From Prosthecobacter debontii (GTDB lineage Bacteria > Verrucomicrobiota > Verrucomicrobiia > Verrucomicrobiales > Verrucomicrobiaceae), in assembly GCA_945860295.1 (NCBI GenBank), contig CAMAQH010000027.1:1-51866 (forward strand): a stretch of 51,866 nucleotides of DNA, in the 5' to 3' direction. This document shows positions 1 to 51,866 of the stretch, piece after piece. Numbering within the stretch: the first letter of the stretch is position 1; each line of letters starts with the position of its first letter. The position numbers were made by a program, and so were the translations under genes. Under the pieces are notes generated by a model. The model had not been told where the DNA came from and did not search any database. It saw only the letters and a list, made by a program, of their open reading frames with translations.

Positions 1-35
1 CTCCGGCGAGTTGGGTGCCTGCGGCCAACCAATTT

Positions 36-63
36 GCGATCCAGTTCGGATCGCGATTTTTTT
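36..63 (+). terminator. Rho-independent terminator of a gene left of the window
   Basis: A 7-bp perfect stem (GCGATCC at 36-42, GGATCGC at 48-54) with loop AGTTC is followed by GA and a run of seven T (57-63). This is a standard intrinsic terminator reading rightwards, so a plus-strand gene probably ends just outside the window. The T run is shared with the left arm of the 57-92 palindrome. Confidence 0.5.
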
Positions 64-92
64 GATTGAGCGCATGCGCTCAATCAAAAAAA
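57..92. repeat. 36-bp perfect palindrome
   Basis: The two 18-nt arms are exact reverse complements centred on 74/75 (core GAGCGCATGCGCTC) and end in T7 on the left and A7 on the right. It has no loop, so it could act as a bidirectional terminator hairpin or a cruciform, or as a dimeric binding site. It lies between the terminator at 36-63 and the tandem array at 171-485. Function unknown. Confidence 0.8.
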
Positions 93-170
93 CAACCCCA
101 GACCAAAACATAACCAAAGACCCGAAACACAAACTTTCGGACACGCCCTCCCAAGGGGTCGAACAAAAAC

Positions 171-485
171 ATGGAAACCCGACTGGAATTTACGATTATC
201 CGACAGGAAATCGCGGACACCCGACTGGAATTCGCGGACACCCGACTGGAATTCGCGGACACCCGATTGGAATTCGTGGACACCCGATTGGAATTCACGG
301 ACACCCGATTGGAATTCGTGGACACCCGATTGGAATTCGCGGACACCCGATTGGAATTCGCGGACACCCGACTGGAATTCGCGGACACCCGATTGGAATT
401 TACGATTTTCCGACAGGATATCGCGGACACCCGATTGGAATTTACGATTTTCCGACAGGATATCGCGATCATCCGGTCGTATTTT
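171..485. repeat. 21-bp tandem repeat array, about 15 units
   Basis: About fifteen 21-bp units follow one another without spacers. The main unit contains GACACCCGATTGGAATTC. A second variant (near 192-212, 402-422 and 444-464) contains TTTACGATTTTCCGACAGG and is interleaved with the main unit. Because 21 is divisible by three and the unit has no stops, three frames stay open. One plus frame gives heptads of the type ADTRLEF, another gives GHPIGIR, and a minus frame gives NSNRVSA. No frame has a recognisable domain outside the array, so this is treated as a minisatellite rather than a gene. The small differences between units (GCG/GTG/ACG before GAC) show drift after duplication. Confidence 0.85.
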
Positions 486-605
486 TGGCCCTGCTGCGGG
501 TTCGGTGAAGGCTTTTTAAAAAATAATTCAGGCTCCGGATCTGCCCTACTAGCGATCTGGGCAAGGACCATGAGCGGTCAAAAAGTGATTGGCATGAATT
601 TTTAA

Positions 606-961
606 GCTCGACTCCGCCTCGACTCGAACCCTAAAATAATCCAACTCCAAAGTATTCAACCTGAATGATCTATAACGCGTGGAAGCTGCGCAGAGTAAGT
701 TCAGGCATGGGTTATTCGATAATACACCCTTTTAATCTTACATATAATATTAAACCGGGTCAGGTGATTTATATTGCCCAATTCTAGAAATTCAGAATCT
801 CCTACCCAGGATACTGCATGGCCGCTTGATCAGCTTTCGAGCAGCGGACATGCCCGCAATGTGCCCGAGAGAAGAGGCAACTTACCCCTAGCTCGTGACA
901 ACTCATCATATATCCACTGCTCAGAACCAAGCAAATAATTAAAAACACCCAGTAGAGACGA
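606..961. other. Intergenic region, AT-rich, no gene recognised
   Basis: I see no convincing gene between the repeat array and the insertion sequence. The part near 700-780 is AT-rich (for example ACATATAATATTAAA). A minus-strand open frame at 830-1021 begins inside the insertion sequence end and resembles nothing I know. The insertion may have interrupted something here, but the bases on its far side bring an in-frame TGA directly upstream, so a disrupted gene is not supported. Confidence 0.4.
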
Positions 962-969
962 ATTATCTT
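962..969. repeat. Target-site duplication, left copy
   Basis: ATTATCTT occurs here and again at 1988-1995, directly flanking the insertion sequence. Eight bases is the duplication length expected for IS1595-family elements. The match extends to nine bases (ATTATCTTT) if the next T is counted, so the exact element boundary is uncertain by one or two bases. Confidence 0.7.
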
Positions 970-1987
970 TTCTGGGTATGCACTTTACGCCCCTGGCTAC
1001 CATATCATGTGGTTTTGGCATTTTTCAGAGGCCTGCCTCCTATCAAATCCTTCCCCCTCACTGGTTCGAGAACCACAGCTTGCTGCAAAAGCCGATAGAA
1101 AAGCAGGCCGCGTGACTTTGATGTTCGCCTATTGAAACGGAATGTGAACTCATCGAGATAATAGTCCAAGTGATCAGGACGAACGGCCCCCTGATGAGTT
1201 CCCAACAGCCATCGTTTGAGCAGTGATGCGGTAAGATTGATCTTGGGAAGCAGGTTCTCACCCAACTCGGCACTTTGACGGATTACTTCGTGGCTGTAGC
1301 CAAGCTTCTTCAATCCACTGTAGGCTTTCCATCCATCGGTTTGAACAAGCGTCCCCGGTTCAACGATTTGAGCGAGAGCGGGCAAAAGATTCGCCGCCGA
1401 TGCGTCGGCGATGCGAACCATCCGTATCCTCCCAATCTTCTTCCCGTCTGTTTGGACTGCAATCATCACTAGACTCTTGCCCGCCGCTCCTCGCCCACGC
1501 TTGCCTGGACGGGGACCACCGATGAAAACTTCATCGATTTCAACAACTCCGCTCAGACGATCTCGACCGGGCCGCACCATAGCTCGGCGCAACTTGTGTA
1601 GCCAGTTCCAAGCGGTCCGGTAACTTCCCAAACCTAATATCCGTTGGAGTCCCAAAGCACTGGCTCCCGATTTCTGGTTCGTCACGTCCCAAATGGCTTC
1701 AAACCAAAGTCTCAATGGCTTGTGCGTGTCCGCAAAAAGGGTGCCTGAGGTTACCGAAAAATCGTGTTTGCATGACGCGCAGCGGAAGATGGATTTTTGC
1801 AGTTCCCAAACATCCCTGGCCGCGCACGCAGGACAGGTGACACCCTCGGGCCACCGTAATTCCCTCAGATAAACACGACAAGTTTCTTCCGTCGGGAATC
1901 TGTCACGCATTTGCAGTGCGGTTCGAGGTAGGTCCACCATGCTCACATACTACATATGGTGCCAAGGGGTGTAAAGTGCATACCCAG
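970..1987 (-). mobile_element. IS1595-family insertion sequence (ISXO2 type), apparently complete
   Basis: The element is about 1.02 kb and carries one transposase gene on the minus strand. Its ends are 34-nt inverted repeats: left 972-1005 and right 1954-1987 start with CTGGGTATGCACTTTAC and match at 30 of 34 positions. The transposase stop codon lies at the inner edge of the left repeat and its start lies 7 bases inside the right repeat, so the element has almost no non-coding interior. The flanking ATTATCTT duplication and the unbroken reading frame indicate a fairly recent insertion. It sits in a gene-poor stretch next to the tandem array. Confidence 0.85.
1005..1946 (-). CDS. IS1595-family (ISXO2-like) transposase
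   Basis: This DDE/DDN-type transposase (313 residues) would cut and rejoin the element ends. The N-terminal zinc-ribbon has CPAC near residue 38 and a second CxxC (CASC) near 57, typical of the family. The catalytic ISXO2-like domain shows VVEIDEVFIGG for the first acidic residue, VQTDGWKAYSGL for the second, and the family signature HLDYYLDEFTFRFNRR near the C-terminus. Length and motif order match full-length members, and no frameshift is seen. Start ATG at 1946 is used; a second ATG two codons later (1940) is equally possible. The gene fills the insertion sequence and is probably transcribed from within or just outside the right end. Confidence 0.9.
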   Translation of the reverse strand: MSMVDLPRTALQMRDRFPTEETCRVYLRELRWPEGVTCPACAARDVWELQKSIFRCASCKHDFSVTSGTLFADTHKPLRLWFEAIWDVTNQKSGASALGLQRILGLGSYRTAWNWLHKLRRAMVRPGRDRLSGVVEIDEVFIGGPRPGKRGRGAAGKSLVMIAVQTDGKKIGRIRMVRIADASAANLLPALAQIVEPGTLVQTDGWKAYSGLKKLGYSHEVIRQSAELGENLLPKINLTASLLKRWLLGTHQGAVRPDHLDYYLDEFTFRFNRRTSKSRGLLFYRLLQQAVVLEPVRGKDLIGGRPLKNAKTT

Positions 1988-1995
1988 ATTATCTT
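1988..1995. repeat. Target-site duplication, right copy
   Basis: ATTATCTT, the partner of the copy at 962-969, directly abuts the right inverted repeat of the insertion sequence. Confidence 0.7.
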
Positions 1996-2158
1996 TAATC
2001 AGTCATAATTAGGGATTGGTGGTTATGCACTGGCAATCGATGCCTTAGTCGGCATAAGCGACAGAACCGTGACTTCGCCCTAGCTGCGGTCGTGGCCATG
2101 ACTTTGCCGTGGCGACTCTTGCTCAGGCTCTTGGCGCCTTCGTCTGCATGGTCACGGC

Positions 2159-2806
2159 TTAGCGCGCCAGTAGCTTGGCTTTGTCCGAGGCTGACACTGC
2201 TTTTGGTTCGCCAAATAGCATGAGCACAGTGGCACCATCGCCTTGGATCGCACGGAGTTGCAGCAGACGCTTCGATTCATGGCTGATCTGGAGGTCGAGT
2301 TGGCGCAGATAGCGGCGGATGAAGGGAGCTTTAGGACGCAGTGTTACGGTAGCCACTCCGGGACTGTCTTCGGCTTCTTTGACTAGGAAGTGCCGTGTCA
2401 GATCTTCAGGTGAGGCTTCGCGCCCGCTCAGAAAACGCGCCCACATGCGGTAACGAGGATCATCTTCCGCCAGCACTTGCCAAGGGGCGTCGGCTGATTC
2501 GCGAACCCGGAATTCTTTGGCATCATGTACTAGCACGGCGGCCACAGGCGTGCCGAGTTCCCAGCGGAAGGCTCCATCTTGAAAGCGCCAGAAGCGGCCC
2601 GCTGCGGTCACCGGTTTTTTTAGCGCTGGGATGGTGCGGGTCTGCTGGAAGGCGACCTCCATGTCAGCCATGCCCTTTTGCGCCTCAGCCCAAGCCAGCA
2701 TGATCGGCGGCAGCGGAGCATCTGGTTTCGGCAATGTCACGGCCTGAGGATAGGCAGCGCTGCTGGCCATCAGAAGAAGAAGGAAAAGACGAATGATTGG
2801 ATTCAT
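2159..2806 (-). CDS. LolA-like outer membrane lipoprotein carrier protein
   Basis: This is a predicted periplasmic protein of 215 residues with a clear signal peptide (hydrophobic residues 5-18, cleavage likely after SSAAYPQA). The body has the LolA/DUF1571-like pattern: an early AFQQTRT segment, then GRFWRFQDGAFRWEL, the equivalent of the region that precedes the lipid-binding half barrel. LolA proteins carry lipoproteins from the inner to the outer membrane. This one is divergent, so the exact cargo is uncertain. Its ATG overlaps the thiE stop codon (ATGA at 2803-2806), so it is translated from the same message as thiE. That pairing is not functionally obvious. Confidence 0.65.
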   Translation of the reverse strand: MNPIIRLFLLLLMASSAAYPQAVTLPKPDAPLPPIMLAWAEAQKGMADMEVAFQQTRTIPALKKPVTAAGRFWRFQDGAFRWELGTPVAAVLVHDAKEFRVRESADAPWQVLAEDDPRYRMWARFLSGREASPEDLTRHFLVKEAEDSPGVATVTLRPKAPFIRRYLRQLDLQISHESKRLLQLRAIQGDGATVLMLFGEPKAVSASDKAKLLAR

Positions 2807-3447
2807 GGTAGCAGAGATTTGATTTCACGGACATGAACGCGCACATCAGGCGCAAGCAACAGCGCTGACACCACCACCACACGCCGCGCTCCTGCGCTGA
2901 TGATCTCCGGCAGTCGCGATACATTCACACCGCCGATACAGAAGATCGGCAGTGACACGAGCCGATGCGCCTCAGCAATATCATGAATACCGATGGGCAC
3001 ATAATCAGGCTTGGTGCCGGTGGCATAGAGCGGACCAAAGCCGATGTAGTCAGCGCCCTCCGCCTGCGCAGCGACCGCTTGATCAAGGCTGTGTGTGGAC
3101 TTGCCAACGAATGTCCCCTGCCCCACCACGGCACGCGCTTTAGCCACAGCCTCGTCATCCTGACCGACATGCACACCCTCACTCCCGATGACTGCCGCGA
3201 CTTCGAGATGATCGTTGATGATCAAGGGCACGCCATACTCACGCAAGATCGGCTGCATGAGTCGAGCGAGTTTTTCGATCTCCTGCGAGCTGTGCTTCTT
3301 GGCCCGCAATTGCAGCAAATCCACACCACCTTCACAAAGCGCAGCCGTCATGCTTTCCACCTGCGCGGGCAGGACATAGCCGAGATCGAGGATGCCATAA
3401 AGGCGGGCGTTTTGCAGCGCGGCGAAGGACGAGGTTGGGTCAGGCAT
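2803..3447 (-). CDS. thiE: Thiamine phosphate synthase
   Basis: ThiE joins hydroxymethylpyrimidine pyrophosphate to thiazole phosphate to make thiamine phosphate in the cytoplasm. The 214-residue frame has the TIM-barrel signatures: DLLQLRAKK for pyrophosphate binding near residue 45, LIINDHLEVA near 75, GVHVGQDD near 92, and the late GADYIGFGPLYATGTK and FCIGGVNVSRLPEIISAGARRVVVVSALL segments. Length is normal for the family. It is the first gene of a two-gene unit with the LolA-like gene. I looked for a TPP riboswitch in the 110 bases upstream and did not see the CTGAGA core, so regulation by that route is not supported. Confidence 0.92.
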   Translation of the reverse strand: MPDPTSSFAALQNARLYGILDLGYVLPAQVESMTAALCEGGVDLLQLRAKKHSSQEIEKLARLMQPILREYGVPLIINDHLEVAAVIGSEGVHVGQDDEAVAKARAVVGQGTFVGKSTHSLDQAVAAQAEGADYIGFGPLYATGTKPDYVPIGIHDIAEAHRLVSLPIFCIGGVNVSRLPEIISAGARRVVVVSALLLAPDVRVHVREIKSLLP

Positions 3448-3557
3448 GAGCAGGCAGAGGGATCAGCAGCAGCGCAGTGAATTCAAGTCCCGTTCTTCGT
3501 CTTGACGCGATGCTCGCCTGCGACACCATCACTTCGGCGCGCGGAGCGCCCTCCACC

Positions 3558-4034
3558 ATGGTCCTCACGATTGCCATCATTGTACTCTTCGGGCTACTCC
3601 TGATGATGCTGGAGACTTTCGTCCCAGGCTGGATCGCTGGCGGCATCGGCGTGCTTTGCTTGATCACGGCAGTGATCTTGGCACTGACTTCAGCAGAACT
3701 CGCCACTTGGCCAAATTGGGGGCGCACGGCTCTCGCCTGTGGCATCGTTATCGGCTCAGTCGGCGTGCTGCTTGCCTGGATGCGCTTTTTTGCAGTGAAA
3801 TTCTGGCGTCGAAATTTCACCCTGGAGGCAGAGATTCAATCGCCATCCACGACTGAACACCCCCAGTCAGGTGAAGAAGGTATCGCCCTCACTGAGTTGC
3901 GTCCGCTAGGACGCGCGGAGATCTCTGGCAAGCGCTGTGAAGTGCGCTGCGAAGATGGCTTTGCTCCCGCAGGATCACGACTCCGTGTCACTGGCAGTGA
4001 GCCCGGAAATCTTCTCGTTCGTTTGCTTTCATAA
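3558..4034 (+). CDS. NfeD-like membrane protein
   Basis: Short NfeD proteins (about 150 residues) partner with flotillin-like proteins in membrane microdomains. This 158-residue frame has hydrophobic helices near residues 2-18, 22-42 and 50-75, then a soluble C-terminal OB-fold-like domain of the NfeD type, around the GIALTELRPLGRAEISGKR segment. The frame is open upstream to 3477, but ATG 3558 puts the start directly before the first membrane helix (MVLTIAIIVL) and was chosen for that reason. The floA gene follows 26 bases later, the expected partner order. It diverges from thiE. Confidence 0.85.
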   Translation: MVLTIAIIVLFGLLLMMLETFVPGWIAGGIGVLCLITAVILALTSAELATWPNWGRTALACGIVIGSVGVLLAWMRFFAVKFWRRNFTLEAEIQSPSTTEHPQSGEEGIALTELRPLGRAEISGKRCEVRCEDGFAPAGSRLRVTGSEPGNLLVRLLS

Positions 4035-4060
4035 CACCCTAACCCACACTCCACACTACA

Positions 4061-5077
4061 ATGCCTATAATAAATCTCTTCCTCGTCGGCGGCGCCATTG
4101 TGCTCGCGCTGATCATCTTTCTGATCGTCGCCAAATTCTTCAATCTCTGGCTGCGTGCGAGCATCTCAAATGCACCAGTAAGCATCGTCAATCTCCTGGC
4201 CATGTATCTGCGCGGTGTGCCCAATGCGCTGATCGTGGACACACGCATCACGGCATCGAAAGCGGGCATCTCAATCAACACGGACCAACTGGAAGCGCAC
4301 TATTTAGCAGGCGGTGAAGTCTCCCATGTCGTGCTTTCACTGATCGCTGCGGACAAGGCAGGTATCCCCCTCGATTTCAATCGCGCTTGTGCCATCGACC
4401 TTGCCTGCAAAGGCACCTCAAAAACTGTGCTCGAAGCCGTGCGCACCAGCATCAATCCCAAAGTCATCGACTGTCCGCACCCTGACATGGGCCGTGGCGG
4501 CAAGATTGATGCGGTGGCCAAGGATGGCATCTCTCTGCGAGTTCGCGCTCGCGTCACCGTCCGCACCAACCTCGACCGCTTCATCGGTGGTGCCACGGAG
4601 GAAACCGTCGTCGCTCGTGTCGGTGAAGGCATTGTCACCTGCATCGGCTCATCGGCCTCCTACAAAGACGTGCTGGAGAATCCAGACAGCATCTCCAAGC
4701 TCGTGCTGCACAAAGGTGTGGATGCAGGCACCGCGTTTGAGATTCTTTCCATCGACATCGCTGACATCGACGTCGGCGAAAACGTCGGAGCCAAGCTGCA
4801 AGCCGAGCAGGCAGAGACAGACAAGAAGATCGCTCAAGCCAATGCCGAAGTGCGACGCGCTGCCGCCGTCGCAGTGGAGCAAGAAATGGCCGCCCGCACT
4901 CAAGAGATGCGCGCCCGAGTCGTCGAAGCCGAAGCGCAAATCCCGCTCGCCATGGCTGAAGCCTTCCGCAACGGCAACATGGGCATCATGGACTTTGCCC
5001 GTTACAAAAATCTCGCCGCTGATACTGACATGCGCTCAAAAATTGCCGGAGTCAGCACGAATGCGAGCCAGGGCTAA
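4061..5077 (+). CDS. floA: Flotillin-like protein FloA
   Basis: FloA proteins organise functional membrane microdomains. The 338-residue product begins with a hydrophobic N-terminal anchor (about residues 5-30), followed by the SPFH-type domain with family segments such as [11 protein letters not shown] and [14 protein letters not shown]. It ends with a coiled-coil stretch rich in Ala/Glu (about 245-310, [20 protein letters not shown]) that drives oligomerisation. Length is typical (about 330). It lies 26 bases after the NfeD-like gene, as in the Bacillus yqeZ-yqfA arrangement, so the two probably form an operon. A weak hairpin (5093-5110) follows but lacks a T run. Confidence 0.93.
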
Positions 5078-5147
5078 ATCAGGCAGAACAGAAGCTTTCT
5101 TTTGAAAGCTGGCGGTAAGCACCGCGTTTCTGGCAGCCACCTTTGCC

Positions 5148-8100
5148 ATGAAACGCCTTCGCCTCGTCACTTGCCTATTCCTTGTCAGTTCAGCTCTCTT
5201 TGCTGACGACGCCTCTGACATCCTCGCTCAATCAGGCGTCAAAGGTGGTATCGTGGTGCATGTGGGCTGCACAGATGGAAAACTGACTTCAGCGCTGCGA
5301 GCTAATGAAGCCTATCAAGTGCAGGGCTTAACCAAAGATGCCGCAGCGGTATCGGTGATCCGCGAGTCCATTTCCAAAACCGGCGGCTACGGCGCCGTCG
5401 CGGTGGACCTGTGGAATGGCAAGCACCTGCCTTACATCGAGAATTATGTAAACCTGCTCGTCATCGAGGACGCGGCATCCGTTTCCAAAGAAGAGATCGA
5501 CCGCGTACTCACACCCCTGGGCGTTGCGATGGTGAAGAAGGGTGGCATATGGGAAAAGATCACCAAAGCCTGGCCCAAAGACATGGATGAGTGGACGCAC
5601 TACGCCTACGACAGCAAAGGCAACCCCACCTCCAAAGACATGCTCGTTGGACCGCCTTCACGCATGCAGTGGGTGGGTAATCCGCGATGGAGTCGCCATC
5701 ACGACCGCATGTCGTCGGTCAGCGCGAAGGTCAGCGCCGGCGGTCGCATCTATTACATCATCGATGAAGGCAGCCGCATCTCCATCCTGATGCCTGCGAA
5801 GTTTGTGCTGATAGCGCGTGATGCCTTCAATGGCACCGTGCTTTGGAAAAAGCCCATTCCAGAATGGAGTACGCATCTCTGGCCGCTCAAATCCGGCCCC
5901 ACGCAGCTCACGCGCCGCATCGTGGCGATAGGCGACAAGGTGTATGTCACCATGGGCATCACAGATCCGATTTCCTGCTTGGATGGAGCCACCGGCAAGG
6001 TCATCCGCGTGTATGAGCAAACCAAAGGCGCGGAGGAACTCATCATGCGCAACGGCACTATCTATGCGCTTGTGAACAAGGAAGCCTGGGTGCTGAACAA
6101 AGACTTCGCGGTGAAAGCACAGAGTGATCAGCAGCGCGTGACCACCGAGTTCAATTGGGATGGCAAACCGCGCCACCTTCTAGCCATCGACGCCGACAGC
6201 GGCAAGACCCTGTGGGAGCAGGAAGACCGCATTGCACCGATCACGCTGACGCTCGATGACAAACGTGTCGTCTATTACAACGGCGACGGCATCGTCTCAC
6301 GCAACGTGAAGACCGGTGCCGTAAATTTCACCACCGACCCCACCAAGCGCCGTGCGCTTTATGAGTTCAACTTTGCCCCGCGCATCCTGCTCCATAACGA
6401 TGTGATCATCTACGCGGGTGGTGACGGCTCCATGAAGGGCATGCACGCCGACACTGGCAAAGACCTGTGGACCGCGCCGCATGAAAAGAGCGGCTATCGC
6501 AGCCTTGAAGATGTGATCGTGGCGCAGGGCCTCGTATGGAATTCCGGCAACGCCAGTGGCAATCAAAGCGGCGAGTATCGCGGCTTTGATCCGCTCACCG
6601 GCGAGAAAAAGAAGAGCTTCTTCCCCGATGTGCCGGAGGGCACCTACTGGTTCCATCACCGCTGCTACATGGGCAAGGCGACAGAGAAATACATCATACC
6701 CAGCCGCACCGGCATCGAGTATGTCGATATGGAAAAGCAGCACTGGGACCTCAATCACTGGGTGCGTGGAGCCTGCCTCTACGGCGTGATGCCAGCGAAC
6801 GGATTGACCTATGCCGGACCACATAACTGCGCCTGCTACCCGGAAGCGAAACTCGACGGCATGGCCGTCATGGCCAGCGCACCTCGTTACCCCATGCCTG
6901 CGAACACGCCCGACGATAAGCGCCTCGTCAAAGGCCCCGCGTATGCCGATGCCATCGACGAAGTCGAATCCGCTGTCGGCGACTGGCCTACTTATCGCAG
7001 TGACAACGCCCGCAGTGGTTCAGGGAAATCGGATTTAAAAAAGGACCTCGGCATGGCCTGGGAAGTGAAGCTCACTCCTCCGCTCAGCACCACGACCACC
7101 GCCGCAGGACTCACTTTTGTCTCCGAGGTCGATAAGCACACACTGCATGCCTTTGACTCCGCCACTGGCAAACCAGCATGGCATTTCATCGCTGGTGGCC
7201 GCATTGATTCACCGCCGACGTATTGGAACGGACGCGTGTTCTTTGGCGGCAAAGATGGCCAAGTTTATTGCCTGCGTGCGAAGGACGGCGCGCTCGTCTG
7301 GCGCTTCCAGGCAGCGCCGGTGATGCTCAGCCACGGCGCTTGGGAAATGATGGAAAGCGTGTGGCCTGTGCATGGCAGCGTCTTGGTCGAGAAAGGCCTT
7401 GTGAGCTGTATCGCCGGTCATTCCTGCTTCCTCGACGGTGGTCTGTGGTTTTACCGGCTCGACGCCAAAACCGGCGAGATGCGTGTGAAGCAAAACTACG
7501 ACGACAAAGACCCCGACACCGGCGGCGACCTCAATGACCGCCACAAGTCGCTGCAAATGCCCGTCGCCCTCAACGACATCCTCAGCAGCGACGGCAAGTG
7601 GACCTACCTGCGCACGCAGAAGATCATCGACGACGGCAAACGCGTCGAAGTCGGCCCGATCAGCGCCGACTTTGCCAAACAAGCCGGAGCGCATGAAGGC
7701 GAAGGCGCGCATCTCTTTGCGCCGATGGGCTTCCTCGATGACTCGAACTTCCACCGCAGCTACTGGGTCTATGGCAAAAGCTTTGCCGGAGGTCACGGCG
7801 GTTATTTCCAAGCTGGCAAGTATGCGCCTGCGGGGCGCATCCTCGTCCACGATGACAAAAACGTGTACTCGTATGGCCGTGAAGCGCAATACTACAAATG
7901 GACCACCACCATGGAGTACACGCTCTTCTCCACGCCCAAAACACCGCCAGAACAAGCCTACACCCTTGCCGAAGCCACCACACCACGCACCGGTAATAGC
8001 GTCGTCTTAGGCCCTGATGGTCAACCTCTCGCGAATCAACCCAAAGGCCTGGAAAAAGAAGGCAAGGCTACGAAAAAGGGCGACGGCAAAGGTAAGGGAA

Positions 8101-9146
8101 AGGGCAAAGGCAAAGCCGCACCCGTCGTCGCCAATGCACCCATTCCCGGCTCCGTGCTCTTCCCCGATGCCGAAGCGCTCGATCCCGCCGAAAGCGCCCT
8201 TTCTGTCGAAGCCTGGGTCCTGCCAGACACAGCCAGCGGCACCGTCCTTCACCACGGCGGTCCTTCCCGTGGCTATGTTCTCGACATTCGCGATAAGAAA
8301 CCGCAGTGGCACATCCGCAGCGATGGCAAACTCATCACCATCGTCTCCGCCGAAGCCTTGACCGAAGGCTGGCATCACCTCGCAGGCACCCTCAGCACCG
8401 ACGGCAAAATGGCGCTCTATCTCGATGGCAAACTCGTCGCCGAAGGCGCTGGTGCCACCGTGGATGCCAAACCCGCCCGCCCCATGTATCTCGGCAACGG
8501 CGAAGGAGCCACCGAAGGCAGCGCCGGAGCCTACAGCGGCCTGCTGGATCAGTTCGCCCTCTATCACAAAGCACTCACGCCTGCCGAAGTGCAGCAGCGC
8601 TTCGAGTCACCCGATGCGCCGCCCGCCGACGCCGTCCTCGCCTGCAACTTTGACAACGGCGACTCACGCGACAGCACCGCTAACAAACTTCACGGCATCG
8701 GTGCAGGCGTAGAAACCGGCAAAGGCAAAGTCGGAGCCGCCTTGTGGTTCAAGCCTGCTGCCAGTGGCAAAGGCGGCAAAGATGGCGACAAAGCAGGCAG
8801 CTTCGTTAAACACACCTGGGACCGCTTCGTCCCCATCGTCGCCCGCAGCATGGCCCTCGCCGGAAAAACCGTCCTCGTCAGCGGTGCCCCCGACACCATT
8901 GATGAAGAATACGCCTTTGAACGCCTCGCCGCCAAAGACCCCGCCATCCTCAACGAACTCAACGAGCAAAACGAAGCCCTCGAAGGCCGTCGCGGCGCCA
9001 AAATGTGGGCCGTAAACACCGAAACCGGCGAGCAATCCACCGGTCTCGAACTCACCAGCCCACCCGTCTGGGACGGCATCGCCGTCGCGCAGGGCCGCGT
9101 CTATGTGAGCACGATGGATGGTCGCGTGCAGTGCTTTGGGAAGTGA
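5148..9146 (+). CDS. Large secreted PQQ-like beta-propeller protein with nested LamG domain
   Basis: A signal peptide (residues 1-19, cleavage near SSALFA) is followed by a short Rossmann-like segment resembling a SAM-binding fold (VVHVGCTDGKL, residues 36-46), and then by many PQQ/WD-type blades from about residue 170 to 930. A Lys/Gly-rich linker (about 965-990) leads to a LamG/concanavalin-like domain (about 1000-1155, ending GLLDQFALYHKALTPAEV). After it, a typical blade resumes (MWAVNTETGEQSTG to the end), so the LamG domain is inserted inside the propeller. The protein has 1332 residues and is probably periplasmic or surface-located. Such proteins are common in PVC bacteria, but substrate and cofactor are unknown; I do not infer enzymatic activity. 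It is a single gene with its own terminator. Confidence 0.8.
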   Translation: MKRLRLVTCLFLVSSALFADDASDILAQSGVKGGIVVHVGCTDGKLTSALRANEAYQVQGLTKDAAAVSVIRESISKTGGYGAVAVDLWNGKHLPYIENYVNLLVIEDAASVSKEEIDRVLTPLGVAMVKKGGIWEKITKAWPKDMDEWTHYAYDSKGNPTSKDMLVGPPSRMQWVGNPRWSRHHDRMSSVSAKVSAGGRIYYIIDEGSRISILMPAKFVLIARDAFNGTVLWKKPIPEWSTHLWPLKSGPTQLTRRIVAIGDKVYVTMGITDPISCLDGATGKVIRVYEQTKGAEELIMRNGTIYALVNKEAWVLNKDFAVKAQSDQQRVTTEFNWDGKPRHLLAIDADSGKTLWEQEDRIAPITLTLDDKRVVYYNGDGIVSRNVKTGAVNFTTDPTKRRALYEFNFAPRILLHNDVIIYAGGDGSMKGMHADTGKDLWTAPHEKSGYRSLEDVIVAQGLVWNSGNASGNQSGEYRGFDPLTGEKKKSFFPDVPEGTYWFHHRCYMGKATEKYIIPSRTGIEYVDMEKQHWDLNHWVRGACLYGVMPANGLTYAGPHNCACYPEAKLDGMAVMASAPRYPMPANTPDDKRLVKGPAYADAIDEVESAVGDWPTYRSDNARSGSGKSDLKKDLGMAWEVKLTPPLSTTTTAAGLTFVSEVDKHTLHAFDSATGKPAWHFIAGGRIDSPPTYWNGRVFFGGKDGQVYCLRAKDGALVWRFQAAPVMLSHGAWEMMESVWPVHGSVLVEKGLVSCIAGHSCFLDGGLWFYRLDAKTGEMRVKQNYDDKDPDTGGDLNDRHKSLQMPVALNDILSSDGKWTYLRTQKIIDDGKRVEVGPISADFAKQAGAHEGEGAHLFAPMGFLDDSNFHRSYWVYGKSFAGGHGGYFQAGKYAPAGRILVHDDKNVYSYGREAQYYKWTTTMEYTLFSTPKTPPEQAYTLAEATTPRTGNSVVLGPDGQPLANQPKGLEKEGKATKKGDGKGKGKGKGKAAPVVANAPIPGSVLFPDAEALDPAESALSVEAWVLPDTASGTVLHHGGPSRGYVLDIRDKKPQWHIRSDGKLITIVSAEALTEGWHHLAGTLSTDGKMALYLDGKLVAEGAGATVDAKPARPMYLGNGEGATEGSAGAYSGLLDQFALYHKALTPAEVQQRFESPDAPPADAVLACNFDNGDSRDSTANKLHGIGAGVETGKGKVGAALWFKPAASGKGGKDGDKAGSFVKHTWDRFVPIVARSMALAGKTVLVSGAPDTIDEEYAFERLAAKDPAILNELNEQNEALEGRRGAKMWAVNTETGEQSTGLELTSPPVWDGIAVAQGRVYVSTMDGRVQCFGK

Positions 9147-9189
9147 TACCCCGCCAATGCGTGTTCGTTTTCTTCTCGGGGTATTTTTT
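9146..9189 (+). terminator. Rho-independent terminator after the large propeller gene
   Basis: An 8-bp perfect stem (ATACCCCG at 9146-9153 with CGGGGTAT at 9177-9184) is followed by six T (9184-9189). The loop is long (23 nt), which weakens the call. Its position directly after the stop codon supports it. Confidence 0.5.
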
Positions 9190-9339
9190 GCCTGCTCAGA
9201 ACTTGCAGAAGAGTTGAGTCATCCTTGAGCAAAAGGTAACGAAGCAAACCCACATTTATCTGGCTGGGGAAATCCCCATCATTTGCGCCTCTGCTCTTGA
9301 AAAGCCTCCGCGCACTGCCATTCTCCGCCCCTATTCGCC

Positions 9340-10230
9340 ATGGCCTCCCCTTCTCTGCTCATCTATCTCGACGGCAAACTCGTTCCTGAATCCGAGGCTA
9401 AAGTCTCCGTCTTCGACCACGGCCTGCTTTATGGCGACGGCTGTTTTGAAGGCATCCGCATCTACAATGGTCGCGTCTTTCGCCTGACTGAGCATCTCGT
9501 CCGGCTCTATGAAAGCGCGCGCTCGATTTGCCTCACCATCCCGATCAGCATCGAAGAGATGGAGAAGGCCACGGTCGAAACAGTGGCTGCCAACAACCTG
9601 CGCGACGGCTACATCCGCCTGCTGATCACACGCGGCGTAGGACCGCTCGGACTTAATCCTTATCAGTGCCCAAAAGCAGGCATCATCATCATCGCCAGCG
9701 GTATCACACTCTACGCGGCAGAAAAGTATGAGACGGGCTTGAATTTGATCACCTGCGCGACACGCCGCCCGACACCAGCGGCTCTCAGCCCGCAGGTGAA
9801 GAGCCTGAACTACCTGAACAATATCATGGCCAAGATCGAGTGCATCCAAGCCGGATGTGAAGAAGGCATCATGCTCAATGAACAGGGCTACGTGGCCGAA
9901 TGCACGGGCGACAATGTCTTCGTGATCAAGAACGGCCAAGTCTATACACCCACCATCGCCAGTGGTGCCCTCAATGGCATCACCCGCATGGCCGTCATCG
10001 AAGTCATGCGTGAAATGGGCCTCCAGATCCATGAGATCACCATGACTCGTCATGAGATCTACACCGCCGACGAATGTTTTCTCACTGGCACCGCTGCCGA
10101 GGTCATCCCTGCCGTGCAGTATGACCGCCGCCCTGTCGGCGATGGCAAGCCAGGGACACTAACGGCTGAGATCATCAAGCGTTTCAAGGTGCTAGCGAAT
10201 AGCACGGGTACTCCAGTCCCATACCAATGA
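9340..10230 (+). CDS. ilvE: Branched-chain amino acid aminotransferase (class IV)
   Basis: This PLP enzyme transfers the amino group between glutamate and the keto acids of valine, leucine and isoleucine. The 296-residue protein has the class IV fold markers: DHGLLYGDGCFEGIRIYNG near residue 28, an arginine-rich HLVRLYESA segment, the PLP lysine in VKSLNYLNNIMAKIE near residue 155, and the signature GYVAECTGDNVFVIKNG near 184. The C-terminal LTGTAAEVIPAV segment is also conserved. The KSLNYLNN form is the version found in archaeal-type/short IlvE. D-amino acid transaminase or aminodeoxychorismate lyase are less likely alternatives. thyA follows after a 71-base repeat-containing spacer. Confidence 0.88.
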   Translation: MASPSLLIYLDGKLVPESEAKVSVFDHGLLYGDGCFEGIRIYNGRVFRLTEHLVRLYESARSICLTIPISIEEMEKATVETVAANNLRDGYIRLLITRGVGPLGLNPYQCPKAGIIIIASGITLYAAEKYETGLNLITCATRRPTPAALSPQVKSLNYLNNIMAKIECIQAGCEEGIMLNEQGYVAECTGDNVFVIKNGQVYTPTIASGALNGITRMAVIEVMREMGLQIHEITMTRHEIYTADECFLTGTAAEVIPAVQYDRRPVGDGKPGTLTAEIIKRFKVLANSTGTPVPYQ

Positions 10231-10264
10231 CGAAATCCAAATGACGAACGCTTGCGTTCTCCAC

Positions 10265-10299
10265 TCGTCATTCGTCACTCGTCATTCTTCATTCGTCAT
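10265..10299. repeat. TCGTCAT heptamer array in the thyA leader
   Basis: Five head-to-tail heptamers (TCGTCAT, TCGTCAC, TCGTCAT, TCTTCAT, TCGTCAT) end two bases before the thyA start codon. The inverted form ATGACGA occurs at 10227-10233 and 10241-10247, and a small hairpin GAACGC-TT-GCGTTC lies at 10246-10259, so the spacer can fold back on itself. The array occupies the place where a ribosome binding site would be; none is visible. The inverse-strand form of the same heptamer appears inside a cytochrome gene at 34537-34564. Confidence 0.8.
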
Positions 10300-10301
10300 T
10301 T

Positions 10302-11099
10302 ATGCTCGAATACCAACGCCTCCTTCATAAAGTCCTCACCCACGGCAGCTACCGTGAGGACCGCACGGGCACTGGTGCCTATTCCGTTTTTGGCGAGCAG
10401 AGCCGCTATGATCTCTGCGCAGGATTCCCCATCGTCACCACCAAGAAGCTTCATCTTCGCAGCATCATTCATGAACTTCTTTGGTTCCTCAGTGGCGACA
10501 CCAACATTCGTTATCTCCAGGAAAACAAAGTCAGCATCTGGGACGAATGGGCAGATGAAAATGGCGACCTCGGCCCCGTCTATGGTGCGCAGTGGCGACG
10601 CTGGCAGGGTGCACCCGGAGCCGAGCCCATTGATCAAATCAAAAAGCTCATCGAAGGCATCAAGACCAATCCCTACAGCCGCAGACACATTGTCAGCGCC
10701 TGGAATGTAGCTGTCGTCGATCAGATGGCATTGCCACCCTGCCACTGCCTGTTTCAGTTCTTCGTCGCCGAGGGCAAACTCAGTTGTCAGCTCTACCAAC
10801 GCAGCGCCGACCTCTTCCTGGGCGTGCCCTTCAACATCGCTAGCTACGCCGTCCTCACCCTCATGGTCGCTCAGGTCTGCGACCTCCAGCCCGGCGAGTT
10901 CGTCCACACCTTTGGCGACCTCCATCTCTACTCGAATCATATCGAGCAGGCCAAGCTCCAACTCACCCGCGAACCACGTGCTCTTCCCGTGATGACATTG
11001 AACCCCGACGTGAAAGATCTCTTCGATTTCAAATACGAAGACTTCACTCTCGAAGGTTACGATCCGCACCCTGCCATCAAAGCAGCGATCTCCGTGTAG
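10302..11099 (+). CDS. thyA: Thymidylate synthase
   Basis: ThyA methylates dUMP to dTMP using methylene-tetrahydrofolate. The 265-residue protein has all key regions: the N-terminal phosphate-binding arginine (YREDRTGTG, residue 18 onward), the Trp-rich [12 protein letters not shown] segment, the catalytic cysteine in [14 protein letters not shown] near residue 147, [19 protein letters not shown], and [12 protein letters not shown]. The length equals E. coli ThyA. Start ATG 10302 is preceded by repeats, with no Shine-Dalgarno-like sequence. It converges with dsbD with a 34-base gap. Its presence means the organism does not rely on the flavin-dependent ThyX alone. Confidence 0.95.
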
Positions 11100-11133
11100 C
11101 ATTGAGCACGGACTTCCAGAATGGACTACTACG

Positions 11134-12933
11134 CTACTTGATCTGTCCCATTGCTGACGAGACATTCTCCACGCTTAGTAATTCTGGCAGAATAACAGGC
11201 TCCGGTTTGCCGGGAAGATAGAGTACATTCACGGGCACGGCGGCTTTACCAAGATCAGACAAGGCTTTGGTGATGCGCGGGTCTTCGTTGGTCCAATCGG
11301 CCTTAAGCAGAACAATCTTCTTGTCGGTGATGAGCTTCTGCAAAGCAGCATCTTTATAAACACGCTTGTTCACTTGGCAGGTGAAGCACCATTTGGCGGT
11401 GTAGTCGATATAGACCGCCTTTCCCTCAGCGCGCAATTGCTCAGCTTTCTCTGGTGACCAGGCTTCCCAGGTCAGCCCCCCTTCGACATGGCTAGCTTCA
11501 CTGGCTGCACCTTTCTCCACCTTTGGCCAACCAAATGTTAGTCCACCGATGAGGCATCCAAGAGTCAGGATGACGGCGATTAAACGAGTGCGTGCAGGCT
11601 TGTGCGGCAAGGACCAGCGGCCATAGATCCAGCAGCCGAGAGCGATGATGACGAGACTGAAAAGCAGGAAGAGCATGGGCTGACCTTCGATCATGCCCGT
11701 TAGCACCCAGGCGAGGAAAGCGACGGTGCCAAAGAGCAGGAAGGACATGGCTTGTTTGAAGCTTTCCATCCAAGCACCGGGACGTGGCAGGGCTGAGACG
11801 AGACTTGGCACAAGGGAAAGCACGAGGAACGGACTGGCGAGTCCAATACCAATCATGGTGAACATCAGCATCGCTTGCAGTGCAGGCAGCGTGACGGTGT
11901 AGCCAAGGGCTGAACCCAGAAAAGGTGCTGAACAAGGCGTGGCCACAACGGTCGCGAGTAATCCAGAAAAGAATGATCCACTGAGACCATGCTGGGATTG
12001 AAGATTAGCACCAACGCCAATAGCTGAAGCACCGATCTCAAACAGACCTGCCATGTTTAAACCAAAGATGAGAAAGAAGGCACAGAGACCATAGACGAAG
12101 CCGGGGGACTGAAGTTGAAAGCCCCATGTTTTCCCCAAAGCGATGACGAGTCCACCCAATGCCCAGAAGCAAAGCAAGATACCAAAGGTGTAAGCAAGAC
12201 CGTGCAGTAAGACCTGCTTCTTATCTTCACCCGCTTGCTGAACGACACTCATGATCTTGATGCCGAGCACCGGAAAAACGCAGGGCATGATGTTGAGGAT
12301 CAATCCACCAATAAAGGCAAAGACAAGATAACCAAAAAAGGAACGCTTGACGGGTTTGCCGACTGATTCAGTCACTGGTGCTGGAGCAGGGGTTGTAGCC
12401 TTACCAAATATCTCTGCCATGGCTGGATCAATCTCGGCCTTATCCGCCATTTCGATCGTCAGTTTCGCTTCAGGCTTCACTGGCATGCAGTTTTGTGGAT
12501 CGCAGGTAAGAGCATCCACTTTAACAGAGATCTCCTGCGCGGCACCTGGCTTGCCAGCAGGTGTGATCTTGGCTGGTAGATACACCGTGCCATCGTATCC
12601 GTGGGACTTCTTACCATCTGTGGACTCCACTTCATGAGTGTCTGGCCAAGGCAGTTCTTCAATGGTCCATCCCTCTGGCAACGTCCACTTAAGGCGCGTG
12701 GGTTTTCCGATCACATCCGGCGGCAAAACTTTACCATAAGTATGCCAGTGCTCCTGATGCACCAGTTTCACCGCCACGCGAAAGGATTGACCAGGAGCGG
12801 CAACTTTAACTTCAGAGATAATAGAGGCAGTGACCTTGGCCGTATCCTCACCACCGGCTGGATTGAGCTGGCCACTCGCCGGGCGCAGTAAGAAAAGAGA
12901 AAGTAGGAGGAGACGAGTGACGGGGTGATTCAT
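11134..12933 (-). CDS. dsbD: Thiol:disulfide interchange protein DsbD (reductant transporter)
   Basis: DsbD passes electrons from cytoplasmic thioredoxin across the inner membrane to periplasmic thiol proteins and cytochrome c maturation. The 599-residue product has a signal peptide (1-21), an N-terminal immunoglobulin-like domain ending around CDPQNC (near residue 143), and a membrane core of about eight helices (about 195-480) opening with MPCVFPVLGIKIMSVV near 216. A C-terminal thioredoxin-like domain has the CxxC site KWCFTCQVNKRVY near 514. All three cysteine pairs of the cascade are therefore present. It is divergent from the cytochrome DUF1549 gene, which fits a role in keeping c-type haem cysteines reduced, though that link is inference. 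Confidence 0.9.
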   Translation of the reverse strand: MNHPVTRLLLLSLFLLRPASGQLNPAGGEDTAKVTASIISEVKVAAPGQSFRVAVKLVHQEHWHTYGKVLPPDVIGKPTRLKWTLPEGWTIEELPWPDTHEVESTDGKKSHGYDGTVYLPAKITPAGKPGAAQEISVKVDALTCDPQNCMPVKPEAKLTIEMADKAEIDPAMAEIFGKATTPAPAPVTESVGKPVKRSFFGYLVFAFIGGLILNIMPCVFPVLGIKIMSVVQQAGEDKKQVLLHGLAYTFGILLCFWALGGLVIALGKTWGFQLQSPGFVYGLCAFFLIFGLNMAGLFEIGASAIGVGANLQSQHGLSGSFFSGLLATVVATPCSAPFLGSALGYTVTLPALQAMLMFTMIGIGLASPFLVLSLVPSLVSALPRPGAWMESFKQAMSFLLFGTVAFLAWVLTGMIEGQPMLFLLFSLVIIALGCWIYGRWSLPHKPARTRLIAVILTLGCLIGGLTFGWPKVEKGAASEASHVEGGLTWEAWSPEKAEQLRAEGKAVYIDYTAKWCFTCQVNKRVYKDAALQKLITDKKIVLLKADWTNEDPRITKALSDLGKAAVPVNVLYLPGKPEPVILPELLSVENVSSAMGQIK

Positions 12934-13075
12934 ATGATTCAGCTAATACAAGACAGCGGCTCATTAAATATTCCAACACTGTTATCAAACCCACGAAAAC
13001 TCGCATGTTACCTGTGATGTTTGAATACTCCATGCCAGCGGACATGAGAATCCATAGGCTACAGCGTATGAATGC

Positions 13076-16075
13076 ATGATGCTGAAGCCACTCCTTCTCC
13101 TGAGCCTCACCGCGCATGTTGCTGGTGCGCTGGATTTTGTAAAAGACATCCAGCCCATATTTGCTGAGCACTGCTATTCCTGCCACGGTCCACACAAGCA
13201 AGAAGCTGCGCTGCGACTTGATCACAAACCCAGTGCGCTGAAGGGCGGTGACTTCGGTCTGGCAATCAAACCCGGACATGGTGCTGAATCTGTTCTCGTC
13301 CTGGCTATCGGTGGCAAGATTCCAAAAATGCAAATGCCACGCAAAGGTGATCCCCTGACGCATGAGCAAATTTCGACAATCAAAGCGTGGATCGACGCGG
13401 GTGCCGAATGGCCGGATAGCGCCAGCGTAAAACTACAGACGAAAACGGATCACTGGGCTTTCAAATCACCCGTGAAACTGCCCACGCCAAAGAACGCGAC
13501 GCATCCCATTGACGCCTTCATCCAACAGCGACTTGCCAAAGAGGGAATGAAGCCTGCCACTAAGGCTGCGCCAGCGACACTGATACGCAGGCTGTATTTA
13601 GATCTCGTCGGGCTACCGCCGTCATCGGAGGAGATGGCGCGCCACAGTCAGACCGGTCTGACGAGTCTGACCTCACTCATCGACGAACTCCTAGCCTCAA
13701 ATCATTACGGCGAACGCTGGGCTCGCCAATGGCTTGATGCCGCTCATTACGCCGACTCGAACGGTTATGAAAAAGACCCGATGCGATTCATTTGGTTCTA
13801 TCGAGACTGGGTAATCAATGCCTTCAATCGCGATCTGCCTTATGATCAATTCATCATCGAGCAAATCGCTGGAGATCAACTCCCCAATGCCACTCAGGAT
13901 CAAATCGTGGCCACAGGATTCTTGCGCAACACCATGATCAATGAAGAAGGTGGAGTGAACCCAGAGCAATTCCGCATGGAGGCGATGTTTGATCGCATGG
14001 ATACCGTCGGCAAAAGCGTGCTCGGCCTGACCATCGGCTGCACTCAATGTCACAATCATAAATACGATCCAATCACTCAAGAGGAGTATTATCGGATGTT
14101 CGCCTTCCTGAATAACGACAATGAACCCTGGCGCGTGGTTTACACGGCAAAGGAACAAATGCAGCGCACTCAGCTTCTGCTACGCATCGGCGAATTGGAA
14201 TCCAAACTGATGCACGATCATGGCGACTGGAAACAGCGCCTGTCGCAATGGATTAGCACTCTCCATAAGCCCGCAAGCTGGAGCACGCTCCGCTTTGTCG
14301 ATGATCCATCCGGCGGTGAAAAAGCCATCGTTCAAGCTGATGGCAGCATCTTAGCGCAAGGCTACGCGCCGACTAAATCGCATGCGAAGTTTGTCGTAGA
14401 TTTAAAAACGGCAACGACGATCAACGCCTTTCGTCTGGAGCTGATGAATGATCCCAATCTGCCCGCCTACGGCCCTGGGCGCTCGCAAAAAGGCACAGCA
14501 GCACTCACAGAGTTCACTGCGGAGATGAAGATCAACGGTAAGATGACATCGCTGAAGTTTGTCAAAGCAACTGCCGATTTTGGTGAAACAGAGAATAGTC
14601 CTTTGGCGCCTTTTGCGCGTGATCAGGATTTGGAGAAAGACAAGCGTGTCACAGGACCAATCAGCTACGCTATTGATGGAAACGACAAAACAGCCTGGGG
14701 AATCAATGCAGGACCAGGTCGCCGCAATGTGCCGCGCAATGCAGTCTTTGTTCTGGAGAAGCCGATTCAAGTGAAATCCAAAGATGAACTCACTGTCGGC
14801 ATCAAAATGAATCATGGTGGATGGAACAGTGATGACCTGCAAACCATGAACCTGGGGCGATACCGCATCAGCGCTAGCTCCGCAGCAGATGCCGAGGCCG
14901 ATCCCCTTCCCCCGCAGATGCGAGAGTGGATTAAAAAAGGCCGACTCAATACCGAACAGGAACGGGCACTCTTCACTCAGTTCCGCACCAGCATTGCCGA
15001 ATGGAAGCCGATCAATGAAGAGATCGAAGCTTTATGGAAGCAGCACCCTGAAGGCACCACCTCTCTCGTGCTCGATGCACGCGAGCAGCCACGCATGACC
15101 GCCGTGTTAAAGCGCGGCGACTTTCTAAAGCCTGCTGAAACCGTCGAAGCGGGTGTGCCTGCGATGCTTAATCCGCTGCCAAAGAAGGCAGACAGCTCTC
15201 GCCTCACCTTTGCTCGCTGGCTGGTTTCCCGCGAGGCCCCGACCACTGCGCGCGCCATCGTGAATCGCGTCTGGCAGTCTTACTTCGGCATTGGTTTGGT
15301 CGAGACACCTGAGGACTTCGGCACGCAGGGTGCCAAGCCTAGCCACCCCGAATTACTCGACTGGTTGGCCTGCGACTTCATGGATCACGGCTGGTCGCTC
15401 AAGCACCTGCACAGACTCATCGTCACCAGTGACACTTATCAGCAAGACAGCAAAGTCAGCGCCAAGCTTCTCGATAAAGATCCCTACAACCGACTGCTTG
15501 CTCGTGGTCCGCGATTCCGCGTCGAAGGCGAGATCGTGCGCGACATCCAACTCGCGGTGAGCGGCTTACTCAATCCCGCCATCGGCGGTCGCGGAGTGAT
15601 GCCACCAGCACCTCTGCACCTGTTTGAAAAGCCCGCAAGCTACGCGCCTTTTCCGTGGAAGGTGGAGGCGGACTCACAGAAGTATCGCCGCAGCGTTTAT
15701 GTCTTCCGCCGTCGCAGCACCCCATATCCCTTCCTCAGTACCTTTGACGTGCCGAATGGTGAGGCCTCTTGCATCAAACGCGCCCGCAGCAACACGCCCC
15801 TACAAGCACTGATGACGCTGAATGAAACGCTCAGCATGGAAGCCTCTGAGCATCTGGCGAAACGCATGACCGACAGAGCGAAAGGCGACGATACGGCTGC
15901 CATCATTGAAGGATTCAAACTCTGCACCTCGCGCTCACCGACAGCCAAAGAGCGGTCCCTTTTACTCAGCCTTCTCAAACAGCAACGCAGCGCTCATAAA
16001 CCCGACTCCATCCCACCGATGGTCACACTCGCCCGAGTGCTGCTAAATCTCGATGAAACCATCACCAAAGAGTAA
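13076..16075 (+). CDS. PSCyt1/DUF1549/DUF1553 cytochrome protein
   Basis: A secreted protein of 999 residues typical of PVC bacteria. It has a signal peptide (1-18) and the cytochrome-like PSCyt1 domain with haem motif CYSCH at residues 33-37. A DUF1549 region spans about 140-350, including [18 protein letters not shown] and a second haem-type motif CTQCH near 321. A middle module follows (about 400-610), then DUF1553 from about 710 ([20 protein letters not shown]) to the end. The biochemical role of the family is not established; an electron-transfer role is inferred from the haem motifs. The start could be 13076 or the adjacent ATG 13079. A palindromic repeat is read through as [12 protein letters not shown] near residue 190. 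The DUF1501 gene follows after 4 bases. Confidence 0.88.
13645..13676. repeat. Coding palindromic repeat (GTCAGACC/GGTCTGAC type)
   Basis: The centre is a 16-bp perfect palindrome (13647-13662), followed by a partial further copy (GAGTCTGACC). It lies inside the DUF1549 cytochrome gene and is translated as a [10 protein letters not shown] segment. A similar element in the same reading phase occurs at 33659-33700 in another cytochrome gene. Confidence 0.65.
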
Positions 16076-16079
16076 CGTC

Positions 16080-17504
16080 ATGAACTTCACCCGAGAAATT
16101 CAATCCGAATACGCGCGCTATTTGTCTCGTCGCTGGTTCTTCAAAGAATGCGGCGTTGGCATGGCCTCACTCGCTGCGATGGATCTCATGCGCACGAATG
16201 CAGCGCCTGCACCGATCAGCCCTCTCGCTCAAAAGAACCCGCATTACGGAGCCAAGGCAAAGCGTGTGATCTACCTTTTCATGGGCGGCGCGCCGAGTCA
16301 TCTGGAGCTGTTCGATAACAAGCCCGAACTTGCCAAATGGGACGGTAAGCTGCCACCAGCAGATCTTCTGAAAGGCTATCGAGCGGCTTTCATTAATCCG
16401 AACAGCAAACTACTCGCCCCCAAGTTTAAGTTCGCCAAGCACGGTCAAAGTGGAACTGAACTGAGCGAGCTGCTGCCACACACAGCCAAGATCGCCGATG
16501 ATCTGACAATCGTGCGCTCAATGAAGACGGATGCTTTTAATCATGCGCCCGCGCAGATCCTGATGAGCACTGGATCACAGATCTTTGGACGGCCCAGTTT
16601 TGGTGCATGGACGCTTTATGGACTCGGCACAGAGAACCAAGACTTGCCTGGATATGTTGTCATGCAAAGCGGGCAGAAGGGTCCAAGCGGCGGCATGTCG
16701 AACTTCGGCTGTGGCTTCCTGCCCACTGTTTATCAGGGCGTGCCTTTTCGCAGCAGCGGCGAGCCTGTGCTCTTTCTGAGCAATCCCAAAGGCGTGACTG
16801 ACACCCTTCAGCGGCAGACATTGGATACTCTGAAAAAGCTCAATGAAGAGCGGCTCAATGTCGTGGGTGACCCTGAAATTGCTTCGCGCATCAATAGCTT
16901 TGAACTTGCCTACCGTATGCAAAAGACGGCACCAGAGGTCATGGATATTGGCCAGGAACCACAGCACATCCTCGACATGTATGGAGCCAAACCGGGCGAA
17001 CCATCCTTTGCCAGCAACTGCCTACTGGCGCGACGCTTGATTGAAAGTGGTGTGCGTTTTGTTCAGCTTTTCCACGAAGCTTGGGATCATCACGGCGGCC
17101 TGACTGGTGGGCTGAAGCAGCAGTGTGGTCTAACCGATCAACCCTGCGCTGCTCTGGTACAAGATCTCAAACAACGCGGCTTACTCGAAGACACGATTGT
17201 CATCTGGGGCGGAGAATTCGGACGAACTCCGATGGTGCAAGGCGACAGTGATGGGCGCGATCATCACCCGAATGCTTTCACCATGTGGTTCGCTGGTGGC
17301 GGGATGAAGCCAGGACTCACTCTCGGAGCCAGCGATGAGTTTGGTTTCAATGTGACAGAAGACGCTGTGCATGTGCATGACCTTCATGCCACGCTTCAAC
17401 ATCTACTCGGATTTGATCACACCAAGCTTGCTGTGAAATTCCAAGGACTCGACATGCGCCTCACCAACGTGCACGGCGAACTGGTGCCGAAGATGCTGGC
17501 ATGA
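16080..17504 (+). CDS. DUF1501 secreted protein (sulfatase-like fold)
   Basis: The 474-residue DUF1501 protein almost always sits beside a DUF1549/DUF1553 cytochrome, as here (4-base gap). The N-terminus has a twin-arginine-like motif ([19 protein letters not shown]), so it may be exported folded by the Tat system. Conserved segments are [19 protein letters not shown], the metal-site-like HEAWDHHGG, and [21 protein letters not shown], which resembles alkaline phosphatase/sulfatase folds. No activity is established for the family. ATG 16080 was chosen because the longer frame from 16053 overlaps the upstream gene and would place 9 extra residues before the Tat region. The gene converges with gyrA; a strong hairpin separates them. 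Confidence 0.87.
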
Positions 17505-17505
17505 G

Positions 17506-17533
17506 GCCAGAGCAGCCGTTTAGCTGCTCTGGC
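17506..17533. terminator. Hairpin between convergent DUF1501 and gyrA genes
   Basis: An 11-bp perfect stem (GCCAGAGCAGC at 17506-17516 with GCTGCTCTGGC at 17523-17533) closes a 6-nt loop. No T run follows on either strand, so it could be a stem acting as a bidirectional terminator or RNA 3' end stabiliser rather than a classical intrinsic terminator. It starts 1 base after the DUF1501 stop and ends 15 bases before the gyrA stop. Confidence 0.5.
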
Positions 17534-17548
17534 TCAAAATCTACATTC

Positions 17549-20173
17549 TCAAGCCTCGGTCGTTGCATCTTCAGCCGTCGTATCAACGACCTCTGTCGAT
17601 TCATCAGTTGCGACGTCGTCAGTGGTAACTTCTTCCTCTTCTGCGATCACGGTGGCCACGTCTTGAATGGTCTCATCTTTCTTGAGGTCCATGAGCTTCA
17701 CGCCTTGAGCATTGCGACCGGTTTCACGTATACCTTTTTCACCTCCGACACGGATGCGAACGTTTTGACCTTTGCTGGTGATCAACATCAGTTCGTCATC
17801 GTCATGCACAGCCATAGCCGCAGCGACCTTGCCCGTTTTTTCAGTGACATTCAGAGTGGTCACACCTTTACCACCACGATTGGTCAGACGGTACTCTTCA
17901 AAGGGTGTGCGTTTACCCAAGCCTTTCTCGGAGACGACAAGCAACTGTTTGTTTGGCTCCACAGCGGTGAGGGACACGAGGTAGTCACCTTCTTCCAGAC
18001 GGATTCCGCGAACACCGATGGAGTTACGCCCCACTGGGCGGATGTCTGTCTCTTCACATTGAAGGCACATGCCTTCATGGGTGACAAAGCAGACGTTACT
18101 CTTTCCATCCGTTAGCACCACATCGACGAGATCATTCCCTTCTTCGATGTTGATCGCGATCATGCCTGCCTTGCGGTAGTTTTTGAAGGCCTCTAGCGCC
18201 GTCTTTTTCACCGTGCCATCGCGGGTCGCAAAGAGCACGAACTTCTCTGGACTCCACATGGCTTCGTCCTCCACGCCTTGGGCTTCGAGGCGCAGGACGC
18301 TGTTGATCTTCTCTTCAGGTCCGAGATTAAGCACGTTTTTAATACTGCGTCCTTTGCCTGTGCGCGGAGCTTCTGGGAGCTGATAGACACGCTCAACATA
18401 AACGCGACCGGTGTTTGTGAAGAACAGCAGGAAGTCATGCATGTTCGCGCTGAAGAAGGTTTCGACAAAGTCATTCTTATCTTCCTTCGTCTGTGCCTCA
18501 CGGGCTTCCATGCCTTTCAATCCCTTACCGCCACGAGCTTGCAGGCGGTATTCGGTGGTGAGCGTGCGCTTCACATAACCAAAGTGAGTTAGGGTAACGA
18601 TGTTCGCATCATTCGGGATGAGGTCGATAGTTTCAATCCCACCACCAGTGGCATCAATACGAGTGAGACGACCATTGCCATGCTTGGATTTGATGACATG
18701 CAGTTCGTCTTTGATGATGGTCAGCACGCGATACTCATGAGCCAGGATGTCCATGAGATCGGTAATCGTGGCCAGCAACTCATCGTAGTCGGCTTTGATC
18801 TTATCCCGCTCCATGCCCGTGAGCTGATAGAGGCGAAGTTCCAGGATCTGATCCACCTGTGTGTCTGTGAAGACATAGCGCTCACCCTGAATGCTAGGCT
18901 GATTGCGTAGCAGGATGCCCAGCTTCATCGCCGTCTGGGTGCTGAACTGATAAGCCTTAAGTCCTGCACGAGCTTCATCGCGATTGCGGCTATCGCGGAT
19001 AATCTTGATGAAGTCATCGAGATGACCTAGCGCGAGGAGATAGGCTTCAAGCTTCTCCGCCTGTTGCTCGGCTTTTTTCAAAAGGAACTTCGTGCGGCGA
19101 ATGATGACCTCACGGCGATGCTCGATGTAGCAAGCGATGGCATCTCTGATACTGAGCACACGCGGACGACCGCCATCAATGGCGAGCATGTGGATGCTGA
19201 AGCTACTTTCCAGCGCAGTGAACTTGTAGAGATTGTTCAGCACGACCTGCGGCCGGGCATCGCGCTTCAGATCGACCACCACGCGGGTATTTTCATCCGA
19301 CTCATCACGCACGGCAACGATATCAGTGATGATCTTTTCATTGGCCAATTCGGCGATGCGCTTCACCAACTCCGCGCGGTTCACGTTGTAAGGGATTTCG
19401 GTGATGATGATCTGCTCACGGCCATTATTTTCCACGATCTCTGCCTGACCACGCACACGGACGCTGCCATGACCGGTTTCCATGTATTCGCGGATTCCAT
19501 CGAGTCCGTGGATGACACATCCCGTTGGAAAGTCGGGGCCTTTGATGAACTGACTGAGCTCAGTATTCGTGATCGCTGGATTGTCGATCTGCGCACACAC
19601 GCCATCGACGATTTCGCCCAGATTATGCGGCGGCATATTCGTGGCCATACCGACGGCGATGCCTGTGCCGCCATTGACCAGTAGGTTTGGAAACGCTGCG
19701 GGGAAGACGGTTGGCTCAGTCAAACGTTCATCATAGTTTGGAACGAAATCGACTGTGTCCTTTTCCATGTCGGACATCAGCGTGCCGCCTAAAGGCGTCA
19801 TACGGGCTTCCGTATATCGCATGGCAGCAGGCGGGTCACCTTCCACCGAACCGAAGTTTCCTTGAGGATCGATCAATGTCTCACGCATGGCCCAGGGCTG
19901 GCCCATGTGAACGAGTGTCGGGTAGATAACGGCTTCACCATGCGGATGGTAGTTACCGGAGGTATCACCGCATATCTTCGCGCACTTCATCTGCTTCTTG
20001 GGCGGATAAAGACCGAGTTCATGCATGGCATAAAGAATGCGGCGCTGAGAAGGTTTCAGCCCATCTCGCACGTCCGGTAACGCACGCGAAATGATGACCG
20101 ACATCGAGTAGTCGAGGAACGAATTTTTGACCTCGTCAGCGACGGAGATGGGGCGGGTGTTAGATTCTTGCAT
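17549..20173 (-). CDS. gyrA: DNA gyrase subunit A
   Basis: GyrA cleaves and rejoins DNA as part of the A2B2 gyrase, which introduces negative supercoils. The 874-residue protein begins with the breakage-reunion domain ([28 protein letters not shown] near residues 23-50). The catalytic tyrosine lies in AMRYTEARM near residue 120. A coiled-coil region follows near 420-470, and then C-terminal beta-pinwheel repeats. The GyrA box reads QARGGKG rather than QRRGGRG/KG, one residue away from consensus. The last 30 residues are an acidic Thr/Asp/Glu tail. It is in the same orientation as gyrB, with a 50-base gap, so the pair is a gyrBA unit; the short intergenic gap has no obvious terminator. It could in principle be parC, but its pairing with a full GyrB and the GyrA-box-like motif favour gyrA. 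Confidence 0.93.
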
Positions 20174-20223
20174 GGACGGAAAACGAAATGGCTAAGTGGA
20201 AGAAAGAGAGGCGGGAGAAATAA

Positions 20224-22785
<2,562 letters not shown>

Positions 22786-22888
22786 TTACCATCGACTGAG
22801 TCTGTCCAAATTAACCACTTCAGAAACGTGCTCGATGGGCTGGCCGAGAGGGTAGCAAGCTGCACTCTCGTGCAAAGACTTTTGTGTC

Positions 22889-22916
22889 TTTATATAGGTC
22901 TTTTTTTGGACTGCAA
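22889..22916 (-). promoter_or_regulatory. Putative sigma-70-type promoter for gyrBA
   Basis: On the minus strand a -35-like TTGCAG (complement of 22911-22916) and a -10-like TATAAA (complement of 22889-22894) are separated by 16 bases. The block is AT-rich against a GC-richer background and sits in the 240-base gap between the VWA gene and gyrB. A small inverted repeat (AAAGAC/GTCTTT at 22874-22891) overlaps the presumed transcription start. This is consensus matching only. Confidence 0.3.
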
Positions 22917-23013
22917 AAAGATTGAAAGATTTGCCCTGTTTTGCATCTCCGAGTGGGAGGGATAAGCAAGATTTGGATAAATGTCCCAGTCTTAAGCGGC
23001 GCCCCAAACGCGG

Positions 23014-24651
23014 TTACTCAAAAACTGCTTCGATCACATCGCCGCCAGAAGGGTCCACGAGCTGGCTTTTGACGAGATCAAAGGACGTGCCGTGCTGATA
23101 GGGCTGGATGTAAAGTTTCTGTTTTCGACGCAGTAAGTTTTCCTTCACGGTGATGATTTGTTGAAAGTCCACATGATCCTGAAAATCCGAGAACCAGTAG
23201 AGAGCATCTGCCTGCCGGACCTGCTCGCTGAGCATGGCTAACCAAGTGTAACCAAGACCCACATTGTGAACGAAGAAGGTCTGAGATCGCCGAGACAACA
23301 AACGATAAATGCTCTCACTGGGGATGGAATCCGAGGCGGAAAACTTGAACTTGCGACCTTCAGCCAAGGTAGCTCCTCCGAGGCGCCAGAAGCGCTCAAA
23401 CTCACCGCTTGAGGTGCGATAGACTTCCTCACCATCCAGTCCCTTCGCTGGCGGTGCATCTAGCCCGCAGCCGAAATACAAAACGACGATGCTATCACGC
23501 GCCACTTTGTCCACCTCCTCGATCACACGCGGCAAAAACGGAGCCATGGAACTGGAGACATCAAGGATGAGCGCGAGTTTCTTAGCCTTGATCTCACGGC
23601 CAAACATAGACAGCGGCTGAAACACCATGCCGCCTTTTGAACCCAGTCCCATACCTTTGCCAAAGCCACCCCCTGCCCCGCCAAGTCCCAGCGAGCCACC
23701 CATTTTACTGCCAGAAAGCAGATCACTCGACTGCGGCAGATCCAGCAGGTCGGGGACATCTTCTGGCAGGACGATGTCTGAGATTGAGTTCATGCTGACG
23801 ATCTTCCGCAGCGGTGTCTTCTTCAGCCATGGACTCTTCTTTTGCCGAATTTTGTGCTGAAGTTCTTGGGAGGCATCTGCTCCCTGCTTGGTGCCTCCAG
23901 GAAGAAAATCGACCTGACTGTCGAGTAATCCGTTACTCACCACGAGGAATCCGCCAGTGCCGATCAAGAGCACATGAACCGCTAAACTAATGGCCAACGA
24001 CCTTCCTCCCCAGATTTCCCATTTCTCCCATAATAGCCCCTGTTTCTTTGGCTCCGCGAGTGCTGGCTTATCGGCGCTTACATCTTCAGGCGCTTTGGCT
24101 TTTTCCGACACATCTGCCTCATGCGTCTCTACCACGATTTTTTCTGAAGCAGGCGGCTTGGGCTGGGCCACCTCAGAGGGTCGTTCTTTCACGGCCACTG
24201 CCTTTTCAGCGACTGGTTGCAAATGCGGTGTGGATTTCGATTTCGTGAAAACGACGCGCGTGTTGGTTTCCTCTTCCGGCTCTGCTGCAGAGGACACACT
24301 GCGGCGAATAAGGCTGCGAGTGCGACTCGAGATATCACCGCGTGTCTCCACCTCCACAGGAGTCGCCACGATCTGAGTCGGGACCGGCATCTCCATGGGT
24401 GCCATCGGTGCTTGTGGCGCGTCGGGATCAAGACTCAGCAAGTCAGCCCAGTCATCATAAAAAAGTTCAGCGTGCGTGCTTTCATCCTGCGGAGCTATCT
24501 CCTGAGCCGGAGGCTGGGTGCTGATGCGCGTCTGCCTGCGCTCGGCCACCTCTTTCCAGAGCGCAGCTTTCTTGGCCCGCTGCACCTCATCAGCATCGCC
24601 ACCAGCGGTTGGCAGGTGTTGAAAATCTTCGGGCTGGTTTTTGTTAGGCAT
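23014..24651 (-). CDS. Membrane-anchored VWA domain protein with long disordered N-terminus
   Basis: The 545-residue protein has a Pro/Glu/Ala-rich soluble N-terminal part (1-215), presumably cytoplasmic, and one transmembrane helix (about 218-240, LAISLAVHVLLIGTGGFLVVS). A Gly-rich stretch (about 325-350) comes before a von Willebrand factor A domain beginning at about residue 357 (KLALILDVSSSMAPF). The metal ion-dependent adhesion site DxSxS is intact, so cation-dependent ligand binding is likely. The layout of Pro-rich tail, single helix and outside domain resembles the TonB/BatA-like set, but no partner is visible. It is directly upstream of gyrB on the same strand, with a 240-base gap that probably holds the gyrB promoter. 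Function unknown. Confidence 0.75.
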   Translation of the reverse strand: MPNKNQPEDFQHLPTAGGDADEVQRAKKAALWKEVAERRQTRISTQPPAQEIAPQDESTHAELFYDDWADLLSLDPDAPQAPMAPMEMPVPTQIVATPVEVETRGDISSRTRSLIRRSVSSAAEPEEETNTRVVFTKSKSTPHLQPVAEKAVAVKERPSEVAQPKPPASEKIVVETHEADVSEKAKAPEDVSADKPALAEPKKQGLLWEKWEIWGGRSLAISLAVHVLLIGTGGFLVVSNGLLDSQVDFLPGGTKQGADASQELQHKIRQKKSPWLKKTPLRKIVSMNSISDIVLPEDVPDLLDLPQSSDLLSGSKMGGSLGLGGAGGGFGKGMGLGSKGGMVFQPLSMFGREIKAKKLALILDVSSSMAPFLPRVIEEVDKVARDSIVVLYFGCGLDAPPAKGLDGEEVYRTSSGEFERFWRLGGATLAEGRKFKFSASDSIPSESIYRLLSRRSQTFFVHNVGLGYTWLAMLSEQVRQADALYWFSDFQDHVDFQQIITVKENLLRRKQKLYIQPYQHGTSFDLVKSQLVDPSGGDVIEAVFE

Positions 24652-24801
24652 GCAACTGGAACACGGATGAGGGGAGTAAAACTCGAGCGCGCGAGATTGC
24701 GTGTTTGAGAGAGTTCACGCAAGACATTCCTGCTTGTATGGATGCGGCCTTCTGCGGAGTTGATTTGAATCCCATCAAGCTTCGGCTATGCATACGCTGC
24801 C

Positions 24802-25425
24802 ATGATTCGCCTTTCATTTCTCCTTACCGCACTGAGCCTGCTCAGTCTCACTTCCTGCACCACCACCAGTGAGGTCAGCCTCGACTATGTTCCCAACCCC
24901 GGCCATGTGCAGCTCGGAGCGGCTGAGTTTTCCACACAGCCCTTTGTGGATCGACGTGACATGGGCGCCATGGAACTCGGAATGGTGCGCACCCAAATCG
25001 GCACACCGATTGAAAAGGTGCTGACAAAAGTGCCCATAGCCAGCGTGGTTTCAAATGCCTTTGCCTACGGACTCCAAGGCCGCGGGATGCTCGCAGCACG
25101 CTCCGCTGCGCGCTTCATCATCACAGGTGAGGTGCTAGACCTGCACTGCCAGTTACTCATACATCCCTATGGTTACGCCAAAGTGCGCGTCAATGTTTTG
25201 GAAGCAGACAGTGGTCGCATCATCCACAGCGCCATCTATGAGGGAGAGCGCCAAAGCTCCGCCTATGTGCCAGGGAGTGGCACGCCTGTGCCCGCACTGC
25301 GTGATCTCACCTCCGGCGCATTGCAAGACGCTGTGGACCGTGCTCTCGATGATCAAGCCATGCGCAGCAAATGCAGCGGCGGGCGCTCCGGCGAGACCTC
25401 AGGCTGGCAACCGGGCATGATTTAA
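24802..25425 (+). CDS. Putative YajG-like lipoprotein
   Basis: A signal peptide ending in the lipobox LTSC (Cys at residue 19) marks this 207-residue protein as a lipoprotein, probably outer-membrane anchored. The rest has no motif I recognise with certainty. The layout, an early PFVDRRDMG strand, a central VVSNAFAYGLQGRG helix and late FIITGEVLDLHC and YAKVRVNVLEADSGRII strands, resembles YajG/DUF330-type lipoproteins, where DxR followed by a helix and beta strands is common. It is divergent from the VWA gene and lies 17 bases upstream of an SDR gene that may be co-transcribed. Confidence 0.6.
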   Translation: MIRLSFLLTALSLLSLTSCTTTSEVSLDYVPNPGHVQLGAAEFSTQPFVDRRDMGAMELGMVRTQIGTPIEKVLTKVPIASVVSNAFAYGLQGRGMLAARSAARFIITGEVLDLHCQLLIHPYGYAKVRVNVLEADSGRIIHSAIYEGERQSSAYVPGSGTPVPALRDLTSGALQDAVDRALDDQAMRSKCSGGRSGETSGWQPGMI

Positions 25426-25442
25426 TCTTCACCACCTACTTT

Positions 25443-26198
25443 ATGAGCACACAACCACCTCTTAGTAACCGAGTCGCCATCATCACTGGAGGTGCTCGTG
25501 GTATTGGTTACGCCATCTCTGAGAGACTGCTGCAAAGCGGTGCCTCTGTCTGCCTCTGGGATGTCGATCCAGATGCATTGGACGGAGCTAAAGTCACGCT
25601 CTCCAGCATCGGCCCGGTCGCCACGGCTCAGGTAGATGTCACGGATGAAAACTCCGTCGAAGCCGCCACTCAAACCACGCTGGCAGCCTTTGGCAAAATC
25701 GATCTACTCGTCAACAATGCAGGCATCGCTGGCAGCAATGCCAAACTCTGGGAAATGACTCCCGCAGACTGGCGGCGAGTCGTGGACATCAATCTCAACG
25801 GCCCCTTCCTCACCTGCCGAGCCATCGTGCCGCATCTGTTGAAAAATGGCTATGGCCGCATCGTCAACATCGCCTCCATCGCTGGTAAAGAGGGCAACCC
25901 AAACGCCTCGCATTACAGCGCCTCAAAAGCGGGTGTCATCGCACTGACCAAGTCACTCGGCAAGGAATTGGCCACATCAAACATTCTCGTCAATTGCATC
26001 ACCCCTGCTGTGATCGAGACAGACATTCTAAAACAGCTCACGCCTGAGCATGTGCAGTACATGTTGTCGAAGATCCCGATGAATCGTTTCGGCCAAAAGC
26101 ATGAGGCCGCAGCGCTCGTCGCCTGGCTCTGCTCAGAAGACTGCTCGTTCACCACAGGTGCCGTCTTTGATCTCTCAGGCGGACGCGCGACTTATTGA
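25443..26198 (+). CDS. SDR-family NAD(P)-dependent dehydrogenase
   Basis: A classical short-chain dehydrogenase of 251 residues. It has the nucleotide-binding TGGARGIG near residue 16, the NNAG motif near 90, and the catalytic Ser-Tyr-Lys triad in IASIAGKEGNPNASHYSASKAG (Ser near 142, Tyr near 155, Lys near 159). The C-terminus reads DLSGGRATY, a form I associate with sugar-acid dehydrogenases of the 2-dehydro-3-deoxy-L-rhamnonate/fuconate type as well as FabG-like proteins. Substrate is therefore not assigned. Start ATG 25443 is chosen over the longer frame at 25371, which overlaps the lipoprotein gene. It may be co-transcribed with that gene. Confidence 0.85.
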   Translation: MSTQPPLSNRVAIITGGARGIGYAISERLLQSGASVCLWDVDPDALDGAKVTLSSIGPVATAQVDVTDENSVEAATQTTLAAFGKIDLLVNNAGIAGSNAKLWEMTPADWRRVVDINLNGPFLTCRAIVPHLLKNGYGRIVNIASIAGKEGNPNASHYSASKAGVIALTKSLGKELATSNILVNCITPAVIETDILKQLTPEHVQYMLSKIPMNRFGQKHEAAALVAWLCSEDCSFTTGAVFDLSGGRATY

Positions 26199-26272
26199 GG
26201 TGAGGCAAAAGTTTCATGGCCAAGTCGCATGATGTGCAACTCATCTGCAAGTACCGGGTTTCCCTGCATCTC

Positions 26273-27556
26273 ATGAAAATACTTTTCCTGCTCACCACTG
26301 TTGTCTTATTTTCTGTCCACGCTGATGCCGACTGGCCACGACTGCGCGGAGTCAATGGTGATGGCAAGGCCGATGGCAGCTTGCCCTTTAAGTGGAGTGA
26401 TACCGAAAACCTCAAGTGGAAAGCCACTCTCCCAGGCCCCGGCTCCTCCAGCCCCATCATCATCGGTGACAAAGTGTTTATCACCTGCTGGTCAGACTAT
26501 GCCGATGGCACGGGAGATGACATGAGCAAAATGGTCCGCCACCTTATTTCCATCAACAAGACCGACGGCAAAATCATCTGGGACAAAACAGTCCCTGCCG
26601 TGCAGCCCGAAGATTTCGCCAACGGCATGCTCATGGAGCACGGCTACGCCAGCAGCACGCCCGTCAGTGATGGCAGCAGCGTCTTCGTATTCTTTGGCAA
26701 ATCCGGCGCGCTCGCCTTTGACATGGACGGCAAGCAGCTCTGGCAAACCTCTGTCGGTACAAACTCTAACCGGAAAGGCTGGGGCAGCGCCTCCAGTCCC
26801 ATTCTGCACAAAGATACGGTCATCATCACCGCCTATGACGAAGGCGGCGCGATGGTCGCGCTCGACAAAAAAACAGGCAAGCAAATCTGGCGCGCACCTG
26901 CCGATGGTCTGGACACCATTTACAGCACACCGCTCATCTCAGGCGGAGACCTCATCATCCCAGTCGCCAGCGAGGTCTGGGGTCTGAATCCTGACAGTGG
27001 CAAGCTGCGCTGGTATGCCACTTATAATATGGGTGGCAATGTCTCCCCCGGCGTAACGGTCGTCGATGGAACGCTGTTTGTAACAGGTGGCTACCCCACC
27101 GCAGGCACCGCCGCCATAAGGCTCGGCGGCAAAGGCGACATCACCGCTGCCAACACCCTTTGGAGCATCAACAGCGCCTCCTACATCCCCACGCCCATCC
27201 ATCACGAAGGCCATCTTTACGTCGTCAATGATGCAGGCTTTGCTATGTGTATCGAAGCCAAAACAGGCGAAGAAATCTACCGCGAACGAGTCATGAAAAA
27301 CAGCGTTGGTCAGAGTGGTGGCGGGCGTCGCGGTGGTGGCAAGCCCTTCTATGCATCACCCGTCCTCGTCGGCGGTAATCTCTACTGCCCGAGCCGCAAG
27401 AATGGCGTCTTCGTCATCGCCGCCAAGCCCACCTTTGAAGTGATCGCCAAAAACACCTTCGCTAGCGATAGTTCCCAAATGAACGGCACGCCTGCCTTTG
27501 ATGCCAACCGCCTTTACCTGCGGTCTGACAGGGCTCTCTATTGCATTGGTGAGTAA
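26273..27556 (+). CDS. Secreted PQQ-like beta-propeller protein
   Basis: The 427-residue protein has a signal peptide (1-17, cleavage near VHADA) and repeated PQQ/pyrrolo-quinoline-type blades with the usual [GT]xxxW and DxxTG-like pattern, for example WPRLRGVNGDG, SINKTDGKIIWDKTV, ALDKKTGKQIWRAP and CIEAKTGEEIYRERV. A Gly/Arg-rich loop (GGGRRGGGK near residue 346) is a local oddity. The sequence does not tell whether it binds PQQ or haem; the family includes non-enzymatic propellers. The ATG at 26273 is preferred because it starts the hydrophobic signal sequence (MKILFLL); the upstream frame to 26216 gives unlikely residues. Transcribed on its own after the SDR gene. Confidence 0.8.
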   Translation: MKILFLLTTVVLFSVHADADWPRLRGVNGDGKADGSLPFKWSDTENLKWKATLPGPGSSSPIIIGDKVFITCWSDYADGTGDDMSKMVRHLISINKTDGKIIWDKTVPAVQPEDFANGMLMEHGYASSTPVSDGSSVFVFFGKSGALAFDMDGKQLWQTSVGTNSNRKGWGSASSPILHKDTVIITAYDEGGAMVALDKKTGKQIWRAPADGLDTIYSTPLISGGDLIIPVASEVWGLNPDSGKLRWYATYNMGGNVSPGVTVVDGTLFVTGGYPTAGTAAIRLGGKGDITAANTLWSINSASYIPTPIHHEGHLYVVNDAGFAMCIEAKTGEEIYRERVMKNSVGQSGGGRRGGGKPFYASPVLVGGNLYCPSRKNGVFVIAAKPTFEVIAKNTFASDSSQMNGTPAFDANRLYLRSDRALYCIGE

Positions 27557-27862
27557 TGCTACAGGTTTGATTTGCACTTTGCAGATTCGCCTCAGCATGA
27601 CTTGATCGCATAATCCCTCGGCCATGCGATCTCGCTACTCATTCCGCGACGCTTTGGCTACCAGCCATGCTGATGGCACTGTCACCATGCTGTTCGGCCA
27701 ATCGAATGCTCAAAGCAAGACCGCCAATCTTGTCGCCCTTTTTTGAGCAACCTCTGTTGGCCCAGGAACGAGCAAGCGTTTACCTTTCCGAAAAAAAATC
27801 TGGACGACTCCAGACCGTTGTGTGCTCGCAACAGGACTCGCCAAGCGTAAACTTTTCATCGG
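27557..27862. other. Gap with only a small open frame
   Basis: I see no confident gene here. A 40-codon frame at 27624-27746 on the plus strand (starting MRSRYSFRD) has no recognised match and no clear ribosome binding site. An open frame on the plus strand from 27667 runs through the pseudogene region in another phase and is not supported. The stretch may include the decayed 5' part of the following pseudogene. Confidence 0.4.
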
Positions 27863-28366
27863 AACGTGACCCTGCAATATCTGCGACCCGTGAACAAACA
27901 ACTAGCCACACTAGACATCTCTCGGGGCGGTGTGCCGAGTCAGAAGTAAGATGTCGTAGAGCGACATTGCGACGAATTTGCAGCTACTTTTCACCGCTCT
28001 CCAAAGGCTCTCTATCAAATAGTAGGTAAGCTTGGAGCTCATACACTCACGCTTCAATTGACGCTCATTGAGTTGAATCCCACCTGCCCAAAAGGCAATG
28101 CCGCCATGACACTGATGAAGCTCGCCGTGAGTCCAGTCGCCCGACTAGCCAGCTTTTTCATCAAGGGAAGCGTAGCTATCGAAATCAAAGTCATTGAGCC
28201 CAGATGAGGTCGAGCTTTCTTCCAATTAGCCGACAAAGAATCCGACAGACTCAGCTTCCTCGATAACCGCGAATTCCAGCCCTACGACCATGCCGTGAAC
28301 ACTATCCATGAATGGGCAATCCAGATCGAAGAGATGACCCGAACCCCACGAGGTCAGAAGATATAG
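27863..28366 (+). pseudogene. Decayed DUF3313-like lipoprotein gene
   Basis: One plus-strand phase from 27863 to the TAG at 28364-28366 reads as a coherent protein except for two in-frame stops, TAA at 27947-27949 and TGA at 28205-28207. The readable middle and end (GAHTLTLQLTLIELNPT, then GSVAIEIKVIEPR, stop, GRAFFQLADKESDR and finally NTIHEWAIQIEEM) match my memory of DUF3313-type lipoproteins, which have a GSVAIEG...TG..LA.FADRE.. core followed by a helix around a Trp. The 5' part (VTLQYLRP) seems shifted from an upstream KLFIGT in another phase. No signal peptide remains. A read-through or recoded gene is less likely, because both the start region and two codons are damaged. Confidence 0.5.
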
Positions 28367-28666
28367 GACTAAGTTTCATGACACTAAGACCTTTTTGAGC
28401 AGTCGCGGCCATCATTGGCCGAAGCGTGAATTTTACTACCGTAGTGGCCATGCAAGACGGCGGTAAACAGCAACCTTCTTGTGCAGTCGGCAGTAGCATC
28501 CATACTGCTATATCAAGAAATGAAATGAGGATGATCTGCCTGCCCCTTGCCCCCAATTTGATGTGAATGACAATTTATAAGAATGACAGTGGCTCGCACA
28601 TGGGATGCCGGGATGGTTGCATGATGTCTTTGCAGATCGTCGGCAACTGGGTTTGATGCGCGAGCC

Positions 28667-30163
28667 ATGGAACCGCTCCCAATAGCACTGTTACGTCGTG
28701 CGCCAACCCTCTTGGGCAGGCCTGGTTTGCTATGTGTTTTTGCTACCAGCCTTTCACTGTGCGCACAAGAACTGCCGGTGCGAAGAGTCTTCCTCAATGA
28801 ACTGCTGTCTGAATCTCAGCTGCTGACTGAGCAGTATGAGCGCGCTTTATCCAAACTTGAGTCTGAACTCGCTGCTGCCGCAGACTATGAAGACGCCAGG
28901 CTTGTGCAGCACCGGCGTGATGAGTTAAAGGCTATCTACATGCAGATCGGTAAGAGCGATACTTTGGCGATTCCACTGCCATCCGACAAGGCTCGACTCA
29001 GCGGCACGGCAGAGGCTCGCGGTGATCTACTGACAGGCTGGCGCACGGCTGGCAGCAGCGCCGAGTGGTCAAATCTACGAGTCACGCCGGGCTCTTATTT
29101 TCTGGAACTCGACGCCAGTCTCACAGAGCTGCCAGGTATCTCTGGCAGCTCGCTCTCGAGCCGTTCGCAGCCACAAGAAAAAGTATCGTTCGGCTTTTAT
29201 GAAGTCTCGCTTCTGCAAGGCGCGCAAGAGAACCGCCGGACGTTTGATATTACTCTAAGCAAAGATGAGGCGACTTTTACGCCTCTGCGCATTGGACCCG
29301 TAACCTTCACCCGCAGTCCGGTGACGCTACGGCTGCTACCAGCGGCGGGCTATCCGGCCAACTTAGTGCGACTGCGCCAAATGCGCCTCGCGCTGGCCCA
29401 AGACGATGTGATCACCGCCGCGCCCATGGCCGATAACGGAGAGTCTTTAAATCAAGCTAAGCAGCGCCTCATGGATGACCTGGAACGAGTTCAAAAGACG
29501 GTACTTTCCGCCTATGATACGAAGCTGAAAACGCTGGCCAAGATATCTGCCGAAATGGGAACTGAAGCTGCTGCCGAAATAAAAAAACTTGAAATGATGC
29601 GAAAAGCAGATGCCTCAGGTGCCCATGAAAAACCGCTCTTCCGAATGCTCACCAAGTCGGGTGGTGTGGCTGGCTTTGAGGACATCGAAGGTGTAAAAAT
29701 CATCGCGACTGGAACGACTCAAGGTGATCGCCTGACGATTGAGCATGATGGAAAGCAGATGGCCATTCGACTCTTGTGGGTGGAGTGTGCGCCGCTAACT
29801 GAGGCTGGTGATTCGGGCAAAGGTTTTGCCAAACATTTCGGCATCTCCACAGACAATACAGCAGCGCTGGCACGCGCGGCGAGAGAGTTCACCATGGGCT
29901 ATCTCGAAGGCAAGCCTCTGCGGCTCCTGATCCGTCCAGGTAAGGACAAAGATGGCAGTCAGGCTGCGCTAGTTTTTCTTCCTGAAGTCGGGCTTTTTCA
30001 AAACGTACTAGTGGACCAGGGCCTAGCCGCAGTGCATCCACCGATCAAAGATGTTCCACGTGGCATGATAGAAAAAAGTTTACTGAGCAACCTACTCGAA
30101 CGCGAGGCGGCGGCTAAGCGGCAAAAAAATGGGGCTTGGGCTCTGGGATCGGAGGATCAATGA
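28667..30163 (+). CDS. Secreted protein with C-terminal staphylococcal nuclease-like fold
   Basis: The 498-residue product opens with a signal peptide (hydrophobic about residues 13-32, cleavage near SLSLCAQ). Two helical stretches (about 40-95 and 265-320) have coiled-coil character, separated by a beta-rich domain (about 110-250). The last 150 residues (about 345-490) resemble the TNase/SNase fold: GDRLTIEHDGKQMAIRLLWVE, AREFTMGYLEGKPLRLLIRP, LVDQGLAAVHPP, then a helix and WALG. The catalytic Arg/Glu pair of true nucleases is not obvious, so activity is doubtful. The next gene overlaps the stop codon (ATGA at 30160-30163), so the two proteins are probably made together. Function unknown. 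Confidence 0.6.
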   Translation: MEPLPIALLRRAPTLLGRPGLLCVFATSLSLCAQELPVRRVFLNELLSESQLLTEQYERALSKLESELAAAADYEDARLVQHRRDELKAIYMQIGKSDTLAIPLPSDKARLSGTAEARGDLLTGWRTAGSSAEWSNLRVTPGSYFLELDASLTELPGISGSSLSSRSQPQEKVSFGFYEVSLLQGAQENRRTFDITLSKDEATFTPLRIGPVTFTRSPVTLRLLPAAGYPANLVRLRQMRLALAQDDVITAAPMADNGESLNQAKQRLMDDLERVQKTVLSAYDTKLKTLAKISAEMGTEAAAEIKKLEMMRKADASGAHEKPLFRMLTKSGGVAGFEDIEGVKIIATGTTQGDRLTIEHDGKQMAIRLLWVECAPLTEAGDSGKGFAKHFGISTDNTAALARAAREFTMGYLEGKPLRLLIRPGKDKDGSQAALVFLPEVGLFQNVLVDQGLAAVHPPIKDVPRGMIEKSLLSNLLEREAAAKRQKNGAWALGSEDQ

Positions 30164-30936
30164 TGAATCTGAATCGTCGATTCATATCCATCGCGGCACG
30201 GCGTCTGGCATTCGCCGGACTGACTTTTCTCGCCAGCTCAGCCATGAGCCAAACGTCTCCCGCCATCGAAGCCAGCAGTGCCGACTCAAAACTGCGGCAG
30301 ATGGAAACGATCTATCAGCAGCAGTTGCGTGCGCGTCACATTCCAGTGCTCGGGCGCTATCTGACTGAACTTCAAAAGCAGGCTGCAACTGCAACCGATC
30401 CCAAACTCTACACGGCGGAGATTCAGCGTGTGCAAGCGATGATCAGCGCTGGCGGCGTGCTGAATTTAAATTCCGTGATGAGGGAACTCAATCCCGAGAC
30501 AGCGCCCGCAGCATCTGCGCCTGCTGCCATTCGTCCGGCGCGTGCCGTCACCACCCTGACTCCCGCCTTTGCCCGCAGCATTCAGCCTGTGCCTGAAGGC
30601 AGCGCCAGCCCTGATGCAGCCGCCATCGGCCAGATCGAGTGGCGAATCGAAACGCTGCCAGCAGGCACCTATGACTTGGTGATTCAGTATGCCTGCCCGA
30701 CCGCTAAGCCTGATCTCTTGATCGAGGCTACCTTTGCTGGGAAAAAGATCTCGAAGAATCTAGACCCATCCAAAGCAACCAAGGACATCACGAGCTATAG
30801 ACTCCTCCGCCTCGGCCAAATGACTCTGGATAAAACCACTTCCGGTGAGACGCTCAAACTCACCGCTGGCGTTGCGGGCAGTAGCAGCTTCTTTGTGCGA
30901 AACTTTGTCATCGCGCAAACGAAGCCAGCCGAGTGA
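30160..30936 (+). CDS. Secreted protein of unknown function, partner of the nuclease-fold protein
   Basis: The 258-residue protein has a signal peptide (about 1-29, ending SSAMSQ). The segment near 40-100 is helical with Gln-rich heptads, then an Ala/Pro-rich linker (about 110-130), and then a beta-rich C-terminal domain with IEWRIETLPAGTYDLVIQYACP near 162. I do not recognise a family. Start ATG 30160 is chosen because GGAGG lies at 30151-30155, five bases upstream, one of the few good ribosome binding sites here, and the ATGA overlap suggests translational coupling. The upstream gene has a similar layout (helical part plus GxYxLEL-type beta domain), so they may be related or interact. It converges with the propeller gene. 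Confidence 0.65.
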   Translation: MMNLNRRFISIAARRLAFAGLTFLASSAMSQTSPAIEASSADSKLRQMETIYQQQLRARHIPVLGRYLTELQKQAATATDPKLYTAEIQRVQAMISAGGVLNLNSVMRELNPETAPAASAPAAIRPARAVTTLTPAFARSIQPVPEGSASPDAAAIGQIEWRIETLPAGTYDLVIQYACPTAKPDLLIEATFAGKKISKNLDPSKATKDITSYRLLRLGQMTLDKTTSGETLKLTAGVAGSSSFFVRNFVIAQTKPAE

Positions 30937-30954
30937 ATCAGGGGATCTGATTCA
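30934..30954. terminator. Hairpin covering the stop codons of two convergent genes
   Basis: An 8-bp perfect stem TGAATCAG (30934-30941) with CTGATTCA (30947-30954) and a 5-nt loop GGGAT sits on both stop codons: the plus gene ends TGA at 30934-30936 and the minus gene stops at 30938-30940. Neither strand shows a T run, so it may act as a short bidirectional structure or by stem-blocked 3' processing. Confidence 0.45.
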
Positions 30955-32440
30955 ATGTGTAGGCCATGAGCCGATGCCACAATGGCGTGCCATCTTGAGC
31001 CACTATTTCAGGCAGCTCGAACTCATGCACATAGCCTGCACGCAAGTTCGCACATTCCACCGTCAGCACCGATCCATCACCTGAAAGTTGCCACGCGCTC
31101 AGTTGAAGCGCAGCCGGATCCACCTCAGGACTGCCATACTTGGCCGTGTAGGTGTAAGTGTAGCTCTGCGCTTTCGTAAGCGACCAGTTAGCAGCGCGTA
31201 CTGGCTGTGTGAAGGTGAAACGAAAGCCATCTTTGAGCGCCTCTAGCTTCTGCACTTCAAGTGGCGTTTTACCGGTCCAGACAAGACGTTGCAGGCCAAA
31301 AGAACGATTGCCGTAGCTGTTCCATCCACGATTCGATTGGCCGACGATCATAGAGCCATCAGCGAGGAAGTTAAGCGTGAGAGTTGCGCTTTGCAGACCA
31401 CTGATAAAGGGGAAGCACGCGCCCTGATACTCGCCACCGACCTTCTCCATGAAGACACGGTTCACGCCAGAGAGCACGAATTCACCGACGAACATTTGTT
31501 TCTCAAACGGGCCAAATTTTCCACCTGTCAGATCACAGCGCAGACCGGTCGTGCTTTGACCAAATTTCACATACGGCAGCCACACGGCAGGCAGGCAGTA
31601 ACCGGGCACCTGAGTCACGGCCTCGGCCACCGTGATTCCATCGAGCACTTTGGCAGAAGGCTTCACGGGAGAGTCAGCACGCTTTGCGTCTATCAGTGAG
31701 TCCGCGTGACCAAAAAAGGCACCTTTACGAATGTGCATGATAGGACTCGTTGGCGTCCAGTTGCCCTGCTGATCCGTGCCAAAGATGTCGCCCTCTGCAT
31801 TCAAGCCGATGCCGCACGGGCTGCGAAAACCAGCACTATATCCCACGGCCTTCGTGCTGCCTTTCGGAGTCATCACTGACCATCCACGCCAGAGCGCATG
31901 CTTGGCTTCATCCCCGGCTCCATCCCACTTCTTGCCCATGCTGCAATTGAGCGTGTTGTGCATGTTTCCAGCATGATCAAAGACCGGTCCATAAGCATAC
32001 TCATGGTAGGCTCCTGAGACGCCCCAGCCATGAGCCACGCAGAGATACTCATCTGCTGTGCCGTCGTCATCTGCATCACGCAGTCGTGTCACTTCGGAGC
32101 GCTGAGTCACATACAGCGCGCCCTCATGCCAGGCTAGGCCGAGGATTTCATGCATGCCTTTAGCAAACAACTTGTAGCCGAGGTTTTCCGCATTCGGTGG
32201 CTCAGCGGATGGATTCTGAATGATCCACACCTCGCCTTTACGAATCGATACAGCGAGCTTGCCATCAGGCATCACGGCTAGGCCGCTAGCCTCCATGTTT
32301 ATGCCCTTTGGTAGCTCATAGCTGAGGGTGCGATAATACTCAGACGAGTCCTGGGCGTGGAGAGCCGCGCTCAAGCACATTGCCGCCAGAAACTGAAAAC
32401 TGAGAACTGAAAATTGAGAACTGAAAACTGGTTCTACCAT
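30938..32440 (-). CDS. Secreted beta-propeller protein (DUF7133/PVC heme-binding-like)
   Basis: The 500-residue protein has a signal peptide in its first 29 residues, followed by a six-bladed-type propeller of the L-sorbosone/DUF7133 class. Visible segments are KGINMEASGLAVMPDGKLAVSI near residue 45, VTRLRDADDDGTADEY near 116, GYSAGFRSPCGIGLNAEGDIFGTDQQGNW near 200 and LVWTGKTPLEV near 385. The C-terminal part (about 390-500) is a beta sandwich-like domain. The Asp-rich DADDDGTADEY could bind calcium. The gene overlaps the five-haem cytochrome gene by 7 bases, so the two are co-expressed and could form one electron-transfer complex. The signal peptide codons 4-18 are built from an ACTGAAA-type tandem repeat. 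No true active site is seen. Confidence 0.75.
   Translation of the reverse strand: MVEPVFSSQFSVLSFQFLAAMCLSAALHAQDSSEYYRTLSYELPKGINMEASGLAVMPDGKLAVSIRKGEVWIIQNPSAEPPNAENLGYKLFAKGMHEILGLAWHEGALYVTQRSEVTRLRDADDDGTADEYLCVAHGWGVSGAYHEYAYGPVFDHAGNMHNTLNCSMGKKWDGAGDEAKHALWRGWSVMTPKGSTKAVGYSAGFRSPCGIGLNAEGDIFGTDQQGNWTPTSPIMHIRKGAFFGHADSLIDAKRADSPVKPSAKVLDGITVAEAVTQVPGYCLPAVWLPYVKFGQSTTGLRCDLTGGKFGPFEKQMFVGEFVLSGVNRVFMEKVGGEYQGACFPFISGLQSATLTLNFLADGSMIVGQSNRGWNSYGNRSFGLQRLVWTGKTPLEVQKLEALKDGFRFTFTQPVRAANWSLTKAQSYTYTYTAKYGSPEVDPAALQLSAWQLSGDGSVLTVECANLRAGYVHEFELPEIVAQDGTPLWHRLMAYTLNQIP
32389..32431. repeat. ACTGAAA-type tandem repeat forming the signal peptide N-region
   Basis: Plus-strand units such as GAAACTGAAAACTGAGAACT repeat with little change (AACTGAAAA, ACTGAGA, AACTGAAAA, TTGAGA, AACTGAAAA). 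In the minus-strand gene they encode a Ser/Gln/Phe/Leu-rich run (FSSQFSVLSFQF) that forms part of the signal peptide. The repeats sit in codons 4-18, immediately after the start codon. Confidence 0.7.
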
Positions 32441-34644
32441 GACAAGACCTCCTTCTTCTCTTCACCGTTGATATTGATCGTGTGCTCGAAACACTTGCCA
32501 TTCAGCGTCGGGCGCAGCGTGTCCTCGACAGATTTACCGTCGCTTTGGTAGAGGAAAGTAGGCACACCTTGTTTGTCGAGTTTGTAGCCCATGAACTCGC
32601 GCGTCCCAGGCTCCACTGACAGCGTCTTGATTTCAGTTCCGAGCGGCTTGATTGGCACCATCTCACGGCTTTGCCAGTTGCTCATGGCATCCAGGAATCG
32701 TCCTTTCCAAATCAACACCCAGCGCGATTGGGCGGCATCAAACACGGCATGGATACCCTGCGGAAAACCAACCCCAATGGCATGAGAACCTGCACCCTCG
32801 ATGAAACTACGAAAGACCAACGGCTTACCGAGCTTCTCGGGCTTCAATTCAAAATCTTCAGTCGATATCAATCCCTCTGGCAAGGGCTGACCTTCGATCT
32901 CTTTGAGATAAGTCCAGATGGACTCAATCTCTTGGTCTGCCTTCTTCCGACCGATGAACATCGGTGGCATCATCGTGCCCATTTGAGTAGCCTGCGGATT
33001 GAGAAGTAGCTCTTTAAAATACTCCGGCTGCAAGCGCTCCACCGTGTGCGTGAGTCGGATCACTGGTGGCCCGAGTGACTTGCGATCTTTTAAACCATGG
33101 CACGCGATGCAAGCCAGCCCCTTGGCTCCCATTAAAATACGTCCAGCTTCCGCCCGATGATGTTTCAGCAGACCGCTCACATCAATCGTGACCGGAGTCT
33201 CGCGCTTGTCGGTTTCTGGCAAAAGATCAACGAGCATCTCCGTCTGCGCCTGACCGAAGTTCGGCATCCTTGTGTCCATGTAGGGCCGCACGCTGCCGCC
33301 TTCAGCATAGAGCACCTTTTGCAGCCATCCGCGCGTCAGCTTGCGCCCCACGTTGTCGAGATTCGGTGGCAGGTACGCCAGCTCACCGAGCGATTCCGCG
33401 CTGCCATCATTGGAGCCAAAATACTGCGCGCGCGGATCTTCGGGACCACCCTTGCCATCGCGATCATGGCAGGCGTAGCAGTTCAGTCGGCTCATCTGCC
33501 AGTCCACTTTCTGCGCCGCCGTCAGCACCGGCGCATTCTGTTTTTGAATGGAATTGATAGCCAATCGCAGCGCGCGCTTCTGCAGGTCATTCAAGTCATA
33601 GCGTGGAACGCCAGTGGGCTGTTTATCAGCAAGGCAGCCATTCGTGGGCTTCACAGCAGTCAGACTGGTCGGGCGAGTCGGACCAGTCTGACCAGTCTGA
33701 TGGCATGCGACACAGTTCATGCTGGCAAACAATGCCTTGCCCTTTTCGACGCCTTGCTTCGGTATCTTCAGTGCAGCACGCTCGGTCGCTTTCTCCGCAG
33801 TGCGCCCGCTATGAAGATAGGCAGCAATGTCTGCTGACTCTTGCTCACTGAGGCGCATGTTCGGCATCCGTCCCGATGGGCGATGCGACAGTGGATCATA
33901 TAGGAAATGTGCTAGCGAGTTCACATCATAGGCATCAGCCAAAGAAATCGGCACTGAGCCAAGCCCTGGCTTCTCCAACCCAACTTCAGCAGAGATCTTG
34001 GCAGGACGATAATCCGTCGCCGGTTGATGACAGGCCACGCAGCCGACCTTGTGATAAAGCGAGTTGCCGTGCTCCTGATCTCCCGTAACGGAAGGCGTCA
34101 GCGTGCCGCCTGAGGAAGACTCGCGTCTTCCGCTACGCAGGCCGCTCAGATATTCCGTCAAAGCTTCGACCTTCTCCACATCACCTTCTTCACCTGCAAA
34201 GAGACCGGGCATTTGCGTGCCTTTTTTCCGATGCTGTGGACTGCGAATCATAAGCCAAAGCGTGTCAGCATCCAGGCGCGAACCCACAGCATTAAGATTG
34301 GGTCCAGGCTTTACTGACAAGCGCTCCTTCCATGAATCCGGCGCGCTGTGACAGGCCGTGCAGTTCAGCTCGGCAAGAAGCAGGTAACCGCCCTCGACTA
34401 CATGCTCATCAGGATCTTCAGGCAGATAAAACTGATCAAAGTTGAAGACGTAAGCATGCTTGATCGGCTCAGCTTGGAGCGGATGAGCTCGCGCTGACAA
34501 GGCGCTGAGGAGGAAGATGATCGAGAGCAGCGCGCAATGACGAATGATGAATGATGAATGACGAAATAATGGCACTGCACAAATGGCAAAAGGCATGATT
34601 GGTTCGGATTTCGAGCTTCGGATTTCGTCATGCTTCATTCTCAC
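32434..34644 (-). CDS. Five-haem c-type cytochrome protein with C-terminal domain
   Basis: This product (736 residues from the GTG) has five CxxCH haem c motifs: CTACH near residue 94, CVACH near 201 and 310, CYACH near 388 and CIACH near 511. They are grouped in typical cytochrome domains, and a beta-rich C-terminal region (about 590-736) follows. An N-terminal signal peptide is present. It is therefore a periplasmic electron carrier. GTG 34644 overlaps the DJ-1 stop (GTGA); ATG 34638 or ATG 34596 are alternatives. The first 40 residues are encoded partly by repeat DNA (HSSFIIRH), and the gene also holds two palindromic elements, at 33659-33700 and 34114-34131. The 7-base overlap with the propeller gene suggests joint expression. 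Confidence 0.85.
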   Translation of the reverse strand: MRMKHDEIRSSKSEPIMPFAICAVPLFRHSSFIIRHCALLSIIFLLSALSARAHPLQAEPIKHAYVFNFDQFYLPEDPDEHVVEGGYLLLAELNCTACHSAPDSWKERLSVKPGPNLNAVGSRLDADTLWLMIRSPQHRKKGTQMPGLFAGEEGDVEKVEALTEYLSGLRSGRRESSSGGTLTPSVTGDQEHGNSLYHKVGCVACHQPATDYRPAKISAEVGLEKPGLGSVPISLADAYDVNSLAHFLYDPLSHRPSGRMPNMRLSEQESADIAAYLHSGRTAEKATERAALKIPKQGVEKGKALFASMNCVACHQTGQTGPTRPTSLTAVKPTNGCLADKQPTGVPRYDLNDLQKRALRLAINSIQKQNAPVLTAAQKVDWQMSRLNCYACHDRDGKGGPEDPRAQYFGSNDGSAESLGELAYLPPNLDNVGRKLTRGWLQKVLYAEGGSVRPYMDTRMPNFGQAQTEMLVDLLPETDKRETPVTIDVSGLLKHHRAEAGRILMGAKGLACIACHGLKDRKSLGPPVIRLTHTVERLQPEYFKELLLNPQATQMGTMMPPMFIGRKKADQEIESIWTYLKEIEGQPLPEGLISTEDFELKPEKLGKPLVFRSFIEGAGSHAIGVGFPQGIHAVFDAAQSRWVLIWKGRFLDAMSNWQSREMVPIKPLGTEIKTLSVEPGTREFMGYKLDKQGVPTFLYQSDGKSVEDTLRPTLNGKCFEHTININGEEKKEVLSW
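33659..33700. repeat. Coding palindromic repeat in the five-haem cytochrome gene
   Basis: GTCAGACTGGTC (33659-33670) is the exact reverse complement of GACCAGTCTGAC (33681-33692), with a 10-nt loop and a further GACCAGTCTGA-like copy to 33700. In the minus-strand gene it gives HQTGQTGPTRPTSLTAV right after the third haem motif. The core and reading phase match the element at 13645-13676. Confidence 0.75.
34114..34131. repeat. GGAAGAC palindrome within the five-haem cytochrome gene
   Basis: GGAAGAC at 34114-34120 and GTCTTCC at 34125-34131 form a 7-bp stem around TCGC. In the minus-strand gene it is read as part of LRSGRRESSSGG, between haem motifs 1 and 2. It looks like an inserted low-complexity element, but only one copy was noticed in the window. 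Confidence 0.5.
34537..34564. repeat. ATGACGA heptamer array in a signal peptide
   Basis: Four head-to-tail heptamers (ATGACGA, ATGATGA, ATGATGA, ATGACGA) on the plus strand. In the minus-strand cytochrome gene they are read as RHSSFIIRH, part of the predicted signal peptide. It is the reverse complement of the array before thyA at 10265-10299. Confidence 0.75.
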
Positions 34645-35216
34645 ACGCCCATCTTCGCACGCTCAGCATCTAGTGCTTTAATCCACGGGCCGATGAAGTG
34701 TCCGCTATCGTGATAAGTACGGCCTGAATACATGTGCTGGTCGATCACGCAGGGTTCATTCACATAGATGCCTCCGCAGATTTCGAGGTCGAACTTGCAC
34801 TTCGCCACGGTGGCCATGCGCAGCCCATTGACGATGTTCGCACGCGCTGGGATTTCAACGCCATGACAGACGCTGGCACAGGGCTTTTTATTGTCCCAAA
34901 ACCACTTGGTGAGGCGGATGAGATCGGCGTCCTCGCGAATGTATTCTGGAGCGCGGCCACCACTGAAAAAAATACCCACGTACTCCTCAGGCTTGACGTC
35001 AGCAAAGGTGATGTCGGCATCAATCGAGTAGCCTTCCCACTCCTTCGTGATCGTCCAACCGGGCTTCACTTCATGCAGCACCATCTGATACCTCCGCTTT
35101 TCCGGCGCGGCGATAATGGGTTTGTAGCCGCTCTCGATGAGGCGGTAATAAGGATACAGAGTGTCCACGGTTTCCGTGGCGTCACCGATGATGAGGAGGA
35201 CTTTGGGTTCGGGCAT
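34641..35216 (-). CDS. DJ-1/PfpI family protein
   Basis: The 191-residue protein is a class I glutamine amidotransferase-like DJ-1/PfpI member. The nucleophile elbow reads ASVCHGVEIP near residue 115, with the reactive Cys followed by His and Gly, and a preceding FFSGGRAPEYIRED segment (near 84) gives the conserved GG. Members act as peptidases, chaperones, deglycases or hydrolases; the substrate is unknown. There is no signal peptide, so it acts in the cytoplasm, unlike the secreted neighbours. It lies 34 bases after the TIM-barrel gene, and its stop overlaps the start of the cytochrome gene, so the four genes from 36144 to 30938 appear to be one transcript. Confidence 0.85.
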   Translation of the reverse strand: MPEPKVLLIIGDATETVDTLYPYYRLIESGYKPIIAAPEKRRYQMVLHEVKPGWTITKEWEGYSIDADITFADVKPEEYVGIFFSGGRAPEYIREDADLIRLTKWFWDNKKPCASVCHGVEIPARANIVNGLRMATVAKCKFDLEICGGIYVNEPCVIDQHMYSGRTYHDSGHFIGPWIKALDAERAKMGV

Positions 35217-35250
35217 AAAAGCAGGATTTTGTGAGTGTCGGTTGAGTGGA

Positions 35251-36144
35251 TTAAATCAAGGCATCAAGATGGTTCTTTGCTCGCAAAATTTCAGCAGTAA
35301 CCTCTGCCGACGTTGGCATAATAGGGATGCCGCGTGGAGTTGGGTGCATGAAGATTTCCGTGGGGCCTGTGAACTTAATTTCTCTGAGTGCAGCCAGCAG
35401 AGGCTTCCAATCCAGTTTGCCGCGCCCTGGAAGCTGCTGGATCTCATCTTCCTTCGGCATCGGTTTCATACAACCCAGGCCGTGTTCCCAGGCATAGAAG
35501 AGCGTCATCTTCTGGTCTGTATGCTTGATAAGATCAGTTAGCAGGGCGGTGTCTTGCGGAAGATGATAAGGAGCCAGGGCGATCCCGAGCCCAGGAATGT
35601 TGCGGATGTCATCGGCCAGCCAGCGCAGTGAGTCAGGCGTGTCGATGAGATTGTTGATATGGTTCTCGATGCCAATCTCGACTCCATGCTCAGCCGCGAT
35701 TGCGGCGTGCGGCTTCATCTTCTCCACGAAGTCCTTCACGTTCTTCTTCAGTTGTTCAGGCGTGACCTTGAACTCCCCAGCCCCGCCTGTGACGATGAAA
35801 GATCCACCCAACTGCTTAACGAGCTTGATTTCATTCGCCAAAGCAAAGGGTCCGAGATCATAGCGCGTGGTGCCACCAAAACTGATCATGTGATCCTTGA
35901 GCATCGCCTCAAATTTCTCCACGCCGATGACGTCCAACTCCTCGCGCTGTGTGCCGTGTTTTTTTGGCCAAAGTTCGATACCAGTCGCACCGGTCTTTTT
36001 CGCCTCTGGCAGGATTTCGGCCAGAGGCAGATTGCCATACATGCTGGAGGCCAGCATGTAGTTTAGATTCCACTCGTTTGTAGCAGCGCAGGCTGGTACG
36101 GCTGCGAGTGCAGTCAGGGATTGGATGAAATGACGACGGTTCAT
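35251..36144 (-). CDS. Sugar phosphate isomerase/epimerase-like TIM-barrel protein
   Basis: The 297-residue protein begins with a Tat-like/Sec signal (MNRRHFIQSLTALAAVPACAA), so it is probably exported. The rest is a xylose isomerase-like TIM barrel: IELWPKKHG near residue 55, VEIGIENHINN near 155 (Glu of the metal site), LAPYH near 190 and EIFMHP near 263. In the common GLxxDxxH motif the Asp is replaced by Ala here (GIALAPYHL), so metal binding may be altered; I have seen similar forms in PVC proteins. It heads the minus-strand cluster with the DJ-1, cytochrome and propeller genes, which hints at sugar or lactone conversion coupled to electron transfer. Exact reaction unknown. Confidence 0.8.
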   Translation of the reverse strand: MNRRHFIQSLTALAAVPACAATNEWNLNYMLASSMYGNLPLAEILPEAKKTGATGIELWPKKHGTQREELDVIGVEKFEAMLKDHMISFGGTTRYDLGPFALANEIKLVKQLGGSFIVTGGAGEFKVTPEQLKKNVKDFVEKMKPHAAIAAEHGVEIGIENHINNLIDTPDSLRWLADDIRNIPGLGIALAPYHLPQDTALLTDLIKHTDQKMTLFYAWEHGLGCMKPMPKEDEIQQLPGRGKLDWKPLLAALREIKFTGPTEIFMHPTPRGIPIMPTSAEVTAEILRAKNHLDALI

Positions 36145-36280
36145 GGCGTGCTAATAAAACCGCAAACTCTCCACATCTTCCTTCAGCATTCACACCTACT
36201 TCCTCAGATTTTGCGGCTGATCAGAATCGAATAAAGTCGAAGAGGCGAGTGGTCTGCGACACACTTGCACTCCGTTTAAT

Positions 36281-39200
36281 CTACTTCATCGGATGCAGCT
36301 TCAGCAGCTCGTCCGTCGTGAAGAGCATCATGCGGCCGGGGTTGGCGGCGCGGACGGCTTTGACTTCGGCGGGGGTGATTGGGTCGGCTTTGTTGCCGAA
36401 GTGGTTGCGGACGAAGGTGAGGACGTTGGCGAGTTCTTCGTCTTTGAGCATGCCGCCGAAGGGAGTCATGGGGACCTGGCCGTTGTATTCTTTGTCGCCG
36501 ACTTTGATGGGGCCCATGAGGCCGTACATGGCGATCTTGATGAGGCGATCGCGGTCGCTGGTGACCCAGGGGCTGTTGACGATGCTGGGAAAGGCGGGAT
36601 CGAGGCCGGCACCATTTGGCTGATGACAGGTGACGCAGTGGCCTTCGCGGAAATAGACTTCCTGACCGGCGGTGAATTGGCCTTTGGCGACTGCGCTGAG
36701 ATGCGCGGGCGGCAGGACGGCTTTGTACTCGGGGCGCACGACTTCGATGACGCCAGCGAGGCGATCCGCAGCGGTTTTGGCGGCGGCTTTGTTCCAATCA
36801 TCGAGCGGGAGCTTGGAGGCGATGGCGACGATGTTTTTCGCGGCGGGAATGTTCGGCAACCATGAAGCGGCGACGATGGCTTCGAGGCGCACGCGGCCGT
36901 GTTCGTCCGCAGCGGCTTTTTCGAGCAAGGCGACGTGATCGGCAATGCGATGCGTGTTGTAGCGCAACACACGCACGGCGGCGGCGCGGGCGTGGAAGTC
37001 GCTGGAGGCGAGAAGTTCGCGGAGCAGGCCTTCATCGGCCTGATTGAGGCCCCAAGTAGTCCAGAGAGCTTCGAGCTTGGCGTGCGTTTCATTTTGCTTG
37101 GCAGCCCAGGCTTTAACCGCAGGGAGGACTTCGCTGGCGGGACGACCGCGCAGCTCACGGCGGGTGCGGTAGCGTTCACGCAGCTCGGGGGCCTTCAAGT
37201 TTTCCAATAGCGCGGCGATGGGGGCTTCGGCGACGGGCGCGGCCTTCACGAGCGGGCGGCTCGGATAGGTGATGCGGTAGATGCGGCCATGCACATGATC
37301 ACGCAGCGGATCGCGGGCGTTGTGCTGCATGTGGCCGATGAGCACGTTGTGCCAGTCGATGACGTAGAGGCTGCCATCGGGTGCAAATTCGAGATCGACG
37401 GGGCGGAAGTTGCCGTCGGTGCTCTTTAACAAGTCGTGGCGATGCGCGGTCTTCCAACCGGTGCCGTCGTCTTCGATTTTCACCTGCTTCACGCCGAGGA
37501 AACCGATGGCGTTACCGTAGATGAGGTCGCCCTGCACTTCGTCAGGGAAATGGCGGCTGCTGACGATCTCGAGGCCGCTGGTCGGACGCACTTTGTGGTC
37601 TGGTGGGACGAGATCGGCGGTGGAAGGCGTCTTGCTGCCAAAGGCGGGCTTTACTTCGACAGGCAGAGCCCAGTTCATGGTTGTGCCAGAAGTGTGGAGC
37701 AGGAAATCCTGGCCCCATTGATCAAACGTGAAACCCCAAGGATTCGGGATACTCATCTGGATGGTGCGCTCCAGCATGCCACGCTGCGGGCTATAGCGGA
37801 AGAAGCCGCCATCGACGCAGCGCACGGGGCCGTAGGGCGTTTCGATGTTTGAGTGGAGGAAGACGCCCTCGCAGAGCATGAAGGCACCGCTTGGGTCGGC
37901 GGTGAAGGCACTGATCGCGTGATGCGTGTCATGCGTGTCGAAGCCGCCGAGCACGATCTCCATGCTGTCGGCCTTGTCGTCGCCGTTGGTATCGCGGATG
38001 AGCACAAGATTCGGCTCCTGCGTCACATACACGCCTTCCGGTGCAAACTCGAAGCCGATGGGCAGATGCAGCTTGTCAGCGAAGACGGTTTCCTTGTCGG
38101 CTTTGCCATCACCGTTCGTGTCTTCATAGATGAGCAGCTTGTCGTCCGGCATCGCATCACCGGGGCGATAATGCGGATAGGTCGGCATTGTGGCGACCCA
38201 CAGGCGGCCTTTGTTGTCGAAGCTCATCTGCATCGGGTTCGCGAGGTTCGGGAATTCTTTTTCGGAGGCGAAAAGCTCGACCTTGTAGCCCTCCGGCACG
38301 GTGAGGGACTTCACAGCTTCTTCGCCATAAAGATACTTCTCGCTGCCGTTCTTAGCGCTCGGTGCGTAGTTCGTCGGCACGGGTGGTAGCACGTGGGTCT
38401 TGCTGTCATCGACTTTGATCTCGGTCGTTTTGCTGCTGGCGACGTTGTGGATCAAATCATCGCGCAGCGCGGTCATCTCGCGGGTCTTCTTGATCTCATC
38501 GGGATAGTTTTGCGGGCCATACGGACTGTAGCGGCGGCCATGGGCATGCACGCCGTTGAGGATGTTGTAGTCGCTGTTCCAGAACCAATCCCTCTCCTTC
38601 ACCGCCGCGAGCACTTTAGCCGGATCAGCCTTCGATTCGCGGCTCTGGTGGCCGTAGATGCCTGTGGCGAGTAGTTCAGCGATTTGCTCATAACCTTTCT
38701 CCGTCGGCACAAAGCCACCGGAGGTGAAGGACTCGCCGCCTTTGGAGTAAATCGACTTCGTGGGCGAGAAGAGATCGATATAAGTGAGCTTGTGCTTCTT
38801 CGCGACGTTCTCGATGGCGGCGGCGTAGAGCAGCAGGTTGGAGTTCTCCACGTCGCCCTTGGGCAGATCACGTTTCGCGCTTTGATCTTCATACGCGATG
38901 GGGCTGGCGAGCACGATTCGCGGCGCAGCCTTGCCGTTGTAGGCCTTGCTCAATGTGTGAACGACCCACGCATCGAGTTCCGCCTCAAAGTTGCCCACTT
39001 TGCTCGGGCCGTCGAAAGACTCGTTGTAGCCGAAGAAACCAACCACTGTGTCCGCCTTCAGATGCGTCAGCCACTGATCCGGCGTGGCGTAAAAGCCCTG
39101 GCCGTTGTGAATAGGCTTGTCGGGATGGAATTTCTCCGCGCCGGGGAATGCCCACTGCGACGCACGCGATGGATGCGGACGGAAGCCCGGTGTGTCGCCG

Positions 39201-40477
39201 ACGTGGCCCATGTTACGGAAGAAGAGGTCACGGCCGGGGTAACGAAGCTGCAGTTCCGTCTCGATGCGGCTGTACCAGGTGTCACGCTCAGCGAGGCCAT
39301 TACCCACCAGCACGATGCGCTCGCCTTTCACCGGTGGTGCGACGTTTTGATCGCGAGCCGTCGTGGCAGCCGCAGGCTCTGCGCTGGGTTGATGCGGAGC
39401 CGCTGCGGGCTGCTCATCCTTCTTCTTATCCTTTTTACCGTCGCCTTTCTTGACGGCTTCTTGCTTCGCTTTGTCCTCAGGAAGGCCCATGGATGGGCTG
39501 CTGCCCGTTGCGAAGTCACCGGGCTTCAAGTTGCGCTGCTTGTAGTATTCGCTTTTGACTGCGGAGTAAAAAGTCGGGTTGAACGGGTCTACGAAGGCCA
39601 CATCTGCCTTGGCAGGCACTTCAAGAGCGAGCAAATGATGCGCCGCGTTCACGATGAGACGGCGCAGGTTTTCATCCGCAAAATCGACTGAGGCACCCAT
39701 GGTCGTGCAGAAGGATTTACCCTTCGTCAGGCCATCCGGCGCGGTGTAGCTATGCAGCCATGCCAGCGGCATCATTGGCTCGTTCTTTTTGCCTGCGACT
39801 GCCTTCGACTTCGGATCGAGTGACTCCGTGACCTGACCACGCAGCAGAATGGTGTCATTTTCTGGTTTCAGATTCACCACGCCATAGACATCTGTGGTTC
39901 CAAAAATCTCGCCTACGCCACGCAACACGGCATTCGAACCATTCGCAGATTCCACGACACTGCGCGTTCCTTCTTTTTTGTGTGAACCATGATGATTCAC
40001 CCATTTCTCACCGAGGATTTTCAGCCCGAACTCGCTCCACTTGAAGTCGCCCGTCTTTGCACCGCCGCTGAAGGCATGCGTCGCCGTGCGGAAACCGATC
40101 ACCGGCTTGCCCGCATTGAGGAACTTCGCGAAGTTCGCTAGGTGCTCATCCGACAACTGACGAAAGCGAGTGCCGATGATCAAGAGGTCCGCATCCGCCA
40201 GCATTTCGGTGCCACGGATATTCTTCTGGTTGTTTGGGTCGATATAGCCCGCCTTTTCGTCCGTGGAGAAAAGTACGATGCAATTGAAGCCATGCTTCTT
40301 GGCCAAAATCTTCGCCAGCATCGGCATCGACTCCTCCGTTCGGTATTCTTCATCGCCCGCCACCAGCACGATTTTCTTCCCACCCCCAGCTCCACCGGGA
40401 TTCGCAGCGATTTCGAGGTATTCCTGCGCGGACGCGAACGAGCCTAGCAGAGCGAGTGATAAGAGGAGGTGCTTCAT
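36281..40477 (-). CDS. Giant ThuA / SGNH-like / propeller / HEAT / cytochrome c fusion
   Basis: The 1398-residue protein has a signal peptide (1-17) and these parts in order: ThuA-like domain (about 30-295, VLVAGDEEYRTEES); a charged Lys/Asp and Ala/Pro linker (about 330-380); SGNH hydrolase-like domain (about 385-610); L-sorbosone/DUF7133 propeller (about 705-1080, AVKSLTVPEGYKVELFASEKE); HEAT-like helical repeats (about 1100-1250); and a cytochrome c domain with CVTCH near 1279. It is probably periplasmic or surface-attached. The SGNH blocks look degenerate: GNGLAERD instead of GDSxxxG, and GFVPTEKGY without the usual Asp/His. Start ATG 40477 gives a standard signal peptide; a longer frame to 40510 adds 11 residues. 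This architecture is known in PVC bacteria, but its substrate is not. Confidence 0.82.
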   Translation of the reverse strand: MKHLLLSLALLGSFASAQEYLEIAANPGGAGGGKKIVLVAGDEEYRTEESMPMLAKILAKKHGFNCIVLFSTDEKAGYIDPNNQKNIRGTEMLADADLLIIGTRFRQLSDEHLANFAKFLNAGKPVIGFRTATHAFSGGAKTGDFKWSEFGLKILGEKWVNHHGSHKKEGTRSVVESANGSNAVLRGVGEIFGTTDVYGVVNLKPENDTILLRGQVTESLDPKSKAVAGKKNEPMMPLAWLHSYTAPDGLTKGKSFCTTMGASVDFADENLRRLIVNAAHHLLALEVPAKADVAFVDPFNPTFYSAVKSEYYKQRNLKPGDFATGSSPSMGLPEDKAKQEAVKKGDGKKDKKKDEQPAAAPHQPSAEPAAATTARDQNVAPPVKGERIVLVGNGLAERDTWYSRIETELQLRYPGRDLFFRNMGHVGDTPGFRPHPSRASQWAFPGAEKFHPDKPIHNGQGFYATPDQWLTHLKADTVVGFFGYNESFDGPSKVGNFEAELDAWVVHTLSKAYNGKAAPRIVLASPIAYEDQSAKRDLPKGDVENSNLLLYAAAIENVAKKHKLTYIDLFSPTKSIYSKGGESFTSGGFVPTEKGYEQIAELLATGIYGHQSRESKADPAKVLAAVKERDWFWNSDYNILNGVHAHGRRYSPYGPQNYPDEIKKTREMTALRDDLIHNVASSKTTEIKVDDSKTHVLPPVPTNYAPSAKNGSEKYLYGEEAVKSLTVPEGYKVELFASEKEFPNLANPMQMSFDNKGRLWVATMPTYPHYRPGDAMPDDKLLIYEDTNGDGKADKETVFADKLHLPIGFEFAPEGVYVTQEPNLVLIRDTNGDDKADSMEIVLGGFDTHDTHHAISAFTADPSGAFMLCEGVFLHSNIETPYGPVRCVDGGFFRYSPQRGMLERTIQMSIPNPWGFTFDQWGQDFLLHTSGTTMNWALPVEVKPAFGSKTPSTADLVPPDHKVRPTSGLEIVSSRHFPDEVQGDLIYGNAIGFLGVKQVKIEDDGTGWKTAHRHDLLKSTDGNFRPVDLEFAPDGSLYVIDWHNVLIGHMQHNARDPLRDHVHGRIYRITYPSRPLVKAAPVAEAPIAALLENLKAPELRERYRTRRELRGRPASEVLPAVKAWAAKQNETHAKLEALWTTWGLNQADEGLLRELLASSDFHARAAAVRVLRYNTHRIADHVALLEKAAADEHGRVRLEAIVAASWLPNIPAAKNIVAIASKLPLDDWNKAAAKTAADRLAGVIEVVRPEYKAVLPPAHLSAVAKGQFTAGQEVYFREGHCVTCHQPNGAGLDPAFPSIVNSPWVTSDRDRLIKIAMYGLMGPIKVGDKEYNGQVPMTPFGGMLKDEELANVLTFVRNHFGNKADPITPAEVKAVRAANPGRMMLFTTDELLKLHPMK

Positions 40478-40553
40478 GGGTTGATACAGGCGAGAGTCGA
40501 TATACCGCATGACGCAGCAAAACCGGACAATAAAAAAAGGCTTGGCTAAAATT

Positions 40554-41147
40554 TTATCTCAGCGTCCTGGGGACAAAGACCCACTGCATGCCTGCCGCTT
40601 TCGCTGCGTCGATACCTGACTGACCGTCTTCGAGCACAAGGCAGTCTTTCGGTGCGAGTCCCATGCGCTGGGCGGCGAGCAAGAACATGTCGGGAGCGGG
40701 CTTACCGTGAGCGACGAGTCGAGGCGTGATGATGATGTCATCAAAGAGATGCAGCAGGTCATTCGCGGCGAGGCAGCCACGAACAATGTGCTCCTCACTG
40801 CCAGAGGCGACTGACATGGGAAGTTTGCCATGCATTGAGCGGGCAAAATCAGCCACAGGTTTTACTGGCTTTACTTGTGGAAGGAGTGTCTCAAACAACG
40901 CTGCTTTGTAGTCTGCGACAGCATCGGGATCGATGGCGGTTTTATACTCGGCATTCAAGAGTTTCACGACATCTTGCTCACGCACACCCGCCTTGGAATA
41001 GAAGTAGTCTTCGGTGAACTCAAAAGGTGCTTTGTGATAATTCAAAGAGGCGACCCAAGACTGATAATGCAGCGGCATCGAGTCAACGAGTGTGCCGTCA
41101 CAATCAAAGATAATGCCGAGAAAAGGATGGTCAGGAATGATGAGCAT
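40554..41147 (-). CDS. HAD-family hydrolase (beta-phosphoglucomutase-like)
   Basis: A 197-residue HAD phosphatase of the beta-PGM/GPH type. Motif I is FDCDGTLVDSMPLHYQSW (catalytic Asp pair near residue 14), motif II is ASGSEEH near 107, the Lys of motif III sits in HGKPAPDMFLLAAQRMG near 140, and motif IV is CLVLEDGQSGIDAAKAAGM near 164. These members dephosphorylate small sugar phosphates or interconvert them. The ATG 41147 (MLIIPDHPFLG) is chosen because it places the HAD motif at the usual distance; the longer frame to 41207 is not supported. No specific substrate can be read. Confidence 0.88.
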   Translation of the reverse strand: MLIIPDHPFLGIIFDCDGTLVDSMPLHYQSWVASLNYHKAPFEFTEDYFYSKAGVREQDVVKLLNAEYKTAIDPDAVADYKAALFETLLPQVKPVKPVADFARSMHGKLPMSVASGSEEHIVRGCLAANDLLHLFDDIIITPRLVAHGKPAPDMFLLAAQRMGLAPKDCLVLEDGQSGIDAAKAAGMQWVFVPRTLR

Positions 41148-41286
41148 GAAGATTAAAAAGGTACGCGGTCCAGCCGAAGAGAGCGCTCTACACCCAACCT
41201 TCAACACAGAACTTCTAGGACACGGAATGCGGCCCCTTGGTCACCAGCAAAGCATGAAAAAATTCGAGACAGAAGAGCGGAGAAAG

Positions 41287-41338
41287 ACCTCTCCATAGTT
41301 TAGATTCACCTGACCTCTCCATAGTTTGGATTCACCTG
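41287..41338. repeat. 26-bp tandem duplication
   Basis: Two adjacent copies (41287-41312 and 41313-41338) of ACCTCTCCATAGTTTAGATT plus CACCTG differ at one base (A or G at the 16th position). It lies between the HAD gene start and the GAF gene. It could be a recent slippage event; a regulatory role is not shown. Confidence 0.75.
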
Positions 41339-41392
41339 CTATCGCTGCCCGCTGCCCGCTGCGCAGATGCTCACGTTGACACCTACATCACC

Positions 41393-42028
41393 ATGGCTAT
41401 AGCATTGACAATGGGAGAGATGCATCGCCAAATCCAAGATTTTCCGAAGCTCTGCGAGTCTGAAGAACTTGTTTTTATCTTCAACCACCTCCTGGCAAAC
41501 CTACCTGCGCAGCGAGTCGAGTTCTGGCTGAAGGAGCCTGATAGCGATAAGCTCCAACTGGCCTGGAATCGCAATACCAAAGGTTTGGTCAGCTATGACC
41601 CACCTATCCAACTGCCCATCACTGAAGGCATCGCGGGTTCCGTTTTCCGTGAACAGAAAGCCGAGGCGGATGTGGGTCTTTACCGCAGTAAGGAGGCCAG
41701 CCCCAATATCGATCAAAAGATCCATCAAAGCACTGGCTACCATGTCTCTGTTACATTCTCGTGGGGAGAAAAATGCCTGGGTGCGTTGAGCATGGTTCAA
41801 CTGCTCAATGAGCCTTTAGCCAATCCTCGCGCTTGTGGCTTCCCCTCTGAAGTGAATTCCGCTGATGGCGAACTCTTCAAAAATCATCGCGCTGATTCGG
41901 GAGTAACGCTGTCAGGCCTAACAGTGAGCAAACAAAAACGCGGTCTACAAAATAGGGATGAAATTGCAATTCACAGCGCGAAGGCGCTTTGCCAAGGAAC
42001 CCAACCGCTTCTGGCATTCTCCTCATGA
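41393..42028 (+). CDS. GAF-domain protein
   Basis: The 211-residue protein has one GAF-like domain over about residues 15-150: VEFWLKEPDSDKLQL, then the loop with LPITEGIAGSVFREQ, and the closing VTFSWGEKCLGALSMVQLLNEP. GAF domains bind small ligands such as cyclic nucleotides. The tail from about 160 does not resemble the usual output domain and may be a divergent C-terminus or a slight frame problem. The stop overlaps the next gene start (ATGA at 42025-42028), indicating translational coupling with the membrane permease. It has no visible DNA-binding or kinase part. Ligand unknown. Confidence 0.7.
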   Translation: MAIALTMGEMHRQIQDFPKLCESEELVFIFNHLLANLPAQRVEFWLKEPDSDKLQLAWNRNTKGLVSYDPPIQLPITEGIAGSVFREQKAEADVGLYRSKEASPNIDQKIHQSTGYHVSVTFSWGEKCLGALSMVQLLNEPLANPRACGFPSEVNSADGELFKNHRADSGVTLSGLTVSKQKRGLQNRDEIAIHSAKALCQGTQPLLAFSS

Positions 42029-43269
42029 AAAATCTCCCCACAGCCTTTCAACAAAGAGCGTTATGGACAGCCCTTACTGCTTTATCACTGACCGTCATCG
42101 GCGCGCTGGCGATTGGTTTGGTTTATCTGGGCACGCAGGTGATGGGCTACTTGCAGCCAATCCTGGTACCTTTTGCCGTGGCAGGTGTTTTGGCTTACCT
42201 GCTGGAGCCAGGCGTGGCTTGGCTACAGCGGCGTGGATTAAAGAGGCAGCCATCAGTGCTGCTGGTGTTTTTGGTCTTCAGTTTGGTGCTAGGCGGTCTT
42301 GTGTCATGGATCGCGCCGAAAATCGGTGAGCAAACAGCCAATCTAGCCAAGAAGGTGCCGGGCTACACGGTGAAGGCGCGAACGGCTGTGCTAGATTTTG
42401 CGACTAGTGTGGAGCGTGACTACGGGATCACTCTTCCGCATGTGCCGACTGTGGTCGCAGAGACACCTAAGGCGACGATTACCGAACCCATGGATGCCTT
42501 TGATCTTGATGTGAAGGCACTGCTCACAGGCGACTGGGTGACGACAGCGCTACCATCAGTTCTGAAGAACGCAGGCAAGTTCCTCAGTTCGAGTGTTGGT
42601 GGGTTTCTCGGTGCGTTTGGCTTTCTGCTGAGCCTGATTATCGTGCCGCTCTATCTGTATTATTTTCTAATCGAGAGCGCGAAGATTAAGGAGCAGTGGT
42701 CGGACTATCTGCCCTTGCGAGCCAGCGCTTTTAAAGATGAGGTAGTGAGCTGTGTAATGGAGATCAATAGCTACCTGATCGCTTTCTTCCGTGGGCAGTT
42801 GTTTGTAAGCGTGATCAATGGTCTAGCCACGGGTGCAGGCTTGATGATTGTCGGTTTGGACTTCGGATTGCTGATCGGTCTGGCACTGTGCGTAGCGGGT
42901 ATCATCCCGTATCTTGGGATCGCTCTGTGCTGGATCCCAGCCGTGGTGATCGGTGCCGTTCAGAGTGGTAGCGCCATGATTCCTAGTGATCCGTGGTGGG
43001 CGCTACCACTGGCGGTGACGATTATCTTTGCCTTAGTGCAGCAAATTGATGGGCTCTTCATTACACCGCGCATCGTCGGTGAGGCAGTCGGGCTGCACCC
43101 GATGACGATTATCGCCAGCGTGCTCGTTTGGGCTTTGCTGCTTGGCGGCTTGCTCGGCGCCATCCTTGCTGTGCCAATGACAGCTAGCGTGAAGGTGCTT
43201 TTCCAACGCTACATCTGGCGAGCGAGGATCGCTCCACAGACAGTCGGCGGCGCGCGCGCCAGTGAATAA
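42025..43269 (+). CDS. AI-2E family transporter
   Basis: A 414-residue membrane permease of the AI-2E/PerM (DUF20) family. Hydrophobic helices cluster at residues 13-70, 72-95, about 190-225 and about 245-400. The family-type soluble region, containing the long amphipathic helix (VPGYTVKARTAV), lies near 105-180. A conserved motif near the end reads VQQIDGLFITPRIVGEAVGLHP (about 340). Members export small molecules or act as Na+/H+ antiporters; AI-2 itself is not proven. Start 42025 is chosen because it overlaps the GAF gene stop (ATGA). Gene order suggests GAF regulates or senses for the permease; this is inference. Confidence 0.88.
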   Translation: MKNLPTAFQQRALWTALTALSLTVIGALAIGLVYLGTQVMGYLQPILVPFAVAGVLAYLLEPGVAWLQRRGLKRQPSVLLVFLVFSLVLGGLVSWIAPKIGEQTANLAKKVPGYTVKARTAVLDFATSVERDYGITLPHVPTVVAETPKATITEPMDAFDLDVKALLTGDWVTTALPSVLKNAGKFLSSSVGGFLGAFGFLLSLIIVPLYLYYFLIESAKIKEQWSDYLPLRASAFKDEVVSCVMEINSYLIAFFRGQLFVSVINGLATGAGLMIVGLDFGLLIGLALCVAGIIPYLGIALCWIPAVVIGAVQSGSAMIPSDPWWALPLAVTIIFALVQQIDGLFITPRIVGEAVGLHPMTIIASVLVWALLLGGLLGAILAVPMTASVKVLFQRYIWRARIAPQTVGGARASE

Positions 43270-43298
43270 AAAAACGCACCCTGATTTCAGGGCGCGTT
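43266..43298 (-). terminator. Rho-independent terminator of the outer membrane protein gene
   Basis: The minus-strand stem AACGCGCCCTGA/TCAGGGTGCGTT (43287-43298 and 43273-43284, one mismatch) has a 2-nt loop and is followed on the minus strand by a run of seven T (43274-43268). It lies 28 bases after the minus-strand gene and 3 bases after the AI-2E stop, so it serves mainly the minus gene. Confidence 0.75.
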
Positions 43299-43326
43299 GG
43301 GGGGTCGAGGATACGGGAGAAAGTGT

Positions 43327-44214
43327 TTACCAGCGCAGACGTGCCCCGGTTTTGAAGGTGCGCGTGACATCACCAAAGTCAGCTCCAATGTTTAGATCAA
43401 GCTGCGGCATGACGCGGAAATAACCGCCAATATCGATTATCTTACTGTCATAGTCGCTGGTGCTGCTGACGGTGACACCGCCCTGGAGTTCCAGCCAATC
43501 CACGACTTGATAACGCAGGCTTGGACGGACGTAAATGCCGCCATCCGTATAGCTTATCTTGACGGCTTCTGCGTTAAAATTGGCATAGATCAGACCCATC
43601 TCGGCAACGAAGTGAAACTTGGGTGTGATGGCCATGAAGGCACCGCCACCGATAGTGATCGTTGAAAGCTTGTATTCAGCATCAGCCGCGCCTTTGACCG
43701 TCTGGTCTGTGCTGCCGCTGGACCAATTAAAGGAGCCTTTCAGGAAGAAAATGGTGGGCAAATCCATGACCAGAGAGACACCAAGACCGTGACTGCCTTT
43801 GATGCCTTGCAATTTGGAATCGACGAAGCGGTAGCCGACTTCAGCGTAACTGTAATTCAGCAAGGGTGTGCCGCCACCCATGCTTTGCTGGACCGTGCTG
43901 TCCCAACTATTGGCCTGAGCGGTCTGCTCATAGCCGTAATTCATCGGGGCCTGCTGCGCCGGATCCATCATGGTCGGTCCTGCATAAGGGGAGCCAACCG
44001 ATGGCGGCGGTAAAGTCGGAGCCATGCCGGTGTAAGCAGGCGGCGCACCATAAGATGGAGGCGGCAACGAAGGCATCACCGGTGGTGTAGGTGGAGCCAT
44101 GGAAGCGCCGAGGCCTGCTCCAGCGGACGGATAGCCTGGTGCGTCATACTGGGCTGATAAAGAAGTGACCATGATGGCCATCATCAAAGTGGAGAGAGCA
44201 AAAGTGGTTTTCAT
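43327..44214 (-). CDS. Outer membrane beta-barrel protein with Pro-rich N-terminal region
   Basis: The 295-residue protein has a signal peptide (1-21, cleavage near SLSAQ), a Pro/Gly/Tyr-rich unstructured segment (about 25-95) and a C-terminal beta-barrel (about 115-295) with alternating strands such as NYSYAEVGYRF and TITIGGGAFMAI. The last residue is Trp, with an Arg-Leu-Arg-Trp end typical of barrel closing strands. It resembles small OmpA/OmpW-like porins but I cannot name the family. The gene stands alone with its own predicted promoter and terminator. The Pro-rich stretch may link it to the cell wall or to another protein. Confidence 0.7.
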   Translation of the reverse strand: MKTTFALSTLMMAIMVTSLSAQYDAPGYPSAGAGLGASMAPPTPPVMPSLPPPSYGAPPAYTGMAPTLPPPSVGSPYAGPTMMDPAQQAPMNYGYEQTAQANSWDSTVQQSMGGGTPLLNYSYAEVGYRFVDSKLQGIKGSHGLGVSLVMDLPTIFFLKGSFNWSSGSTDQTVKGAADAEYKLSTITIGGGAFMAITPKFHFVAEMGLIYANFNAEAVKISYTDGGIYVRPSLRYQVVDWLELQGGVTVSSTSDYDSKIIDIGGYFRVMPQLDLNIGADFGDVTRTFKTGARLRW

Positions 44215-44235
44215 AGACTAGCTTAGTAGACCCTA

Positions 44236-44265
44236 AATATACAGATAAGTTAAATAGTCTTTCAA
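44236..44265 (-). promoter_or_regulatory. Putative promoter of the outer membrane protein gene
   Basis: Minus-strand TTGAAA (complement of 44260-44265) and TATATT (complement of 44236-44241) are 18 bases apart, and lie about 20-50 bases upstream of the 44214 start. The surrounding stretch is AT-rich. Consensus match only. Confidence 0.35.
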
Positions 44266-44460
44266 AAACGCGGCTTCATCAAGTAATTTATTTGTTTCTC
44301 GTTTTTTGAGTCAGCCCAAAACTTGGCTGCGATAATCCAGTGGTGTGCAGGCAGTTTTTTAAAGTGCCTTGTTTAGCCAATTACTCTCTAGCAATGACCG
44401 CGAATCCACTGCTGCGAGTCCCAAAAGTAGTGGGCAGACTTATCCTAGCGCTACAAGCCT

Positions 44461-45936
44461 CTATTCGGCAGAGGCCACGGGCGCAGATGCAGAATCAAGC
44501 AAGGCTTGCAGCGGTCGTGGAAAGACGCCTAGCACGACAATAGCCACGGCAAGCAGCACGGCACCCGCTTTACTAAAGACGCTGAGAGACAAGTTCTCTG
44601 GGCAGCCAACCTCAGAGCTGTAAATGGCTAGGATGGTCTTGAAGTAATAGTAGAAACCTGCGGCGGCTCCGATCACCGCACAGGCCAGAGCACCCCAATA
44701 AGAGTGATCAACCAGGCCGAGGAAGACGAAGAGCTTACCCATGAATCCAGCAGTGAGCGGCAGACCCGCCAGTGAAGCCAAGGCGACTGTCATGACCAAA
44801 GCGAGCAAGGGAGACTTCTTGGCTAGGCCACGGAAGTCGCGAATGTCCTCGCCGCCACCGTTCACGCGCAGAATGGCGAGAACGAGAAAACCAAGAACGG
44901 TCATCGGCAGGTAGGTGGCGAGATAGAAAGCCACGACACCGCCAGAGTTGAGATCCATGCGTGCCGAGTCACGACAAGCGAGAGCGAGCAGCAAGTAGCC
45001 AGCATGGCTGATGCTAGAATAGGCGAGCAAACGCTTCACACTCTGCTGGAACATCGCGGGGAGACTGCCGAGCAGAACTGTCAGCGAACCACCGACAAGC
45101 AGTAAGCCCTGGATCTCTGGAGCAATGATCGAACCATCTCCGAGAAAGCTGTTCACGACGCGAGTCAGGACCACAAAACCTGCGGCTTTGGAGCCGACTG
45201 AGAGAAAGGTCGTCACAGGAATGGGTGCGCCCTGATAGACGTCAGGCACCCACATTTGGAAAGGAGCAGCCGCTACTTTAAAACCTAATCCGGCGAGCAA
45301 GAACGCAGCGCCCAAAAGCACAGGCATTTTTGCCGTTGCTGGACTCGCAAGTGCTTTGGCGATGCCATCAAAGGTGAGCGAACCCGTGGCTCCGTAAATC
45401 CAGGCGATGCCATACACCAACACACCTGTGCTGAGTGCGCCGAGGATCAGGTATTTGACGCCGGCTTCGAGAGCAAGAGCACTTTTACGCGCATAGGCGA
45501 CGAGCACATAGAAGCTCACGGTGACGAGTTCCAATGCCACGAATACGGTGACCATATCTTTGGCGGAGGCCATCCACATCATGCCAGCGCAAACAATAAG
45601 CGGCAGGCTGAACATTTCAGAGACACGCCCATCGACGGTGTATTTTGTTAGATACGGAGCGCATTCGGAAGTTAACCAGAGCACGATCAACGTGATGACA
45701 AGAGCAAAACCCTTGTAGAAAAGCGCTAACGTATCGAACTGGTGAAAAGGCCGCACGAACTCAGGCAGCATGGCCGCGTCTTTGTTCGCAAAAATGAACA
45801 GCAGCAGAGCGAGCAAGACGCCACCCATGCTGATCCCCGCCAGCGTGCGGCGCGCAATGGTGGGCACGAAAGCCTCAAGAACCAGGAGTAACAACCCCAG
45901 GATAGCTAAACCGACTTCAATGGAAAACACGCTCAT
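44461..45936 (-). CDS. nuoN: NADH-quinone oxidoreductase subunit N
   Basis: Subunit N of respiratory complex I, one of three antiporter-like proton pumps. The 491-residue protein has the Mrp antiporter helices, with a conserved Glu in VALELVTVSFYVLVA near residue 133 and Lys in the GFKVAAAPFQMWVPDVYQGAP motif near 221-240. Further helices run to the C-terminus, about 14 in total. It is last in the nuoH-I-J-K-L-M-N run, 15 bases after nuoM. Length is normal. No terminator is clear in the 246 bases behind it, before the outer membrane protein gene. Confidence 0.92.
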   Translation of the reverse strand: MSVFSIEVGLAILGLLLLVLEAFVPTIARRTLAGISMGGVLLALLLFIFANKDAAMLPEFVRPFHQFDTLALFYKGFALVITLIVLWLTSECAPYLTKYTVDGRVSEMFSLPLIVCAGMMWMASAKDMVTVFVALELVTVSFYVLVAYARKSALALEAGVKYLILGALSTGVLVYGIAWIYGATGSLTFDGIAKALASPATAKMPVLLGAAFLLAGLGFKVAAAPFQMWVPDVYQGAPIPVTTFLSVGSKAAGFVVLTRVVNSFLGDGSIIAPEIQGLLLVGGSLTVLLGSLPAMFQQSVKRLLAYSSISHAGYLLLALACRDSARMDLNSGGVVAFYLATYLPMTVLGFLVLAILRVNGGGEDIRDFRGLAKKSPLLALVMTVALASLAGLPLTAGFMGKLFVFLGLVDHSYWGALACAVIGAAAGFYYYFKTILAIYSSEVGCPENLSLSVFSKAGAVLLAVAIVVLGVFPRPLQALLDSASAPVASAE

Positions 45937-45951
45937 GGATCAAGAAAAGGT

Positions 45952-47454
45952 TCAGTGGGCTGCTGTGGCAATGCCTGCTGCAAGATCGGTTTTGATCAGG
46001 CCCAACAAGAGCCAAGGACAGCAACCAACGATGAGCAAAGTGGCGGCAAGGAGAATGAGTGGCACACGCTGAGAGAAGGACGTATCTGTCATGAAAAGGC
46101 CAGATGCGGCCGTGCCATGGAAGATGCTGCGGTAGGCGCGCAGCATATAAACGGCGGACATGACGACACCCCAGAGGCCAATCACCACGCTCCATTGCAA
46201 CATCCCAAATTCGGTCGTGCCGAACTTGGTAAAGCTGCCGATGAAGACCATGACTTCACCCGCAAAGTTAGCGAGACCAGGAAGGCCGATAGAAGCAAAA
46301 GCACCAAAGGCAAACAACACCGTGAATGTCGGTGCATGACCTCCGAGACCACCAAGTTTGCTCAGCTCCAGAGTGCCCAGTTGGCTACGCAGACGCCCAA
46401 CGAGGGAAAATAACAAGGCGATACTGATGCCGTGAGCAAACATCAATAGGACCGCACCACGCAACGCGATTTCAGTGCCAGCGGCCAAGCCGAGAAAAAT
46501 GTAACCCATGTGCATCACGGACGAATTGGCGAGCAGGTCATCCAGACGCTTTTGATTGATGGTGACAAAGCCCATGACCAAGATGTTGCCGATTAGCATG
46601 TAGAGCAGAGCTTGGTGGACCCATGGCACTTGAACGCCTTGTGGTAGCAATGGCATGGCGATGCGCAGGAGACCGTAAAGGCCGAATTTTTTCAAGACTC
46701 CCGAGTGCAGCATGGCCACAGGTGTAGGCGCAGTCGCATAAGCTGGAGCCGCCCAACTATGCAGGGGAAAGAGACTGACCAGCGTGCCAAAACCAAGTAA
46801 CAGGACGAAAAAGATCATGCCCTGTTTGTCCACAGGAAGCGGTGTCGCGGCGGCTTGTGCGCGCAGTGCATTCAGATCAAAGGTTAGCTTTCCACCGCCA
46901 CTGTATTCGAGCACCAGCCAAGCCAAGCCTGCGAGCAACACAAGGCTACCAGCACCGAGATAAATGGTAATCTTCCAAGCGACTGCTTTGCGATGATCAG
47001 AGTCGCCATGGCCATGCAGAGCGATCATCAAGAAAGTCGGAATCAATGCCAGTTCATGGAAGGCGTAGATGAAGAATATGTCCGTGCAAAGGAAGGCTCC
47101 CAAGGCACCACCAGCGATGAGTAATGAAGCGATGTGATAGAGCGCAGGCTTCTCGGGACTGATTTGCCAGACGGCAGCAAGCGTCACCAAAGTTGTAAGT
47201 AACGCCAGGATCAAAGCCACGCCATCAGCACCCACACCGAATGAGATCGCGGGATTTTCCAAGACGACACGGGCGCTTTCAAAAGCAAAGCCAGCTTTAC
47301 CGGCTGAAGCAGATTTGAACTGAACCACGAGGCTTAGCACGATCAGCAGATTCAAGATGGCCGTGCCGACTGAGGTCGCGCGAGTCGGCGCTCCGAGCCA
47401 GATGGCGAGAGCTGCGATGAGGGGTAGTAAGATGACGATTTCGAGCAAACTCAT
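45952..47454 (-). CDS. nuoM: NADH-quinone oxidoreductase subunit M
   Basis: The antiporter-like subunit M of complex I, 500 residues, about 14 transmembrane helices. Family signs are FIYAFHELALIPTFLMIALHGH near residue 130 (conserved Glu), TLVSLFPLHSWAAPAYATAPTPVAMLHSGVLKKFGLYGL near 225-260, and LGGLGGHAPTFTVLFAFGAFASIGLPGLANFAGE near 370. These segments hold proton-channel Glu, Lys and His residues. It follows nuoL by 12 bases on the same transcript. Unlike most E. coli NuoM segments, the first helix is short but intact. Confidence 0.93.
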   Translation of the reverse strand: MSLLEIVILLPLIAALAIWLGAPTRATSVGTAILNLLIVLSLVVQFKSASAGKAGFAFESARVVLENPAISFGVGADGVALILALLTTLVTLAAVWQISPEKPALYHIASLLIAGGALGAFLCTDIFFIYAFHELALIPTFLMIALHGHGDSDHRKAVAWKITIYLGAGSLVLLAGLAWLVLEYSGGGKLTFDLNALRAQAAATPLPVDKQGMIFFVLLLGFGTLVSLFPLHSWAAPAYATAPTPVAMLHSGVLKKFGLYGLLRIAMPLLPQGVQVPWVHQALLYMLIGNILVMGFVTINQKRLDDLLANSSVMHMGYIFLGLAAGTEIALRGAVLLMFAHGISIALLFSLVGRLRSQLGTLELSKLGGLGGHAPTFTVLFAFGAFASIGLPGLANFAGEVMVFIGSFTKFGTTEFGMLQWSVVIGLWGVVMSAVYMLRAYRSIFHGTAASGLFMTDTSFSQRVPLILLAATLLIVGCCPWLLLGLIKTDLAAGIATAAH

Positions 47455-47466
47455 TTCTTTTCTCCA

Positions 47467-49350
47467 TCAATGACCCATGTGCGGCAGCACAAACACAACC
47501 AGATAAATGACCATCAGCACACCCGCGCCGAGCATGAAAGTATAAGCCTGCAAATGACCACCGGTCAGCACACGAGCCGCGGAGCCCAGACGTGTCGCAA
47601 TGAAAGCAGGCAGTCGGGCCACAAGGCCGTCCACAAAAATGCGTTCGATGCCGGTCACGACCCAAGCAACGCCATCTTGGAGAACTTTTACCAGCACGGC
47701 GTAGATCTCATCAAAGTAAAACTTGTTGGCGAAGAGCTTGATGTTCAGCGGGTCTTTGTCCTTACCGCGATAAAGAACGAAACCAGAAACCAAACCGATC
47801 AAAAGTGCCGAGATGGAAGCGATCATCACCGTCGGGTGCTCTTCCGCATGATTTGGCACCATGGCTTGCAGAAGTCGAGTGATCGGTCCGATAGGAGAAA
47901 GCAATGTCAGTCCGGCGAGCACGATCAGCGGCAGCACCATGACAATAGGAGCCTCAACAGCATGATGTGCGTGGTCCGTGCGCGGCTTACCAAAGAAGGT
48001 CACGACAAACATGCGTGTCATGTAAAAGGCCGTCAGCATCGCTGTCGTCACCCCGACCCAGAAGAGTGGGCGGCAGGCCTCAAATCCAAGACCCAGGATA
48101 GTTTCTTTGCTGAAGAATCCACTGAATCCTGGCACACCCATGAGCGCCGCAGTGCCGACGGCAAAGGTCGCGAACGTGACAGGCATGTGTTTCATCAAGC
48201 CGCCCATTTTCCACATATCCTGCTCGTGGTGGCAGGCATAGATGATGGCGCCGGAACCGAGGAAGAGCATCGCCTTGAAGAAAGCGTGCGTGTAGAGGTG
48301 AAACATCGCTGGGTGGCCTGGACCAGCCTCATGATGCGCACCACTGACTTGCATAGCCAGCAGGCCGACGGCCATCACCATGTAGCCGAGTTGTGAAAGG
48401 GTGGAGTAGGCCAGCACACGCTTGATGTCATTCTGCTGCGTAGCCATCAGAGCGGCCATCAGAGCCGTCAGACCACCGATCCAAGCCACAATGGTTGCAG
48501 CATCAGGCGAGGCTTCGATCACAAAGCTGCAACGAACCAACATGAACACACCCGCAGCTACCATCGTCGCGGCGTGAATCAGAGCAGAGACAGGAGTCGG
48601 GCCTTCCATCGCATCTGGCAGCCAGACATGCAGTGGAAACTGCGCGCTTTTACCGACAGCACCCATGAAGATACCCAGGGCAGCGAGCATCATGAAGGTC
48701 GTGTTGGCCTTCGCCATTTCATGCAGTGGACCTTCGGCGAAACCTTCCTTGAGGCCGATGAAGCTGACATCACCATGATTGGCCATGAACAACATCAAGA
48801 TGCCGATCATGAATCCAAAGTCGCCGATGCGGTTCACCAAGAAAGCCTTCTTCGAGGCCTCAGCCGCTGAGGGCTTTTCAAACCAGTGACCGATGAGCAA
48901 GTAAGAACTTAGACCCACGAGTTCCCAGAAAATAAACATCATGACCAAGTTACCCGCCAGCACAATACCGGTCATCGAGAACATGAAGAGAGAAAGAGCA
49001 CCAAAGAAGCGCACCTTGCCATCATCATCCTTCATGTAGCCAAGGGAGAATATGTGAACTAGCAATCCGATGGAAGTGACGATGAACATCATGCCGCGGC
49101 TTTGTTGATCAATCAGCGCGTCGATCACTAGGCGGATCTTTCCGACTTCCAGAAACGGCAGCAGCAACGGCGTCGAATTTTCCGTGCCTAGCATCATGAA
49201 GCTGACCACAAAGCAGATCGCAGCGGAGAAAACGGAAAGCGCGATACACGCTCCTTTGAGCACCTTATTCCCCAGCAGGATCGCCAGTGCCGACAACAAT
49301 GGCAGCAGCAGCAGCAGGGTGGGGAGGGATGATGAATTCTGATCAGGCAT
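47467..49350 (-). CDS. nuoL: NADH-quinone oxidoreductase subunit L
   Basis: The largest complex I pump subunit, 627 residues, with about 15-16 helices and a C-terminal lateral-helix part that runs along subunits M and N. Motifs include FIFWELVGLSSYLLIGHWFEKP near residue 138 (channel Glu), QFPLHVWLPDAMEGPTPVSALIHAATMVAAGVF near 240-272, and VPGFSGFFSKETILG near 415. A region around 527-580 contains the linker to the lateral helix. It follows nuoK by 12 bases. Normal length for the family. Confidence 0.94.
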   Translation of the reverse strand: MPDQNSSSLPTLLLLLPLLSALAILLGNKVLKGACIALSVFSAAICFVVSFMMLGTENSTPLLLPFLEVGKIRLVIDALIDQQSRGMMFIVTSIGLLVHIFSLGYMKDDDGKVRFFGALSLFMFSMTGIVLAGNLVMMFIFWELVGLSSYLLIGHWFEKPSAAEASKKAFLVNRIGDFGFMIGILMLFMANHGDVSFIGLKEGFAEGPLHEMAKANTTFMMLAALGIFMGAVGKSAQFPLHVWLPDAMEGPTPVSALIHAATMVAAGVFMLVRCSFVIEASPDAATIVAWIGGLTALMAALMATQQNDIKRVLAYSTLSQLGYMVMAVGLLAMQVSGAHHEAGPGHPAMFHLYTHAFFKAMLFLGSGAIIYACHHEQDMWKMGGLMKHMPVTFATFAVGTAALMGVPGFSGFFSKETILGLGFEACRPLFWVGVTTAMLTAFYMTRMFVVTFFGKPRTDHAHHAVEAPIVMVLPLIVLAGLTLLSPIGPITRLLQAMVPNHAEEHPTVMIASISALLIGLVSGFVLYRGKDKDPLNIKLFANKFYFDEIYAVLVKVLQDGVAWVVTGIERIFVDGLVARLPAFIATRLGSAARVLTGGHLQAYTFMLGAGVLMVIYLVVFVLPHMGH

Positions 49351-49362
49351 GAATAAAAAGAG

Positions 49363-49680
49363 TTAGCCTTGGAGCTTCGAAACAGCTTCGACCTCGACGC
49401 TTTGTTTCGAGCGGAAGAGAGCCACGATGATGGCCAAGCCTACTGCCACCTCAGCGGCTGCAACGGTGATGGTGAAAAACACGAGTGCCTGCGCCGAGTA
49501 GTCCGGTAGACCCTCTACCATATGGAAGCGGGAGAAAGCCACGAGGGTGAGATTGGCTGCGCTCAGCATCATCTCCAGACACATGTAAATGATGATAATG
49601 TTCCGGCGAGCAACGACTCCAGCGAGTCCGAGGGCAAAGAGCGCACCACTGACAATGAGATAATGGTTCAGTGTGATCAT
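49363..49680 (-). CDS. nuoK: NADH-quinone oxidoreductase subunit K
   Basis: A 105-residue, three-helix membrane subunit of complex I. The conserved Glu in the second helix appears in IYMCLEMMLSAANLTLVAF (near residue 35), with another acidic residue in VAAAEVAVGLAIIVALFR near 75. These carry protons between the quinone site and pumps. It overlaps nuoJ by 4 bases (49677-49680), implying coupled translation. Confidence 0.95.
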   Translation of the reverse strand: MITLNHYLIVSGALFALGLAGVVARRNIIIIYMCLEMMLSAANLTLVAFSRFHMVEGLPDYSAQALVFFTITVAAAEVAVGLAIIVALFRSKQSVEVEAVSKLQG

Positions 49681-50264
49681 CGTGCGACCTCCTTCTCACG
49701 CTTGCTCAGGACCACCACGCCAACGGTGCCAACGAGCAACAACAGCCCGATGACCTGAAGATGAAAACCATACTGCTTGAACAGCGTCAGGCCCATGAGC
49801 TTGGCATCTGGCAGCGTGCCAGCTTTGAGGTCATTGGAGATCGTGGGCAGATTCCCCTTCCCTGTGGCCATCTCAGTGCCGACTTTCTGCAGTGTTAGTG
49901 CCACATCGCTCGTGGTTTTATCTCCGAGAGAGAGGCTGCTGCTAATTGTCGCCACCTGCACGGCCAGGACCGCCGCTAGCACAATGCCACCGATCACGGC
50001 TGCGAGATTCGGCTTCTTGTCCGACTCCACTTGGATGTCCAAAAGCATGATGATGAAAAGGAACAGCACCATCACCGCACCGGCATAGACCAGTATCTGA
50101 ATAGTGCCGATAAAGTAGGCATCAAGACTGATGAACAGAGCGGCTAAGCCGACAAAACTCATGGCGAGCGACAGCGCACAGGTCACCGGATTACGCGCGG
50201 TAACCACCATCAGGCCAAAGCCAAGGGTGAGAGCAGCAAGGAAGTAAAATAGAAGGATGGGCAT
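49677..50264 (-). CDS. nuoJ: NADH-quinone oxidoreductase subunit J
   Basis: A 195-residue membrane subunit with five helices (about 3-20, 30-48, 53-73, 88-110 and 160-185). The TM3 segment, TIQILVYAGAVMVLFLFIIML near 54, is the strongly conserved family signature with a pi-bulge Tyr/Gly. It lies 3 bases after nuoI and overlaps nuoK, so it is within the nuo operon. Confidence 0.94.
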   Translation of the reverse strand: MPILLFYFLAALTLGFGLMVVTARNPVTCALSLAMSFVGLAALFISLDAYFIGTIQILVYAGAVMVLFLFIIMLLDIQVESDKKPNLAAVIGGIVLAAVLAVQVATISSSLSLGDKTTSDVALTLQKVGTEMATGKGNLPTISNDLKAGTLPDAKLMGLTLFKQYGFHLQVIGLLLLVGTVGVVVLSKREKEVAR

Positions 50265-50267
50265 CGG

Positions 50268-50813
50268 TTACTTCAGTTCGTTCCATTTGTTAACGAGACC
50301 CACGCGCACGCCGCCGATCGCATAGAGCTTATCTTTGTCATGCATCAGTTCAGCACGCGACTCGCCTGTGATGGCGTAATCTTTGCGCAGGTAGATGGCC
50401 TGCTCGGGGCAGACTTCTTCGCACATGCCGCAGTAGATGCAGCGGGTCATGTCGATATCGAACTCTTTCGGGCGCTTCTCCACCTTGGCCCATGGGTCAT
50501 CGCTCGGGATCTCGCCCGGCATGATGCGGATGGCTTTCGGCGGGCAAATAAATTCACAAAGTTGGCAGCTCACGCAGCGCTCGCGGCCTTGCTCATCAGT
50601 GACCAAAGCTGGCGCACCACGATAGTAGTCGGGCAGATGTTCATCCCACTTTTGTTCGGGATACTCCATCGTCACCTTGGGTTTTTTACCGGTGATCTCC
50701 AGAAAGGTTTTCAGCGCATGGCCGAGCGTGATCTTCAGGCCTTTTGCAAAGGTGGAGATGAACCACCTTTCATGCCAGGCGAGTTTAGGACGTTGAACAA
50801 TGATCGTTGCCAT
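50268..50813 (-). CDS. nuoI: NADH-quinone oxidoreductase subunit I
   Basis: The peripheral 8Fe-8S ferredoxin-like subunit of complex I (181 residues), which carries clusters N6a and N6b towards the quinone. Two Cys motifs are visible: CVSCQLCEFICPPKAI near residue 81, and CIYCGMCEEVCPEQAI near 124; each has the 4-Cys CxxCxxCxxxCP pattern. The N-terminal helix is the membrane-binding amphipathic region. The C-terminal part (about 145-181) has no cluster motif and is family-typical. It lies between nuoH (12 bases) and nuoJ (3 bases). Confidence 0.95.
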   Translation of the reverse strand: MATIIVQRPKLAWHERWFISTFAKGLKITLGHALKTFLEITGKKPKVTMEYPEQKWDEHLPDYYRGAPALVTDEQGRERCVSCQLCEFICPPKAIRIMPGEIPSDDPWAKVEKRPKEFDIDMTRCIYCGMCEEVCPEQAIYLRKDYAITGESRAELMHDKDKLYAIGGVRVGLVNKWNELK

Positions 50814-50825
50814 AAATGGGGGGAT

Positions 50826-51866
50826 TTACTTTAACGGGAACCAAATCATGAGCGCCGCCGTCAGGAGGACATTGGCTAGGGCGAGTTCAAACATGACCAT
50901 CCAGCCCAGTTTCATGAGTTGATCGAAGCGGAAGCGCGGAAGCGACCAGCGAATCAGGATGAAGAAAAGAATGAAGACCACGATCTTCACGAAGAACGTC
51001 GCGATATGCAGCGCACCGAGCCACAGCGGTGTGTCTCCCGGCACATAACCTAACCCAATGAGCGAACCAAAGGGGATGCTCCAGCCACCCAGGAACAGCG
51101 TTACCGCCATGCCCGAACCGATGATCATCGCTGCGTATTCACCCAGGAAGAACAGAGCAAACTTCATCGAGCTATACTCCGTGTGGTATCCAGCCACGAG
51201 CTCCGTTTCACATTCGGCTAAATCGAACGGCAGACGATTCGTCTCGGCAAACATCGCCACGACGAAGATGACAAAAGAGATCATCATCGGCACCCACAGC
51301 AACCAGCGGGAGAAATTCCAACCATTGGACCAGGGAGCACTTTCACCCCAGAGCGGCAGCAGCAGCCAGCCATTCGCATCTTGGAAGATTGACATCTTTG
51401 TCAGGTTCAACTCACCAAATACCATCAGCACAGGAATGATCGAAAGCCCGAGCGACAGCTCATAGCTAATCATCTGCGCCGAAGCGCGCACGCTACCCAG
51501 GAAAGGGTATTTTGAGTTCGATGCCCAGCCCGCCAGCACGATCCCATACACTCCGAGAGAGGCGATCGCGAAGGTGTATAGAGGCCCCACATTCAGATCG
51601 GCGATTACCATCGGGATCGGAGCCACGGTGAAAAGCGGCAGTCCCACCCAACCGAGCAGGCCATTAAGGTCAGCCAGTCTTAGTTCCGAGCCAAAAGGCA
51701 GCACTACGCTGGTCATCAGCGCGGGCACCATCGTCAGCACCGGAGCCAGCCAGTAATAGAATGTGTTCACCGACTTTGGTGTGAAGTCCTCCTTGAGGAT
51801 GAATTTCAAGCCATCCGCCATCGGTTGCAGCAAGCCGCCGATGCCAAAAATTTGGATGTCCTTCTT
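50826..51866 (-). CDS. nuoH: NADH-quinone oxidoreductase subunit H, 5' end outside the window
   Basis: The first 346 codons in view of the quinone-binding membrane subunit, complete at its 3' end. The open frame continues to the last base, reading KKDIQIFGIGGLLQPMADGLKF, so the start lies beyond the window. The family shows LQPMADGLKFILKED (TM1-loop region), SNSKYPFLGSVRASAQMISYE near the middle, and AETNRLPFDLAECETELVAGYHTEYSS, the acidic loop of the quinone channel. It is the upstream member of the nuoH-N run in this window; nuoG and other subunits would lie further right. Confidence 0.95.
   Translation of the reverse strand, partial: KKDIQIFGIGGLLQPMADGLKFILKEDFTPKSVNTFYYWLAPVLTMVPALMTSVVLPFGSELRLADLNGLLGWVGLPLFTVAPIPMVIADLNVGPLYTFAIASLGVYGIVLAGWASNSKYPFLGSVRASAQMISYELSLGLSIIPVLMVFGELNLTKMSIFQDANGWLLLPLWGESAPWSNGWNFSRWLLWVPMMISFVIFVVAMFAETNRLPFDLAECETELVAGYHTEYSSMKFALFFLGEYAAMIIGSGMAVTLFLGGWSIPFGSLIGLGYVPGDTPLWLGALHIATFFVKIVVFILFFILIRWSLPRFRFDQLMKLGWMVMFELALANVLLTAALMIWFPLK

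Follow-up and report, generated by a model that had tools for sequence, protein, structure and literature searches.

Prosthecobacter debontii belongs to the Verrucomicrobiota, bacteria that play an important part in breaking down complex sugars and encode many uncharacterised cytochromes. One of its contigs (CAMAQH010000027.1, assembly GCA_945860295.1; the 51,866 nucleotides analysed are referred to below as the window) raises the question of whether four closely packed genes, for a TIM barrel, a DJ-1 protein, a five-haem cytochrome and a propeller, act together, and on what they act.

Organization of the locus

The initial annotation had placed four packed same-strand genes at 30938-36144, and all four open reading frames were found there, on the minus strand. 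They are given below as they stand in the list of open reading frames, with the overlap that joins the last two.

35251-36144, minus strand: TIM barrel gene (TIM), 297 aa
34641-35216, minus strand: DJ-1/PfpI gene, 191 aa
32434-34644, minus strand: gene for a predicted secreted pentahaem c-type cytochrome (CYT), 736 aa
30938-32440, minus strand: gene for a predicted secreted propeller (PRP), 500 aa
32434-32440, minus strand: overlap of CYT stop and PRP start, 7 nt, ATGGTAG

Two gene overlaps had been claimed. The 7-nt overlap at 32434-32440 holds, whereas the 4-nt overlap of the DJ-1 and cytochrome genes (34641-34644) is not secure, because it needs a GTG start and the next in-frame ATG, at 34638, gives a 2-nt gap instead. 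The TIM and DJ-1 genes are separated by 34 nt. As had been proposed, the TIM barrel, the cytochrome and the propeller look exported and DJ-1 does not; hydrophobic-looking signal sequences, judged by eye, fall in predicted helices at cytochrome residues 30-49 and propeller residues 10-28.

Nothing in Rfam matched 28000-42000. Promoter-like sites were near background (6 versus 4.2 in shuffled sequence), and terminator-like sites were in excess (18 versus 10.7) without marking a clear operon boundary. Dispersed repeats in the signal-peptide codons were considered and rejected: exact and one-mismatch patterns were almost confined to the locus, so that the repeats look like local short tandem repeats. 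The upstream gene for a 1409-aa ThuA/SGNH/DUF7133/cytochrome fusion (36281-40510) seems to lie outside the module and was set aside, because four same-genus stretches (L034-L037) gave no ThuA, SGNH or fusion-propeller match. No evidence linked the HAD gene at 40554-41207 to the module.

Recurrence of the cytochrome–propeller pair

The core of the cassette is the cytochrome–propeller pair. CYT and PRP share a strand in 116 of the 119 propeller loci examined (117 distinct places, L038/L125 and L045/L121 being duplicates), and in the three loci without a cytochrome the propeller starts less than 650 nt from the contig end. The cytochrome stop is at most 270 nt from the propeller match in 111 of the 119 loci. 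The distance is greater in five of the 116 pairs (L062, L099, L073, L058, L063), and in L058 and L063 a ThuA domain lies between the cytochrome and the propeller match, within the propeller's own open frame. A propeller start that overlaps the cytochrome, within 20 nt, is available in 104/116 loci; the preferred start was chosen as the one nearest to -7, so that what is counted here is whether any overlapping start exists. A pattern search of one genome collection returned at least 589 matches, at least 575 of which encode a propeller relative; the 80 named loci are the best of these at least 575 and are biased toward close relatives.

TIM and DJ-1 form another pair, semi-independent of the first. 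The order TIM-DJ1-CYT-PRP occurs in 35 of the 119 propeller loci, TIM-CYT-PRP in nine, DJ1-CYT-PRP in eight, DJ1-TIM-CYT-PRP in five and CYT-PRP-TIM-DJ1 in one, and no close TIM or DJ-1 match was found in 57, some of which end at a contig boundary. The TIM–DJ-1 pair is joined to CYT-PRP in many Verrucomicrobiota and in a few bins from other phyla. The four-gene set recurs in many genomes, beyond chance. The independent scattering that, by the initial annotation, would speak against the module was not seen for the cytochrome–propeller pair and was half seen for TIM–DJ-1, which also occurs without that pair. Within the literature searched, from which most subscription papers were missing, no paper found describes the cassette, and neither DUF6797 nor DUF7133 (the domain families of cytochrome and propeller discussed below) is mentioned.

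The propeller

The propeller is a DUF7133-like protein that, in its structure model (pLDDT 90.9), has the fold of soluble sugar dehydrogenases and an additional C-terminal beta domain of ~100 aa. Its best fold matches are the PQQ aldose sugar dehydrogenases 3a9g, 2g8s and 3das (Z 28.1-29.8; rmsd 2.8-3.2 across 285-297 residues; for 3a9g, Foldseek E 6.3e-13 and VIA Z 29.8), other fold matches reaching Z 25.0 at most and propellers of the NHL, SMP30 and lactonase types matching at Z 22-25. The window propeller stays below the cut-offs of PF23500 (24.2 bits versus 27) and TIGR02604 (43.9 bits versus 122.2), and DUF7133 matches all 48 aligned propellers at E<=0.1 (alignment A4, comprising the window and 47 of the 72 suitable-length sequences that the named loci supplied). 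The GSDH model PF07995 has no match to the window propeller at E<=0.1 and weakly matches five of the 48 (best E 0.0024). A propeller profile aligned over the propeller with 94.7% probability to 32 GSDH sequences (GSDH/YliI), and with 6.5% probability to three GSDH sequences alone.

In the GSDH profile alignment, Arg206 falls on the conserved Arg of the RNPxG motif. The positions aligned to the Lys/Arg/Arg of GSDH, which we take to be the ligands holding the PQQ carboxylates, are T/V322, A/G352 and L/V/I/F354 in 48/48 propellers. An invariant Y145-H146-E147 lies near the position of the catalytic base His, where the alignment is gapped and the His position ambiguous. Invariant in all 48 are H97, E98, R114, Y145, H146, E147, R185, R206, Q224, Q225, W287, T298, R328, E332, Q339, R371 and W373, a density of polar and aromatic residues resembling that of an active site. 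None of the 63 genomes with the propeller gave a PqqC match, even at E<=1e-10; PqqC scores above cut-off in 19 of 286 genomes, or 26 of 286 if any match at E<=1e-10 is counted. With the PQQ ligands replaced and PqqC not found, the propeller cannot be assigned any known redox cofactor, and on these two grounds we set a PQQ enzyme aside as the main reading.

The cytochrome

The cytochrome has five CxxCH motifs, at residues 95, 202, 311, 389 and 512.

34348-34362, minus strand: haem 1 CxxCH, residues 95-99, distal Met145
34027-34041, minus strand: haem 2 CxxCH, residues 202-206, distal Met260
33700-33714, minus strand: haem 3 CxxCH, residues 311-315, no conserved Met
33634-33636, minus strand: Cys337, invariant in the alignment, predicted axial ligand of haem 3
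33466-33480, minus strand: haem 4 CxxCH, residues 389-393, distal Met460
33097-33111, minus strand: haem 5 CxxCH, residues 512-516, distal Met559

Conserved Met partners are thus present at four of the five haems and absent at haem 3. Cys337 occurs in 42/42 cytochromes of alignment A5 (41 of 56 sequences plus the window) and in 40/41 of a second alignment (one gap), and no conserved partner cysteine for it was found in the cytochrome alignment. Because haem 3 lacks a conserved Met and is accompanied by the invariant Cys337, the residue pattern suggests His/Cys ligation of this haem. In one relative (L133) the haem-3 CxxCH is missing from a stretch that looks disrupted, and Cys337 is still present.

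The structure model of the cytochrome (pLDDT 86.4) has a C-terminal beta-barrel domain that equals DUF6797 in relatives; DUF6797 matches 28 of the 42 aligned cytochromes at E<=0.1, the window cytochrome not among them. Fold searches with the whole cytochrome hit individual class-I cytochrome domains (Z about 9, residues 484-585); the barrel gave no strong match in them. The SoxX model TIGR04485 scores 81.7 bits, above its cut-off of 61, with its best stretch around haem 1; this is weak functional evidence, because it is a 78-position model of one haem domain. No SoxA/TsdA Pfam model was among the matches of the 42 cytochromes, and SoxY (PF13501) had no match in the cassette's own genome at E<=0.01; the control for this search is weak, with one match, below cut-off, across 14 control genomes.

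The TIM barrel and DJ-1 proteins and their other neighbours

The TIM barrel matches the xylose-isomerase-like model PF01261 with 65 bits (cut-off 31.1). It starts with MNRRHF, and an RR motif lies near the start in 27/27 aligned sequences (alignment A6, made of the window and all 26 TIM sequences; these counts include an apparently frameshifted TIM, L083); the Pfam TAT model matches at E 0.022 only, below its cut-off. A distant paralogue, L048, is in a 14-row TIM alignment and was excluded from the TIM locus counts. The altered metal site GIALAPYHL, reported earlier, is present, with Ala in place of the metal Asp. Aligned to IolI and TM0416, with the metal ligands of the xylose-isomerase-like fold taken on the last four strands, three of the four ligands are replaced (A191, Y217/A218, F265) and only E160 is retained; in this the protein departs from metal-dependent isomerases and epimerases of the fold and from the Mn2+ beta-eliminases (OGE/CGE). 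DJ-1 matches PF01965 with 92.7 bits (cut-off 26.6) and has no export signal; its nucleophile Cys117 and Glu15 are kept in 13/13 aligned sequences (the window and 12 sequences out of the first 40 loci, 19 later ones being left out).

Where TIM occurs away from CYT-PRP, the type of its oxidoreductase neighbour is swapped at some loci. For seven of 16 such orthologues a Gfo/Idh/MocA match lies on the same strand no more than 1 kb away, in four of them with only 6-36 nt between the matches; one has such a match at 4.4 kb and one adjoins a GMC oxidoreductase, a flavoprotein. The query sequences came from two of the seven cases, and the background rate, taken from other genomes, was four in 120 windows. 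Bacteria of this group often carry Gfo/Idh genes. For six of the Gfo/Idh proteins (L163, L170, L206, L208, L209, L210) the best NCBIfam model is glycoside 3-dehydrogenase, at 130-347 bits, all under the 750-bit cut-off. Neither CYT-PRP nor Gfo/Idh was found within the fetched stretch at L161, L162, L164 and L167 (one genus) and L165, or at L171, where the stretch leaves room on just one side; L168 ends at a contig boundary, and L172-L174, weaker and distant TIM-like loci, are excluded from the 16. Across 286 genomes, those with TIM (24) and with the propeller (63) share 15 members against 5.3 expected (Fisher p 8e-6, relatedness ignored). Because a Gfo/Idh/MocA or GMC gene adjoins TIM elsewhere, CYT-PRP is probably an alternative sugar or glycoside dehydrogenase.

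Some loci also carry XylR-like and GntR-type regulators, a TonB receptor, and GntP and SSS transporters; no transporter or regulator is common to all. CYT-PRP is followed by another Gfo/Idh in L043, L122 and L045/L121, and by an enolase-superfamily protein in L115. The sugar oxidation route first proposed for these genes agrees with this context, both in the sugar-type regulators and transporters and in the Gfo/Idh or GMC gene found in the equivalent place.

A proposed modular sugar-oxidation cassette

On the basis of gene association, and with slightly more confidence than doubt, we read the locus as part of a conserved, modular cassette for oxidising sugars on the outer side of the inner membrane, with the pentahaem cytochrome receiving the electrons. 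In this Planctomycetota–Verrucomicrobiota cassette, the core would be a two-subunit periplasmic oxidoreductase of CYT and PRP, in which the propeller, as the candidate sugar-oxidising subunit, would bind a sugar or glycoside, and the cytochrome would accept the electrons and pass them toward the respiratory chain. Its oxidised, carbonyl-bearing product would then be handled by DJ-1 and the exported TIM barrel, and elsewhere the same two proteins would partner a Gfo/Idh/MocA or GMC dehydrogenase instead.

Parts of this cassette resemble known systems. With the PQQ aldose sugar dehydrogenases (Asd/YliI, soluble GDH), a periplasmic family, PRP shares the propeller fold, the RxPxG motif and, from its predicted export, the location; it differs in the replaced carboxylate ligands, the extra C-terminal domain, the dedicated five-haem partner with an overlapping gene and genomes without a PqqC match. 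PVC-type haem-binding proteins (TIGR02604/DUF7133 with a fused cytochrome c, e.g. the neighbouring 1409-aa protein) belong to the same propeller superfamily, whereas the window propeller is under both curated cut-offs and the five haem domains are on a separate, overlapping gene. A broad-specificity 3-keto glycan pathway (BT2156-2160) has reportedly been published. An oxidoreductase gene beside sugar-phosphate-isomerase-like barrels is described for glycoside 3-dehydrogenase/beta-eliminase (OGE/CGE) systems (PMC10628242). The cassette is like the NAD(P)-linked glycoside 3-dehydrogenases (BT_2158 family, Gfo/Idh/MocA) in its oxidoreductase beside an isomerase-like barrel, and Gfo/Idh replaces CYT-PRP beside TIM in relatives; unlike them, it would be cytochrome-linked rather than NAD-linked, and unlike OGE as described, its TIM lacks the metal-site His/Asp/His (weakly Glu).

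An orthodox PQQ enzyme, with the propeller as a PQQ-dependent aldose dehydrogenase that uses scavenged PQQ, reduces the cytochrome and releases a lactone, would account for the closest folds, for the 94.7% GSDH/YliI profile alignment and for the match of Arg206 to the RNPxG Arg, and the GntP permeases (L119, L206) and enolase-family genes (L115, L163) would fit sugar acids. The missing PQQ synthesis is not decisive, because E. coli has YliI and is not known to make PQQ. Nevertheless, the carboxylate-ligand positions replaced in 48/48 propellers, together with PqqC in 0/63 propeller genomes, make this reading improbable; the place of the catalytic His is ambiguous in the alignment. Loss of the PQQ site, and the NHL, SMP30 and lactonase propellers at Z 22-25, would suit a pair that is no enzyme, with the propeller serving in binding or docking (or as a lactonase-like hydrolase) and the cytochrome as a general electron carrier that is co-expressed by coincidence; we give this little credence in view of the 17 active-site-like residues invariant in 48/48 propellers and the near-constant close linkage of propeller and cytochrome genes.

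The cytochrome could also point to sulfur chemistry, in which a SoxA/TsdA-like His/Cys haem would oxidise a sulfur compound set free in the breakdown of sulfated glycans and the propeller would bind the partner. The predicted His/Cys c-haem of CYT, with its invariant Cys and no Met, is like that of SoxA/TsdA, whose Cys-ligated catalytic haem is a precedent (PMC4423706). The score above the SoxX cut-off (81.7 versus 61 bits) and a sulfatase-type gene cluster in 23/120 loci (one representative annotated) point the same way. We hold it very improbable, however: CYT is pentahaem, no SoxA/TsdA model was among the matches of the 42 cytochromes, SoxY had no match in its own genome (the weak control above), and TIM, DJ-1, Gfo/Idh and the sugar-type regulators give no hint of sulfur. 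Sulfatases are, moreover, frequent in these bacteria anyway.

A bolder form of the sugar-oxidation reading, which we offer tentatively and regard as unlikely, is that CYT-PRP represents a periplasmic dehydrogenase class that is widespread and so far undescribed. Its quinoprotein-type propeller would have lost PQQ, and the substrate would be oxidised at or near the His/Cys haem of the overlapping pentahaem partner; the pair would replace NAD-linked glycoside dehydrogenases ahead of a TIM-barrel lyase or isomerase that lacks a metal.

Implications

The new details are the replaced PQQ positions of PRP, Cys337 at haem 3 and the metal-ligand loss in TIM. Propellers of this kind should not be annotated as PQQ enzymes. 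Context ties a large family, of DUF6797-type pentahaem cytochromes and DUF7133-type propellers, to sugar oxidation, and Cys337 together with the three lost TIM metal ligands makes its mechanism directly testable.

The four-gene cassette and its recurrence

The ORF listing agrees exactly with the four minus-strand genes of the initial annotation, which run along the coding strand in the order TIM barrel, DJ-1, cytochrome and propeller. The host genome comprises 4.68 Mb in 75 contigs (completeness 95.3%), the window being contig C27. The cassette and its surroundings are as follows.

36281–40510 (-): 1409-aa fusion protein (ThuA, SGNH hydrolase, DUF7133 propeller, HEAT, cytochrome c)
35251–36144 (-): TIM, xylose-isomerase-like barrel with an RR signal (PF01261, 65 bits)
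34641–35216 (-): DJ-1/PfpI-family protein (PF01965, 92.7 bits)
32434–34644 (-): CYT, secreted pentahaem c-type cytochrome (PF00034/PF13442)
34536–34570 (-): short tandem repeats, TCATTCATCATTCG-like
30938–32440 (-): PRP, secreted propeller (sole Pfam match PF23500, DUF7133, sub-threshold)
32386–32425 (-): short tandem repeats, TTTTCAGTTCTCA-like
30136–30936 (+): convergent ORF
28667–30163 (+): protein weakly matching staphylococcal-nuclease-like domains at its C-terminus
26216–27556 (+): PQQ_2/BamB-type propeller, 446 aa, its Pfam family not that of PRP

A gap of 34 nt separates TIM from DJ-1, and cytochrome and propeller overlap by 7 nt. The overlap previously described between DJ-1 and cytochrome holds (4 nt) with a GTG start and gives way to a 2-nt gap with an ATG start. 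The convergent ORF ends 1 nt from the propeller stop; it overlaps the nuclease-like gene, and the two also adjoin the propeller in L074, L078 and L086. The 1409-aa gene is co-directional and ends 136 nt 5′ of TIM; its pieces had no match in the four same-genus stretches examined. The repeats encode part of the propeller and cytochrome signal peptides and are almost confined to this site genome-wide.

The four-gene module is real and recurrent. Among 286 genomes of the class, cytochrome homologues (E ≤ 1e-30) occur in 49, propeller homologues (E ≤ 1e-60) in 63 and TIM orthologues (E ≤ 1e-90) in 24, 13 of which adjoin a cytochrome–propeller pair. We then considered 120 loci, namely 40 stretches around cytochrome matches and 80 named loci from the propeller profile (the best 80 of at least 575), those most like the window among this best 80 lying in bins labelled Verrucomicrobia(ceae) and Prosthecobacter. 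The propeller is present in 119 of the 120, the exception being L040, which has a short cytochrome next to an SSS transporter and no propeller match.

Gene sets in the 119 propeller loci
CYT-PRP only: 57
TIM-DJ1-CYT-PRP: 35
TIM-CYT-PRP: 9
DJ1-CYT-PRP: 8
DJ1-TIM-CYT-PRP: 5
CYT-PRP-TIM-DJ1: 1
Propeller alone: 4

One propeller-alone locus, L114, yields a cytochrome fragment at a lower threshold, and the other three lie at a contig end, with the sequence starting <650 nt from the propeller. Where both are present, cytochrome and propeller always share a strand (116/116), the cytochrome stop lies ≤270 nt from the propeller match in 111 loci, and an in-frame propeller start overlapping that stop by <20 nt is available in 104. 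In L058 (5554–8082 (-), 843 aa) and L063 (5070–7688 (+), 873 aa) a ThuA domain is fused within the propeller's own reading frame, between the cytochrome and the propeller match. Planctomycetota-labelled (L148) and Hydrogenedentota-labelled (L129) bins likewise hold the complete cassette. The TIM gene of L083 (~4089–5003) is apparently frameshifted mid-gene, its DJ-1, cytochrome and propeller matches being normal. Two further CYT-PRP pairs lie in the window's own genome, on C18 (L070, 5290–10463, ThuA downstream) and C45 (L175, 2909–9212, PSCyt1/PSCyt2/PSD1 protein downstream).

Neighbours of the loci were counted by clustering, with one representative annotated per cluster. Sulfatases (23/120), an XylR-like regulator cluster (10/120), family-III CoA-transferases (6/120) and GntR/FCD regulators (5/120) recur near the loci, and some loci hold transporters (a TonB receptor between DJ-1 and TIM in L042; GntP permeases in L119 and L206); none is universal. 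Fatty-acid desaturase, FG-GAP and PhyH genes recur 5′ of TIM in L041 (with a sulfatase), L123 and L137; L168 has ORFs there that match these in size.

A proposed exchangeable oxidoreductase slot

TIM lacks an adjacent cytochrome–propeller pair in 16 cases, 11 from the class genomes and five from the 387 genomes screened at phylum level. Seven of the 16 carry a Gfo/Idh/MocA match on the TIM strand at ≤1 kb (L163, L166, L169, L170, L206, L209, L210), two of which, L163 and L170, supplied the queries; the distance is 6–36 nt in four of the seven. Such a match lies 4.4 kb away in L208, and a GMC-type oxidoreductase adjoins TIM in L207. No Gfo/Idh match was seen in the stretches read around L161, L162, L164 and L167 (one genus), L165, L171 (room on one side only) or L168 (contig edge). 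Against the 120 CYT-PRP windows (1.74 Mb), the same queries matched in four. The best NCBIfam model for all six Gfo/Idh proteins tested (L163, L170, L206, L208, L209, L210) is the glycoside 3-dehydrogenase BT_2158, at 130–347 bits versus a cut-off of 750. L163 is a tightly packed DJ1-TIM-Gfo/Idh-enolase superfamily array; an enolase-superfamily protein follows CYT-PRP in L115, and another kind of Gfo/Idh does so in L043, L045/L121 and L122. RR-type stretches open both the Gfo/Idh and DJ-1 ORFs of L206, so the Gfo/Idh version looks periplasmic too.

The module is more modular than the initial annotation had it, which read the four genes as a plausible sugar or lactone oxidation route passing electrons to the cytochrome. 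That differing oxidoreductases fill the slot beside TIM–DJ-1 is the main reason for reading CYT-PRP as a sugar or glycoside oxidoreductase, and periplasmic oxidation of sugars or glycosides is, by a slight lean, the task we predict for the module.

Candidate active sites

The propeller model (mean pLDDT 90.9) finds its top solved folds among PQQ-dependent aldose/glucose dehydrogenases, with 3a9g first (Z 29.8, rmsd 2.9 over 297 residues) and 7cgz, 2ism, 7cdy, 3das and 2g8s next (Z 28.1–29.2); the remaining matches are other propellers at Z 25.0 or below, some being further PQQ enzymes. A profile of 32 GSDH sequences (PQQ sugar dehydrogenase family), including E. coli YliI, aligns across the entire propeller (94.7%) and places Arg206 on the Arg of RNPxG. 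However, the three GSDH positions that we take to hold the PQQ carboxylates are T/V322, A/G352 and L/V/I/F354 in 48/48 propellers, and PqqC, above cut-off in 19 of the 286 class genomes, occurs in 0 of the 63 propeller genomes, which makes a PQQ enzyme unlikely. All 48 sequences share the 17 polar or aromatic residues that were checked, so the propeller likely has an active site.

Relative to the metal-dependent barrels IolI and TM0416, three of what we take to be four metal ligands are replaced in TIM: Asp by A191 and Glu by F265 (each 26/27 aligned sequences), and His by either Y217 or A218, depending on which of two alignments, one residue apart here, is followed. The remaining ligand, E160, is kept in 26–27 of 27, as are W59, H63, R67, H162, H194, H267, P268 and R271. 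In the Mn2+ beta-eliminase OGE the metal is held by His132, Asp163, His189 and, weakly, Glu233 (PMC10628242), and judged against that site it is unlikely that TIM would work through OGE-type metal binding. DJ-1 keeps Cys117 and Glu15 (13/13) and best matches plant DJ-1D, then PfpI/PH1704 types, in the PDB, which would fit removal of reactive carbonyls.

The C-terminal part of the cytochrome (~606–736) is modelled as a beta barrel without a strong fold match; DUF6797, matched by 28/42 cytochromes, presumably corresponds to it. A conserved Met follows haems 1, 2, 4 and 5 (Met 145, 260, 460, 559; 41–42/42), and none was found for haem 3 among the 42 aligned sequences. Cys337 is the sole conserved Cys/Met/His/Lys between haems 3 and 4 able to ligate, kept in 42/42 in one alignment and 40/41 (one gap) in a second. 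Since it is the only non-haem cysteine past residue 55 in 22/42 sequences, a conserved disulfide partner is absent, and haem 3 is predicted to be His/Cys-ligated. L133 speaks against this, keeping the Cys though its haem-3 stretch looks disrupted. The predicted ligation resembles that of TsdA, whose Cys-ligated haem is the catalytic one (PMC4423706). For specialists, the interest of the module lies in this predicted His/Cys haem and in the PQQ-less propeller.
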